A DNA stretch of 64,000 nucleotides, taken from the NCBI RefSeq assembly GCF_003573695.1, contig NC_039368.1, forward strand, positions 85,960,455-86,024,454. Reading direction: 5' to 3'. Position numbers and translations under genes: made by a program. Below are positions 1 through 64,000 of this stretch, one piece after another (within the stretch, counting starts at the first letter, position 1; each line of letters starts with the position of its first letter). The notes beneath the pieces are model-generated. The model saw nothing but the letters and a program-made list of their open reading frames with translations, searched no databases and was not told the origin of the DNA. This stretch comes from Papaver somniferum. Taxonomy: Eukaryota > Streptophyta > Magnoliopsida > Ranunculales > Papaveraceae.

Positions 1-15
1 AGTATTTTTGAGATC

Positions 16-740
16 AAACCGAACTCTACATATATATGCAATTAGCTAAGAGTTCGGTTTGTCAACATTTTTTGCGAACAAACCGAACATATTGGGCAGA
101 GTTCGGTTATAAAAGGTGTAAACATAGTTGGAAAAACAGTAAAGTTCGATTACATGGAAAATTTTGTTTTTCTTTTGAAATATGGGTAGAGTTCGGTTAC
201 ATGACAATTTTAAACATTTATGCGAAACAACCGAACAGAGTTGCTAGAGTTCGGTTATGTGGGTACTAAACATTTTGGGGAAAACACAACAGTTCGGTTA
301 CATGGAAAACTTATTTTCTTTTGTAATACGGGTAGAGTTCGGTTACATGACAAATTTAAACATTTATGTGAAACAACCGAACAGTTTTGCAAGAGTTCGA
401 TTATTTAGGTACTAAACACTTTGGGAAAAACACAATAGTTTGGTTACATGGCTAGAGTTCGGTTACATGACAAATTTAAACATTTATGCGAAACAACCGA
501 ACAGTGTTGCTAGAGTTCGGTTATTTGGGTACTAAACAGTTTGGGAAAAACACAACAGTTCGGTCACATGGAACTCTTATTTTTGTTTTGCTAATATGGA
601 TAGAGTTCGGTTATATGGAATCTCAACATATTTTTGCGAAACAACCGAACTCTAGAGTTCGATAACTTAGTTTTAAATCCTATAGAACCGAACTGTTCTT
701 CGTGTTCTTCATTACATGGAGTTCGGTTAATAACCTAGGC
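16..740. repeat. GTTCGGTT / AACCGAAC minisatellite inside TIR element 1
   Basis: A degenerate tandem array with a long unit of about 118-147 bp. Clear copies start near 187, 334 and 452; each contains AGTTCGGTTACATGACAA, then AAACAACCGAAC, then GTTCGGTTATTTGGGTACT, then ACAACAGTTCGGTTACATGG. The copy at 334-451 lacks the roughly 28-bp T-rich tail present in the other two. The 8-mer therefore recurs in both orientations every 20-60 bp. Arrays like this in plant DNA transposons often lie subterminally and can bind transposase; that role is inferred here. Confidence 0.8.
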
Positions 741-864
741 CAACAATAAAACATAATATAACCGAACAATACACTGTAACTTCCATTTGAACCCTATTTT
801 GATGATTTCTAATCAATTGAATCGATGAAAATCAAATTAAAAGTAATGGGTTGTCTGAAAATAC

Positions 865-1034
865 CTGCGAATCGGTCCCATGGAAGACTCGGGGTTGTTC
901 TTGCGACTGTTACACCGAATCAATTGCTCACCTTCATCTTCAAGTTCTTCCACAATTTCAGTTCCTTGATTAGCTAGATGTCCTAATGGTGGACCTGTTC
1001 CTGGGAGTCTTTTGGTTTGCTTTCGACGAACCAT
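865..1034 (-). CDS. Small ORF / possible first exon in TIR element 1
   Basis: An ATG at 1034 opens about 57 codons before a good splice-donor context, GCAG|GTATTT (exon end 865); unspliced, the frame runs to 837 (65 aa). The N-terminus is very basic (MVRRKQTKR) and is followed by an acidic stretch (EIVEELEDEGE). The upstream minus-strand sequence (1035-1150) is CT-rich and leader-like, with tandem TCGTCGATTAAT-like repeats. I do not recognise the product. It could be the first exon of a captured or transposase-derived gene, or a chance frame. The N-terminus loosely resembles a histone H3 tail (see findings). Confidence 0.3.
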
Positions 1035-1497
1035 TTATATAGTTGATTGATTTATCGACGATGAAAATTTATTAATCGACGATGAAAATTTTATGAATCG
1101 ACGATTAATCGATGAAGACGATGTTGAAAGAAAGATGGAGAAAAAGTTCTCTCCGAAAAACGGCTAGGGTAGGAACTGATTTTGATTTTTTTGTTAATAA
1201 ATTAGATTAGGTTATATTTATATTTGGAAAGTTATTAGTTTAGTTATAATCTCAATTAGGGTTAAAGGGAAAATTAGTAATGTCAACACTTCAAGACACC
1301 CCTTATAAGTATAGGGTAGATGGCCTTATAAAACAATGGTCCCTTTAAAAAAAAGGTTGGTCCTCAAAAAAAGGCTGGTCCTCAAAAAATGGCTGGTCCC
1401 CAAAAAATCGTTCTTAGAAAATGGAAAGAGTTGGAAATTGTGTCTGTCTTGCAATTCCTTTTTGGTCTCATCTTATATTTTTTTTCCAATTAAAATT

Positions 1498-1761
1498 TTG
1501 AAGTACGACTTTTGTTAACCTGTATATCCGTATACATGTTAAGGTTTAATAAAGAATTATTTTATTTCTTTGCAAACTGTTTTTTTTTTGTCTTATTCTA
1601 TTAGAAATTGGTTTTTTTTTGCACTAAAAACAATACTTTTTGTTCCCAATACAAAGAATTACAATAAAACAAACAAATCTTATTTCTAATGTAAGAAATT
1701 GTTGTTTTAATAAACCTTAACATGTATACGGGTATACAAGTTAACAAGATCCTTGAAGTAC
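1498..1761. mobile_element. 246-bp MITE with 9-bp TSD (Mutator-like)
   Basis: Inverted repeats of about 45 bp: the left arm at 1507-1552 (TTGTTAACCTGTATA, CCGTATACATGTTAAG) is matched on the opposite strand at 1705-1752 (CTTAACATGTATACGG, GTATACAAGTTAACAAG). The outer direct repeat TTGAAGTAC occurs at 1498-1506 and 1753-1761, a 9-bp TSD as made by Mutator-like transposases. The interior (about 150 bp) is T/A-rich and noncoding, so this is a non-autonomous miniature element. The arms differ at only a few positions. Confidence 0.75.
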
Positions 1762-2315
1762 TAACACATCCGCTAAATTGCAGGGAGAGGAGCTGCAGGC
1801 TATCATTCCCAAGAATCATATTCGTAAATTTCGATAAGCATGTCTAAGGGAGTAGTTTATACTATCTGGAGAAATTACATTTGGTCAATGTCAAATCCAA
1901 GTTTAGACAATAAAAAACGAAAAGAAGGAATTCTTTAGGTGAAACACCGCCGTTCCTGCTCTTGATGCTTACTCGGCATCCATTATTCCGTATAATTTTG
2001 TTTTCTTTTGACCGAAAAAGGTTAAGATTTTATATTTGTAAAAAGATGAGAGACTAGAGAATTATTCAAAATAATTTCTGTTTCGCGAAGTTTGAAGACT
2101 GAATCAGAGCTTCATAACGGTCACCTTACAGGTTAACTCTATTGTGCATATGCTGTTTTTGAACTTATTAGCCATTTGAGGTTTACATGGAAGATTTCTA
2201 TCTGGGGTTCTGCCGCAATAAGGTTGGTAATATCTCCAATTGATGTTGACTCCACGCCAGGCCCGGTATTGGTTTCCGTATGACGTACCTCTGTGAAGAA
2301 TTTTCAAGATATCCT
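1762..2315. other. Unassigned interval
   Basis: About 550 bp between two DNA elements. The longest frame (minus, 2307-2104, 67 codons) has no recognisable domain or splice context. Nothing else can be supported. Confidence 0.5.
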
Positions 2316-3664
2316 CTTAGGCAGAAACTTGGTTTGAGACATACTGAATTTTTTTTAGGCATACTGAATAATGCCAAAATAAGGTTACTATACGAAAAAA
2401 ATCATCATACCTTATCTTCCCTTTTTGATATGCTATAACTACCCTCATTTAATTAACATTAATGATTATGATTAGTTTTAATAATAATAATTAATTAATA
2501 ATGTTAATGATTGACTAAGTTAAGTTGTTAGTTAATTGAAAAAAAAATCTGATTTTCAAATAAGAGTGGCGTTTTTGAGAGAGGAATAAGTGAAAAAAAC
2601 TAGGGTTTTTGAGATTTGGAGATTTGAAGCCAAATCCAGAGGACGAATACATTAATGAAGAACCTTCTGCTAATAATACGCAGATATATTCGTACACGAC
2701 GTCTAATCTCTCTTTTTTAGCTCCAAATAATTAAAAATTTCCAAACTTCTTCGGAGTTCAATGCTTCGTTCGGCTGAAGTATAAGAGCTGAACTTCTCAC
2801 CGGAAGAACAGTTCGGCTTGTTTGATATAAGGTTCGGCCAATAATTCAAAGCTCGTCTAAAGTATATAATAAGTTCGACCTTAAAGAACATAGTTCGGCC
2901 AATAACTAAATTTTTTTGATACACAGAGTGATGTTCGGCTTAAAACCTATACAAGCAAAATCAGCCGAATTGTATTGTATTACAAAACTCTTCCAAGTTT
3001 ACATGTTCGGCTGAAAACATTGAGAAGTCGAATGAGCCGAACTTCGTTGAACCCTAAGCCGTAGCCTGAGTTCGGCTAAAATTTGAATTATTAATTGCAG
3101 ACAAACTAATCTTCGACATAGTAAAAAATAAAATAAGAAAAGGTTTCGTCTGTTTTTGTCGCAAACTTTTGGGCAGAACCAATTTTTGATAATAAAAAAA
3201 ATCATATTCTATCGATCAAACTAATCAATAATGGTCAAAATCTAGATGGTTTTTATGAAGTACCTTCTAATATACATTATTGAGGGGTTTATGGAGAGGG
3301 GGTTCGGCTGCTGAAAATGGAAGAAGAAGAAGAAGAAGAAGAAGAAGAAAAAGAAGAAGAAGAAGAAATGTGTTCACTGATTCTAGGTTTTGATTAGTTT
3401 TAGTTTAGATTTTTAATTTAATTAAGCGTTTTTCACTAACTTAATTTATTTTAGTTTAAGTTCTTAATTAAATTGAAAGATATTTAAGTAATTTAATCTA
3501 ATTAAAGGATAACCTAGTAATTTTGGTATGCTTAGACACCCCTTATAAAGATACCATAGATGGCATCACCATTTAGTATGCCTCAAAAATGTTGAGGATG
3601 CCTCAAAATAGGTTTCCTTATGACTCAAAAATATTGAGTATGCCTCAAAACAGGTTTCCTTATG
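2316..3664. mobile_element. TTCGG-rich TIR element 2
   Basis: The left end (2316-2385) contains TTTGAGACATACTGAA and TTAGGCATACTGAATAATGCC. The right end, read on the minus strand (3664-3555), contains TTTTGAGGCATCCTCAAC and GAGGCATACTAAATGG, giving imperfect inverted repeats of about 50 bp. The right terminal unit is duplicated in tandem. Just inside the right end, GACACCCCTTATAAAGATACC matches the equivalent block of the elements at 1-1413 and 62155-63316. The interior (2755-3080) has many GTTCGGCT/GCCGAAC motifs, a variant of the GTTCGGTT repeat of its relatives. The exact termini and TSD could not be fixed, because LINE A inserted immediately beyond the right end. Confidence 0.65.
3317..3367 (+). 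repeat. GAA/GAAGAA microsatellite
   Basis: About 50 bp of GAA triplets with one AAAAGAA interruption, inside TIR element 2. Simple sequence, no function inferred. Confidence 0.9.
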
Positions 3665-3716
3665 CATCAAACTATAACTTTTATTACCAATTACTGTACA
3701 GTTAACATATGGGTAG

Positions 3717-5181
3717 TGATATAGTTTTTAAAGGGTAAGTAAAGTTCGTTCAACTTGGGCTTGTAAATGTTTGATTTAAGACTTTAAAATAGAAAACACT
3801 AGAGGTTGTCACAATATCGAGAGATACTAGGACTTCGAATTTCACCATTATTCACATTCAATTGGTTCATATAATGATTCATAACAATTTTAGCTCTTTT
3901 GTTGACTCTTTTCTTTGTCAAAAGTAGATTTCTAAAACATTAGATGTAAATCACAAGCATGGTGTATCAAAAGCTCCTATGTCTAAGCATACACCATCAA
4001 ACGAAATCACAACTAATTAGTGAATCATAAATCTATTAAAACAAGTGCAAAAGTCATAAAAAATAAATTATAGTTACCAATCTATTGTGAAAAACGGCTT
4101 CCTCAGTCATCCCGGGGTTTTATGCGACTGTCCTTAGCAGCACAAAGTTCTTCGTATCTTCTTCTTCCTGCACGTCTCTGCTGCTGCTGCAACTCCACGG
4201 GCAACGTGATTCTATGCCTCTGCTTCACCCCCAACTATCGACTCCCTCTCTTGTGACTCGGTAATCCCTTTATATACATAACATCAACCCTCTTGAGCAA
4301 GAAAACCCCAAAAATACCTCTTTTCTCCCTCGGTCAGGTCACGATATTATTTCCATTTTTATTTCTTCTTTACGCGTCAATCACAGATGCTGAGTTGTTA
4401 CAGACCCTTGCAAATATAGAATGAGATAATAGAGAGGATATCGTGTCTGTTTTTTACTCGTAACTTCCTTGCATAAAATCAACAGAATCCAAGAATATAT
4501 CAATACCCTGTTTCATCGAGAGTCGATGAAAACTTTCCTTTTCTCCTACACGGCTTTTGTGGTCTATCCAAACTCCATCAATACCCTATAAAGATCCCGT
4601 ACATTCAATCCTACGCGTTAAATCCTCTTATAACTCTTCCAGGAACTCCAAAAACTCCGATAATAACTCTACGTCCACTGTTTTCTTAAAACTAATTATC
4701 CAGCCCAACTCAATCCAATACAACGCCTATACATATCCTGTATGCTTTATTCAAGTCCAGCCCTAACGATTTTGGCAACTGAATCTCTATAAAACTCGTC
4801 TAATTTCGGTCCTGAATTTATGCAGTTTAAAGTTTCTTTGTCCCGCCATTTTTCCTTTTTGAATTTTAGGAGACAGTGGAATCCCCATATCCAGCACGGG
4901 AGTCCCTTTATCACTTGAGTGAAAATGGTAAATTCAGGGGTGTAAATAGCAATATTTCTGGGGTGCGCATAGTGAATTTCCCGGTGCCTTTACCGCATTC
5001 TATGGATGCTTTTAGTAATTCATCTCGGGGGTCCAAATACCACTTTTCGAGCCAAATTCTTCGCAAAAGCTTATTTCTCCAAAAACACCAACAAAGACAT
5101 GAAATAACCAAATAAGTACAAAATCGAGCATTATAATTACACATAATTGAGATCATATCAGACACATAAATGTGTGTGTCA
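3717..5181 (-). repeat. 3' LTR of the outer element
   Basis: 1465 bp, TG...CA on the minus strand. It aligns throughout with 20147-23647 except for the 2025-bp insertion in the latter, and retains the uninterrupted TGAATTTA site (4813-4820). A minus-strand TATA-like TATATAAAGGG lies at about 4267-4277. The CAG/CTG-rich leader-like segment around 4180 is also shared between both copies. Confidence 0.9.
4267..4277 (-). promoter_or_regulatory. TATA box of the outer element LTR
   Basis: Minus-strand TATATAAAGGG within the LTR. The other LTR has a 2-bp shorter form (TATAAAGGG, near 20699-20707). The position suits the U3/R boundary of this LTR. Motif seen, promoter function inferred. Confidence 0.5.
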
Positions 5182-5199
5182 AATACCCCCAAACTTAAT
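5182..5199 (-). promoter_or_regulatory. Polypurine tract of the outer element
   Basis: The minus-strand run AAGTTTGGGGGTATT directly precedes the 3' LTR start TGACACAC. Equivalent runs precede the 3' LTRs at 15836 and 29484. In LTR retrotransposons this tract primes plus-strand DNA synthesis. Confidence 0.7.
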
Positions 5200-5302
5200 T
5201 ATTTGCTCGTCCTCGAGTAAATCAAGAATAAAATAGAAATCCTAACTCATTGTCGCAGGCATCGTCGATTGCATTTAGCGTATGCAACAAGCCTTTAAAC
5301 CC

Positions 5303-5336
5303 CTAGGTGGCCCTAGTGGCCGAGTTATAATCTCGG
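5303..5336 (-). other. Paired-hairpin module upstream of the 3' LTR (outer element)
   Basis: On the minus strand: CCGAG (5336-5332), 7-nt loop, CTCGG (5324-5320), then CTAGG (5316-5312), loop GCCA, CCTAG (5307-5303). The same two hairpins occur at 15733-15768 and 29337-29370, always shortly upstream of the polypurine tract. The conserved text GTGGGTATANCTCT precedes it in all three. An RNA or DNA structural role in replication or packaging is inferred. Confidence 0.6.
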
Positions 5337-5922
5337 GAGGGATTACCAGAGATATACCCACAAAACCTTTACTCCATACTCTAGCTATCTACGCAAACCT
5401 TGGAAGGCACTAAAGAATCTCCTTGTTTGGCATACTCTCATTGATTACAAGAGGAAATACCCTGATGCGAAATTCCAATTGATGTACACGAGTTCGCACT
5501 CAAGCATACTAAAATTCATATATAAGTGACAGAGCTCTACTGATAGTTTCTGGACATCATAACCGGAGTCAACCAATCACGTGGATAGATTAAGAAGACG
5601 AATGTAGAGAAAAATGTAGATGGTTTTGATGTTAACTAAGGTGAATGGTGTTTCCCATATCTGTCTGAAGGCCACTAAAAAAACGAACCTATCCTAATGG
5701 ACTGAGATACTGGTCTGGACTAATATCAACACATTGTCATATACAAGGGAACCAATGGTCGATAATCCTAACTCTAGGTCAACTCAGCTGGCATATACAA
5801 GGATACTAGTGGTCGACTTTATTTAATTTATTCCGGCTGGTCTGGTCTCAAATCTTTTTTTTTTTTTTTTTGATATCTCAATCACTCTATTTCACCCTAG
5901 CAGTGGTAACAACTTGAGTAGT
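5337..5922 (-). other. 3' noncoding region of the outer element
   Basis: No ORF of note. The minus strand matches the 3' noncoding region of the inner element (14990-15710), including the blocks around CACTAGTATCCTTGTATATG and TGATTGAG. The part beyond the inner insertion continues at 17493. This confirms that 5922 and 17493 were once adjacent apart from the duplicated GAGCC. Confidence 0.75.
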
Positions 5923-5927
5923 GAGCC

Positions 5928-7636
5928 TGATAGACACATTTTGTGTCTAAATTTTCCTCAATGTATGTATTGTTGGAACTAGATTTTTGTACTAATATTT
6001 TGTTTTTAGGTATTTTTAGGTATTTTTGGAAAATAAATATTGTTGGAAAATTCGGCTCGAAAAGTTGCGCGGAGCACCCCCGGAGGACATTTGATATTCG
6101 GACTCCCATGTTTTGGATAACGGCACCTCAATTACTAAGGGGCACCCCAAGGCGTCAAATACTATTTGCACCCCACAGCTGGTTAAGGGGCAACCCTTCT
6201 TTTTCATTTGAATTTCAAATTTGTGGGAAAGTTTGCAGTTCACGGGAAGAATTTGGTTTCGAGTTTCGATCGTGTTTTAGAGAGATTCAATGGCTGAAAT
6301 TCTTTGGGATGAGTTGTTTGTGCGTAACAGGCATGGCATGATTGTCTGTCTTGATTGAATTTGGCTAGATAATCCAAGGGATCAAACCAGGGCAGTTCGT
6401 GCACGGGAGAAATATATCACCTGCGTAACTGCTGAATCGAGTTTGGGAAGATTTTGTGGGGATTCTTTCATGGTTTTGGACTTGTGTGGTCCTGTTAAGA
6501 CGAAACAGGACTGGTAACTCGATTGGTTTGAAGTCAGAACGAAGTTTACTCGGTGTTTCAATCAAACATGGGAGTATGTGAGCAGTTGAGGTATTCACGG
6601 GATTTCAACGTGTTTAGACGTGTCATGCTCGTGTTTGGTCACTGAAGAAACGTGAAAGAGTGAAGTAAAGAAGATTAGCATTGATTGACAGCGTGATAGA
6701 CATAAAAAAGAGAAAGAAAATATTCCCGCGAATATTTTCTTCATTTCCGAGTAATGGAAGGATTATTTGCAATTATGATATGACATTTCGGGGTTGTTTG
6801 ATTATAAATAGAAGTTGGGACTCAGAGAAGATGGTACAGAGAGTTTGGGGAGATTACAGAGCATTACAGAGGCGAAACATTGGTCACCAGAGAGACCTGC
6901 TGCTGCTGCTTCCGTTGAAGAACACAAAGAATATTGGACGCCTAAGAACAGTCATTCATGCTACAGTCATAACGACTCACAACTGAGGGTCACATGAGAC
7001 AGTCTTAAAGCAACAATAACAGTGACAGGAAGCTTTTATCGTTCTTTGTAACAGCTCGGTTTGTAACACTTATAACTGTTACAAACCCGGTTTTTATTAT
7101 ATTTCTCCCATTTTCATCATTAGTAAACCCTTTGAGCAATAATAATGATTTTTTAGCGTGTTTCTAACATGATGATGAGCTAATTGTCTCACAACCGAGG
7201 CAATGAGGAACCTATTTACGCATGAATAATTGGTAATTATTTATTTTATTTAATTTATAATTAATAATTCACTCAATCACTGCTTCTGCAGAGTTTTTAA
7301 TTGTTTGCAAAATTTTCTTCATTAGTTGTGATTCCATTAGATAGGTTATGCTTTGTTTAGATAATCTATGCATAGGGGATACAATTAATTTTTGAGAATT
7401 TGCCTGATTATTTGTGAATTAAGAAATAAGGGATTTAAAAGATAATTAGAGTTTTGGATTATTTACCATAATTTATTCATGTGTAATAGTGGAATCAGTG
7501 TCTTGGTTATTCCTAATATCTTGAAATCAAATTTTGATCTAAGTTTTGTTTGTTTCTAAATTTTTTTACGTCTAAAATTCTTTGCTTCCACAAGTCTCAA
7601 TGATATTTTACTACAACTCAATTGAAAATATCATCA
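5928..7636 (+). repeat. 5' LTR of the inner element
   Basis: 1709 bp, TG...CA, matching 15836-17487 throughout with scattered substitutions and small indels. It starts TGATAGACACATTTTG and ends GAAAATATCATCA. A TATA box lies at 6803-6810. ORFs on either strand inside it are not conserved between the two copies and are not called. Confidence 0.95.
6803..6810 (+). promoter_or_regulatory. TATA box of the inner element 5' LTR
   Basis: TATAAATA about 830 bp before the LTR end, in a context (GTTTGATTATAAATAGAAG) typical of plant LTR promoters. The 3' LTR has the decayed form TATAACTA at the equivalent place (about 16655), so that copy has probably lost the box. Confidence 0.6.
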
Positions 7637-7641
7637 ATTTT

Positions 7642-7660
7642 TGGCGCCGCCGACGCGGGC
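7642..7660 (+). promoter_or_regulatory. Primer binding site of the inner element
   Basis: TGGCGCCGCCGACGCGGGC, 5 nt after the LTR. Its first eight bases are those expected for the 3' end of tRNA-Asp, as used by Athila-type elements (family knowledge). Agreement weakens after position 8. The outer element has TGACGCCTCCGACG at the same place and the third element TGGCGTCGCTGCCGGGGA. Confidence 0.75.
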
Positions 7661-8797
7661 TTGTCTTTAGGATAGAGTTTTTAGAATTTTTTTTTTCTTC
7701 TTTTTTTAGGTTTTTATTTTTTTTTCTTTTATTTTTTCTTCTTTACATTCTTAGGTTTTTGTCTTTTCCTTACAGAATTTGGAATTTGGAGCGAAAGAAA
7801 AATTTGCCAAAGCTTTTGGTGAATACTTAAAGACTTGGAGTAAAAGGCAAAGCGAAAGGAGCGAAAGGAGAAGATTTTTTTTTATACAAAAAAAAAAGAT
7901 AAAAAAAACAGAGAGACATTTTTATTTTATTTTAGCTTTTATAATTTTTTTAGACTTTCCTTTTCTTTTGCACTTTATTTTTGGACTTTGGACTGTGGAC
8001 TTTGGGACTTTATTTTATTTTTTTTAAACTCTACGAAAGGGTAAATTAAATATAAACTGTTTGCAGAGAAGGACGACGATTACGATATCGCCTCGGCCCC
8101 TCGAGTTCGTACATGAAATAGGAGTCGTGGCCCGAGTCGACTTCAGTGGTTCATCCCCCGTCTGGAACGGGAGGTAAGTTTGTCGAAACACTTGCGAATC
8201 TCCTGCTAGCGAGTTACTGTATTCCTTCGTTTTCATATATGTTGAGGACTTGAAAACGGCTGCTTTAATTTCCTAGTAAAGGGAAAGGACTGGCCATACA
8301 AGATAAGGGTTTCGGATTTCATCACCGTTCTCTTCTTGCCCGCCTTAGGAAAACGAAACCAAACGCGATCCTAAGCCTAAAATTTTGACTAGAACGAGAC
8401 CTATAGGGTAACGAGATTAATAGGAAAGTCGTTCGAAAAATATTGGTTACTCTTTTGAGCATACTTCGAAGTTCATGATGGTTTCTGTGAGTTGAATGCG
8501 TGACTGCGCCGCCTTGTAATATCGGCGAGGCCTTAGGTATCAAAGATCCACTAAGCTTCCCTCGCCTCTATTCAACTTACTTTGACTCGGATTGATTCCA
8601 GAGAAGTTTGCTCAGATTGTAACAAGTTCCTTTTCGAAGGATTAAAAGCTGGTATAGAAACAATCTAAGTGGAGCCATCATGCTTTTTGTTTGCTAGAAA
8701 TCAGTAGGTTTGTTGTGGTGAAGTCAGCCTTGTTTGTGTTTGCATAGAACTTCCCTCCCTTTTAAGATTTTTTTTTTTCTTTTTGTTTTTTTAGTGT
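7661..8797 (+). other. 5' leader of the inner element with conserved block and likely intron
   Basis: About 1.1 kb between primer site and gag. 7665-8035 is T/A-rich. 8040-8175 (from TTAAATATAAACTGTTTGCAG to GAACGGGAGG) is clearly homologous to the minus strand 19790-19640 of the outer element. A strong donor GAG|GTAAGT at 8174 and a pyrimidine tract ending TTTTTTAG at 8794, three bases before the gag ATG, suggest removal of a 621-nt leader intron. The conserved block could hold a packaging signal; this is inferred from its retention in an element without gag. Confidence 0.6.
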
Positions 8798-10867
8798 ATG
8801 CCCAAAAGGGCTTGGAAAAGAAATATTGTTGGCCATTTGATTAGTGACGAGCCTAGAAGTTCTTCTTGTGAAAGCGAGGAGCTCGAAGACTCTTCTTTTG
8901 AGAGCCCTATTTTTGGAAACTTCAGTTTTGAGAATCTGTCTCTTCGTGAGGAAAGTACCCCTAGTACTTCAGCTGTGCCAGCGATGGCAACTTTGAAAGA
9001 TTACATGTTCCCAACTAGGACTAACCGAGCTTCGTGCATTAAATTGCCAGCCAGTAAGGCTAATTTCGAGATAAAACCTACTATTCTTCAGATGATACCT
9101 ATATTCTTAGGAAAAGATGATGAGAACCCTTATTTTCATATTAGGGACTTTGAGGAAATTTGTGGAACAGTTAGAATAAAAGACCTTACTGATGAAGTTT
9201 TGAAACTTAAGATGTTTCCCTTTTCCTTGAGAGATAAAGCCAAGACCTGGCTGAACAACCTACCACCTGAATCCATTGAAACATGGCAGGAACTTGTTGC
9301 TGCTTTCTATATGAAATTCTACCCTAAGCATAAAACTGCAGCTGTTAGGCAGAAAATTAGTGCTAGTGTGCAACAAGAGGTAAAGTCTCTTTATAGGTTT
9401 TTAGAGAGATTTAGTGATCGTCTATCCCAGTGTCCTCACCATGGATTTGATAAGATGAAACTTGTAGAGATTATTTATAATGGTTTAGACTATTCGACCA
9501 AAGCCATGGTTGAGTCTATGTGCGCAGGTGAGTTCACTAGTAAAAATGTTGATGATGCTTTTACCTTCTTAGGAGCTATCGCTGAAAAATCCCAACAGTG
9601 GGAGTCTTGTGTTGAACCCCCTAAAAGACTCTTGGTCAGTAGAAGTAGCACTAATGTGGTAGACACAAGCTTAGGGTCAGATGCTAAGTTTGCTGCTTTG
9701 TCTAGAAGGTTAGAAGCTTTGGAATTCAATCAGCCTAAACATAGGTCTCTTGTTGAACCTGATGATAGGATTAGAGACTCTAACGTCTCTAGTTGTGGAG
9801 TAGAACCCAGTAACTCTTTTCTGGAAGGCCATGTTAGTGAAGAACAAGCCCATGCTGTCTATAACAACGCTAGGTTTGAAAACCGTCAGAAGTTTGACCC
9901 ATACCAAGAGACCTACAACCCTGGTTGGATAAACCATCCTAATTTTTCTTGGTCTAAGGGCCAGAATCAAGGTCAACCTAGTAATTCGCAGCCTCCCCCA
10001 GGTTTTGGTTATACTAAGAACTCTTCAGGTCAAACCCAGTTCCAGAACCCTTCTGAGAATAGAATGACTAGATTAGAGGAATCTTTTAACATACTAAAAA
10101 AGAGCCAGGATATGCTATCACAAAGCCAGGAAATGTTAGTAAAGATCCAGGATAATTTTCAACAAGAAACCAAGCAGGATTTGAAGAATAATTCCCAGTC
10201 TCTTGCTAAATTAGAACTCCAAGTCGGCCAAATCGCTAAGTTCCTTACTAAGAGAGAAGATGGAAGATTTCCTAGTCATACTGATCCTAATCCAAAAGGA
10301 GATAAATCCTACAATCATGTGAATTCTATTACAACCCTTAGGAGAGGAAAGAAAGTTGACAATAAGGTCACCATGCCTGAAAGTGAACATGCTATAGTTC
10401 ACCCTTCTGAGCCAGAAAATGAGGAGACTGATAGAGTTTCTAAAGAAATCAATGAGGGTCCTAATGAGTCCGGCTTTCTTCCCAGAGCCCCATTCCCACA
10501 ACTGTTAGTTCCGACTAAGGAGTCCAATTTTAATGATATATTGGAGGTTTTTAAGCAGGTTACTATCAACCTCCCATTGTTAGATGCGATTAAGCAGATT
10601 CCCGGTTATGCCAAGTTTCTTAAGGACTTGTGTACAAGAAAGCGTAAGCTTAGTGTCCAAAAGAAAGCCTTCCTAGATAGTCATGTGAGTTCTATTATTC
10701 AGAATACCGCTACTCCTAAGTATAAAGACCCAGGATCCCCTACTATCTCTTGCACAATAGGTAAATACCGTGTCGAGAAAGATTTGCTTGACTTAGGAGC
10801 CAGTGTGAACTTACTGCCGTACTATGTGTACCTTAAGTTAGGACTTGGTGAGAAGAAACCTACCTAG
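8798..10867 (+). CDS. gag: Gag polyprotein with N-terminal part of protease (Athila type)
   Basis: 689 codons from ATG 8798 to TAG 10865-10867. Residues about 1-75 are Ser/Glu-rich. About 95-265 form the retrotransposon Gag domain (motifs PIFLGKDDENPY, KTWLNNLP, FYPKHKTA). About 340-395 is Asn/Gln/Pro-rich with the Athila-like YNPGW...HPNFSW signature (about 372-383). About 415-480 is a Leu/Gln/Lys coiled coil with repeated KSQDML-like units. The aspartic protease core DLGASVNLLP is at about 666-675; most families have DTGA or DLGA here. No CCHC knuckle is seen. The start is chosen because it is the first ATG after the predicted leader splice acceptor. The frame continues past the TAG without a shift into the ORF that follows. 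Gag forms the cytoplasmic particle in which reverse transcription occurs. Confidence 0.9.
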   Translation: MPKRAWKRNIVGHLISDEPRSSSCESEELEDSSFESPIFGNFSFENLSLREESTPSTSAVPAMATLKDYMFPTRTNRASCIKLPASKANFEIKPTILQMIPIFLGKDDENPYFHIRDFEEICGTVRIKDLTDEVLKLKMFPFSLRDKAKTWLNNLPPESIETWQELVAAFYMKFYPKHKTAAVRQKISASVQQEVKSLYRFLERFSDRLSQCPHHGFDKMKLVEIIYNGLDYSTKAMVESMCAGEFTSKNVDDAFTFLGAIAEKSQQWESCVEPPKRLLVSRSSTNVVDTSLGSDAKFAALSRRLEALEFNQPKHRSLVEPDDRIRDSNVSSCGVEPSNSFLEGHVSEEQAHAVYNNARFENRQKFDPYQETYNPGWINHPNFSWSKGQNQGQPSNSQPPPGFGYTKNSSGQTQFQNPSENRMTRLEESFNILKKSQDMLSQSQEMLVKIQDNFQQETKQDLKNNSQSLAKLELQVGQIAKFLTKREDGRFPSHTDPNPKGDKSYNHVNSITTLRRGKKVDNKVTMPESEHAIVHPSEPENEETDRVSKEINEGPNESGFLPRAPFPQLLVPTKESNFNDILEVFKQVTINLPLLDAIKQIPGYAKFLKDLCTRKRKLSVQKKAFLDSHVSSIIQNTATPKYKDPGSPTISCTIGKYRVEKDLLDLGASVNLLPYYVYLKLGLGEKKPT

Positions 10868-12539
10868 ATGACACTCCACTTAGCTGATAGGTCTGTGAAA
10901 ATTCCTCGTGGTGTGATCAAGGATGTTCTTATTGAGGTCGACAAGTTTATATATCCGGTGGATTTTGTTATCCTAGATACCCAGCCTGTCCCTGACCCAG
11001 AGAACCAAATACCAGTGATTTTAGGTCGCCCATTTTTAGCAACATCCAATGCGATCATTAATTGTCGAACTGGTATTATGAATTTTTCTTTTGGTAATAT
11101 GACTATTGAGATGAACGTATCTCATATTAGTAATCTACCCTCTGAACTGGATGATTCGATCATAAAAGAAGTGAACATGATAAGAACATTAGTCGAGGAA
11201 TCATTACCAAACACGTTGATAGAAGATCCATTAGAGAAATGCCTAGATCACTTTGGGATTGATTTTGATGATGATAGTGTGATTAATGAGGTGAATGCGT
11301 TGTTAGATTCAACCCCTTTGATAGAAACTAGTAATGGATGGAAACCTAAGTTCGAACCTCTACCAGTTTCTAAGTCTACCCTAGTTCCTTCGTTAGAAGA
11401 GCCTCCTAAGTTGGACCTTAAACCATTACCAAATACCCTGAAGTATGTGTTTTTAGGCCCGTCTGAGACTTTACCTGTGATTGTTGATCCCGACTTGGAT
11501 AGTGATCAGGAAAGTAGACTAGTAATCATCCTTCAAAATAACCAGGAAGATGTAGGGTGGACCATAACAGACATTAAGGGTATAAGTCCTACTATTTGTA
11601 TGCATCAAATTTATTTAGAGGAAGATACCAAACCTTCTAGGAAGATGCAACGTCGACTAAACCCTAATATGAAAGAAGTAGTTCGAACTGAGGTACTTAA
11701 GTTGTTAGATGCATGCATTATCTATCCTATTTCAGACAGTAAGTGGGTCAGCCCCGTTCAGGTTGTTCCCAAGAAATCCGGTAGTACTGTAGTCCATAAT
11801 GATAACAATGAGTTAATCCCAACCCGAGTGACCACGGGTTGGCGTGTCTGTATTGACTATAGGAAATTGAACAAGGTCACTAGGAAGGACCACTTTCCCC
11901 TTCCCTTCATCGACCAAATGCTAGAGAGATTAGCTGGACATAGTCACTATTGCTTTTTAGATGGCTACTCTGGATATAATCGGATTGTTATTGTCCCAGA
12001 AGACCAAGAGAAAACCACTTTTACCTGTCCCTTTGGTACCTTTGCGTATAGACGCATGCCTTTCGGGCTTTGTAACGCCCTTGCGAATTTTCAGCGTTGC
12101 ATGATGAGCATATTTTATGACATGGTAGAACGATTCTTAGAGGTCTTTATGGATGATTTTTCAGTGTTGGGTTCTTCTTTCGATGAGTGCTTGCATCATT
12201 TGTCATTAGTTTTAACTAGGTGTAAGGAAAAGAATTTAGTGCTTAATTGGGAGAAATGTCACTTTATGGTTCGTTCAGGAATTGTTTTAGGGAATATCGT
12301 ATCTTCTAAGGGTATAGAGATAGATAAATCCAAAGTTGACCTTATTAAGACTTTACCAGTACCAAAAACCGTAAGAAATATTAGGTCATTCTTAGGGAAT
12401 ACTGGTTTTTATCGTCGATTCATTAAGGATTTTAGCATGATTGCTAGACCTCTTTGCAATTTGCTTGCAAAAGATGTTAAATTTGTCTTTGATGATGCTT
12501 GTTTAGAGGATTTTGAGAAGCTTAAGACTTTACTCACTA
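10868..12539 (+). pseudogene. pol: Protease C-terminus and reverse transcriptase (inner element pol)
   Basis: In the same frame as gag, separated only by the TAG. Residues 1-75 complete the protease, including the flap-side block IPVILGRPFLATS typical of retropepsin-like domains. A linker follows to about residue 265. RT spans about 290-560: VCIDYRKLNKVTRKDHFPLP (about 327), RRMPFGLCNA, and the catalytic FMDD at 427-430, followed by the connection region (SFLGNTGFYRRFIKDFS). Sequence then runs into N at 12540, so the RT-RNase H junction is missing. No frameshift is seen before the gap, so only the TAG at 10865 blocks a Gag-Pol product. The TAG may be a recent mutation or a read-through site; I favour mutation. 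Confidence 0.9.
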
Positions 12540-12772
12540 NNNNNNNNNNNNNNNNNNNNNNNNNNNNNNNNNNNNNNNNNNNNNNNNNNNNNNNNNNNNN
12601 NNNNNNNNNNNNNNNNNNNNNNNNNNNNNNNNNNNNNNNNNNNNNNNNNNNNNNNNNNNNNNNNNNNNNNNNNNNNNNNNNNNNNNNNNNNNNNNNNNNN
12701 NNNNNNNNNNNNNNNNNNNNNNNNNNNNNNNNNNNNNNNNNNNNNNNNNNNNNNNNNNNNNNNNNNNNNNNN
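12540..12772. other. Assembly gap
   Basis: 233 N followed by a run of C (12773-12786). The C run is probably a gap-edge artefact, because the RNase H coding frame resumes right after it (…[17 protein letters not shown]). The real distance across the gap is unknown. Confidence 0.95.
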
Positions 12773-12786
12773 CCCCCCCCCCCCCC

Positions 12787-13431
12787 ATAGTCCAGGCACC
12801 CAACTGGAACCTACCCTTTGAGATCATGTGTGATGCTTCAGATTATGCTATCGGTGTTGTGCTAGGTCAGCGAGAAAACACATTACTTCATGTGATTTAC
12901 TATGCTAGCAAAACTCTGAATGATGCCCAGTTGAACTATACCACTACGGAGAAGGAACTGTTAGCTATTGTGTTCGCCTTAGACAAATTTAGACCTTATC
13001 TCTTAGGTTCTAAGGTCATAATATTTACCGATCATGCTGCTTTGAAGTATCTTCTTTCAAAGAAGGATTCTAAACCTAGATTGATTAGATGGATCCTATT
13101 GTTGCAGGAATTTTCCTTAGACATTAGAGACAAAAAGGGTGCAGAAAATATAATAGCAGATCACTTGTCTAGGCTTGTAGTGGATATCCCTGATGATTCT
13201 CTTCCAATTAGGTATAGTTTTCCTGATAGACAATTATTCTTTGTTACCCAATTACCTTGGTATGTGAATATAGTAAACTATCTTGTTACTGGTCGAATGC
13301 CCCAACATTGGGGTAAACAAGATCGTTCTAGGTTTTTAGCCGAGGTTAAGTACTTCTTTTGGGATGATCCTTATTTGTTTAAGTATTGTCCAGACCAGAT
13401 TATTAAGAGATGTATACCTGAGAGTGACTAG
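12787..13431 (+). pseudogene. pol: RNase H domain of inner element pol
   Basis: About 210 codons, open from the gap to TAG 13429-13431. Ty3-type RNase H features: [14 protein letters not shown] (catalytic Asp), [23 protein letters not shown] (Glu) and [11 protein letters not shown] (Asp), then [16 protein letters not shown], which ends the domain. The following linker (about residue 130 on) leads towards the integrase zinc-binding region. RNase H degrades the RNA strand during reverse transcription. It is part of the same polyprotein as RT, cut off here only by the gap. Confidence 0.9.
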
Positions 13432-14528
13432 TCCAGTATTATTTCCTTTTGTCATGATCATTAAGAAAACTGTTGATAAGATATTGCAGTGTGGATTCTA
13501 CTGGCCTTTGTTGTTTTAAAGACTCCCACAGTTACTGTGTTACTTGTGAGCGTTGCCAGAAATTAGGAACCATTTCCCGTAGGAACATGATGTCGTTAAA
13601 CCCTATTTTAGTTATTGGGGTGTTTGATGTGTGGGGTATTGACTTTATGGGTCTGTTTCCTAATTATTTTGGTAACTTATACATCCTTGTTGCTGTAGAT
13701 TATGTATCTAAATGGATTGAGGCGGTTGCGTGTAAAACCAATAACCATAGGGTTGTGATTGAGTTCTTGAAACATAATATACTTACACGTTTTGGTACAC
13801 CGCGAGCTATAATTAGTGATGGAGGGTCGCACTTTTGTAATGGACCTTTTAGGATTCTGATGAAGAAATATGGTATTACACATAAGGTAGCTACCCCGTA
13901 TCATCCGCAGACTAGTGGTCAGGTAGAGGTTTCAAATAGGGAGATAAAACGTATTTTAGAGAAAACAGTTAATCCTAATCAGAAAGACTGGCCGTCTAGG
14001 CTTACTGATAACTTATGGGCTTACCGTACTGCGTTTAAGACTCCAATTGGAATGTCGCCTTATAGTCTTGTGTATGGAAAGGTATGTCATTTACCTGTGG
14101 AGAACATAGAGCTTATTGGGCTTTTAAACAGCTAAATTTTTCACTTGACAACGCAGGAGCCCATAGGAAACTCCAACTCAATGAATTGGAAGAGATTCGT
14201 AGAGATGCATACGATAGTGCTAAGGAGTACAAGAACAAAATGAAACTTGTGCATGATAAAAAATTTTTTAAGAAAGTCATTTTCTCCAGGTCAAAAAGTT
14301 CTTCTGTATGATACCCGCTTGCATTTTTTCCCTAGGAAGTTACGTTCTCGGTGGACGGGTCCTTTTTTTATTGTTCGCACTGTTTTTCCTCATGGAGCTG
14401 TTGAGATCGAGACACTAGATGGTAGTAGTTCTTCGAAGGTTGACGTACAAAGATTGAAACCCTTTTTAGAGCCCTTGCCTATAGGTGATGTTGAGGAGGT
14501 CCCTCTGGAGGACCCTGTGTACCATTGA
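13432..14528 (+). pseudogene. pol: Integrase, frameshifted (inner element pol)
   Basis: The zinc-binding HHCC region (13432-13570) is degraded: only [11 protein letters not shown] remains clear, after a stop and a shift near 13431-13520. The catalytic core is intact in one frame: GIDFMG (first Asp, about 13639), ISDGGSHF (second Asp, 13818) and QVEVSNREI (Glu, 13926), giving the exact D-x35-E spacing. The frame is lost near 14098 (VCHLPVE|HRAYWAIK-like), resumes in a second frame to about 14275 and in a third to 14528. The C-terminus has the GPF/Y motif ([11 protein letters not shown]) and VQRLKPFLE. No chromodomain follows. Integrase would insert the cDNA with 5-bp staggered cuts, which agrees with the TSD GAGCC. 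Confidence 0.9.
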
Positions 14529-15732
14529 TTGACCATCGAGGCAGTTGTATGTTGTATATTAGTTTTTGATTTTCTCTCTCTTCACCCAGGTACTATCTTT
14601 GTAACTTTTCCTCGTGTTATTTTAATTTTGGTATTACTCTTTCATTAGAAACATTGAGGACAATGTTAGATTTAAGTTTGGGTGGTGAGGATGAAACTTT
14701 TTGTTAGCTTTTAGTTGCAATAAATAAACTTCAGAGCCTAGAAATTTATGTGTATTAAGGATGGCACTAACCAATCTAAGTGGATGGAAGCATCTTGGTT
14801 GTAGGAGTCGAGGAACCAATCTGATTAGATGGCAACATATAAAGAGTCTATTTATAAAAGCACAGAGCTCAGGTGTTAGAAATAACATGATAGTTTCACC
14901 ATATCTCGTTGAGTCCTTTTCACTTCTGTTTTTATTTTTTTCATTTTAAACTATGTTTCTCTAAGTGATTAGGTGGGGCACACGATTCAAGTTGTTACCA
15001 CTGCTAGGGTGAAATAAAGTGATTGAGTTACTTTTTATAAAAAAAAGACCGGACTATTTAGACCAATCAGAATAAATTTTAACACTTGGATAGCAATATG
15101 TGTGTGTTCTCCCTGTTTCCGTCGCCTAAGCAAGCGTGGAATGCAGGACCCTTGGTAACTATCGTGTAATCTGATGACAAGAAGCATGCGCTTGGATCCA
15201 AAAGATCTATTCATGCCGTTAAAAAAAAAGATTATTGTTCTATGTAGTCAACCACTAGTTCCCTTGTATATGCCAGTTTGTTGATCTAGATTTAGGTTAT
15301 CGACCACTGGTTCCCTTGTATATGCCATTTGTGTTGATATTAGTCAGACCGGTATCTCAGTCCATTCGGATAGGTTCATTTTGGCAGTGGCCTTCAGACA
15401 GATATGTGAAACATCGATCATTCGGTTAACATCAAAACCATCTACATTTTTCTCTATTTCCATTTTCTTATTCTTTCCATATGATTAGTTTGACTCCAAA
15501 TATGATGTCCATAGTGCAACTATCTGAGTAGAGCTCTGTCACTTATATATGAATTTTAGTATGCTTGAGTGCAAACTCGTGTACAACAATTGGAATTTCG
15601 CATCAGGGTACTTCTTCCTATAGTCAATGATTATATGCCAACCAAGGAGATTCTTTAGTGCCTTCCAAAGTACGACGTAGATGGCTAAGGTCTGGAGTAA
15701 ACGTTTTGTGGGTACACCTCTGGTAAACCCTC
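14529..15732 (+). other. 3' noncoding region of the inner element
   Basis: About 1.2 kb after pol without an env-like ORF. 14650-14900 contains GAGGACAATGTTAGATTTAAG, matched on the minus strand at about 17800 in the outer element and, more distantly, at about 27715 in the third element. 14985-15040 matches 5930-5870 (minus). The homology with the outer element shows that the two share this untranslated region. Confidence 0.75.
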
Positions 15733-15768
15733 CCGAGACTATATCTCGGTCACTAGGGCCACCTAGTG
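15733..15768 (+). other. Paired-hairpin module upstream of the 3' LTR (inner element)
   Basis: CCGAG (15733-15737), 7-nt loop, CTCGG (15745-15749), one T, then CACTAGG (15751-15757), loop GCCA, CCTAGTG (15762-15768). The second stem is a perfect 7 bp here. Same architecture as 5303-5336 (minus) and 29337-29370. Confidence 0.6.
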
Positions 15769-15819
15769 AGTTAGAATTTTTATTTTTCTAGATTAATTTT
15801 GCTCGAGGACTAGCAAATA

Positions 15820-15835
15820 ATAAGTTTGGGGTATT
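15820..15835 (+). promoter_or_regulatory. Polypurine tract of the inner element
   Basis: AAGTTTGGGGTATT directly before the 3' LTR start TGATAGACAC, in the same position and nearly the same sequence as in the outer element. Confidence 0.7.
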
Positions 15836-17487
15836 TGATAGACACATTTTTGTTCTAAATTTTCCTCAATGTATGTATTGTTGGAACTCGATTTTTGTAC
15901 TAATATTTTGTTTTTATGTATTTTTGGAAAAAAAATATTGTCGGAAAATTAGGCTCGAAAAGTTGTGCAGAGCACCCCCGGAGGACATTTGATATTCGGA
16001 CTCCCATGTGTTGGATAAGAGGCACCTCAATTACTAAGGGGCACCTCAGGGCGTCAAATATTATTCGCACCCCACAGCTGGTTAAAAAGCAGCCCTTCTT
16101 CTTCATTTGAATTTCAAACTTGACGGGAAAGCTTGCAGTTCACGGGCAGAATTTGGTTTCGAGTTTCGGTCATGTTTTAGAGAGATTCAATGGCTGAAAT
16201 TCTTTGGGATGAGTTGTTTGTGCGTAACAGGCGTGGTACCAGGGCAGTTCGTGCAGGGAGAAATATGTCACCTGAATAACTGCTGAATCGAGTTTGGGAA
16301 GATTTTGTGGGGATTCTTTCATGGTTTTGGACTTGTGTGGGTCTGTTAAGACGAAACAGGACTAGTAACTCGATTGGTTTGAAGTCAGAACGAAGTTTAC
16401 TCGGTGTTTCAATAAAACAGGGGAGTATGTGAGCAACTGAGGTATTCACGGCATTTCAGCGTGTTTAGACGTGAAATGCTCGTGTTTGGTCGCTGAAGAA
16501 ACGTGGAGGAGTGAAGTAAATAAGATTTAGCATTGATTGATAGCGTGATAGATTGAAAAAGAGAAATAAAATATTCCCGCAAATATTTTCTTCATTGCCG
16601 AGTAATGGAAGGATTATTTGCAATTATGATATGATATTTTGGGGTTGTTTGATTATAACTAGAAGCTGGGGCTCAGAGAAGAGGGTACAGAGAGTTTGGG
16701 GAGATTACAGAGCATCACAGAGGCGAAAAATTGATTACTAGAGAGACCTGCTGCTGCTGCTTCCATTGAAGAACACAAAGAATATTGGACGCCTAAGGAC
16801 AGTCGTTCATGCTAGAGTGATAACGACTCACAGCCGAGGGTCGCAGGAGACAGTCTTAAAGCAACAGTAACAGTGACAGGAAGCTTTTATCGTTCTTTGT
16901 AACAACTCGGTTTGTAACACTTATAACTGTTACAAACCCGGTTTTTATTATATTTCTCCCATTTTCATCATTAGTAAACCCTTTGAGCAATACTAATGAT
17001 TTTTTAGCGTGTTTCCAACATGATGATGAGCTAATTCTCTCACAACCAAGGCAATGAGGAAGCTATTTACGCATGAATAATTGCTAATTATTTATTTTCT
17101 CTAATTTATAATTAATAATTCACTCAATCACTGCTTCTGCAGAGTTTTTAATTGTTTGCAAAATTTTCTTCATTAGTTGTGATTCCATTAGATAGGTTAT
17201 GCTTTGTTTAGATAATCTATGCTTAGGGGATACAATTAATTTTTGAGAATTTGCCTGATTATTTGTGAATTAAGAAATAAGGGATTTAAAAGATAATTAG
17301 AGTTCTACATTATTTACCATAATTTATTCATGTGTAATAGTAGAATCTGTGTCTTGGTATTCCTAATATTTTGAAATCAAATTTTGATCTAAGTTTTGTT
17401 TGTTTCTAAAAAATTTTATGTCTAAAATTATTTGCTTTCACAAGTATCAACGAATCTTTTACTACAACTCAATTGAAAATATCATCA
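15836..17487 (+). repeat. 3' LTR of the inner element
   Basis: 1652 bp, TG...CA, ending ATATCATCA directly before the GAGCC TSD copy. It is shorter than the 5' LTR, mainly because a short segment near 16235 (matching about 6336-6384) is missing. Many point differences from the 5' LTR indicate that the insertion is not very recent. Confidence 0.95.
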
Positions 17488-17969
17488 GAGCCCCACCTGA
17501 TCACTTAAAGAAAAATATTTTAAAGAGAAAACAAAAAAAAAAACGAAGTGAAAAGGATTCAACGAGATATGGCGAAACTACCATGTTTTTTTTTCTTCTA
17601 ACACCTGAGTTATGTGCTTTTATGAATAGACTCTTTAGATGTTTCCATCTAATCAGATTGGTTTCTCAACTCCTACAACCAAGATGCTTCCATCCACTTA
17701 GATTGGTTAGTGCCATCCTTAATAAGCATAAATTTCTAGGCTCCGGAGTTTAATACAATGTAACCAAAAAGTTTCTCCCGCACTTCCAAACTTAAATCTA
17801 ACATTGTCCTCAATGTTCTAAAGATAAAATTAAAAGCAAGAACAAGGAGAAAATCTTACCATTTGAAGCAAAAGAATAAAGTAAAGATATTGTCGTGTTG
17901 CATGAGCATGGGTTACCTCCCAATAAGTGCTAAGTTTAATGTCTTCATCCAGACATAAGAAAGAATGAA
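17488..17969 (-). other. Outer element internal sequence, post-ORF region
   Basis: The minus strand is homologous to 14640-14950 of the inner element (AACATTGAGGACAATGTTAG; GGATGGCACTAACCAATCTAAG; GATGGAAGCATCTTGGTTG). It begins with the GAGCC TSD copy. No ORF is supported. Confidence 0.7.
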
Positions 17970-19602
17970 TCACCTAGAATCGTATAGCAATAGCCGGAAC
18001 AACTGTGGGTCTTTTGCATCAAAAAGTTTTATCACAGACAAAAGGAAACTGCAATAAACCAAGAATAAATATAGCACACCCTTGCCTAGTTTCTTGTTTA
18101 AAACAACTACATCTAGTTGTGGTTCAGGTTCAGGTTCAATAGAGGGGTCTAAATAAAATATTTTCATGGGATGCACCTCCTCATAAGGAAGATCCGAAAT
18201 ATCAGGTTGTAAAGTCAGCAAAAACTCAAATAATAATTTAGAAGCACATAACAATAACCTGAATAATTGAGGATCCTCATAGTCAATCATATTTGACTTA
18301 AAAAGTTGGCCGCAATGAAAGTGGTGGTCATTCTTAAGAAAATGTATCGTTTTTATTTTCCTAAAGTGTTTAGGTTTAGTCTCAAAACTTAATAATTGAC
18401 ACATTTGAAACTCATGCGTTCCCACATTTGGAAGACAAATATTTGGTGGGAAAACAAATTCAATATGGGTATCATAGCCTGGATGGGTTTCTAACAACTG
18501 GACTTCTTCCTGGACATCATTAGGTTCGGGAAAATATGTCTGAAGATGATCTTGTAAAATGGTAAAGGTACATATGCAAGTCCCAAGTGAGGGATATTTG
18601 TAAGAGATAAAGGTAAGTCACGGGGAGAATGATAATCACCCCTAAACTTAGAGTTTCGGGTGTCTCTAGATAGACTAGCTACAATTTCCCTAATTTCTAG
18701 ATCGTCAGAATTCTAAAAATAGTCAATTGCTTCTTTTAGGTTATACACAGGTGATGCATCCTCACATATATTTAAAGGCTCTATGAGTTCATCTTCTTCG
18801 TCTAAGACTACTATTTCTAAATCCTTGGAATCTAAAACATAATTCTCAGGGTAAACTCGTTCCTCTAAACCATTATCGACTTCGTAATAAAAAGGAAATT
18901 CTACGTCATCTAAAGAAGTGGTATCTCTAGTAAAATCCTCGTCCTTTTGAATAGGTGAATAATCATTAATATTATCGGGATTTGAACCAGAAATAACACT
19001 ATCATCATAAAGTTCATTTGAAGTAACAAATTCCTGATCACTAATATCAGATTCTTCATCAACACTATCCTCATCATAATCATCATGATAATAATATGAA
19101 AATGGTTGAACCTCATCTAAATAGGTAGTGTTACCAATTCTAACCTCATCTTGATTATGAAAATAACTATCCTCATTTTCAAGGGTACTATTAGAAACAC
19201 TGTATTGAAAATTAAGACTATCTTGAGCCATTTTTCCGCAATCCTATTTGTACTCTTAGTAGATTGCTTAAGAGTATCTTCTAGAGACATCTTTGTTAAT
19301 TTCTCGTCTGGAAAAATGTTACAGGTTTTCTTCACAAATAAGGTATAAATCTTGAGAGCCTCTTCTAGAGAAATAGAGGGATTGTTTTGCTCGTATGACT
19401 GGTGGGTGTGCGAATAGTAATTGGGCTCACTCTGGTATGAACCATAACCTTGAAAAGGGGATGTTCCCAACCACTATTCATATGGTCAAAATTGTAGTGT
19501 CCATTTTGAAAATCGGTTGGATATTCTTTGTATTGGCTATTGTAATACCAGATCGTTATTCTTTCATGCAGGGGATTCGTGGGTGTGAGTTTTCATACAA
19601 AA
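17970..19602 (-). pseudogene. Non-Gag-Pol ORF of the outer element: Tyr/Gln/Asn-rich, acidic protein
   Basis: Read on the minus strand. An open frame from about 19602 contains YNSQYKEYPTDFQNGHYNFD and continues, after a one-base loss near 19470, as a second frame with TSPFQGYGSYQSEP and YYSHTHQSYEQ, then SLEEALKIYTLF and ESTNRIAEKW-like text. A further shift near 19230 leads to a strongly acidic segment (19231-18713) with YYHDDYDEDSVDEESDISD and DYSPIQKDED. After a stop at 18713, a C-terminal frame (18497-17970) has FVFPPNICLPNVGTHEFQMC and EVHPMKIFYLDPS. Total length is about 500 codons. It has no Gag, zinc knuckle, protease or RT. It occupies the position of gag-pol. Function unknown; the third LTR element encodes a similar product (26226-27560). 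Confidence 0.6.
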
Positions 19603-20123
19603 TAAAACCCACTGACAGGGGATTTGTGGGTGGATAGAGTCTTATCTCCCGTACCGGACGAGAGATGAACCGTTGAAGTCGACTCAAGCCACCGACTTCT
19701 GTGTCAGTGTACGAACCTGAGGGGCTGAGACAGTATCGTAACTGTCGTGCTTCCCTGCAAACAGTTCATATTTAATTTTAACCCTTCCTTAGGGTTTAAA
19801 AATAATAATGTTCCAATGTCCAAAAAGTAACCAAAAAGATGTCCAAAAATAAAAAGAAAAATTACAACAAAGAAATCCCTAATACAATTTCCAAAAAAAT
19901 AAAAAAATAAAAAAAATAATTATGTACAAAATCTTCTTCTTCACTCCTTTCGGATTCCTCTTTTCTTTCCTTCTTTGGTGATGCTTTCCTTTTATAGCAC
20001 TTTTTCTTTCCTTGTAGCTTCTCTCCAAATATGAAAATAATCGAAAAATACCAAAGGAGTAAAAGAGAACAAAAAATTCTAAATAAAGATAAAGTAAATC
20101 TAAAACCTAAAACCAAATACAAA
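19603..20123 (-). other. 5' leader of the outer element
   Basis: 19640-19790 (minus) aligns with the leader block 8040-8175 of the inner element: AAATATGAACTGTTTGCAG, CAGCCCCTCAGGTTCGTACA, GAGTCGACTTCAACGG. At the inner splice-donor position (GGAGGTAAGT) the outer copy reads GGAGATAAGA, so the donor GT is lost. 19860-20120 is a purine/T-rich segment resembling 7690-8030 (AAAGGAAGAAAAGAGG-like). Confidence 0.6.
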
Positions 20124-20141
20124 TCTTCGTCGGAGGCGTCA
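20124..20141 (-). promoter_or_regulatory. Primer binding site of the outer element
   Basis: Minus strand TGACGCCTCCGACGAAGA, 5 nt after the LTR end CTATATCA. The same position and spacer (ATTTT) as in the inner element; one change in the first eight bases (TGGCGCC to TGACGCC). Confidence 0.65.
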
Positions 20142-21419
20142 AAAATTGATATAGTTTTTAAAGGTTAAGTAAAGTTCGTTCAACTCGGTCTTGTAAAGGT
20201 TTGATTTAAGACTTTAAAATAGAAAACACTAGAGTTTGTCACAATATCGAGAGATATTAGGACTTTGAATTTCACCATTAATCACATTCAATTGATTCAT
20301 ATAATGATTTATAACAATTTTAACTCTTTTGTTGACTCTTTTCTTTGCCAAAAGTAGATTTCTAAAACATTAGATGTAAATCACAATCATGGTGTATCAA
20401 AAACTCATATGTCTAAGCATACACCATCAAACGAAATCACAACTAATTAGTGAATCATAAATCAATTAAACAAGTGCAAAAGTCATAAAGAATTAATTAT
20501 AGTTACCAATCAATTGTGAAATACGGATTCCTCCGTCATCCCAGTGTTTTATGCGATTGTCCTTAGCAGCACAAAGTTCTTCGTATTCTTCTTTTTCCTG
20601 CACGTCTCTGCTCCTGCTGCTGCAACTCCACCTGCAGCGTGATTTTATGCCTCTGCTTCACCCCCAACTATCTACTCCCACTCTTGTGACTCGGTAATCC
20701 CTTTATACATAACATCAACCCTCTTGAGCAAGAAAACTCCAAAAATACCTCTTTTCCTCCCTCGGCCAGGTCACGATATTATTTCCATTTTTGTTTCTTC
20801 TTTACGCGTCAATCACAGATGCTGAGTTGTTACAGACCCTTGCAAATGTAGAATGAGATAATAGAGAGGATATCTTGTCTATTTTTTACTCGTAACTTCC
20901 TTGCATAAAATCAACAGAATCCAAGAATATATCAATACCTTGTTTCATCGAGAGTCGATGAAAACTTTATTTTTCTCCTACACGGCTTCTATGGTCTATC
21001 CAAACTCCATCAATACCTTATAAAAATCCCGTACATTCAATCTTACGCATTAAATCCTCTTATAACTCTTCACGGAACTCCCAAAAATCCGATAATAATT
21101 CCACATCCACTGTTTTCTTAAAACCAATTATCCAGCCCAACTCAATCCAGTCCAACGCCCATACATATCCTGTCTGCTTCATTCAAGTCCAGCCCAATCG
21201 ATTTTGGAAACTGAATCTCTATAAAACTCGTCTAATTTCGGTCTTGAATTTAGGGTACATCATTTATATGTCCCTATTTTTGACATCTAATAAATATTTC
21301 CTTATACAACAATAAATATGTCCATACTTTTTAATAACCTTATCCATTTAAAATTAGATTACCTTAATACCCTCATCCAAATAATATTTTTCTTTATTTC
21401 AAAATGGAACAAATTTTCA

Positions 21420-21640
21420 TCTACTACTTCACCACCACCACTAGCACCACCACCACCAACATTCAACTACCATTCCACCACCACCGTTCAACACCCACTA
21501 CCTACCAACCACCACCACTAATATTCCACCACCACTCCTTCGCCACCACCATTACACCACCAACAATCCTCCACCACCACTAGTCCGTCGCCGCTACCGC
21601 CACTAGTCCGCATCCACAGACGCCAGCGCCACCACTGGTT
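21420..21640 (+). repeat. CCA-rich low-complexity tract
   Basis: CCACCACCAC-type sequence with interspersed TTC and ATT. Frames through it (for example a Pro/His-rich one) are by-products of the repeat. A GGTGG-rich counterpart lies at 22995-23085, so the two tracts form an inverted pair near the element ends. Confidence 0.8.
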
Positions 21641-21679
21641 CAGATATTTTTTTATCAACAACAAGAGTTGGTCCAAATA

Positions 21680-22345
21680 AAAATTGAACTGATAGTACAA
21701 GTTGATCCAATTTAGGGGATCAATAACGGTAGTTGATCAATAAAAAAGGATCAACAATGAAAGTTGATCCATATAAATGGACTGAACTTGGCGTGAGTCA
21801 AACACGCATCATCTGACATCGAGTCAGTCATGCTACTATTGCGCCACAAGTTCAATATTTGAAGAAATTTGAATGATTTAAATTACAAGCATGAATATAC
21901 TAATCCAAGGAAATGTTGTCAACAATAGGAGTTGAAAGAATCAATAACAGTAGTTGATCCCATAAAAAATTGGGTCAACAACAGGAGTTGATCCCATAAA
22001 TGGATCAACAACAATAGTTGATCCCATAAAAACTTATAAACAATAAGAGTTGAAAGGATCAACAACATTAGTTGATCCCATAAAATGGATTAACAACAGT
22101 AGTTGATCCTATAAAACATATAAACAGTAGAAGTTGAAAGGATCAACAACAATAGTTGATCCCATAAAAAATTGGGTCAACAACAGGAGTTGATCCCATA
22201 AAAACGGATCAATAGCAGGAGTTGGTCCCATAAAATGGATCAACAACAGTAGTTGATCCCATAAAAAATTGGGTCAACTGCAGGAGTTGATCCAATAAAT
22301 GGGATAAACAACAAAAATTGATCCCATAAAAACATATAAACAACA
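21680..22345. repeat. Minisatellite of self-complementary GATCAAC...GTTGATC units
   Basis: More than a dozen degenerate units built on GATCAACAACAGTAGTTGAT followed by CCCATAAAA, spaced about 30-45 bp. Each unit is a 7-bp inverted repeat with a 6-7 nt loop, so a transcript would form a chain of small hairpins. The tRNA-like sequence interrupts the array at 21784-21853. Confidence 0.85.
21784..21853 (-). tRNA. tRNA-like sequence (tRNA-Trp-like pseudogene, anticodon loop CTCGATG)
   Basis: Minus strand, 70 nt. Acceptor GAACTTG pairs perfectly with CAAGTTC. D arm GCGC-AATAGTA-GCAT (two weak pairs), anticodon stem ACTGA/TCAGA with one mismatch, loop CTCGATG (anticodon position CGA), variable TGAT, T arm GCGTG-TTTGACT-CACGC (perfect stem; TTCGA changed to TTTGA). 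The text TGGCGCAATAGTAGC is close to the A box of plant tRNA-Trp (family knowledge), but the anticodon is not CCA. The intact acceptor and T stems make chance unlikely; the mismatches argue against a functional tRNA. It could instead be a SINE-like promoter fragment. Confidence 0.55.
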
Positions 22346-22645
22346 ACAATTGATCATCACATGTAGCTTCATAAACAACAACAGCTTCATCTCCTTCATT
22401 GCAATAGCCACCAACATCATCCTCTGCTTGCTCCTATTTCAACCCAACAAACATCACTGCAACACACAAATATACAACACCATTAAAAGCATCATTCATC
22501 ACTGCCCTAACATTCATCTAATTGTGAATCTGCTCAACTAGACCCTAACATACATCTATTTAACTCTAATCCATTAGCAGCAATCTAAAAAACGTTGATC
22601 CATTTACAGTAAACCTTCAAGAAATACTCAACTGCTTAATCTTTT

Positions 22646-23010
22646 TTGATGACATTAAATCTCATCAAGTCTTCCTTTTGATTTACAGTAAACCTTCAAG
22701 AAAACGTCGTTCACATCGATTCTTATTTATCAGCAAAGAAGAAAGAGACTTTTTTGGATCTGAAAGATGAAATACATAATTGAAACCTTTTGTTCTCGGT
22801 GAGAATATCATCGGTGGATGCTCGTGTTGGATGACGTTAAATCTCATCAATTCTTCCTTTTGATTTATAGTAAACCTTCAAGAAAAACGTTGTTGACATC
22901 GATTCTTATTTATCAGCAAAGAAGAAAGAGACTTTTTTGGATCTGAAACATGAAATACATAATTGAAACCTTTTGTTCTCAGTGAGAAGATCGTCGGTGG
23001 CTGCTCGTGT
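22646..23010 (+). repeat. Tandem duplication of about 182 bp
   Basis: 22646-22830 and 22831-23010 share GATGAC(A/G)TTAAATCTCATCA, TTTACAGTAAACCTTC or its variant, TCGATTCTTATTTATCAGC, AAGAAGAAAGAGACTTTT and ACCTTTTGTTCTC, with few differences. It lies inside the TIR element. Confidence 0.85.
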
Positions 23011-23652
23011 TGGTTGTGGTGGTGGCGTCGATGGAGATCGTGGTGGCGGTGGGAGGCGATGGAGATGATGGTGGTGAGAGTGTTGATTTTTTTTTTCTTT
23101 GGTGATAAAAATTAAGAAATGAAGAAGAAGGAAATAAGAGAGGGAGGTTAAATAAGGAATTATAACAATTGTGTTTTTAAAAGTATTTTCAATTATGCCA
23201 TCAGGGACATTTGTAAAGTCTGTTAGGGATATTTGTGAAGGTCCATCAAAAGGAGGGACAATATTTCAATTACCACATGAATTTATGCAGTATAAAGTTT
23301 CTTTTTCCCGCCATTTTTTCTTTTTGAATTTGAGGAGACAGTGGAATCGCCATATCCAGCACAGGAGTCCCTTTAGCACTTGGGTGAAAATGGTAAATTC
23401 AAAGGTGTAAATAGCAATATTCCTGGGGTGCGCATAGAGAATTTCTCGGTGCCTTTACCGTGTTCTACGGGTGCTTTTAGTAATTCATCTAGGGGGTCCA
23501 AATACCACTTTTTGAGACGAATTCTCCGCAAAAGCTTATTTCTCCAAAAAACACCTACAAAGACATGAAATAACCAAATAAGTACAAAATCGAGCATTAT
23601 AATTACACATAATTGAGATCATATCAGGCACATAAATGTGTCTATCAGGTAG

Positions 23653-24264
23653 CTGACATAACAGTGACCTTTGAGGAGAACTCTCGAAAGTTCGATTAAC
23701 TAGGCGATCAACTCAGTGAAAAATCAGCGTGACTCGGATGAAAATTTCAGCTTTGAATTTCTCACCTAATCTTAAATCTCTTTATTTGCATATTATTTTC
23801 TAGTGATTCTTATCTATCCTAACCTGTTATTTCGTATTTAATGGACTCTTTTATTCCCTTTCACTAATTCCAGTATCGGTTCTTGAATGGTTGTTTGAAG
23901 TTTGGAGTGGTTTTGCCTAATCTTCCAAGTAATCTGATCTTCTGGTCCAATGGCTCAATTTTTAATATTTTCTAAGCACGCTTTGATGCAGTTATTTCTT
24001 ATACCAAATGATATCCTCTTTTTCATAAATGAAGAAATTGAATTGTTTATCTTATGCCAGCTTTCTAGGGTTTCAAGACAAACCAGCCGACTTTCCTTTA
24101 AAGCTTTAACGCTATCGAGTAAATTATTAAGTTGTAAGAATTCTTATGCCAGGTGTACGACATTCATCAAGGGTAAAAGATGTGCTAAATTATTATTACT
24201 ATATGTTTACCTCGTTCTCTTCTCCCGACTTTTATCCTCTTTTCTTTTTTCTTGCTGTTCTGCA
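23653..24264 (+). other. LINE A 5' UTR
   Basis: From 23676 it aligns with 49050-49620 of LINE B (CTCTCGAAAG, GCGATCAACTCAGTGAAAAA). It contains a frame in phase with ORF1 starting at ATG 23950 (MAQFLIFSKHALMQ); the equivalent frame is open in LINE B too (49306), so ORF1 may be N-terminally extended or this may be leader sequence. Confidence 0.7.
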
Positions 24265-24613
24265 ATGGAGCCCGAGATACTGCAAGTTCAGCAGAAGATG
24301 GAGGGAACTCCGTTAAGTGATAGGTTGAGAGCTTTAAGAGAACCAGAAATATCAACTAAAGACTTACTACATGTAGCATTGCAATATAAGTTCAGTTCTT
24401 AAGAAAGATATATATACTTCAAAAGTTTACTCGGTTAGTGACTTTGATAAAGAATTCAAAAAGCTCTGGCCAAAAAGCAAACATATCTTCATCAAAAAGG
24501 AGGATAATGATTGTCTTCTCATAAAGTTTCATACCCAAGAATATTATGAAATAGTTCTCAAGTTTAGGCCTTGGATTTTATAAGGAGGTATGCTAGTTTT
24601 ACATCCATGGAAT
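24265..24613 (+). pseudogene. LINE A ORF1, 5' part (interrupted)
   Basis: Starts MEPEILQVQQKMEGT at 24265, as in LINE B at 49621. A stop at 24400 and a frame change follow, then DUF4283-type sequence (KKLWPKSKHIFIKKEDND, 24460-24515) to the insertion point at 24613. In LINE B the text continues CATGGAATCCCCAAATTCC; here CATGGAAT is followed by the third LTR element and resumes at 30991 after the GGAAT TSD. ORF1 proteins of this type are RNA-binding chaperones of the LINE particle. Confidence 0.8.
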
Positions 24614-26124
24614 TGATAAGTGCTTAATTTACATGTTTAGAATGTCAATTCCATACTTGTTTTAAATATAATTCTTGCATATTACTTGTTATTATGATTA
24701 TTTTTTAGGTTATTTGTCATATTAGGTAAATCATCCTAGAAGAGTGAAAAATTCTATAAAAGAGCTATAAAGTGGAGTTCTCAAAGATCCAAGTGTCTAA
24801 AGCCGAAGGAAGTGGAAGAAGTGCGACGAAAAGGAACAAAGAATACTCAAGATCATAACAAGGACTAAAAGACCAAGTTCTAATCATCCAAATTAAGGAT
24901 TTATTATAAACATCTTGAATAAAATTCAATTTTGAATAGAACGGGGAAAGAATGAGGTCATTCCGAGTTCAGACGAAGAAGTTACGGCCAAAACAGTCGA
25001 GACGAAAAATGGCAATCTATTCTACAACACCACTTTCGGCATTGCTAAAGCAATACTGAAAGTAACCATATTTCAGGCAGAAAGGGTGTATTTTGACCCC
25101 AACTTTTGGCGTTGCTTTGGGTTATTCGACAACGCCGACTAAGATAGACCCATGGGGTCCCTTTTGACGTATTTTGGCTTCCAAATCAAGAAAACACGGT
25201 CTGGGATGAATTCTAATACCTAGATCTCATGAAAACTATATAAGAGGACTTCCACAACAATTAGAGGATAACATCACATCTCATATTATACTTTTGTTCT
25301 TCATAAAATATTCTAGGGTTTACCCTTTTAGGGGGAAACCGGGTAATTGTGTAATTATGAGTTGTTAAACCCTTGTTGATTAAGGATGAATTCAATGTTC
25401 TAAACGTGAAGCTTTATTATTATACAAGTTTGTTCGGAGTTTTTATCATCATCGTTTTTCTTTTCAATATTTATGGTTTATGAATGATTCTTAGATTGAT
25501 TTGGGAGGCCTACTAGATTGGTCTATTGATTGTTCTAAAGCTAGTAGAAGTTATGAGATAAGTAATCGTCGATTGACTCTCTACACAAGTAGACATCACG
25601 AGACCTTGTAGAGGGATTCTGTGGAGATATTGTGAGTGAAGATAACATCAGCAAGTGAACCTTGATCTAAGAGTTCAGCTACTGGGATCAACCTAAATTC
25701 ACAAAGCTTAAAGCATTCGATTGGATTACACCTTGAGTGATCTACTACTTGGTGGTTCGTTGAATAGAATCTGGTAGTCGAGAACTTCTGTATCCAGTGG
25801 TAGAAGGAGTTTTGGGGATAACACTAATCTAGCTTTTTTTCTACGGTTGGTGATGAATGGTTCTAACGAAACATAAATAAGTGTTCTAATGCAGTTATCG
25901 CTTGGTAACGACGAAGGATTCCTTGATCATCCCTTTCTTTTCTTATTTGTTTCTTTTTATTTATCTTACAACCAATCCCCCATTGTCTTTTACTTTATTT
26001 TGATAATTCAAATAACCTATCAATTATATAGCTCTATGTGAGAACGATCTCTTACTACCGTTGTATTACCAGTTAATTAGTGGAAAATATCTTAATTAAT
26101 TTGTTGTGGTTACAACACAGATCA
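24614..26124 (+). repeat. 5' LTR of the third element
   Basis: 1511 bp, TG...CA, almost collinear with 29484-30990. TATA-like TATATAAG at 25237-25244. Confidence 0.95.
25237..25244 (+). promoter_or_regulatory. TATA box in the third element 5' LTR
   Basis: TATATAAG in the context AAAACTATATAAGAGGAC, identical in the 3' LTR (30103-30110). Promoter role inferred from position and conservation. Confidence 0.55.
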
Positions 26125-26126
26125 AA

Positions 26127-26147
26127 TTTTGGCGTCGCTGCCGGGGA
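26127..26147 (+). promoter_or_regulatory. Primer binding site of the third element
   Basis: After ATCA and the spacer AATTT comes TGGCGTCGCTGCCGGGGA, a close match to the tRNA-Asp-type site of Athila elements (family knowledge). It is a better match beyond base 8 than the site of the inner element. Confidence 0.8.
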
Positions 26148-26225
26148 TCAGTTGCTAATTGATTTGTTATTTTTTTAGTTTATTTTTATTTTTGTTTTTT
26201 TATTTCCTTTTTCTTGTGAGTTGTC

Positions 26226-27560
26226 ATGTTTCCTTACGTAAATAACATGTACCGAGCACAAGATCAGATATATAACATTGGTAATCAATATGGTTTTCAA
26301 TCTCATTCATATGAAAACTACCAACCATCCTATGGGTATAATCAAAACCAATCTTTTGGCTATGATCAATATCCCACGGAACCTTATGAATATTCTCATA
26401 CATGTCAACAACCTTATGCCGGGCATGTAAGTGATCAATCACAAGGATGGGAGGATAGTTATGCTTCTAATCCTATTTTTTCAAGTGTTGCATAGAAAAT
26501 ATGTACCATGATGGAAGATATTCGCATACAAATGGAAAAGTATTACCATGGTTTAGAGAAACATCAACAAAGCGTTGATCAATCACTTCAATAGGGAATT
26601 ACCAACTTAAGAAGAGACATGGATCATATTAAGGAAGAAAAGGAGAAAGGTGAGCAACCTTTAGAAATTACATGTAATAGTGATAAAGTTATTCCAGCTC
26701 TGGATCATTATAAATATCACTCGCCTATTCAAAAGGAGGAGCCTTGGAATCACCGAACCATTGTTATGAAACGTGTAACATACTCAAATGCATATCAACG
26801 CTATGAATAATATCCGGATTACAATATTTTTAGGCCGGTTGATCTGCAAGAAGTAAAACAAATTATTCCTTCGTCGGAGACTCAAACGGAAGACCCTAGG
26901 ATTTGCACCAATGAACTAGACTTTTTTGGGGAGGATTTCGATTCCGATGGTGAGATTGTTGAAGATATAGAGATTTAGAATGAAACCAAATTGATTGAAG
27001 TTATGGAAGACCTAATTGAACTTGCTAAAGAACATAATGATGCTAATATTTCGGTTGAAGCAGATATTGAAAGTTTGATAGAGGACCACGACATACTTGA
27101 GGTAAATAATTCACTATTAATTAAGCAAGATGAGGATCCCATACAAGGTTTGTCTAATCCTTCGCATAATTCTATATCTATTGATCATTTCCATCCAATT
27201 GAAGTAGTTCCCAAAAGAGTTGTTAATCCATCTTTTAGGAAAATACATCACTTAGGATTGGAGTTATGTTCTTCCAAAGTTTTAACGGATTATTTTTCTT
27301 CTAAGTACCCACCACTTGATGTGTTTGATTTTAGAATTGTGTAGGTTCACCAAGCTGAAGAACCTTTTGAAGTTCCCGAATTTTATGTTCTCTATCCACT
27401 TTCGAGTGTAGAAAGGACTAAGTGTGGGGGAAACTTCAATAAATTCATAGCTTCAATATTTATATCTTGTGCTAATATTTTCATGAAGTTGTTATTAAAA
27501 TTGCAGATTGTTGTTTGGACGGACTACCAGATTTTCAGATTGTTGGTGTATGGCCGATAA
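26226..27560 (+). pseudogene. Non-Gag-Pol ORF of the third element: Tyr/Gln/Asn-rich acidic protein, five stops
   Basis: From ATG 26226 one frame runs for about 445 codons with stops near 26493, 26593, 26808, 26977 and 27342, and no frameshift. Residues 1-75 are Tyr/Gln/Asn-rich (NQYGFQSHSYENYQPSYGYN; QYPTEPYEYSHTCQQPY). A coiled-coil-like stretch follows (IRIQMEKYYHGLEKHQQSV; RRDMDHIKEEKEK), then YHSPIQKEE, then acidic Glu/Asp-rich text (LDFFGEDFDSDGEIVED) and a C-terminal part (VVPKRVVNPSFRKIHHLGLE; SKYPPLDVFDFRIV). Order and composition parallel 17970-19602, including Y-x-SPIQK. No known catalytic motif. Possible roles: RNA-binding or particle protein used with Gag supplied in trans; unproven. 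Confidence 0.65.
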
Positions 27561-29336
27561 CAGACGGTCAGGCTGAGGACGTTAAACTAAGCGCTGAATG
27601 GGAGGCAACCCATAGCTTTGGTATTTTCTATCCTTTTGTTTTTAGTTTTCTTCTTGTGCATATCATATTAGGATTTCTCACCTTGATTTTACTTAGGACG
27701 AGTCAATTACATCGAGGACAATGTAGAGTTTAAGTGTTGGGGAGTGTTTGGATATTTTGCATATAGACTTTTTAAAATTTTTGCATAAAAACCTCCAACT
27801 TGTAGAGATTTTAGAGTCACTAGCATACTTCTAGGTATGTTTACATAGAGAATTTTGACCGACATAACTGAACTTGGAAGTGTTAGGGAACTACGTTGGA
27901 TTTCTTGCTTGTTAGAGTGTTAAATAATGGATCTAATCATGTCGGTGATGCAAATTAGGATCAGGGAGAAATGCATTATTAGAGTTGCTGATCAATCATT
28001 AGTGGAGACTACCTATTTTCAAATCAACAGAGGAACCAGACCAAATTTTTTTTGTAGCTGACTAAAGAGCTTTCTTTGAGCGTGTGTCACCGTACGTTAA
28101 TTCCGGGTAGAATGGTGAGCTACCCAACCTCCCACCAATAGAAGCACTACTCTTTGATCTATTGAGTGCTAATTTTTTCAATCATGAGGGTGACGTCTAT
28201 AGATGAAAACCACCTTCTTGTAGTTTGAATTGCAGTTAGCAACATTCTCTATCTCGCCAACAACAGATCCATATAAACATCATCATCATCAACAAGGGAA
28301 CGACATAAAAATTTACAAGGAAAGTTGAAGACGTTTGAGGTTTACAAGCAACAATACAAGGAAGAGAAAATTTAATATCCGAGTAAAGCAACATACAATG
28401 AGCAGATTTTTAAATACATGTTGAAGATTTACAATACAAGGGGCGGAATTTTATATCAAAATTGAAGATTTAAGTACAAGAGCGAAGAAAATCAAAAGGT
28501 GAGAATTATTGAAGTTTATGATACGAGACAATACAAGTTGTGAAGAATCAAGCGGTAAAGTACTTCACCCATGGCTATTTCCGTTGTTAGTTGTATTATT
28601 TTTCTTGTCTCAATAAAAAAATGAGATAAGAAAAATTTGTTATTTTGTTAATAAGGCCGTGGGGAAGGAAGAAAAATATATAAAGAAGTTTCAAGCATTA
28701 AGGAATTTGAGGAAAAGAGTAGAAAATGTCAAAGTTTTACAGAGTTCAGCAGTTTATCATCAACAGTTGAAGACCGAAGACCAAGAAGATGAATAAGACA
28801 AGTTGAAGACTACGTTTCTATTGGATGCTGTGAGAGTGGTGCTTTCATTGTTGCAATCAGATGTGAAGATGGTAAGTACTCTCATCCTCTATTTTAATAA
28901 TAATGGTTTATTTTCTTTCTTAAAGATCATCAGAAAAAAAGTTTTATTTTCCACGATTTTCCGCAGTCTCCAAAAATAGTTCGCAGGGTTACTTCCCACC
29001 ATTCAACGTGTGTAGGAGTCTCTCTTCATTCCTACCTGCACATAATTGAGACCCATAAAAAAACGTCTTATTGAGTGTAATTATCATAAAATCCTTTTAA
29101 GTGAGTCAGAAGTCGAGGCGAAATGCTTATTGATCGCTCTCAAACACGCGTTCTCTCATTATGGTGTGGTTATTTCTCACTCAACATTTAAGAATTAGAA
29201 TATGTTCTTTGGTATTTCTAACTTCTTACTACTAGCATGCAGAAACTCTATGTCCTCATAGCTCTTTGGATGCTTGGGAAGCTGGAATGCTTTGAAGTTG
29301 GAGCAGGTTTTGTGGGTATACCTCTCGTAAGCCCTC
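27561..29336 (+). other. 3' noncoding region of the third element
   Basis: Starts with a block like other Athila 3' regions (CATCGAGGACAATGTAGAGT, 27712). The rest is A-rich and noncoding, with loose repeats of TTGAAGATTTA/AATACAAG around 28360-28540 and a strong hairpin at 28598-28636. Nothing else recognised. Confidence 0.7.
28598..28636 (+). other. 15-bp hairpin with AATAAA in its loop
   Basis: ATTTTTCTTGTCTCA (28598-28612), 9-nt loop ATAAAAAAA, then TGAGATAAGAAAAAT (28622-28636). All positions pair, one as G-U in RNA. An AATAAA signal sits at the stem/loop junction. Function unknown. Confidence 0.5.
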
Positions 29337-29370
29337 ACGAGACTATAACTCGTCCATTAGGGACACCTAG
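29337..29370 (+). other. Paired-hairpin module upstream of the 3' LTR (third element)
   Basis: ACGAG (29337-29341), loop ACTATAA, CTCGT (29349-29353), then TTAGG (29357-29361), loop GACA, CCTAG (29366-29370). Compared with 15733 and 5336, the first pair of stem 1 has changed from C-G to A-T on both sides, and stem 2 has a U-G closing pair. Confidence 0.65.
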
Positions 29371-29470
29371 CGGTATAAAGGCTTGTTATACGCGCTAAGT
29401 GTAACTGTATCCTCGACGAGATGGAGTTGTCGTACTTTAGATAGTTTGCTCGAGAATTAGCAAAAGCTAA

Positions 29471-29483
29471 GTGTGGGGGGATT
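29471..29483 (+). promoter_or_regulatory. Polypurine tract of the third element
   Basis: GTGTGGGGGGATT immediately before the 3' LTR start TGATAAG. Confidence 0.75.
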
Positions 29484-30990
29484 TGATAAGCGCTTAATTT
29501 ACACGTTTAGAACGTCAATTCCATACTTGTTTTAGCTATAATTATTGCATATTACTTATTATTATGATTATTTTCTAGTTTAAGTGTCATATCAGGTGAA
29601 TCATCCTAATAAGCGTGAAAAGGGCTACAAAAGATCTATAAAGTGGAGTTCTCAAAGATCCAAGTGTCTAATGCCGAAGGAAGTGGAAGAAGTGCGACGA
29701 AAAGGAGCAAAGAATGCTCAAGATCATAACAATGACTAGAAGACAAATTTCTAATCATCCAAATTAATTATTTCTTATATTCATCTTGAAGAGAATTCAA
29801 TTTTTAAGAGAACGGTGAAAGAATGTGGTCACTCCGAGTTCGGACGAAGAAGTTACGGCCAAAACAGTCGAGACGAAAAATGACAATCTACAACACCACT
29901 TTCAGCATTGCTAAAGCAATACTGAAAGTAACCATATTTCTGGAAAAAAAGGTGTATTTCGGCCCCAACTTTTGGCATTGCTTTGGGGTATTCGACAATG
30001 CCGACTGAGATAGACCCATGGGGTCCCTTTTGACGTATTTTGACTTCCAAATCAAGGAAACACGGTCCGGGATGGATTCTAATACCTAGATCTCATGAAA
30101 ACTATATAAGAGGACTTCCACAACAATTAGAGGATAACATCACATCTCATATTATACTTTTGTTCTTCATAAAATATTCTAGGGTTTACCCTTTTAGGGG
30201 GAAACCAGGTAATTGTGTAATTATGATTTGTTAAACCCTTGTTGATTAAGGATGAATTTAATGTTCTAAACGTGAAGCTTTATTATTATACAAGTTTGTT
30301 CGGAGTTTTTATCATCATCGTTTTTCTTTTCAATATTTATGGTTTATGAATGATTCTTAGATTGATTTGGGAGGCCTACTAGATTGGTCTATTGATTGTT
30401 CGAAAGCTAGTAGAAGTTATGAGATAAGTAATCGTCGATTGACTCTCTACACAAGTAGACATCACGAGACCTTGCAGAGGGATTCTGTGGAGATATTGTG
30501 AGTGAAGATAACATCAGCAAGTGAACCTTGATCTAAGAGTTCAGCTACTGGGATCAACCTAAATTCACAAAGCTTAAAGCATTCGATTGGATTACACCTT
30601 GAGTGATCTACTACTTGGTGGTTCGTTGAATAGAATCTGGTAGTCGAGAACTTCTGTATCCAGTGGTAGAAGGAGTTTTGGGGATAACACTAATCTAGCT
30701 GTTTTCCTACGGTTGGTGATGAATGGTTCTAACGAAAGATAGATAAGTATTCTAATCCAATTATCGCTTGGTAATGGCGAATGATTCCTTAATCATCCCT
30801 TTCTTTTCTTATTTGTTTCTTTTTATTTATCTTACAACCAATACCCCATTTTCTTTGACTTTGTTTTGCTAATTCAAATAACATATCAATTACACAGCTC
30901 TCTGTGGGAACGATCTCTTACTATCGCTATATTACCAGTTAATTAGTGTAAAATATCTTAATTAATTTTTTGTGGTTACGACACGCATCA
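29484..30990 (+). repeat. 3' LTR of the third element
   Basis: 1507 bp. Ends ACACGCATCA directly before the GGAAT TSD copy. Differences from the 5' LTR are few and mostly single bases. Confidence 0.95.
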
Positions 30991-30995
30991 GGAAT

Positions 30996-31600
30996 CCCCA
31001 AATTCAAAAAAGCTCTGTGGATCTCACTAAGAAACTCTTTTGGCTACGTCTATACAACATGCAGCCAGGATTCTCTAATGAGAAGATAGTTTATGGTATA
31101 GCATCTGCAAAGGGGGAAGTTAAAGATCTGGACCAAAAGTATTGCATAGTTCCTAAAGAAAAGGTGCAGAAAATTTTAGTTCTTCTGGATGTTAGAAATC
31201 CTTCGCGTAGGGTATTTTGGATGAAGAATGCTGCTGGGGAAGATGTGTGGATAAGATTGTTTTATGAAAAACAACCTTTCGATCTCTGTGGATTTTTTTA
31301 TACAATAGGTCATAAGGAGACAGAATGTGAGACCATTACTGCTTATCTTCTTCAGCAACAGAGAGGTTTCTTATCCTCCACCTCTATTTTTGATTCTCCA
31401 TCATGGACTAATCCGGTTACAAGAGGAAAAAAAGCTAGTAACCAGCACGCAGATACGGAGGAAATGGTTCAGAACAATGACAATCATAATCAACTTGAAG
31501 TTGTTCAAAGAGAACAAGGTAAAATGGTAATTGCTAGTTCTTCTTGCATGCATGCAGATAATAACACTCTTAAATTGTTGCAATTTAATGTAGAAGTTAG
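30996..31600 (+). pseudogene. LINE A ORF1, 3' part
   Basis: Continues DUF4283-type ORF1: SVDLTKKLFWLRLYNMQPGF, GIASAKGEVKDLDQKYCIV and VWIRLFYEKQPFDLCGF. The zinc knuckle is CGFFYTIGHKETEC, so its second Cys is Phe; LINE B keeps CGFC. The frame is open from the insertion junction to about 31600, where a deletion fuses it to RT sequence. Confidence 0.8.
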
Positions 31601-34490
31601 GAAATATTCTTATAAGGAGTTACGAAATATTCTTACATACTACTTTTTTTCTATTGCTAAGTCCACACATCCAGTTCTATCTTCAGAGCTGTTTAAGCTC
31701 ATTAATCCAGTTATATCTCAAGATGAAAATGAAGCTTTATTAGCTTCTCTTGAATATGATGAAATCTTAAAAGCACTAAAGTCTATGGCAAGTTGGAATT
31801 CTCCGGGCGCTGATGGCTTTCAAGCAGGTTTTTTCTTATCTAAATGGTAAGTAGTTGGTAATGATGTGATACAACTAGTTAAACAATTCTTCGACACAAA
31901 AGTGATGCCTACTTCCATAAATCAAACAATAACCCGTCTTATACCAAAAAATCGATATCCTTCATTACCAAGTGATTACAGGCCAATGGGTCTCTGTAAT
32001 ATTATTTACAAGATAATTTCGAAGTTAATTGTCATTAGAATGAAGCTACTTATGGAGAGATTAATATCTCTTACTCAAGCAGCATATGCCCCTAAAAGAT
32101 ATATCAATGATAACATTGTTATGGATCACCAACTAATACATTCGATCAAGAAATCTAGGAAAAAGAAACGATTAGTGGCTCTCAAACTCGACATGTCAAA
32201 AGCATTCAATAGAATAGAATGGTCTTTCGTGGATTATATGCTTGATGCTATGGGTTTTTGTCAGGATTGGAGATCCATTATTCATCAATGTATTTCGACA
32301 ACGGAAGTTTCAATCCGTTTAAATGGTATTGTTTGTGAGCCTTATACTCCAATCAGAGGACTTAGACAAGGAGACTTTTTGCCCCCTTATTTGTTTATCA
32401 TATCTATGGAGTATCTTACAAGATCTCTTTTAGAAGCAGAAAACAAAAATAAATTATGTGGAATCAAAGTTTCAAACTATTCAATATCCATAAACCATTT
32501 GCTATTCGCAGAATGATTGCATTTTGTTCTTTGAAGCTGATCAAGATAGTATTACTCAAGTAAAGTCTTTTCTGCAAAACTTTGGTCCCCTCTCTGGACA
32601 GATGATGAACTTTTCAAAATCATTAGCTTATATAACAGGTGATATTTCGCATAGTCAAAAGTTATCCATCATGAACCAACTAGGAGTTAAATAATTATGT
32701 ACTTCAGATAAGTATTTAGGTTTACCTATTCTTCTAGGTAAATCTAAAAGTAACTCTTTCAATTCAATTAAAGATGCTTATGAAACAGATTCCAAGGCTG
32801 TTGTTCTAAAACATTAAATCAAGCTGCTAGATTTACTTTAGTGAAATCAATTTTAAATTTTATTCCTTCTCACTATATGAGCAACTTCAAGCTTCCAAAA
32901 ACCATGATCAACAAGTTGGACTCAGCTCAAAGACAATTTTGGTGGGGCCATAAAACAAATAAAGGGATCAACTTAGCTGCATGGACTTCCCTATGTGCAT
33001 TTAAAGATGTTGGTGGATTAGCATTTAGAGATCTTGAAAAATTAACATTGCACTTATTACTAAACTTGCTTGGAGGATGTGTACCGAGGAAGATAAGAAT
33101 TGGGTTAAAATGATGAAAGAAAAGTATTCACCTTTTTACAGCTTACTACATCTTCAAGAATCTCCCAAGAACTCATCCTGGATATGGAAAGGAATAAAAG
33201 TTGGTCTTCAGAATATCAAAAGATTTCACAGATGGGATGTTAGAGATGGAAAGAAGGTTTTAATTTGGTTTGATAAGTGGATAATAGGGTTAGATTGCCC
33301 TCCAACACCTATAGAAACTTTTCATGAACCAGCTAGAATTGTCTATGTGTCTGACCTACTTTTAGAACAACCTAGAAGATGGAATGAGCAACTAATTTGG
33401 TCCTTGTTCCCAGATGACATTGTTGAATTAATTCTTCGTATGTAACTAGTCGAACAGGGAGTAGATAAAATTATTTGGGAACCTAGTAAAACGGGAGAAT
33501 TTTCAGTTAAAACAACCTATAAGGCTTTAACTCAATATAAACACTCTAATACAAATATACAATGGTTTCTCAAATCAATTGGAAAAGGCTTTGGAAAACA
33601 GAAGCACCACATAAGGTTAAAATATTTATTTGGAAATGTTTGAGGAAAATTGTTCCTACAAGAGAAAATTTGCATAAATACAACTCTTTAATAGAAACAG
33701 TTTGTCCAAGATGTTTCCAAGAGATAGAAACTTTACAACACATTTTTATTGACTCTGATCACTCTAGGTCTTTTTGGATAACCATGAATATTAATGTGGA
33801 GTCTTTGCAAAGACAACAAATTCAAGTTACTGACTGGATAGCTAGTTGGTTCAACACTGATCTTACATCAACACAGAATACAGAGGATACTCAAAGGTGG
33901 ATGCTTATTCTGATGATCACTTCTTGGTCATTATGGAAGAATAGATGCATTAAGGTCTTTCAATATTAAAACCAAAATTTATCTTATACAGTGCACTGCA
34001 TCAAAAACATGGTCAAACAATGTGTATCATCAACTCAGTGTCCTAAAAATAATCTCCATGAAGTTTGGTCTCCACCAAATTATGTTCAGTTAAAAATTAA
34101 TATGGATGCTTCCTTTGATAAGGATACTCACTCTTTTGGTATTGGTTTGATCATTCGTGATTATATAGGGAACTTCACTGGCTCAAAGGCAAATATGTCA
34201 ATGGAGGAATAGATCCTGAACAAGCTGAATGCCTGGATATGAAAGAAGCTATCATATGGGCTACGGATTGCGGCTTCAGCAATGTCATCTTTGAGAGTGA
34301 TTGTCAAAATCTCATAAACTCTATCATACTTGCCAAACCAGTGGTTCAGTGGATGAATCAAGGCCTTGTAGATGTAATAAGGCATATGTTATCTATTACT
34401 AGTTATGTCTCAGTTAAACATATTAAAAGATCTTCCAACAATGCTGCTCATGTAATAGCTAATTCTAGTAGAACCGACAGATAATATTTT
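31600..34490 (+). pseudogene. LINE A ORF2 remnant: RT, zf-RVT, RNase H
   Basis: The endonuclease part is absent (compare 51378-52490 in LINE B). RT begins near 31640; KSMASWNSPGADGFQAGFF (31790) is followed by a stop at 31848, then PKNRYPSLPSDYRPMGLCN and LKLDMSKAFNRIEWSFV (RT block A Asp) in 31866-32516. At 32505-32517 an inserted A disrupts the catalytic FADD. Further pieces: 32841-33113, 33077-33445 and 33562-33969 (zf-RVT, CPRCFQEIETLQH). RNase H starts near 34100 (INMDASFDKDTH) and ends at 34484. Many stops and shifts; inactive. Confidence 0.85.
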
Positions 34491-34638
34491 GTGTATTTTG
34501 GTAACATCCCAGAAAAAATTTAAAACTATTATCAGGGATGAGCAACAAGTCTGTCACCTTAAGTTATGTATAGATCCTAAGTTATAAATGCAACGTGTTT
34601 TTGTTTTGCATCAAAAACAAAAAACTATAACTTTTATT

Positions 34639-35404
34639 GATTTCACAGTATTCTATCCAATAAGAACCAATCAGACCAGCCCGTGTTGCCATTATTGCAG
34701 GGAAATTTACTCCACCCTCTAGAAATGCCACCAAAGTGTACCCAAACATTGACATACTGGCTATTGTAAAATTGTGAAAACGCTTAGTGCAGCTACTCTG
34801 AGGTAGTGCTTTTAGATTATTGTACTGCCTATGCGTCGCTTACTGTTGACAAATACTGTTGTCTTGGTACTGTGAACAAATCCTTCAAATGACATGTACA
34901 ATAACTCTTGATTGTTTTATATTTGTAAAATTATTTGTTGTGTACACTATCATGAATGCCGGTAACTGGGTGTACACTCACATCCATCTGTTGGCTTATG
35001 GCCTCTAGGTAATTATGTTCTTTCTTGCCAGTGTCATTTAGACTTTGTTTGTGTTTAACACGGTGATCGTCCAAGCTTTTAGGTTTAACCTATGTTTCAT
35101 TTGATTCATTTCTCACTGAAATTAATTCCGGTTTCTTTTCCAGCACTTTAATTTTTTAGTCAAACAAAGATTCTTTTCCCGAAACACAGCCGCGCCATGC
35201 CAGTATTTCTTTTTTAACTCATCCATCTGACTTCAATTTTATTTATAGGTGCCCAAATGGTAGACCACGACGAAATATTACAGTGCCGACAAATATACAT
35301 ACTTCGGATGCCCGATAATATAAAACCGTCTCTCAACTTTCTCTGTCAAATGAAACCCCGCCTATTTCATACTTCATTTTGGCACCGGTCATTTTCTAGT
35401 TCCT
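34639..35404. other. Unassigned interval
   Basis: No gene or repeat recognised. 35232-35259 (TTCAATTTTATTTATAGG followed by T-G-CCCAAATG) recurs at 36120-36147, on the far side of the LTR fragment. Confidence 0.5.
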
Positions 35405-36117
35405 ACCATATCTTTCAAGTCGTGGCTATATTAAAAACATAACTGTGAAGCTGTATATACGATACATATTGTATGATACTCTACTGATGTGACATTGTTA
35501 TATTTGTATGATCATAGTATTATGGAATTAGACTACGAAATATAATGCTTATCTTTTGAACTCTGTAGATATGACATCGACATAATCTTGTATATACTGT
35601 TATGATTATGTGAATGGGTTACGGTGAATATTTCATCCAAGGAAACAATATTTTACATTTGTTTAAAGGAAGTAAACCATGAACTTGTTTTATGAATCGA
35701 AAGGAAAATTGCTAGTCTTATTGTTACGACTATTCATTGCAAATCTTTGGATTACCAATACGTATGAGATGGTAGAACATATCATAACTTTGTTATGTAT
35801 CTTGGTATAATTAATCACAATGCCTGACTTATGATTTGGTATGACTAGTTTTTATTAATTAGTGTAACCGATCCTAAGTAATCACCATGAGATGGTATGA
35901 TCGATATTTGTAATTGGTGTGATCAATCTTAGTAATTGGTATGACCGATCACAAAGTGTGTATACACTCGATCCTTGTAACTGGTGTAACCGGTCCTGGT
36001 AATTGGTGTAACCGATCCTGGTAACTGGTGTGACCAATCACAACCAATACCATGAGTATATGGTAACCGGTCCTGGTAACTGATGTAACTTGTGTGACCG
36101 ATCACAAGTATTTCTAT
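35405..36117 (+). repeat. LTR fragment (copy C of the 39681-42825 family, opposite strand)
   Basis: Homologous to the minus strand of about 42560-41870: CTTTCAAGTCGTGGCTATATT, GAACTCTGTAGATATGACATCG, GAATCGAAAGG, CAATGCCTGACTTATG and the tandem GTGTAACCGATCCT/GGTAACTGGTG units (35860-36110). Both LTR ends are missing, so it is a truncated fragment. Confidence 0.7.
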
Positions 36118-38559
36118 ATTTCAATTTTATTTATAGGTTCCCAAATGCTCAGAATCACCAAGTTAAGTCTGTTCCATTTGTGCAAAGGTGCACAATATTG
36201 TGTGAATATTTGGGTGCTAATTGGTATAACAAGTATGCAACAATAGCATGCGCCAAATAGGAATTGGGCATGGCCAAGATGCATAATGCTTTTAGAGATG
36301 CAAGTTAGGCCGAATTAATGATGCGTGGAGAAGGAAGGACAAAGTAGTGGTGACGCATAAGCATGGCATGAGATCATTTTTTGGAAATCGTCATGAAAGC
36401 TAAAACAACATGATAGCATCAGTTTGAAGGAGTATTCAACTAAGTGTCAGTTATATTGTGCTTCATTGTGTGAGTTACATATGAACATTGATAGTTGGAA
36501 GAGTGCATGTGGAAAAGTGAATTGCTACATTGGGGACAACAGGTGATGTCTCACTTTCGTGTTTGTTGCTTAGAAGCGAAGATGAAGTCAGTATTGCAAG
36601 AATTGTTAGGTATTACAAGTTGTAATAAGTTGGTGCGAGTATTTGCTCAAGTTTGAGTATACTTTTAGTTTGGGTCGAGTGGACCTTGGTGTTTGAAATT
36701 GTCTTTTTATGTAATGTTGTAGTGGATGAGGGTATTTGAGACGAGAGTTCTTGTCTATTTCGTTCAAAGTAAATCTAGTTCAAGTGGAAGATGTTACATA
36801 GCATACTAAGTAAAAATATGCAATAGAAGACGCTGGAAGTGAAATAAGCAAATAGAGTTGGTGGCATAGTCGAGTTTGTTGTTGAGAGTTATGTGGAAGT
36901 GCGACAGCATTTGGCAGCAATAGCATGGAGTAACACAACAAGAATGAAGATGTAAGTCCATCAAGTATATGAGTTAAGAGTAACACATAGTTAGGAAGAA
37001 CATGATATTATTTTTCCTCCACACTAAAGCGTAGTAGTTTGAGAAAGCAAGTGATGCTTAAATTGTTGGTTTCAAAGGCGCATGAAGAGGATACCTTGTC
37101 CAAAGTGGCGGTGGGATGCCCGGGTAGTCCTAAGTCATGACTATACAAAAGTCATTCATTTCAATAATGATGTTCCCACAATGCATGCAAAGAACAACAA
37201 GGTCCAGGTTCTTTGGCATACAGATGATGCAAGTCCAAGAAGGTGAATTTTGCAATATCATTTGGGGGCCAAATCTAGTAAAAGTGTTGATGTCGGAAAA
37301 GTGCAGCAAAGGATATAGATTGTGGCGCATCCCAAGAGTGCTATGGAATCATAGGCTGCATACATTGAGGAATGGCATGCTTTGGCGTAGGCGCATATGA
37401 TTGAAGAATGAGGCCAAGTCTTGTATAAGTCCTGTTATGTTGTGTGGTGCAACTAAAATCGGAAAGTGAAGGCAAAAGACGGTGGCATTGTTCGTTGTGA
37501 TCAGTTGGGGAGAATCATTATTTGCGTATACTTAGGCGCAAATGATTCAATCCTAATTCAGGGAATTGACAAGATGATATTCCAAGTTGCATTTGGGTGT
37601 TGATATGCAATTGTTTATTAGGAGTTGGAGCGTAGGACAACATGACAACAAAAATACAAGTAGGTAGGATCAATGACAAGGCAGTAAGCTAAGTGATCGC
37701 ATATGGTACTAGGCAGAAAAGTTTGGCAAGAAAAAAGGCCAAACAAGTTTGCTGATTTCTAAGATAGGCTCAGAAGTGTACAAGGACATATAACATGTAT
37801 AACAACTATACTTTGTTACGTTCAACGAGGAAGTTGAAAGAATTAGGTGTGGGAGGTCTATTACAGGTCAAGAAAGTGATGCGTAAAGGTTGCGCATTAC
37901 AATATTGCAGGTCAAGTCAGTGTCCGACAATGATTGTGCGAATACTTCATAAACTGTCAAGTGCTAAGAATGGCATAACCTTGCAGGTAAAGTGAAGCGC
38001 AAAGATAGTGCTACACTATAAATACATTTGGATAAGTAATGAAGCTTATTGGCCGACGTACTGAAGCTTCATTGAGGGAAAGGAAAGGCAAAGCCAAAGT
38101 GGCAAGATGCAAGACGCAACATGTGATAGTGGCATTAAGGCATATCCATGAAATTGAATTGGCCCAAACTCAAGGATGATGCAAGAAGGTAGAATATGAC
38201 AAGAGTTGGTCTATGCATTAGTTCAAGGATTGCCAAAGCTTGAATAATGCAAACAAGCTAGTAATGCAAGACTGGCATTACTATTGTCGAGCAATTGGCT
38301 CAACAAAGCAAGAATAACGCATATGAGCATATGTCACGTATTGGCATCAGTTGGAAATCATGTTGGCGTGAATTTGGATTAACTAAAGCATCTTATCAAG
38401 TTCAAATCATGGTCATACGCAGTGGTGCATAAAGTTGGCATTAAAGTCGCACATTATAACTCAAGCGTTGGTTATTGGCTTTGCGAGCATGCCAATGAAG
38501 TGAGACAAAGGTGAACGGTTGTAAAGTGAGTTTATAACCATATTAGAGTGTCCAAAACC
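36118..38559. other. Unassigned, probably decayed LTR-retrotransposon sequence
   Basis: About 2.4 kb without a convincing ORF. The plus strand is rich in GGCAT, GCGCAA and GTTGGCAT-like words and leads directly into an LTR-like promoter region at 38560. It may be the U3 part of a long LTR. No second copy in the window to prove it. Confidence 0.4.
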
Positions 38560-38900
38560 GTTTTGGACAGGTGTGGCATGAAGTAGCACAAATTAGAAGA
38601 GGTTAGTCAGTTATGCACACTTTAAGCGGTTATGGAAAGTACCCCTTGGACACATGGCTGTCCAAGGCTTATGCAAATGTTTGCACACAAATTTTGGCCT
38701 GATCCTAGCAGTATAAATAGGCTAGAGATTAATAAGATTGGTTTTGTTCAATTGAGAGAAGAACCACTGATTGTAGAGAGTATTAGGCATTTACCAAGAG
38801 GGTGAATGGCCTGTTTTTGGTTCATGTGGTGGACAAGTTTTTGTAATCTTCCTTTAGTGCAATGAAATGAGTTTATTGCAGTATATCTTTGTGTTATTAT
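38560..38900 (+). promoter_or_regulatory. LTR-like promoter/R region
   Basis: GCAGTATAAATAGGCTAGAG (38708-38727) with the TATA box TATAAATA at 38712-38719, preceded by CCCCTTGGACACATGGCTGTCC and followed by TTCAATTGAGAGAAGAACC, CAAGAGGGTGAATGG and AATGAAATGAG. The layout resembles the U3/R/U5 of plant Ty3/gypsy LTRs and lies upstream of gypsy protease sequence. Inferred; no matching LTR copy is present. Confidence 0.45.
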
Positions 38901-38999
38901 GATGCTGATCTTGTTGAGTTTATGCATGGCAAACCTATTATGCTTATGGGGGCATGAAGAGTTAGAGAGAAAGAAGAGATGAAGACTTGGGTTGCGTAA

Positions 39000-39675
39000 T
39001 GCCTTAAGAGTGAAGGAAGATGAAGTCTACGCTCACATTGAACAGAAAGCTCGTAAAGATATCCAGAAAAGCAGGCATCCTTCCAATAAAAGATCCAACC
39101 TCCATTGAATCACTAGTGAGGCTGGAAAGAGAAGGCATCTGGGGAACGACTATCAAGAATCTAAGCATCCGACTCCCATTTCACACTGGTCAAATGAGAC
39201 CCCATCATTCTCGGATTTTCCCTTTCTAGTGGGAGTGGTGATTGAACTTTTGGAGGTATGGATACAAGAATGCGTTATCAAGCTACCTCGTATCGACGTT
39301 CTTCAACCAAATAATGAATGGAACATCCCAAGTACTGCCGCCTCCATTGATTCGTAAGCCATCCTACAAGTGACTGCAACAGACTGAAGCGCATATTCCA
39401 AGAGAAGATCGACTTAGGGGAACTTTAACTAAGCACTGAAGGAGTATACAAAGACCATCTTCATATTAGAAGTTGTTGCATGCTTTATGGGGACTCCGTC
39501 TACAGAATTGTATAGTCAACCATAGAGCGTGTATGTGAAATTTTCCATCTCTCCACAACACAATGCAAAGATATTTTTGCTGCTCTCAACTATGTGGTGT
39601 CTGGTAGACGTATACCCTTCGTTGGAGAATCCATAATTTCGCTTAATCCATCCCCGGGAACTACAAACAGTGAAG
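39000..39675 (+). pseudogene. Ty3/gypsy Gag-protease region, 5' of the solo LTR
   Basis: 39020-39229 is a 69-codon open frame of unknown domain content (LVRLEREGIWGTTIKNLSI). The last 150 bp before the solo LTR read FHLSTTQCKDIFAALNYV and SGRRIPFVGESIISLNPSPG in the frame that continues into the protease at 42831. This resembles the segment before the protease in Tat/Ogre-type elements (family knowledge). Upstream frame relations are unclear and decayed. Confidence 0.55.
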
Positions 39676-41279
39676 ATAAATGAAAAGACGAGGGTACCAA
39701 AATATACCTGAATCTTAAAATTTTCCACCCATAAGTCCTCTTACCGAAAGTGACTGTATATGGACTTAGTCGTTACAATGCAACAAATAGGTATTCACAA
39801 TTTGTGTGATTGTCTTATACAAGATCGAGACAATACAACAATCAAAGTATGATTACTTGATAATAGGTTCGGGCTTAACCAAATTTATAAGATCCCTATC
39901 AAGTAATACAAAATTAGCATTTGTGTATTTTACTTCTAACTATAATAAAACAAGTATAATTGCGAAAATAGAAAAGTAAAAGATACAGCAAGAAACTGCA
40001 AATGTAGAAAAAACCCGGGACATAGTCCAGAATTGAATACTCTCAGAATTAAGCCGATATATAAAATCTAAACCAACTTCGTATAGTTGAGACCAGGAAA
40101 CCAAACCTTTAGTTCACCTAGTTTCTTCAGTATCCCTGCGCTTACGACATTCGGTAAGTGCACGTACTGGAACAATTTCTTTGGTTCGTTTTCCAAACAG
40201 TAAAGGAACAACAAATCTGTTTGGTAACAACTCTATTCAATCTTAGTGATATGAGTTTGACAAGGGCTCTTTTGTTTAATCCAATAAAGTCCTTTGTCGG
40301 GTTTTAGATCTATCTATTCAACAACTACCGAAGTGGTAGAGTTTAGACTTTGCAATCAACTAATATATAATCCACTAAGATACTATGTAGTGATGCCGAT
40401 CTACATAACTAATCAACCAAATCTATCAAAGATATACCGATTATAGTTGGATTCCAGCCGATCAAGTTTTGTGCACACCAAAGATTATGAAACTAATAAG
40501 AGATCTTCTTTGTCTTAAAATCTTCTTAGATATTCAATAAACACCGGTATGCCATAACTTTAATATCTTGTGATAAATCACACATAGAACGAAGCCTGTT
40601 AATGATAGATTATCACAATGCGTCTTTAAATCCACAAACAGTTCTAAAGATCTCGTCGACACTTCGGTGTAGTTTGAGTGAATCTTATATCAGAAGAGAA
40701 GATTCTCAAGGATGAAAAAACTAGGTGCAATCAAATTTCAACGACCGTTAGTCAATCAAATCACCAAAAACTAAAACAAAATGTAATTATCTAGTTTCCC
40801 ACCAGCGGTACTCGTAGAGCTTCTCGATCCCACAGAAGTCTTTAAACGAGCGGTCGTAAGAGATTTCGCCTAATTAGGGTACTTTCCTCTCGGAATAGAC
40901 GGCTCCACCAGTAACAACATAACTTGATAGTTTTGCTGGCTCTTAGAATAGTTTGCTCGAAATGCAAATTTAGGTATCTATGGACCAAAGATGTTTGGAT
41001 ATCAAGGAATTTCCAAAACCGAATATTCTCAAGATATACAATAAATGCCCAAATCGATTTTCATAATTCCTGGAAATGCTTTGTGCAATATTACCGAAAT
41101 CTCACTAGAAAATCTCCAATTACTAAATGCACATTACCAACTTTTATTTTCCAGATATATGCATTTAATTGTTGGTAATGAAACCATATAAAACTAAAAA
41201 CCTTAATTAGTTTTCTCATTTTATTTCGATCCGGTATCTCCTTGAGTTATTAAGGAATATCTTTGACCAATAAAAGATA

Positions 41280-41671
41280 CTCCCTTCTGTTTTCGTATGT
41301 CCTAAAATACTGTCCAGATTCTATTTATAGTCATACTTTTTAGTTAAACTCTCAAATATACCCTTCAGTTTTTTATAATTATAAAATTATTCTTAAATAT
41401 AGTCAATCTAAAATCTTAAATGATATCTTCCTCAATAGAAAAAAAATCTACTAAATCAATCCTTACAAAAAAATATTTTATCTTCTATCTAAAGAATTCT
41501 ATATATAATAAATTACCAAATACGTATTTTTCTTACATGCTCCATAATCCATATACTTCTTTTAATTTTGGTTATAACATAACATTTAGCAGGGGTGGTT
41601 TAGTACACTCATCCGGTCTCCTTAATATCTTGGCTTAGTCAAAGCAGACTAATAATTTAGGACGGAGGGAG
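41280..41671. mobile_element. Stowaway-type MITE
   Basis: 392 bp between TA dinucleotides (41278-41279; 41672-41673). Left end CTCCCTTCTGTTTTCGTATG, right end (minus strand) CTCCCTCCGTCCTAAATTAT: the Tc1/mariner-derived Stowaway terminal consensus. Interior A/T-rich and noncoding. It lies within the solo LTR and is absent from the homologous fragment at 57977-60275. Confidence 0.85.
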
Positions 41672-41874
41672 TAAGAGTTACTGATTGTATTCAAAGTATG
41701 CAGACATCTTTTCTTTGTAAATTCTCTTTCAAATTTACAATCTTGGAATCCATTGTACCACACTTCCAAACAAGTTTAGAAATGGTTCATCTGTATTCCA
41801 AGAACTATGTGATTAATCAAATATCAAATCACCAATCATGGGTTTACGGTTCTACCAAACACGAGGATCGGTTC

Positions 41875-42150
41875 TACCTCCATATGGTTACTGGGACCTG
41901 TTACATCAATTACCAGGATCGGTTACATCAATTACCAGGAACGGATACCATATACTCATGGTATTACTTGTGATCGGTTACACAAGTCACTAGGATCAGT
42001 TACACCAATTACTAGGACTGGTTACACCAATTACAAGGATCGATTACGTAACTTTTGTGATCGGTCTCACCAATTACTAGGATCGGTTACACCAATTAAA
42101 AATATCGATCATACCGTCTTAGGTGATTACTTAGGATCGGTTACACTAAT
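41875..42150 (-). repeat. Tandem GGATCGGTTACACCAATTAC units in the solo LTR
   Basis: About ten degenerate units of about 20-24 bp with the core GATCGGTTACACCAATTACT. The inverted counterpart is in 35860-36110, and a decayed version (GGATCGGTTCCC) in 59870-60070. The array is an intrinsic part of this LTR family. Confidence 0.8.
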
Positions 42151-42830
42151 AAATGTCATACCAATACATAAGTCAGGCACTGTGATTTGTTTTACCAAGA
42201 TACATAATAAATTATGATTGGTTCTACTAACTCACACATATTGGTAATCCAAGGATATACAATGAATAACAATATCAATAAGCCTAGTGATTTCCCTTTC
42301 GATTCACAAAACAAGTTTATGAATGTACTTATTTTAAACAAATGCAAACATTGTTTCCTAGGATGAAATCTTCATGTTTACCCATACACATAATCACAAT
42401 AGCAATCATACGATTATGTCGATGTCTTATATACGAAGTTCAAAAGATAAGCTTATACTTCGTATTTTGATTCCTTAATATAATGTCTCACTACTAGAGT
42501 ATAATTATTCACAGGTTCGCAGTTGTGTTTTCAATATAGCACGACTTGAAAGATACGTTAGGAGTAAAAAATTTCAAATTAAAATATTATTAACATCAAG
42601 AGGAAGGATGATATCGTCGTTGTAGCTCGTCACTTCTTCACATTCTTTAAGTCTTCGAGTAATACTTGTATATCTCATAATCCTAGTCTTTCTAGTTTAA
42701 CTTATACGAAGGTGACTCTAGTACATAATCAAGCGACTCTTTAAATGAGTTTTGATTCACTAAAATACGATAATCAAACTTGACATATCAACGCTTGGTG
42801 GGTTCAACCGAGTTATGATCTAACAATAAA

Positions 42831-43250
42831 CGTAACCTTCTCACTACTGATTATCTGAGAGACGTTGAATTTGACAGGGTGCTCATAGATGCGGGAAATG
42901 ATGTCAATATCATCACTGTCAAAACTTTGATAGCTGCAGGGGTTCTCAATCGCGAAGTCGTTTACTCTCCAACAATAATTAAAGACTCTGGAAGAATATC
43001 CAGGAATTGTATGGCCATATTTCCCACATAAATGATTTGAAGTATGTCATGATCCAAGGACGACCATGGATGATGGGAGAAGATTCACCTTTATCACCAG
43101 TACTAACACCTCTGATAATCTATAAATTTCTGGAAGCCCTTGAGGGTTTTTAGTTATGGAAGATAGCGAAGTACCAACCCCAGCTGCGGGACAGATACCT
43201 GAAGAAGACGTCGCGATATGTCTCCAAAATATCAGCATACAAGTAAGTCA
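42831..43250 (+). pseudogene. Ty3/gypsy aspartic protease, 3' of the solo LTR
   Basis: Open reading CGT AAC CTT continues the frame of 39675. The text LRDVEFDRVLIDAGNDVNII has the retropepsin active-site block (D-A-G-N for the usual D-T/S-G-A/S), then VKTLIAAGVL and EVVYSPTIIKDSGRISRN. A shift near 43030 is followed by LKYVMIQGRPWMM, equivalent to the LLLGRPW block of Tat-type proteases. Then decay. The active-site Thr/Ser is Ala and the following residue Asn, consistent with a pseudogene. Confidence 0.75.
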
Positions 43251-46200
43251 TATCCAACTACTTTCCTTGCAACCAACTATTCTCGCTTTTTTTTTTTGCT
43301 ACCATTGATGTTCGATAAGAAAGAGCGGTAATTTATTAGTAGCCCTTGATTGATAGCTGCTTCACCAGTAAAACTGTCAAGGAAGTTCAAACCAACTGAT
43401 ATATCCGTGGTAACATCTATCTACTTCATCTTATTAATTTTATTTTTCGTCTGTCGCCATCAAGTGCTTACCCCTAAACAATGTCATTATTACGTGCTAA
43501 GAATGGGGGCTTAATGTTGATGGTGGTTTTTAGTTTAGGGCGAAAATCATAAAAGTCTGTCTACCTGACCCGGCATCATAAGTAGCAGACCTTGATATGT
43601 CTGTATTCCGCAGGGAATTTTAAAAATATATATGAGTGCCTATGTCTCTCTTCATATTGTATTGAAACTCAAGCTCCTAGATTAATTGTTCACTGGTATA
43701 AAGACTAATGAGTATTTAAGCTCCTAGCTGCATTATTCACTAATGCTGGGGATGCTTCATAATAAGCTCCTAACTGCATTATTCACTAATTTCGGAGCCT
43801 GCTGAGTATTTATCATATGTTATGTTCCCGGATGAACTCTTCATATTGACATGATATGACAATTAATGTTCACTCTCAGCTAAGTAGCATGAATTTCCGA
43901 AGTGTCAGGATTAAGGTGAGCATGAAGGAACTCATCCAGGGCGTGCTAGCTGCTCCGCTCTCCACGATAAAAATTAGTGATTTTGTATCAATGTGCAAAA
44001 TTCACCAAAAATTGATCAATTTTTTGTCGATTCACAAAATTCAATTTTTGACCTAGTTTTGCCAATTTACAAAAATTAGTTCTTTTGACCTAAAACGGAG
44101 CCTGCAAGATATCTTAATCCCTATTAGTCGAGACTAAACATAGGCAGGGTAGAAAACCGGCTCTGGAGCTAATAGAAATACAGTTATATCAAAATTTGGA
44201 AACCAGGAAGAAAATGGGAAGCCTGGAAGAAAAAGGGAAACCAGGAAGAAAGAATCACGGCTGTACGACTTGGCCGGTCGATTTGGAAAGCCTGGGCCCT
44301 TCCTGGCGCGAAAAAACAAGTTACATGATGTCCCTGGACGGACCCTTTATTATCCAAGCTAATTAAAACTCTCATAACCCGCAGAAGATGTTCACAATTT
44401 TTAAGCCAAAATAAGCTAGTCGAGCGGCCCCCAAAAGGGTCATAATTAGGTCAAGACCGTATGTGGCGGTCTTAAATTAATCACAACCACTCAAATTAGT
44501 CTGTCAAATTAAATGTCTTAGATTCAATCCTGGCGACCCATGAGGTGTCACTATTCTCACTAGTGGCCCATTTTTATCCTTGACCGGTCACGTCGCTCCT
44601 AGCCCGCATATACTGCTCTGAAGCATAGGCCAAAGTAGGCTGGTCACATCACTTATAAAATATCTAACAAATTCAATGGCAACTAACAACGGCCGCAAAT
44701 CATAAAAACCGCTGAACTTAACCGGGTTATTTGACCATCCTAGATTTAACTTGAGCTAACTAATGAGGTGCCATGATGAACACTGGTCGCCCCTATCCCA
44801 TCAGGACCGATCACCCCGTCCTCAAACTATACTAGATATCACATGGAAGCCTCTCAAGGATAGCCGGTCATGCTCCTTATATGACCGTGAAATTCGCGAC
44901 TGGTCTAAACAGGATATGAACAACGATGTTTTACATGGATCGATTATACTTAAGATGCTTACTTAACAACGATGTTTTACATGCATCGATTATAGATAAT
45001 ATTTTATAATATCGATTTTACAAATTTTTAATTATTTAACTTAAAAACACCACATGTTATTTTCTGAGCGCCGACTCACAACAAATCTTTTTCATACGTC
45101 TTGAGTTACTCAAGGGTCTCATCCAGGTAACAAATTATAGTATAGGATTTTACCTGGGATTCTTAGTATTATAAATCATGCCATTCATGACTAAGTGAAT
45201 TTCCTACAAATACTCGAGACATCATATATGTCACAACTGGGGGATGTACATCAAGGTATTGTTCTGGCGGTTTACAGCATGCGGCGTGCAATACGCCTAT
45301 TAAGAGAAAGTTCCTGGAATAACAGATAAGTAACATGTTGAGGAGTAGCGGGAGTACAAACCGACCAGTCTTCCCATAACTACAAGACACGATTTTCATC
45401 ACTCACTCATGATCTCCACTACTTCGCAACTCCTACTTCCAGCAAGATCAGTGTGTTCGACTATGACTTATATAAATAAATTTTCAATCTATTTCAACCA
45501 GGATAATCAGTTATCAACACAGGTATTCAGAAACCATCCAGGATTCACAACTTACACTTTGCAAGTAAATTCTACATTCTGATAAAAGTCATATAACTAC
45601 ATTTCAAAGAATTCATCATTCTGATCTCAACACTTTCTTTGCTTCCCTCCTTAAGACCCTTCACCTTCATCTTGTGACCGAAGCAAGACTGGAATGACCA
45701 TTTATTGGTTTAGGCCAGGATTATACAGATTGATCTCTCTAATCTAAAATACTCATGTGCAGTACATTTTTTTTAAGGTTTAGATTCGTTTCTCATCAGA
45801 ATACCTAATTTTACATTTTTATCGAGGATCAGTTTTTACCCTACGACTAGCAAAATCCCAATCATGTCAGGGCTTACGACTAGGAGTTTTTATCGACCAA
45901 GATGTAACCACCTCTCATACGGCCAAGTTGATAATAACTCTTAGTCGTAATGGACCCTAAATTCATAAATCTTATGCATTAAACGAATCTAAAAGTAAAA
46001 TGAATGGTGGGTTTTTCGATTCTTAACATTGTGTGGGATTTATTGGTGTTTCGACATATTCATTCACCGAATCTTAATTTGTGTTTCAACACCTTCATAA
46101 ACATTAAAATCACAACCAGTTGATGTTGGATTCAATCCAAATCACCATGATCTTGTCATCTCGAGAATCATTCTTGATTAACATTTTTGAATCGATGAAG

Positions 46201-46449
46201 ATTTGATGAAAATAAAATGTAAAATTTTTGGATCATAAAATTTTGTTGTTTGATCTCGAGAAGAAGAAGAGAAGAGAGAGAAAATTGTGAATAATTTTTG
46301 GTTTTAGAATTTTGAAATTTGAATTACTTTTGATTTTAGGTATACGGATAACTAAAGGGTAACCAAAACTTTTAACACAAATTTGATCTCCCCTAGCCAT
46401 TTTTGGGATATTGGAATCATATTGTATCCCCAAAATCCATACGCCTATA
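43251..46449. other. Unassigned interval with small tandem repeats
   Basis: About 3.2 kb without a supported gene. Local structure: AAGCTCCTA(A/G)CTGCATTATTCA twice (about 43719 and 43768); GGAA(A/G)CCAGGAAGAAA-type 22-bp units (44200-44255); scattered (A/C)CCGGTCA/ACTGGTC words (44570-44910); a 30-bp repeat at 44918 and 44965. 45780-46400 is A/T-rich with TCGATGAA motifs like those near 820. It may hold remains of the gypsy element whose protease is at 42831. Confidence 0.4.
44918..44994 (+). repeat. Short tandem duplication
   Basis: AACAACGATGTTTTACATG followed by (G/C)ATCGATTATA occurs at 44919-44948 and 44965-44994, 46 bp apart, with one difference. Confidence 0.85.
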
Positions 46450-48545
46450 GCCCTAATTATAGAGTTTTTTTGACAAGAGCGACTAAAGAGGTCAGTTATT
46501 TCCATTTGAGGGATAGAAGAGGAAGGAATTTCGAGCATACTAGCCACTTCATTTTCATGTTTAATACTTCATCCGTTAGAGTTTGTTTCTGCCAATTGAT
46601 ATTCGAGGGAATACAATTTAAGTAATCAAAAAGATTCTTGCAATCCCTTCCACTGAAAATTTTGACATGTTCTTCTCGATTGCCTATTGTGCTGCTTGCA
46701 ACAAGCCTAAAGCTTGTGCTTCTTCTGGTGTTGTTTCTGAGATTTTCCCTGCTTTTCCTTTTTCAAATTGACTTGCATCATTTCGAAGAATTAAAGAGAA
46801 ACCTGCAGGCACACTCTCAGATATCCAAGCAGCGTCCACATTAATTTTTCTTTGAAATAAATTTTGCTTTCGCCAATGTTCATTCTGAGTAGATCTATTG
46901 TTAGTTGAGTTCTTTGTACCTATGTATTTTTCTTTGTGCCAAAAAACTCGATGTTTCTGAATTTCTAAACTAAGTTGTTCATAAGATTGAAATTTATTAT
47001 CATAGACCCGGTTACATCTCTTTTTCGATAATCTTCATATGTATAATCAAGCTTTCCTTTTGTAACCATTCTTTAAAAATATCCGGAAAGGAAGTAGAAG
47101 TGTTGAAATAGAAAGTAACTGATAAGATCAGTACCCAAGCACCTTTTGCATAATGACAATGAAAAAGAAGTTGTTATAAGGATTCATGTTCATTACATCC
47201 ATGAGTACAGTTAGAAGAAATATCGTTCAAGAACCTAGATAGTTTGAGGTTAGTGGACACAACATTTTGTAAACATTTCCAATCAATGATCTTGATTCTT
47301 TGTGAAACTTCTAAAGCCCATAATCTAGTCCAGAAGGATTCATTCATTCCTATAGTGTAGTTATTAATGGTTCTTTCGTTTAACTTAGCGTACATTGATT
47401 TGACTGTGAATTTCCCTGAAGCAGTTAGAAGCCATCTAAGAGTATTAGGTTTATTAGTTCTGTTATTTCCTGAGATTAGTCTAATAGCACAGATTTGTTC
47501 AGCTATTAAGTTTGGAAAGGATGACTGAATAACAAAATTATTCCACTTTTTAGTATTAGGATCTATAAGGTTTTTCACTAGAGATAAGTGAGAGTATGAA
47601 GCATTCTTAAACTGGTTTAAATTTCCCCCTAATCTAGGGATCCAATTATCATCCCATATGTTTATGCTCTGTCCATCTCCAACTTCCCAAATACTGTTTT
47701 GTTCTACAAATCTAATTCCTTTACTAATACATTTTCAGATCCAAGAGCTCCGAAGATTTTTTTTTAATTCTGAAGGTTGAATGATTTCTGAAATATTTTA
47801 GTTTTAATTGAGAAACCATAAATCTTTAGGTTCAGGTAGGAGTCTCCAGGCTAATTTAGATATAAAAGCTTAGTTAAATTTAAAAGCATTTCTAAAACCT
47901 AATCCTCCCTTACAAATGGGTTTACAAAAACAAGAGCAGGAGACTGGGTAATAACCTTTATGATTGATTTATTTCCCCCACTAAAAGTGTCTCTGCAATG
48001 CATTAATCTTATTTGTTACCTTTTTAGGAAGTATAACGCAACTCATCTGATAACTAGCCATACTGGCCAACGTTGTTGTATTCAAAATCATCTTACTTGA
48101 TTGTGCTAAAAGCTTTCCTTTCCAGACATGTAATTTACCCTCCATTTTTTCTATTATGCTTTTAAATAGTTTTATTTTTGCTATGTCTATGAATAAAGGC
48201 GCTCCTAAGTAAGTATCTTTAGCGTTATTTTATTTTTTTAATTTTCAGCATTTTAGAAAGCATTCTTTGATGTTTAGGTTGGACTTTTTACTGAAGAAGA
48301 CTCCGGATTTATCGAAATTTATCAGTTGTCCAGAGGCTCTACTAAACTTATCAATAATCTGAAGAATAACATGAAATTCTCTAAGGTTAGCTCTAAGGAA
48401 CAAAAGGCAGTCATCTACGAAAAAAGAAGGGAAACTGGATTGTTGTTGGGAGTCATTGGATTCCATGCAAGGTTGCCTCAGTTTCGTTGGATAGGAGAAG
48501 CCTGGAAAAGATCTTCATACAAATCTAATATTCTCTTGTCACTCA
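46450..48545 (-). mobile_element. LINE C: 5'-truncated L1-type LINE fragment
   Basis: Minus strand, a different subfamily from LINEs A and B. In order: SRLLLSNETEATLHGIQ (about 48520), catalytic FVDDCLLFLRAN (48423 and down), LINFDKSGVFFSKK (RT/thumb), then 47578-47174 with RWLLTASGKFTVKSMYAKL and WKCLQNVVSTN (zf-RVT region), and RNase H (about 46860-46490: INVDAAWISESVPAGFSLI; PEEAQALGLLQAA; DYLNCIPSNINWQKQTL). The FxDD motif is FVDD instead of FADD. Stops interrupt the domains. The 5' half, including ORF1 and endonuclease, is missing. Confidence 0.8.
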
Positions 48546-49038
48546 TGTACTATAAAAAGAATTATTCTACATGTACCGCCTATTTAGACACGCCCAAAAC
48601 CTTTAGACACATTAAACAAGTGGGCCCGACCCTATGGAGATAACAGAGGGTCTCATTCATGGGTGGGTTTGTGTCTGCAAGGTTTATACGTTGTTTATCT
48701 GACGGTATATCAAAAAAATTTGCTGTAAAAATAAGATATATGGCGACCAGCTCAGACAATAAATAATAGAACCTTTATTGACTTGTCTATATGAAACTGA
48801 ATTAACCATTCTATCCTAGATAACTCGTTACATGTATATCAATACCCACAAATGTTTCTCCAGCTTTTTATTTCAAAAAATAATTGAAGGAATAAAAATA
48901 GCCGCTATGATAAGGAAATTTCAGTCAAAGAGTCTTACTATGTAAAGAAAGTACAACATCACAAATTGCCATGAGAATAAATAATAAAAGGATATAAATT
49001 GGTGGTTGTGTGCTAATATCCCATTTTAACGAACAAAT
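48546..49038. other. Unassigned interval before LINE B
   Basis: About 500 bp, no ORF or repeat recognised. It ends with the LINE B target sequence. If the exon at 55993-56502 belongs to a gene that spans LINE B, this would be intronic or 3' sequence of that gene. Confidence 0.4.
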
Positions 49039-49620
49039 AATCCTTTTTCTCTCGAAAGTGCGATTAACTAGGCGATCAACTCAGTGAAAAATCAGCATGA
49101 CTCGAATAAAATTTCCATCTTTAATTTCTCTCCTAATCTTAAATCTCTTTATTTGAATGTTATTTTCTAGTGATTCTTATCTATCCTAACCTGTTAGTTC
49201 ATATTTAATGGACTCTTTTATTCCCTTTCACTAATTCCAGGTATCGGTGCTTGAAGTTTGGAGTGGTTTTGCCTAGTATTCCAAGTAATCTGATCTTTTG
49301 GTTCAATGGCTCAACTTTTGATGTTTGATAAACACGTTTTGATGCGGTTATTTCTTATACCAGCTGATATCCTCTTTTTCATAAATGAAGAAATTGAATT
49401 GATTATCTTATGCCAACTTTCTAGGTTTTCAAGACAAACCAGCCGACTTTCCTTTAATGCTTTTATGGTATCGAGTAAATTATTAAGTTGTAATAATTCT
49501 TACACCAGGTGTACGACATTCATCCAGGGGAAAAGAGGTGCTAAATTATTATTACTATATGTTTATCTCGTTCTCTTCTCCCGACTTTTATCCTCTCTTC
49601 TTTTTTCTAGCTGTTCTGCA

Positions 49621-51208
49621 ATGGAACCTGAGATACTGCAAGTTCAACAGAAGATGGAGGGAACTTTGTTAAGTGATAGGTTGAGAGATTTAAGAGAACC
49701 AGAAATCTCAAGTGAAGACTTACTACAGGGAGCAGTGCAATATAAGTTTAATTTCTTAGGAAAGATATATACTGCAAAAGTTTACTCGGTTGGTGACTTA
49801 TATAAAGAATTCAAAAAGCTCTGGCCAAAAACCAAAGATATCTTCATAAAAAAGGAGGATAATGATTGTCTTCTCATAAAGTTTCATATCCAAGAAGATT
49901 ATGAAATAGTTCTCAAGTTTAGGCCTTGGTTTTTAGAAGGAGATCTGCTAGTTTTACAGCCATGGAATCCCCAAATTCCAAAAATCTCTGTGGATCTCAC
50001 TAAGCAACTCTTTTGGATATGTTTATATAACGTGCAACCAGGTCGCTAATGAGAAGATATTTTATGGTATAGCATCTGCAATTGGGGAAGTTAAAGAGCT
50101 GGACCCAAAGGATTGCATAGTTCCCAAAGGAAAGGTGCAGAAAGTTTTAGTTCTTCTCTATGTTAGAAATCCTTTACGTAGGGGATTTTAGATGAAGAAT
50201 GCTGCTGGGGAAGATGTGTGGATAAGATTATTTTATGAAAAACAACCTTTCAATATGTGGATTTTGTTATACAATAGATCATAAGAAGACAGAATGTGAA
50301 ACCATTGATGCTTATCTTCTTCAGCAACAGAGAGGTTACTTATCCTCCACCTCTATTCTTGATCCTCCGTCATGGACTAACCCGGATATAAGAGGAAAAA
50401 GAGCTGGTAACCAGCATGCAGATACAGAGCAAATGGTTCAGAACAATGAAAATCATAATCAACTTGAAGTTATTCAAAGAGAACAAAGATAAAATGGTAA
50501 TTGCTAGTTCTTCTTGCATGCATGCAGATAATATAACACTCTTAAATTGTTGCAATTTAATGTATAAGTGTCCAAAGATATGGTTAACTTGAGTCAGCAG
50601 GATGCAGACAATAACATAAGAAATATTCCTTTGGATGCTTCTTCTCCAGTCACTATGCGGTTGGTTGTAATCCTCAAGGTATGATCCAAGTTCAATTGTT
50701 AAATAACAGTGAGAAAGAAAATGTGGTCCAAAGACAAGGGAAGAGAATCAGATTTGAAGAAGGGTGTCCTAGTGGTGAAAACAATATATTTCAAACCTTG
50801 AACCAATATCTAGAAAGTAATAATATTCTAGGAACTATGTCGGAAGTAAACGTGGAGAAACAGTTGCAAATTTTTAAAAAGTCAATGGGTCAAAAAGGTG
50901 GTTACGGGTCGAATATGGATCTTCTAAAATTTTATATGGTACTAGGAGAGTTTGATGTATCTTTTGATGATCTTAATGCTGGTAACATAGATCCAGATTC
51001 ACTTCTCTATGAAAACACTTTCAAGGAGCCCCTTCAAGAGCTTATTAACCAAATTGAAGATAACCTTTCCATCTATAACTCTACTGGTCTTACTGTAGAG
51101 TTATCTAACAATGAGTGTATTAATCTGGAAGATCAGTCTCCATCCGCAGATTCTTACACTTCTTTTCATGGGACTGTTTCAGAGCAAAACTACACAAAAA
51201 AGACATAA
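49621..51208 (+). pseudogene. LINE B ORF1 (DUF4283 and CCHC knuckle)
   Basis: Start MEPEILQVQQKMEGT at 49621, chosen because LINE A conserves it. The frame is open upstream to ATG 49306, so an N-terminal extension is possible. DUF4283 at about 49745-49990 (FNFLGKIYTAKVYSVG; FRPWFLEGDLLVLQPWNP). A shift near 50045 and a stop at 50190 follow. The CCHC knuckle CGFCYTIDHKKTEC (50256-50297) has correct C-x2-C-x4-H-x4-C spacing. The last part, 50681-51208, has KENVVQRQGKRIRFEEG and an acidic C-terminal region. ORF1 protein binds LINE RNA. Confidence 0.8.
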
Positions 51209-51377
51209 AGCAACCTCTTCAAGCACTGATGGCCAGGTAAATTCCTACTCACCTTCATTTTGATTTTCCTATTTATTAAGAGTTCGCATCCAATTTATTA
51301 GTTTAAATTTCAACCACTGCCTGCTTCATTTCCATACTTCAAAGATCTTGACTTTTAATAGAGGAATTCTTGCTAAA

Positions 51378-52490
51378 ATGAAAATCTTATCTTGGAACTT
51401 TCAAGGATTAGCTGGTAAATCAAATAGGGATAATCTCCAGGATGTAATTAGAATTCATAATCCAGATATAGTTTTCTTGATGGAAACTAAAGTTGGATTT
51501 CAAAATGCAAAAAATATAAACAAAATTTTGAATTACCCAAATTCTCATTTTGTTAGCTCTATGGGGTTATCTGGTGGATTAATTCTTCTTTGGAAGGATG
51601 GATTTCCATGCGACATTGTCTGTGGCAAAGATAACATGATCACCTTCTCATAACTTCAAATGCTTCTAAACAGGAATGGCTTATCTTGTGTTTATGGATC
51701 CACCAATTATGATCTTAAAAAACAGCAATGAGAATTTATAAAGACCTTAGTGAAAATTTATTTCAAGCATGGGTGGTTATGGGTGATTTAAATTTGCATT
51801 TCTCAAATTCAAATGCTTCAACTAGTGTTAGATCCACGGATAATTAGATTTGTAATATAAACAATGGTGCAGGACTAATGGACATGGGTTATTCAGGATC
51901 ACACCATATATGGACTAGTCGCATAAATGGTCAAGGACCTAAGATAGCTAAAGTTGATTTAGCAATACACAATTCCAATTGGATTAGAGATTTCCCTGAT
52001 TCAAAGGTTAAGCATTTGCCATTCCTAGGATCAGATCATTATCCCATTCTTCTCATTACTGAATAGAAAATTGCAAAACCAAGAAATGCTTAGAAATTCT
52101 ATAAATGTTGGCTTCAAAATCCAAACTGCTCTGATGTTATTGAAAATTCTTGGAATTCCACAGGAAATAATAGAGATATAACTCACTAATAATGTCAGGA
52201 AAAAACTTTCGAGATGGAATAGAGAACATTTTGGTCGTGTTGACTTTCATATGAGACATCTCAGAAAACAATTATCGACTCTCCAATCCTAACCATATAG
52301 TGAATATAACTCTTAAAAATTGATATCACTATACAAAGGTTTAACTACTGCAAAAAGGTAGAGGCACCAGAAATCTGGAGATAGATGGTTAAAGGACTTT
52401 GATAAGAATACAACTTATTTTCATACACTTGCTAATAGAAGGAAAACTCGTAATCATATTTCAGCTCTAAAGGATGAACATGTCCAATGG
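51378..52490 (+). pseudogene. LINE B ORF2: AP endonuclease domain
   Basis: MKILSWNFQGLAGKSNRD (51378) holds the metal-binding Asn, followed by VFLMETKVG (Glu). After a stop at 51651 the other blocks lie in other frames: MGDLNLHFSN (about 51778, the D-x-N block), GYSGSHHIWTS, and FLGSDHYPILL (about 52022, catalytic His). All key residues are thus still visible, though in three frames. The domain nicks target DNA to prime reverse transcription. It is the part missing from LINE A. Confidence 0.8.
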
Positions 52491-54560
52491 CATAATTATT
52501 CTAAGGAGTTAGGAAATATTCTTACAAACTACTTTTGTTCTATTGTTAAGTCCACACACCAGTTCTATCTTCAGAGCTGTTTAATTTCATTAATACAGTT
52601 ATATTTCAAGATGAAAATGAAGCTTTATTAGCTTCTCCTGAGGAGGATGAAATCTTAGAAACACTAAAGTATATGCCAAGTTGGAATCTCTGGGCGCTGA
52701 TGGCTTTCAAGCAAGTTTTTTCTTATCTCAATGGTCAATATTTGGTAATGATGTGATACAACTAGTTAAACAATTCTTCGATACAAAAGTGATGCATACT
52801 TCCATAAATCAAACAATAACCTGTCTTATACCAAAAAATCAATATCCTTCATTACCAAGTGATTACAGGTCAATAGGTCTCTGTAATATTATTTACAAGA
52901 TCATTTCTAAGTTAATTGTCATTAGATGAAGCCACTTATGGAGAGGCTAATATCTCCTACTCAAGCAGCATATGTACCTAAAAGATATATCAATGATAAC
53001 ATTGTTATGGCTCACTAACTAATACATTCGATGAAGAAATCTAGGAAAAAGAAAGGATTAGTGGCTCTCAAAGTCGACATGTCAAAAGCAATCGATAGAA
53101 TAGAATGGTCTTTTGTGAATTATATGATTGATGCCATGGGTTTTTTCAGGATTGGAGATCCATTATTCATCAATGTAATTCGACAACGGTAGTTTCAATT
53201 CGTTTAAATGGTAGTATTTGTGAGCCGTATACTCCAATCTAGGACTTAGACAAGGGGACCCTTTTCCCCCTTATCTGTTTACCATATCTATGGAGTATCT
53301 TACAAGATCTCTTTTAGAAGCAGAAAACAAAAATAAATTGTGCGGAATCAAATTCTCAAAGAATTCAATATCCATAAACCATTTGTTATTCGCAGATGAT
53401 TGCATTTTGTTATTTGAAGCTGATCAAGATAGTATTACTCAAGTAAAGTCTTGTCTGCAAATCTTTGGTGCCCTCTCTGGACAGATGATCAAATTTTCGA
53501 AATCATCATCTTATATAACAAGTGATATTTTGCATAATCAAAACTTATCCATCTTGAACCAACTAGGAATTAAACAATAATATATTTCATATAAGTATTT
53601 AGGTTTACCCATTCTTCTAGGTAAATCTAAAAGTAAATTTTTCAATTCATTTAAAGATGCTTATGAAAACAGATTCCAAAGCTGGTGTTCTAAAATATTA
53701 AATCAAGCTGCTAGATCTACTTTAGTGAAATCAGTTTTAAATTCTATTCCTTCTAACTATATGAGCAACTTCAAGCTTCCAAAAACCTTGATCAACAAGT
53801 TGGACTCAGCTTATAGACAATTTTGGTGGGGATATAAAACAAATAAAGGGCTCAACTTAGCTGCATGGATTTCCCTATGTGCATCTAAAGATGTTAGTGG
53901 CTTAGCATTCAGAGATCTTGAACAATTTAACATTGCACTTATTACTAAACTTGCTTGGAGGATGTGTACCGAGGAAGATAAGAATTGGATTAAAATGATG
54001 AAAGAAAAATATTCACCTTTTTGCAGCTTTCGACATCTTCAAGAATCTCCCAAGAACTCATCATGGATACGGAAAGGAATATAAGTTGGTCTTCGGAATG
54101 TCAAAAGATTTCACAGATGGGATGTCAGAGATGGAAGGAAGGTTTTAGTTTGGTTTGATAAGTGGATAATAGGGTTAGATTTCCCTCCAACACCTAGAGA
54201 AACTTTTCATGAACCAGGTAGAATTTTCTATGTGTATGACCTGCTTTTAGAACAACCTAGAAGATGGAATGAGCAACTAATTTGGTCCTTGTTCCCAAAT
54301 GACATTGTTGAATTAATTCTATGTATGCAACTAGACGAACAGGGAGTAGACAAGCTTATTTGGGAACCTAGTAGAACGGGAGAGTTTTTAGTTAAAACAA
54401 CCTATAAGGCTTTAACTCAATATAAACACTCTAATACAATGGGTTCTCAAATCAATTGGAAAAGGCTTTGGAAAACAGAATCACCACATAAGGTTAAACT
54501 ATTTATTTGGAAATATTTGAGAAAAATTGTTCTTACAAGAGAAGATTTGCATAAATGCAA
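52491..54560 (+). pseudogene. LINE B ORF2: reverse transcriptase
   Basis: Pieces: GADGFQASFFLSQW (52697) to KLIVIR (52929), a broken middle part with VDMSKAIDRIEWSFV-like text (about 53075), then 53290-53580 with MEYLTRSLLEAENKNKLCG and catalytic FADD (53389-53400), LSGQMIKFSKSSSYI, then 53725-54084 (thumb region, QFWWGYKTNKGLNLAAW). Unlike LINE A the FADD is intact. Shifts near 52926, 53150 and 53240 and stops at 53578 and 54082. Confidence 0.85.
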
Positions 54561-55380
54561 CTCTTTGATAGAAACGGTTTGTCCAAGATGTTTCCAAGAG
54601 ATAGAAACTTTACAACACCTTCTTATTGACTGTGATCACTCTAGGTCTGTTTGGCTAGCCATGAATAGTAATGTGGAGTCTTTGCAAAGACAACAAATTC
54701 AAGTTACTGACTGGATACCTAGTTGGTTCAACACTGATCTTCCATCGGCACAGAATAAAGAGGACACTCAAAGGTGGATACTTATTCTGATGATCACTTC
54801 TTGGTCATTATGGAAGAATAGATGCATTAAAGTCTTTCAAAATAAAAACCAAAATTTATCTTATATAGTGCACTGCATTAAAAACATGGTCAAATAATGT
54901 GCATCATCAACTTAGTGTCCTAAAAATAATCTCCATGAAGTTTGGTCTCCACCAAATTATGCTCAATTAAAAATTAATATGGATGCTTCCTTTGATGAGC
55001 ATACTCACCCTTTTGGTATTGGCTTGATCATTTTTGATTATACAGGGAACTGCACTGGCATCAGAGGTATGTCAATGGAGGAATAGATCTTGAACAAGCC
55101 GAATGCCTAGCTACAAAAGAAGCTATCATATGGGCTAGGGATTGCGGCTTCATCAATGCCATTTTTGAGAGTGACTGTCAAAATCTCATAAACTCTATCA
55201 TATCTGCCAAACCAGTGATTCAGTGGATGAATGAACGCCTTGTAGATGAAATAAGACATATGTTATCTATTACTAGTTATGTCTCAGTTAAACATGTTAA
55301 AAGATCTCCAAACAATGATGCTAATTCTTCCATAATGACCAAGAAGTGACTGTGTAATAGCTAATTCTAGCAGAACTAAC
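54561..55380 (+). pseudogene. LINE B ORF2: zf-RVT and RNase H
   Basis: CPRCFQEIETLQHLLIDCDH (54580-54645) is the zinc-binding zf-RVT motif, intact here. The open frame ends at 54895. RNase H follows: INMDASFDEHTHPFGIGLI (54973 on; first catalytic Asp), then a stop near 55083 and further shifts to about 55350. A plant-type C-terminal RNase H is typical of this LINE group. Confidence 0.8.
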
Positions 55381-55495
55381 AAACAATCTTTTGTATATTT
55401 TGGTAATCCCATAAAATTTTAAAACTATTATCAGGATGAGCAAAAAAAAATGGAACATGTTTTTGTTTTGCATAAAAAAAAAGAAAAATCCTTTT

Positions 55496-55992
55496 CTGCT
55501 CTATTTGTACTATGTACTTTGATAGTCCGCTCTTGCAGTGACAAGTGCATCTTCCCTTTCACTATAGGAATGGTAAAATAACAAACAAAAAAATATGTCA
55601 CCCCCACTCATACATCTGTGTGCTTCTTCTGTCTTTATACTGCTTTCGATCCCTATCATTTATTCTGAATGATGTTCTCTTTGCCGGACGTGTTTCATCA
55701 TCGCGTCTTCGACATTTGGTTGGATATATCTCTGAGTGGTGGGCCCCTTTTCTTTTGATCATCAACTCCAACATTTTTGCTCTGATAAACAGCTGCAGGA
55801 CGAGTAGGTAACTGTACCCGTTGCTAATCCATTCATACAACAAAATATTACTAATCAAATCTAAATGAATCGAGATCTGAAATCTTATTCAAAATTTATC
55901 AACATATTTCATTTTAATTCAGAAATCAACATGACAGAAATTAACACCTCAAGTAAACTTAAAATTGAGCGATGAGAAACAATTAGTCTTAC
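55496..55992. other. Interval between LINE B and the host exon
   Basis: Presumed intron 1 of the minus-strand gene at 55993-56502. A minus-strand frame (55858-55598, Arg/Lys-rich end) lies after a possible acceptor TCCTGCAG (about 55793), but I see no domain and do not call it an exon. Confidence 0.4.
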
Positions 55993-56502
55993 CTCAGTTC
56001 CCTGGACGAATGGTGTACTAGAAACACGAAGTCGGTTGTTGGAAGAAGGAGCCACCGTATTTGTACCAACAGATTCATTAGTAACTCTCCCAGATTTTTC
56101 TAATAGATCTAACTGATTTTGAAGATCTGCCGTAATTGCTCGTACAGTACCATTTTCATGCTCTAAAACTTCTCTATCGTTTGATGACATTTCAGCATAA
56201 GTACAACATAATGCATATAGATTCTTCAATTTGGTGTACTCTATCAAGAGATTCGTATAGAAAACTCGTTCCTCTAGTGTTAGTACAGTAGAAGAAGATG
56301 AAGGAGGAGGAGTTAAAAAAACTGGATTGTAGATTGATGATTTTGGCGGCAAACTACGAGGTTTCTGTCTCTGTAAAGAAGCAATACCTGGTGATGAACT
56401 TGATGACGATGATGAACGGTAATACGGTGGCGTCTGATAATGTATGGACGAATTTACACTGCCACTGCTCTCAGGAGATTTAAGTGGATCGCTTTTCTCC
56501 AT
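55993..56502 (-). CDS. Probable first coding exon of a host gene (Ser/Pro-rich plus coiled coil)
   Basis: ATG at 56502 (MEKSDPLKSPESSGSVN) to a donor GAACTGAG|GTAAGACT, exactly 170 codons, phase 0. Residues 1-45 are Ser-rich with YQTPPYYRSSSSSS; about 50-72 is RSLPPKSSIYNPVFLTPPPS; about 78-145 is helical, coiled-coil-like (LEERVFYTNLLIEYTKLKNL; NDREVLEHENGTVRAITADL; LQNQLDLLEKSG). An upstream in-frame ATG at 56646 exists, but the sequence between looks like 5' UTR. The codon use and clean donor differ from surrounding repeats. The N-terminal layout reminds me of plant CCCH zinc-finger proteins of the C3H14/15 type, but no CCCH motif is found downstream (down to about 42000), so the assignment is tentative. 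The gene may be cut by LINE B or be an exon remnant. Confidence 0.6.
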
Positions 56503-57339
56503 GGAGATTTGAAACAGTTGGAATGAGAGAGAGAATAAAGGAGTACTAATTTTTTCTTTGGAAACGAAGAAGACTGTTCTTTGGCTTTTTAAGGCTCCAC
56601 AATGGTGGAAGCAATGGTCCATCTGGCATCCATCTCTCTTCTGCAAACATGATTTTTAACAAAATTTTATAAAAGATGTGATGGAGATGGACGGTATGGG
56701 TTACAAGATAGGAATGGAGTTTGTTTTTCTTCGATGGTGTGTGACGTAGATTAGTTTTCTTATTGTAGGGTGGATGGTGAGATTCCGTTAGAGGATATTT
56801 TACTTAACGGCTGCCAAAATATCTTTAAGTAGTGAGTAGTTTAAAATGGACGGATTAGATTAAGTGATTATGCATAACTGGGGTTTTGTTCAATAATTCT
56901 ACGCACACCGGGGGAGAATCGTGTGAGATCAACCGTAACTCACAAAAAAAAAACGTGGGTCTCATAAGCTCATCCCCTGCAAGCTCCAGTGGGATCCCGT
57001 GAATGTGAGACGCGATATTTTTCACGGTGTCCAGCCCCGATATGTGTAGCATCACTCTTTTGTTACGTGCACACGCCTTTGATAGACTGGCCCGCCATTC
57101 ACTACTCCAGTGAACCCGAAAATATTCCGGAATCTGGACGTCTATTTGACCTCCGCATTAATCAAATCATCAATCAATCATCAATCAATCATCATCAATC
57201 AAACGAGATGACAATTGAAACTCAAAACTTGATTCTCATTCATTCTGACCCACCAAAAGCTGATGTGGCAAATTCTGGTGACATTACTAGGAAATGCATC
57301 TTTCTCATTAATTCTGCACCCGAATAGTTAGTTCTGGGA
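56503..57339. other. 5' UTR and upstream region of the minus-strand exon
   Basis: 56503-56640 contains CT-rich leader sequence (minus: CTCTCTCTCATTCCAACTG). Beyond it is ordinary A/T-rich intergenic sequence; CATCAATCAATCATCAATCA is a small direct repeat at 57165-57200. No further gene supported; frames at 56855-57055 and 56989-57327 show no family features. Confidence 0.4.
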
Positions 57340-57596
57340 TTTATCACGCCTCAATTCTTCCATTCCGCCCGTTTCGCCTTAATCATCCCACTTTCATTGA
57401 GTAACTGACGAGAAGAAAAGAAAAAAAAAAATACAACAACCTCGAAAATTCAGAGTTGTTATCTTTATGTTCATAACCCTACTAATCTCATCTCAAAATT
57501 GATTATTCACAATCCCAATTCCGGTGGAACAACCTGAGTAATTTTGTATTTATTATTGTTCTACTTCAAGAATCAACAATCACCGTAAACAGGTTT
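57340..57596 (+). other. Possible leader exon of a divergent gene
   Basis: CT-rich, UTR-like sequence (CCATTCCGCCCGTTTCGCC, GAGAAGAAAAGAAAAA) ending AACAG|GTTTGT at about 57590, a plausible donor. No coding exon can be attached because LTR fragments follow. Weak; listed because this is the only non-repeat sequence around and would be divergent to the exon at 55993-56502. Confidence 0.25.
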
Positions 57597-57976
57597 GTTA
57601 GAGCATTGCTCGGACGAACTCGCATGCGTTGCTATCTCAAGCATGTTTGTCAATGTGATCAAAACTATGAGTCTTGATTTCTAGCCTATTTAGATGTCTC
57701 GGAACTAGGACATAGATTGTGTAGTTGAGCTTTAGACTTCACGGCGTTCATCTCTAAAACTTATCTATCACTTGGAAAGTCTATTTCTACTATATCTCCT
57801 ATATTGAGACATAAATCGTATTACGGTATAGTTTTCTATTATACACATTTGAGCTGAGTTTATCTCACTTGTATATTTCTCGGAATATGTGTTGACAAGC
57901 TTTCGTTTCGGCCGAATTCATCTTACATCCGTGACGAAATTCCGAATAAGATCATATGAAAATTTTCGAGTCCCAT
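57597..57976 (+). repeat. LTR 5' fragment, plus orientation
   Basis: Starts TGTTAGAGCATTGCTCGGAC, clearly related to the minus-strand start of the solo LTR at 42825 (TGTTAGATCATAACTCGGTT), with GAACTCGCATGCGTTG against GAACCCACCAAGCGTTG. About 380 bp, running to CGAGTCCCAT directly before the inverted fragment at 57977. Confidence 0.55.
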
Positions 57977-60275
57977 TGAAAAGACGAGGGTACCCAAATA
58001 TACCTCAATCTAAAACTTTTCCTACCTATAATTCCTTTCTTTGAAAGTGATTGTTTGTGGACTGAGTCGAGACAAAGCAACTAATCGGTTCACACTTCGT
58101 GTGATCGTCTATGGATACGAGATCGAGATAATACAACAACGAAGTATGTTTACTTGATAAAAAAAAGTTCGGACTTAACCAAACACAATGGGATCACTTA
58201 TCAAGTAAATATGAATTAACGTTTGTGTAATTTACTTTAAATTATAATAAAGACAATTATAATTGAGGAAAATAAAAGTAAATGATACAGCTAGATTTTG
58301 TTAACGAGGAAACCGCAAATGCAGAAAAACCCCGGGACCTTGTCCAGAATTGAATACTCTCAGGATTAAGCCGCTACACAAAATTAAACCTAACTTCGTA
58401 TAGTTGAGACCAAGCAACTAAACCTATGGCTCACCTATTTCCATTTGTATTCCCATGCCTCCAACTTATGAATAAGTCACATACTTGGAACAATTCCTTT
58501 GGTTCGTATTCCAAACAGTAAAGGAACAACAAATCGGTATGGTATCAACTCTCTTCAACTAAGTGATATGAGTTGGACAAAGGCTCTTCTGTTTATCTTA
58601 ACATAAAATCCTTCGTCAGGTCCTTAGATCTATCTTATCTTCAATTACCAAAGTAATCGTTAAGATTTTGCAATCAACACTCTTAATCCAAAGAATTGTG
58701 TTCATGCCGATCTAGTCAACTAATCAATCCAATTCTATCACAAGGATAAAACCAATTATAGTTGGATCCTATTTTTACCGAAACAAGTATTGTGCACACC
58801 AAAGATTATGAACCTCAATCATAAATCTTCAATATCTTCTATGTCTTAAAATCTTCTTAGATCTTCAATAAACACCTGCACACAATCACTTGAATCTCTT
58901 GTAATCAATCACGCACAGAACGGAGTCTGTTAACAATGGATTATCACAAGTTCGTCTTTAGAACTAACAACAGTCTAAAGATCCCTGTCGAAAATCTGAA
59001 CTAGTTTGAGTGAATCTTATATCATAAGAGAAGACCTTCAAGCATAAACAAACTAGGTGCAATCAAAGCTCAACCACCGTTAGTCAATCAAATCAATCGA
59101 AAACAAAAGATGAGCCTCAATTATCTAGTTTCCCACCAACGGTACTAATAGAGCTTCTTAATCCCAAAGAAGACTTTAAAACGATCGGTCGTAAAAGATT
59201 TCGCCTGATTAGGTTACTCTCCTCTCTGAATAGGCGGATTCACCAGTGGCACCACAACAAGAGGTAGTTTGCTGTTACGAAGGATTAGTTTGCTAGAAAT
59301 GCAAACTTCAGTCTTTATAGACTAGAAAGTTTGGACACCACGGAATTTCCAAAACCGAAAATATTCTCAAGATATTCATTAAGGCACAAATTCGGTTTCC
59401 ATAATTCCTGGAAATGCTCTGTTCAAAAATAATGATCGAAATCTCTTGGAAAATCTCTAATTAGTAAATGCACATTAATAATTCTTATTTTCTTAAAAAT
59501 GAAATTAATAACCTTAATTAAAAGATTCTTAACTTATTTATGTTTCGATCCTGAGATTTTCTTCCCTTATCTATTAAGGAATAACTTGGATCAATTAAAG
59601 ATTAACATTCACAACAAGTGTTCAAAGTATGTCTACATCCTTATTTTGTAAGTCCTCTTTCATACTTACAAGCTTGAAACCGATTTTCCACACTTCAAAA
59701 CAAGTTTAGAATTGTTTCAGCTGACTTTCAAGAACTATGCGATTGATCAAAGTACATTTAATCACAAAACATGGGTGTAACGGTTCTACCAAAACAAGTT
59801 TCAGTTCTACCTCCATGTGAGTACTGTGCTTAGTGACACTAACTTTCCAAAATTTGGTTGACTAGGTACTAGGATCGGTTCCCCACAAATATATGGTATC
59901 TAACTTGTATGAGTTGCACATGTCCATAGCATCGGTTCTCCTTTGCCTAAAAACGTGTTGCACATGTCCATAGGATCAGTTCCCATTTATGCTATAAATT
60001 TGTTGCACCTAATTCAAGGATCGATTCCCTTTTGTTATGTACTACACCTCTTACTAGGATCGGTTCCCCTTTACCCAGATTCGGTCAGACATAAAATCAC
60101 AAACTCGATCATACCATTTCAGGTGATTACTTAAGATCGGTTTCACTAATAAAAGTCATACCAATACATAAGTTAGGCCTTTGTGAATATTTTTACCAAG
60201 AACACAAACAAGTCATGAACGGTTATACTAATCACATATATTGGTTGTTCACAAGATATACAATGAATAACAATA
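57977..60275 (-). repeat. LTR fragment (copy B of the solo-LTR family)
   Basis: Homologous to 39681 onward in the same orientation: TGAAAAGACGAGGGTAC at the edge, GGACTGAGTCGAGACAAAGC, CAACGAAGTATG, CCGGGACCTTGTCCAG, GTGCAATCAAAGCTCAACC, TTAGTCAATCAAATCAA, CAAGATATACAATGAATAAC at the far edge. It lacks the Stowaway MITE. The homology ends near 60275, so the TGTTAG end is missing here. Confidence 0.75.
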
Positions 60276-62146
60276 CCAATGTTTCTCTGAAGTTTTTGTA
60301 CAATGTATGTGATATATTTTTAAATGTATGGTATTTGTTTCTAAGTAAAATAGAAGTAGATTATTGAAGCTATCGAAGGTGTATGGTTCTCAACCAAATT
60401 CAAGGGTAAAGATATATGGCAGTGTAATGGCCTTATTTTTGATGTCTATAAGCATGTAAGGTGACTAGATAAGAATGTGAACGTGATGCTTGAGCACATG
60501 TACGGTAACTAGTTAGTACTTAAGGGTGTAAGTACCCTCAATTATATGTTCAGGTGTCGTTGTATTTGTGTTTCTATGTGATGTTTCGTGTCGGTGGTTG
60601 GCTCACCTTTGAATATTTTTGCAATGACCTAAGGGTCGAATATCTTGTGTGTGCAATGTAGTTTTGGATGTGTATACTACTGCTTGCTTATGGGAAAAAG
60701 AAGAAAATCGTTATCACATAATTGTGTATGTGTGTGCAGATCTTAACAGTCACATAATTGTGTATGTGTGTGGAGTTCTTAGCAGTTAGGTATGCAGATT
60801 ATGGTTACTTTATGTACGAGAATGAGGACCAACATCACCTTAGATGGTGAATTATGCATACGATATTTGATTTCATAGGTATCGTTATATGGGGAGTGAT
60901 AGGGTTGATAGTTTCAGGTTGCGAAGAAAATGGGGTTTTACTTATACTCATACAAATATTTTTTAAAACTTCGATAAATTTCGCTACAACCTTATTTATT
61001 TGTACTTTCTCTACCGAGGATTTAAGTATGTCGAAATCTACTATTAGCTGGAGTCTCACCCAACTTGCTAAGTTTTTCAGGTATCGTTATGGCGGAACGT
61101 CTAGCCTATAACATCAATTTCACTTGTTTGAAAACTGAATTCTGTTTACTTGGCCAAAGTGGCTAGCAAGACTTTATAAATTTTTGTTTCTTTCCATAAA
61201 CTCTGAGCATTGTTTTTGGTATCGACCTGTGCGTCGAAGATTACTTGTATTTTTTTTACAATCCCAAATTAATAAAATATTCTTTATTTTACTTTATTTT
61301 ATTTTTGATTTTATGTGAATGTGCTCCATAGGATAACCTAATCTCCATTTATTGGGTTGATGGTTTGAGTGTGCAAAGAGGTCCATGAGTATGCCACACT
61401 TTGGATTTTAGGGCGGCCGACCTAGAATTCGAAATGGAACGTTACAAAAACAAACCAAATATATCAAGATGCATTTAACTTATCATATTAGGAATTAAGT
61501 ACTTTAACAACTAAAATATGGCGTTTTTCCAAATGACTATATTTTAATAGATGATGTGAATAGATGATGATGTATTGTAACTCATGTTTTTCCAAATAAA
61601 CCTGAATGTTTGTTTCATCAAAGACGGTACCAAGAATTTGAATGCAGCATGGTAATAATATATCAATCAGGCACGTTTTTTTTTTTGGTTTCATTTGTAA
61701 AATCAACCAATACTGAAGCCATAGTCCAAACGCTTTGTTCTAAATATAATACATAAAACCGTTAGCTGGGTACATGGTTGCTTGGTTTCAAAGTGGTGAA
61801 TTACTACTGGGGTTAAGTTCAATTCTTGTAGTTCTTGGAGCTGTTTGTACTAACGTTGGTGTTGGTGGACTCTTTAGTGGTGGTGGTTAACCAATGGGAA
61901 ACACAGGCTTGCAGCTGATAAACATCATCGACGCTAGAATACATGATGTTCATGGAAGAACTCTCCACAACAATACATGGGTAAAGACTTGATCATTCAG
62001 ATTGGTTTCTGTTCCGCCTACTACCATTGTTTTCACCGCAAACAAAATTTTAAGGGAATGTGGATACAAATTGATCAGTGGCAAAAAGATGTACATAAGC
62101 TAACTAGCTCATCAACTTTCCAGTAGTATCTTACTAAACGGGGATA
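60276..62146. other. Unassigned interval
   Basis: About 1.9 kb. It contains an imperfect duplication at about 60716-60770 (TCACATAATTGTGTATGTGTGTG twice) and one small hydrophobic ORF (61774-61890). 60835-61111 is open on both strands without recognisable content. No RNA gene seen. Confidence 0.4.
61774..61890 (+). CDS. Small ORF, 38 aa, one hydrophobic helix
   Basis: ATG 61774 to TAA 61890. After MVAWFQSGE comes LLLGLSSILVVLGAVCTNVG, a possible membrane helix, and a GVGGLFSGGG tail. No family recognised; it could equally be an exon piece or chance. Listed because it is compositionally distinct from the flanks. Confidence 0.2.
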   Translation: MVAWFQSGELLLGLSSILVVLGAVCTNVGVGGLFSGGG

Positions 62147-62154
62147 ATAATAAA

Positions 62155-63098
62155 GAACTATTTTTTGAGGACTATTGTTTTTTTATAGAGACCATGATTC
62201 TATTTTAGACAAGACATTATAAGTAATTTTAAGTCATTCTTTATCTAAATGTTTTTTTAATATCAAATTTATCTTTCTTAATTAAATGTTTTAGTTTAAT
62301 GATTAATTAATTTTTAGTTAATGATTAGTGATTGCTATGATTAGTAATGGTTAGTTACCATTAAGAAGTTCTATTACAAAAAAATTAAAAAATTTCTTTG
62401 CAATCAAACCAAATTATATATTTGGTGTGACTAGTAAAAATTTCGATTAGAAAGAAATTTTAAATTTTTTTTGGTTACCCAAATTTATCGCCAAAAACGA
62501 ACTTAATGATTAGTGATTAGTATGATTAGTAATGATTAATATGATTAGTAATGATTAGTTACCAGTAACAAGTTCGGTTACATACAAAATTGAAATTTTT
62601 CTTTGCGATCAAACCGTATAGTTCGGTTACAAAAAGATTTAAAACTTTTTGCGATCAAAGTTCGATTACCCAAATTTATGACCAAAAACCGAACTTAATA
62701 ATTAGTTATGATTAGTTACCAGTAAAAAATTCGGTTACAAAAATTGAATTTTTTTATTTGCGATCAAACCGAACTATATATTTCGGTTACAAAAAAAATT
62801 AAAATCTTTTTACAATCAAACCAAACTTAAAATTAGGTTACCCGACCAAAAACCGAACTTAATGATTAGTAATGATTATTATGATTAGTTACCAGTAAGA
62901 AGTTCGGTTATAAAAAATTGAATTTTATTTTTTGCGATCAAATCGAACTTAAAGTCCAAGGGTGTAATCGGTGGTTGGTTGTGGTGATAAGCGAAGATGG
63001 TGGTGGTGGTAATCGACGGTGGTGGTAATCGGTGGTTGGTGGTGGTGGTAATCGGAGGTGGTGGTAATCAGCGGTGGTGCGAGAAGGAGGTGATTACA

Positions 63099-63176
<78 letters not shown>

Positions 63177-63316
63177 TATTAGGTTGGTTTTAAATTAAAT
63201 TAGGTTAAGGATAGATTAGTCATTTCAACATTTTAGGACATCCCTTATAACTATTGGGAAGGTGGCCTAATAAAATCATGGTCCCCTCAAAAAAAAATCA
63301 TCCTAAAAAATCATTC
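62155..63316. mobile_element. TTCGG-rich TIR element 3 (complete)
   Basis: The TSD ATAATAAA is at 62147-62154 and 63317-63324. The left end GAACTATTTTTTGAGGACTA is matched on the other strand by the right end GAATGATTTTTTAGGATGAT; both then continue to GACCATGAT(T/)CTATTTTA-like text, giving TIRs of about 45 bp. 1162 bp, noncoding. The interior has AGTTCGGTTAC/AACCGAAC repeats (62575-62955), ATGATTAGTAATGATTAGT repeats, a GGTGGTGG tract (62990-63080) and a TA microsatellite. The CATCCCTTATAAC block at 63239-63252 links it to the elements at 1-1413 and 2316-3664. Confidence 0.8.
63093..63172. repeat. TA dinucleotide microsatellite
   Basis: About 36 uninterrupted AT/TA repeats inside TIR element 3. 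Likely length-polymorphic. Confidence 0.95.
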
Positions 63317-63324
63317 ATAATAAA

Positions 63325-64000
63325 ATATAAAATTGTAGCCCAGTTCAAATCTATATTTTTCAGGAAACGTCCAAGTGTCATGACAGAGAATAAACATTGT
63401 ATTCAATTTGTACTCAACCGGATGGATATCCTTTGAAGGCTCGTCCATATATTTTACTAATTCAAAAACATAAAGAGAGTTTAAGACAGAAGTCTAGATG
63501 AATATTAACAAAAAAAAAAAAAAAAGGAACTAAAGCACCTTTTTATTTTCTCTGTAATAATTGAAAACTGGAAGCTGAAAACTATAATCAAGAGAGTGGT
63601 TGCGAAAAGGGACCTGGGATTTCGTCAAGGGAGTTTTATCTTTGGGAAATTAGCAGGAATTACCCTGATTTAAAAACAATTCAAGAAAATTTTAGGCGCA
63701 GAACAGAGGCATGAAGGGAAAACCCAAGATATAATTATGATTGTACTTAACGCGGAAAAAAACTGCAAAAAACCTTTATCATTTCTTTTGGTAGCCAGAA
63801 AAAAGAAAATATATACAACAACGTTGTTTAATAATTTCGTTATTATAGTAACATATCAAGGAATCGTAGCATGGGTACTACTTAAAGTAGAAAACCATAT
63901 CAAGGAACTGAAAATGGAATGAATCTGTAAGAAAACTGGTGGGACTAACCCTTAAATAGACATGAATATATTCACCTTTGTTTAATAACTTCTGCTATCT
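63325..64000. other. Unassigned interval at window end
   Basis: No gene, repeat or RNA recognised in about 680 bp. Frames of 60 codons on the plus strand show no family features. Confidence 0.4.

What the first reader, a model, noticed from the sequence alone, without database searches (positions are those of the whole stretch)
17970..27560. Two gag-pol-less Athila-like elements encode a related Tyr/Gln/Asn-rich acidic protein
Seen: the outer element (3717-23647) and the third element (24614-30990) have complete LTRs, TSDs, primer sites and polypurine tracts, yet only about 3.4 kb of internal sequence each and no Gag, protease, RT or integrase. Both carry a long ORF with the same order: Tyr/Gln/Asn-rich N-terminus (YNSQYKEYPTDFQ; QYGFQSHSYENYQ), short helical segment, Y-x-SPIQK(D/E)E, acidic middle part, and C-terminal block. 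Known: large retrotransposon derivatives usually have no conserved ORF. Inference: a family of trans-mobilised elements keeps its own protein, perhaps a low-complexity RNA-binding or condensate-forming partner of Gag. This is my best candidate for an undescribed system.
Basis: partly seen in the sequence, partly recalled or inferred. Interest (0 to 1): 0.78.

Follow-up and report, generated by a model that had tools for sequence, protein, structure and literature searches.

The report
Poppy retrotransposons with their own protein
In opium poppy, two related kinds of jumping element have lost every gene for moving themselves but keep one unfamiliar, evolutionarily protected protein gene, which makes it testable what a borrowed-machinery element gains from a protein of its own.

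Summary
Largely confirmed. The window lies in opium poppy. The outer (3717-23647, minus strand) and third (24614-30990) elements are Athila-like LTR elements with about 3.4 kb of internal sequence and no gag or pol. In the window both ORFs are broken: the third has 5 in-frame stops, the outer about 3 frameshifts and a stop. The genome holds open copies of both: a 557-aa outer-type ORF and a ~445-aa third-type ORF, each type matched at 150 places (the scoring cap). Four outer-type elements checked have 97-99% identical LTRs and no gag-pol of their own. Codon models reject neutral evolution (omega 0.56 and 0.61; 2dlnL 33.4 and 44.8; controls 0.2-8.7). The two ORFs are homologous through intermediates. 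No Pfam family above cut-off, PDB, Gag or fold match was found; the protein search gave two relatives, both poppy. New here: an acidic, mostly disordered protein with a coiled-coil middle and, in 5 of 7 scanned, a membrane-like helix near the C-terminus. Shared primer site, leader and 3' region point to trans-mobilisation of the outer type by the window's own Athila family. An env-like origin is not excluded; an RNA-binding or condensate role is untested. New variant of a known kind.

The parts
24614..30990 (+). third element: gag-pol-less Athila-like LTR element; LTRs 24614-26124 and 29484-30990; duplication GGAAT 24609-24613 / 30991-30995
26130..26149 (+). primer binding site TGGCGTCGCTGCCGGGGATC, 5 bp after the LTR, tRNA-Asp-like (tRNA letters recalled)
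   Evidence: Calypso/Diaspora position and tRNA-Asp from PMC1142308
26226..27560 (+). third-type ORF, one frame of 444 codons with 5 in-frame stops; Tyr/Gln/Asn-rich start, helix, HSPIQKEE, acidic part, RKIHHLGLELCSSKVL, hydrophobic stretch, DYQIFRLLVYGR
   Evidence: open relatives
27578..27611 (+). conserved block directly behind the ORF stop (GACGTTAAACTAAGCGCT..GGGAGGCAACCC), also behind the outer ORF
29473..29483 (+). polypurine tract of the third element
3717..23647 (-). outer element: LTRs 3717 to about 5181 and 20147-23647 (the latter split by an insert 21253-23277); duplication GGTAG 3712-3716 / 23648-23652
17970..19592 (-). outer-type ORF, broken over three frames (open pieces 19592-19365, 19473-19117, 19243-18713, 18712-18491, 18617-17970); the open copy L010 has 557 aa
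17910..17943 (-). conserved block behind the outer ORF (GACATTAAACTTAGCACTTATTGGGAGGTAACCC)
5928..17487 (+). nested Athila with gag-pol, candidate type of mobilising partner; shares leader, 3' region, LTR start and primer-site core with outer-type elements; duplication GAGCC

Best explanation
Two related families of non-autonomous Athila-lineage LTR retrotransposons of opium poppy keep, in place of gag-pol, a single own gene. Shown: the gene is open in a number of copies, evolves under purifying selection in the copies compared, and lies in gag-pol-less elements in those checked; the outer type shares primer-site core, polypurine tract, LTR start, leader and 3' region with the window's own Athila. 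Inferred: that Athila family (and for the third type an unidentified relative) supplies Gag, protease, RT and integrase in trans. Inferred, less sure: the protein is an accessory (3'-aORF type) protein, acidic, coiled-coil-forming and anchored by a helix near its C-terminus, which helps the element's own RNA or the borrowed particle (membrane trafficking, assembly, or shielding from the host) and is kept because elements that encode it spread better.
For: Host: nested gag 74% identical over 61% of its length to a Papaver somniferum protein; contig lengths of the genome equal those given for P. somniferum proteins. Abundance: 150 scored places per ORF type (the cap) out of 18,901 and 18,287 first-look candidates. 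Structure: L031, L032, L033, L035 have LTR repeats 96.9-99.3% identical and no gag-pol inside; L031 sits in an Athila pol gene with duplication GTGAC; L060 and L061 (third type) show no gag-pol match in 8.4 and 9.4 kb. In 42 loci of match +-1.5 kb one has a gag-pol match, a 28% gag hit in L044. Selection: omega 0.56 (17 copies) and 0.61 (12 copies), 2dlnL 33.4 and 44.8; 3' flank in six frames 0.2-4.1, out-of-frame ORF 0.7-8.7. Homology of the two types: P0121 matches the third at E=2e-48 and the outer at 3e-9, both without composition correction (shuffles); hhalign probability 82%, E=1e-5 over 94 columns. Partner: 21-letter primer-site core shared by L031-L033 and the nested Athila, 77-89% identical leader and 3' blocks. 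Membrane-like helix: Kyte-Doolittle maximum 1.95-2.58 in L010, L048, L050, L053, P0121.
Against: The role of the protein is untested and no movement was observed. Pairwise NG86 dN/dS (median 0.51) alone is not decisive: a neutral simulation gave median 0.72 with 2.5% at 0.46. The codon models ignore recombination, although middle modules seem exchanged, and three of ten controls pass the nominal 3.84 (out of frame 4.1 and 8.7, one flank frame 4.1). Region-wise the outer N-terminus, coil and C-terminus do not differ clearly from omega 1 (2dlnL 1.1, 3.8, 3.3), nor does the third's SPIQ-acidic part (3.0). L013, L014 and L016 lie on small contigs and look alike, so the 17 outer copies may not all be independent. 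The membrane-like helix is below the threshold in L051 and missing in the shortened model P0122. The window's outer element has a diverged primer site, and the primer pattern was found in 14 of 30 outer-type loci. The third element shares only short blocks with the nested Athila. The third ORF has 5 stops where 1.84 were expected since insertion. Three of five outer pieces do not match P0121 better than shuffles.
Confidence: 0.6

Rival explanations
1. Env-only derivative: the ORF descends from the env-like ORF that some Athila elements carry between pol and the 3' LTR, and gag-pol was deleted. It then works as whatever plant env-like proteins do.
For: The ORF ends shortly before the Athila 3' region begins, has a coiled-coil-like long helix in the middle and in 5 of 7 proteins scanned a membrane-like helix near the C-terminus. 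Env-like proteins share little sequence (PMC1142308, passage seen) and are named partly from transmembrane segments (PMC7264820, passage seen). Arabidopsis Athila families without pol keep Gag or Gag plus Env (PMC2410132, passages seen).
Against: Two pol-bearing Athila copies examined have no such ORF behind pol (window 5928-17487; L062), but they belong to one family (87.7% identical), so this is narrow. The Arabidopsis families keep Gag, which is absent here. No 19-residue window above 1.4 near the N-terminus, so no signal-peptide-like start. No sequence comparison with an env-like protein was possible.
Confidence: 0.25
2. One reading: a soluble low-complexity RNA-binding or condensate-forming partner of Gag.
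For: First 22% of the protein is 43-59% Tyr, Gln, Asn, Ser, Gly in L010, L048, L050, L051, L053 and P0122 (32% in P0121); the third-type N-terminus is under selection (omega 0.48, 2dlnL 13.4).
Against: Net charge -40 to -67 and few basic residues argue against RNA binding; a hydrophobic helix near the C-terminus argues against a soluble protein; the outer N-terminus shows no clear constraint. No RNA-binding family above its cut-off (one member touches PF01877 at E=0.13).
Confidence: 0.12
3. Remnant of the C-terminal half of an Athila Gag.
For: Similar order of Tyr/Asn-rich stretch and coiled coil; single alignments such as P0121 with gag P0010 beat their shuffles (0 of 300 reach the score).
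Against: Against 120 gags, forward and reversed gag sequences score alike; profile comparison probability at most 2.5%; no Pfam gag domain in 11 members.
Confidence: 0.05
4. Passive passenger: the ORF has no function and stays open by recent common descent of the copies.
For: The dated outer-type copies are young (0.4-1.9 My at 8.1e-9), so many could be open by descent; pairwise dN/dS lies near the neutral simulation.
Against: Codon models reject omega 1 in both families, with much weaker controls in the 3' flank and in wrong frames; two families that differ at about 75% of residues keep the same order of blocks.
Confidence: 0.05

Closest known systems
Pol-less Athila families of Arabidopsis (Marco and Marin 2008, PMC2410132, passages seen)
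   Same: Athila lineage, non-autonomous, retain ORFs under purifying selection, presumably moved by other elements' enzymes
   Different: They keep Gag, or Gag plus Env; here neither Gag nor a recognisable Env was found, but another protein
Barley Sabrina, WHAM, Derami (PMC5738225, passages seen)
   Same: Abundant non-autonomous Athila-clade families, best conserved around the primer site
   Different: Their remaining protein is Gag (intact in WHAM and Sabrina_A, broken in Derami) or none (Sabrina_B)
Additional ORFs (aORFs) and env-like ORFs of plant LTR retrotransposons (PMC7264820, PMC11728184, PMC11963269, passages seen)
   Same: Conserved extra ORF next to the 3' end, sometimes with a transmembrane segment, unknown function
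   Different: In the passages seen the aORF accompanies gag-pol; here it is the only gene. No match to Pfam PF03078 (Athila ORF1)
TR-GAG elements (Chaparro 2015; seen only as a reference in PMC12582370, text not held)
   Same: Non-autonomous LTR elements with one gene
   Different: That gene is gag (from the title and recalled)

Membership tests
Athila lineage of Ty3/gypsy | primer site complementary to tRNA-Asp, 5 bp after the LTR | tested here: inconclusive
   third: TGGCGTCGCTGCCGGGGATC 5 bp after the LTR, close to tRNA-Asp (rule from PMC1142308; tRNA letters recalled). Outer-type L031-L033: TGGCGCCGCCGACGCGG, 5 bp after the LTR, same as the nested Athila, but fits the recalled tRNA-Asp only at its start; diverged in the window's own outer copy
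Athila lineage of Ty3/gypsy | reverse transcriptase in the Athila clade | not testable with these tools
   the elements have no RT; filed by non-coding blocks shared with a gag-pol Athila, which are short for the third type
Non-autonomous LTR retrotransposon | LTR pair, target-site duplication, primer site, polypurine tract, no pol | tested here: met
   both window elements; L031, L032, L033 with duplications GTGAC, TTTCT, ATTAT read by eye; LTR ends of L035, L060, L061 only partly resolved
Gag (PF03732 type) | capsid domain, gag profile match | tested here: not met
ATHILA ORF-1 (PF03078) | match to the Pfam model | tested here: not met
   0 of 11 members at E<=1
Env-like ORF | transmembrane segment | tested here: inconclusive
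   hydrophobic helix in 5 of 7 proteins scanned, by Kyte-Doolittle only
[quoted passage not shown]
   absent in the two pol-bearing copies examined, which are of one family; the wider survey did not complete
Env-like ORF | sequence homology to an Athila or Calypso env-like protein | not tested
   no such sequence was at hand

The most novel reading that the evidence does not exclude
A class of LTR retrotransposon that carries neither gag nor pol but a dedicated, self-encoded, membrane-anchored helper protein needed for its own trans-mobilisation, so that borrowing the machinery is an active strategy and not mere parasitism.
Probability: 0.33. Interest if true: 0.78.

Novelty: new variant of a known kind. 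Interest (0 to 1): 0.6.

Why it matters
Non-autonomous LTR elements are usually read as passive parasites or as keepers of Gag. Here abundant, recently inserted families in a crop genome keep a different protein under selection, without Gag. That makes an open question testable: what a trans-mobilised element gains from a protein of its own. It also bears on the role of plant env-like and additional ORFs, and on annotation, since domain-based pipelines would probably file such elements as large derivatives without an ORF (inference).

Tried and rejected
Gag remnant: tested by blastp with shuffles, forward versus reversed gags and profile comparison; rejected. Pfam: only matches below the curated cut-offs; PDB sequences none; Foldseek none at E<=0.001 with a low-confidence model. 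Viral-contig scans with three ORF pieces and one prokaryote-genome scan found nothing; the control query (nested integrase) also found nothing in viral contigs, so this says nothing about plants. The outer 172-aa piece found no protein with E<=1 among 39 candidates, but only proteins of about 95-301 aa were eligible. A 2934-aa frame is a run of N. Pairwise dN/dS was set aside as not decisive after a neutral simulation and replaced by codon models. The hairpin in the block behind the ORF is not clearly better than shuffles in 3 of 4 sequences, so no RNA function is claimed. A literature search for the 12-base motif found one unrelated paper.
Full report
Where it is. The gag ORF of the nested Athila (8798-10867) is 74% identical, over 61% of its length, to a Papaver somniferum protein, the best of 138 hits, 120 of them listed. 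The genome that holds the window has 2.715 Gb, and contig lengths in it (270405062, 180516484, 163710198, 216867838) equal those listed for P. somniferum proteins. So this is opium poppy.

What is in the window. The third element (24614-30990) has LTRs of 1.5 kb, 94.0% identical, duplication GGAAT, and 3359 bp inside. It sits in a LINE-like sequence. The outer element (3717-23647) runs on the minus strand, has duplication GGTAG, and holds a complete-length Athila with gag-pol (5928-17487, duplication GAGCC). Its right LTR is split by a 2-kb insert. LTR divergence of all three is about 6%, about 3.9 My at 8.1e-9 per site and year (rate from PMC12582370, passage seen).

The ORFs are real but broken here. 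In the third, one frame of 444 codons has 5 stops. In 2000 first-order Markov stretches the best of six frames had at least 12 stops (mean 22.5). Expected since insertion: 1.84 stops and 0.88 indels; seen 5 and no frameshift. In the outer, open runs of 176 and 215 residues were reached in 1 and 0 of 2000 simulations. Expected since insertion: 2.1 stops and 3.3 indels; seen about 1 stop and 3 frameshifts. Both were probably open, or nearly so, when they inserted.

Relatives. A search of 5.8 billion proteins with the third frame (X at stops) gave 2 hits with E<=10 among 1289 candidates, both gene models of P. somniferum: P0121 (470 aa, 2e-36) and P0122 (400 aa, 8e-30). Such models may be spliced around damage. 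P0121 also matches the outer ORF (3e-9 and, in the next frame, 7e-4, in order; composition correction off). Of 300 windowed shuffles none and one reach the scores of the two main outer pieces; the other three outer pieces are not better than shuffles (133, 137 and 30 of 300). P0121 runs on into the Athila 3' region (ETLRTM, window 14648), so it too probably lies in such an element.

The own genome. The outer 172-aa piece was scored at 150 places, the cap, out of 18,901 first-look candidates; by my count of the listing 131 of 150 have no stop inside that stretch. The third 121-aa piece: 150 of 18,287, 123 without a stop by my count. These are best-scoring places, so the share of open copies is biased upward and the copy number is a lower bound. 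Of 30 fetched outer-type loci (L001 is the window's own) 17 have 500 aa or more open; the ORF in L010 is 557 aa. Of 24 fetched third-type loci, none of the 12 best-scoring (L036 is the window's own; longest 330 aa) and all of the 12 picked for long frames have 380 aa or more.

The elements. Five outer-type copies were fetched with flanks; one (L034) is nearly half N and set aside. In the other four, LTR repeats are 98.1, 97.0, 96.9 and 99.3% identical (0.4-1.9 My; in L035 over 1055 bp only) and the open frame is 600-627 aa including leader. L031, L032 and L033 have duplications GTGAC, TTTCT and ATTAT, read by eye. L031 lies inside the RT part of an Athila pol gene, whose gag and pol are the only gag-pol matches found in the four. 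Among 42 loci of match +-1.5 kb, one (L044) has a 28% gag match in its flank; 30 of 30 outer-type loci carry the Athila 3' block, 27 of 30 the leader, 25 of 30 the motif behind the ORF and 14 of 30 the primer pattern within the piece held. For the third type, L061 has an LTR repeat 97% identical over 0.9 kb and internal blocks mostly 86-88% identical to the window's; L060 is disturbed by nested repeats; neither shows a gag-pol match.

Selection. NG86 median dN/dS was 0.51 over 129 pairs, but a neutral simulation near the observed transition share gave 0.72, 2.5% point 0.46. Codon models (GY+F3X4) gave omega 0.56 for 17 outer-type and 0.61 for 12 third-type copies; omega 1 with the best of six kappa values is worse by 2dlnL 33.4 and 44.8. 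Controls: 3' flank of 14 outer-type copies in six frames 0.2-4.1; ORF read one or two bases out of frame 4.1, 0.7 (outer) and 8.7, 2.6 (third). Three of these ten pass the nominal 3.84, so small values should not be trusted, but the in-frame values are far above. By region the signal is clear in the outer acidic-SPIQ part (15.4) and in the third's N-terminus, middle and C-terminus (13.4, 18.8, 13.3), not in the outer N-terminus (1.1), coil (3.8), C-terminus (3.3) or the third's SPIQ-acidic part (3.0).

The protein. Order: Tyr/Gln/Asn-rich start, helical middle, acidic part with (Y/H)SPIQK(D/E)E, a block CAS.(V/I)L.DY, and FRLL.Y at the end. The third type carries several alternative middle modules. 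The AlphaFold2 model of P0121 is poor (mean pLDDT 56); the long helix 51-125 is the only stretch with high confidence. Net charge is -40 to -67, and a hydrophobic helix near the C-terminus passes 1.4 in L010, L048, L050, L053 and P0121, not in L051 or the shortened P0122; P0121 has a second stretch where its model reads beyond the usual ORF end. No Pfam family above cut-off, PF03732 and PF03078 not matched, no PDB sequence, no fold match at E<=0.001.

Who moves them. L031 and the nested Athila share the primer-site core TTTTTGGCGCCGCCGACGCGG, 86-89% identical 3' blocks, a 77-78% leader and a 74% LTR start. The window's own outer copy has a diverged primer site. A second pol-bearing Athila copy (L062, 87.7% to the nested one) has no such ORF behind pol. 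The third type shares only about 64 bp near the 3' end and 51 bp near the 5' end with the nested Athila, so its partner is likely another Athila with a tRNA-Asp primer site. Trans-mobilisation is inferred; no movement was observed.

Known background. Arabidopsis Athila families without pol keep Gag or Gag plus Env under purifying selection (PMC2410132). Barley Athila-clade families keep Gag or nothing (PMC5738225). Env-like and other aORFs accompany gag-pol in the elements described, vary greatly, and some have a transmembrane segment (PMC1142308, PMC7264820, PMC11728184, PMC11963269). The Papaver study PMC12582370 treats the Retand lineage and mentions Athila once, as outgroup. For all seven I saw listings and passages only. 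Eight paper searches showed no title or abstract start that describes this poppy family; I did not read the listed papers through.

Judgement. The molecular role is open. I favour a membrane-anchored accessory protein; an env-like origin is the strongest rival. It is a new variant of a known kind: a non-autonomous Athila-like element whose only retained gene is neither gag nor a recognisable env.

Noticed in passing
window 3717-30990 and G000 C11:96733608 / C11:96759621: The closest copies of both window ORFs (98%) lie in the same order and strands about 10.8 Mb away on the same contig (26 kb apart instead of 8 kb), suggesting a segmental duplication of this region.
   Followed up: no
window 23681-34545 and 49049-55443: Two copies of a LINE-like sequence (about 91-92% identical); the first is split by the third element, the second by about 1.9 kb between 50569 and 52495.
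   Followed up: partly
window 21253-23277: A 2-kb insert with tandem repeats (21921-22355) splits the right LTR of the outer element.
   Followed up: no
G000 C7:161086184, 161091068, 161095954; C10:16699104, 16704153, 16709211; C8844:2315865, 2320759, 2325644, 2330790: ORF copies at about 4.9-5.1 kb spacing, as expected of tandem LTR-internal-LTR arrays.
   Followed up: no
L048-L059: Third-type ORFs carry several different middle modules between the same N- and C-terminal parts, as if exchanged by recombination.
   Followed up: partly
L010 1063-2733: The outer-type ORF contains the block DPQLFRLLL twice, each near a helix-like stretch; profile comparison aligns one third-type block to two places.
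   Followed up: partly
window 27578-27611, 17910-17943; L031, L032, L033, L035, L060, L061: A conserved non-coding block (TTAAAC..GGGAGGNAACCC) follows the ORF stop; I recall it as an Athila motif behind pol, but no call shows that, and the window's own Athila lacks it.
   Followed up: partly
L013, L014, L016: Three outer-type loci on small contigs look alike (same open frame 1198-2787) and may be assembly duplicates.
   Followed up: no
window 12540-12772: A 233-base run of N in the RT/RNase H part of the nested Athila.
   Followed up: no
window 39681-42279 and 57977-60280; 64-650: Further repeated stretches in the window (79-83% identical pair; short direct repeats at the left end), not identified.
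   Followed up: no
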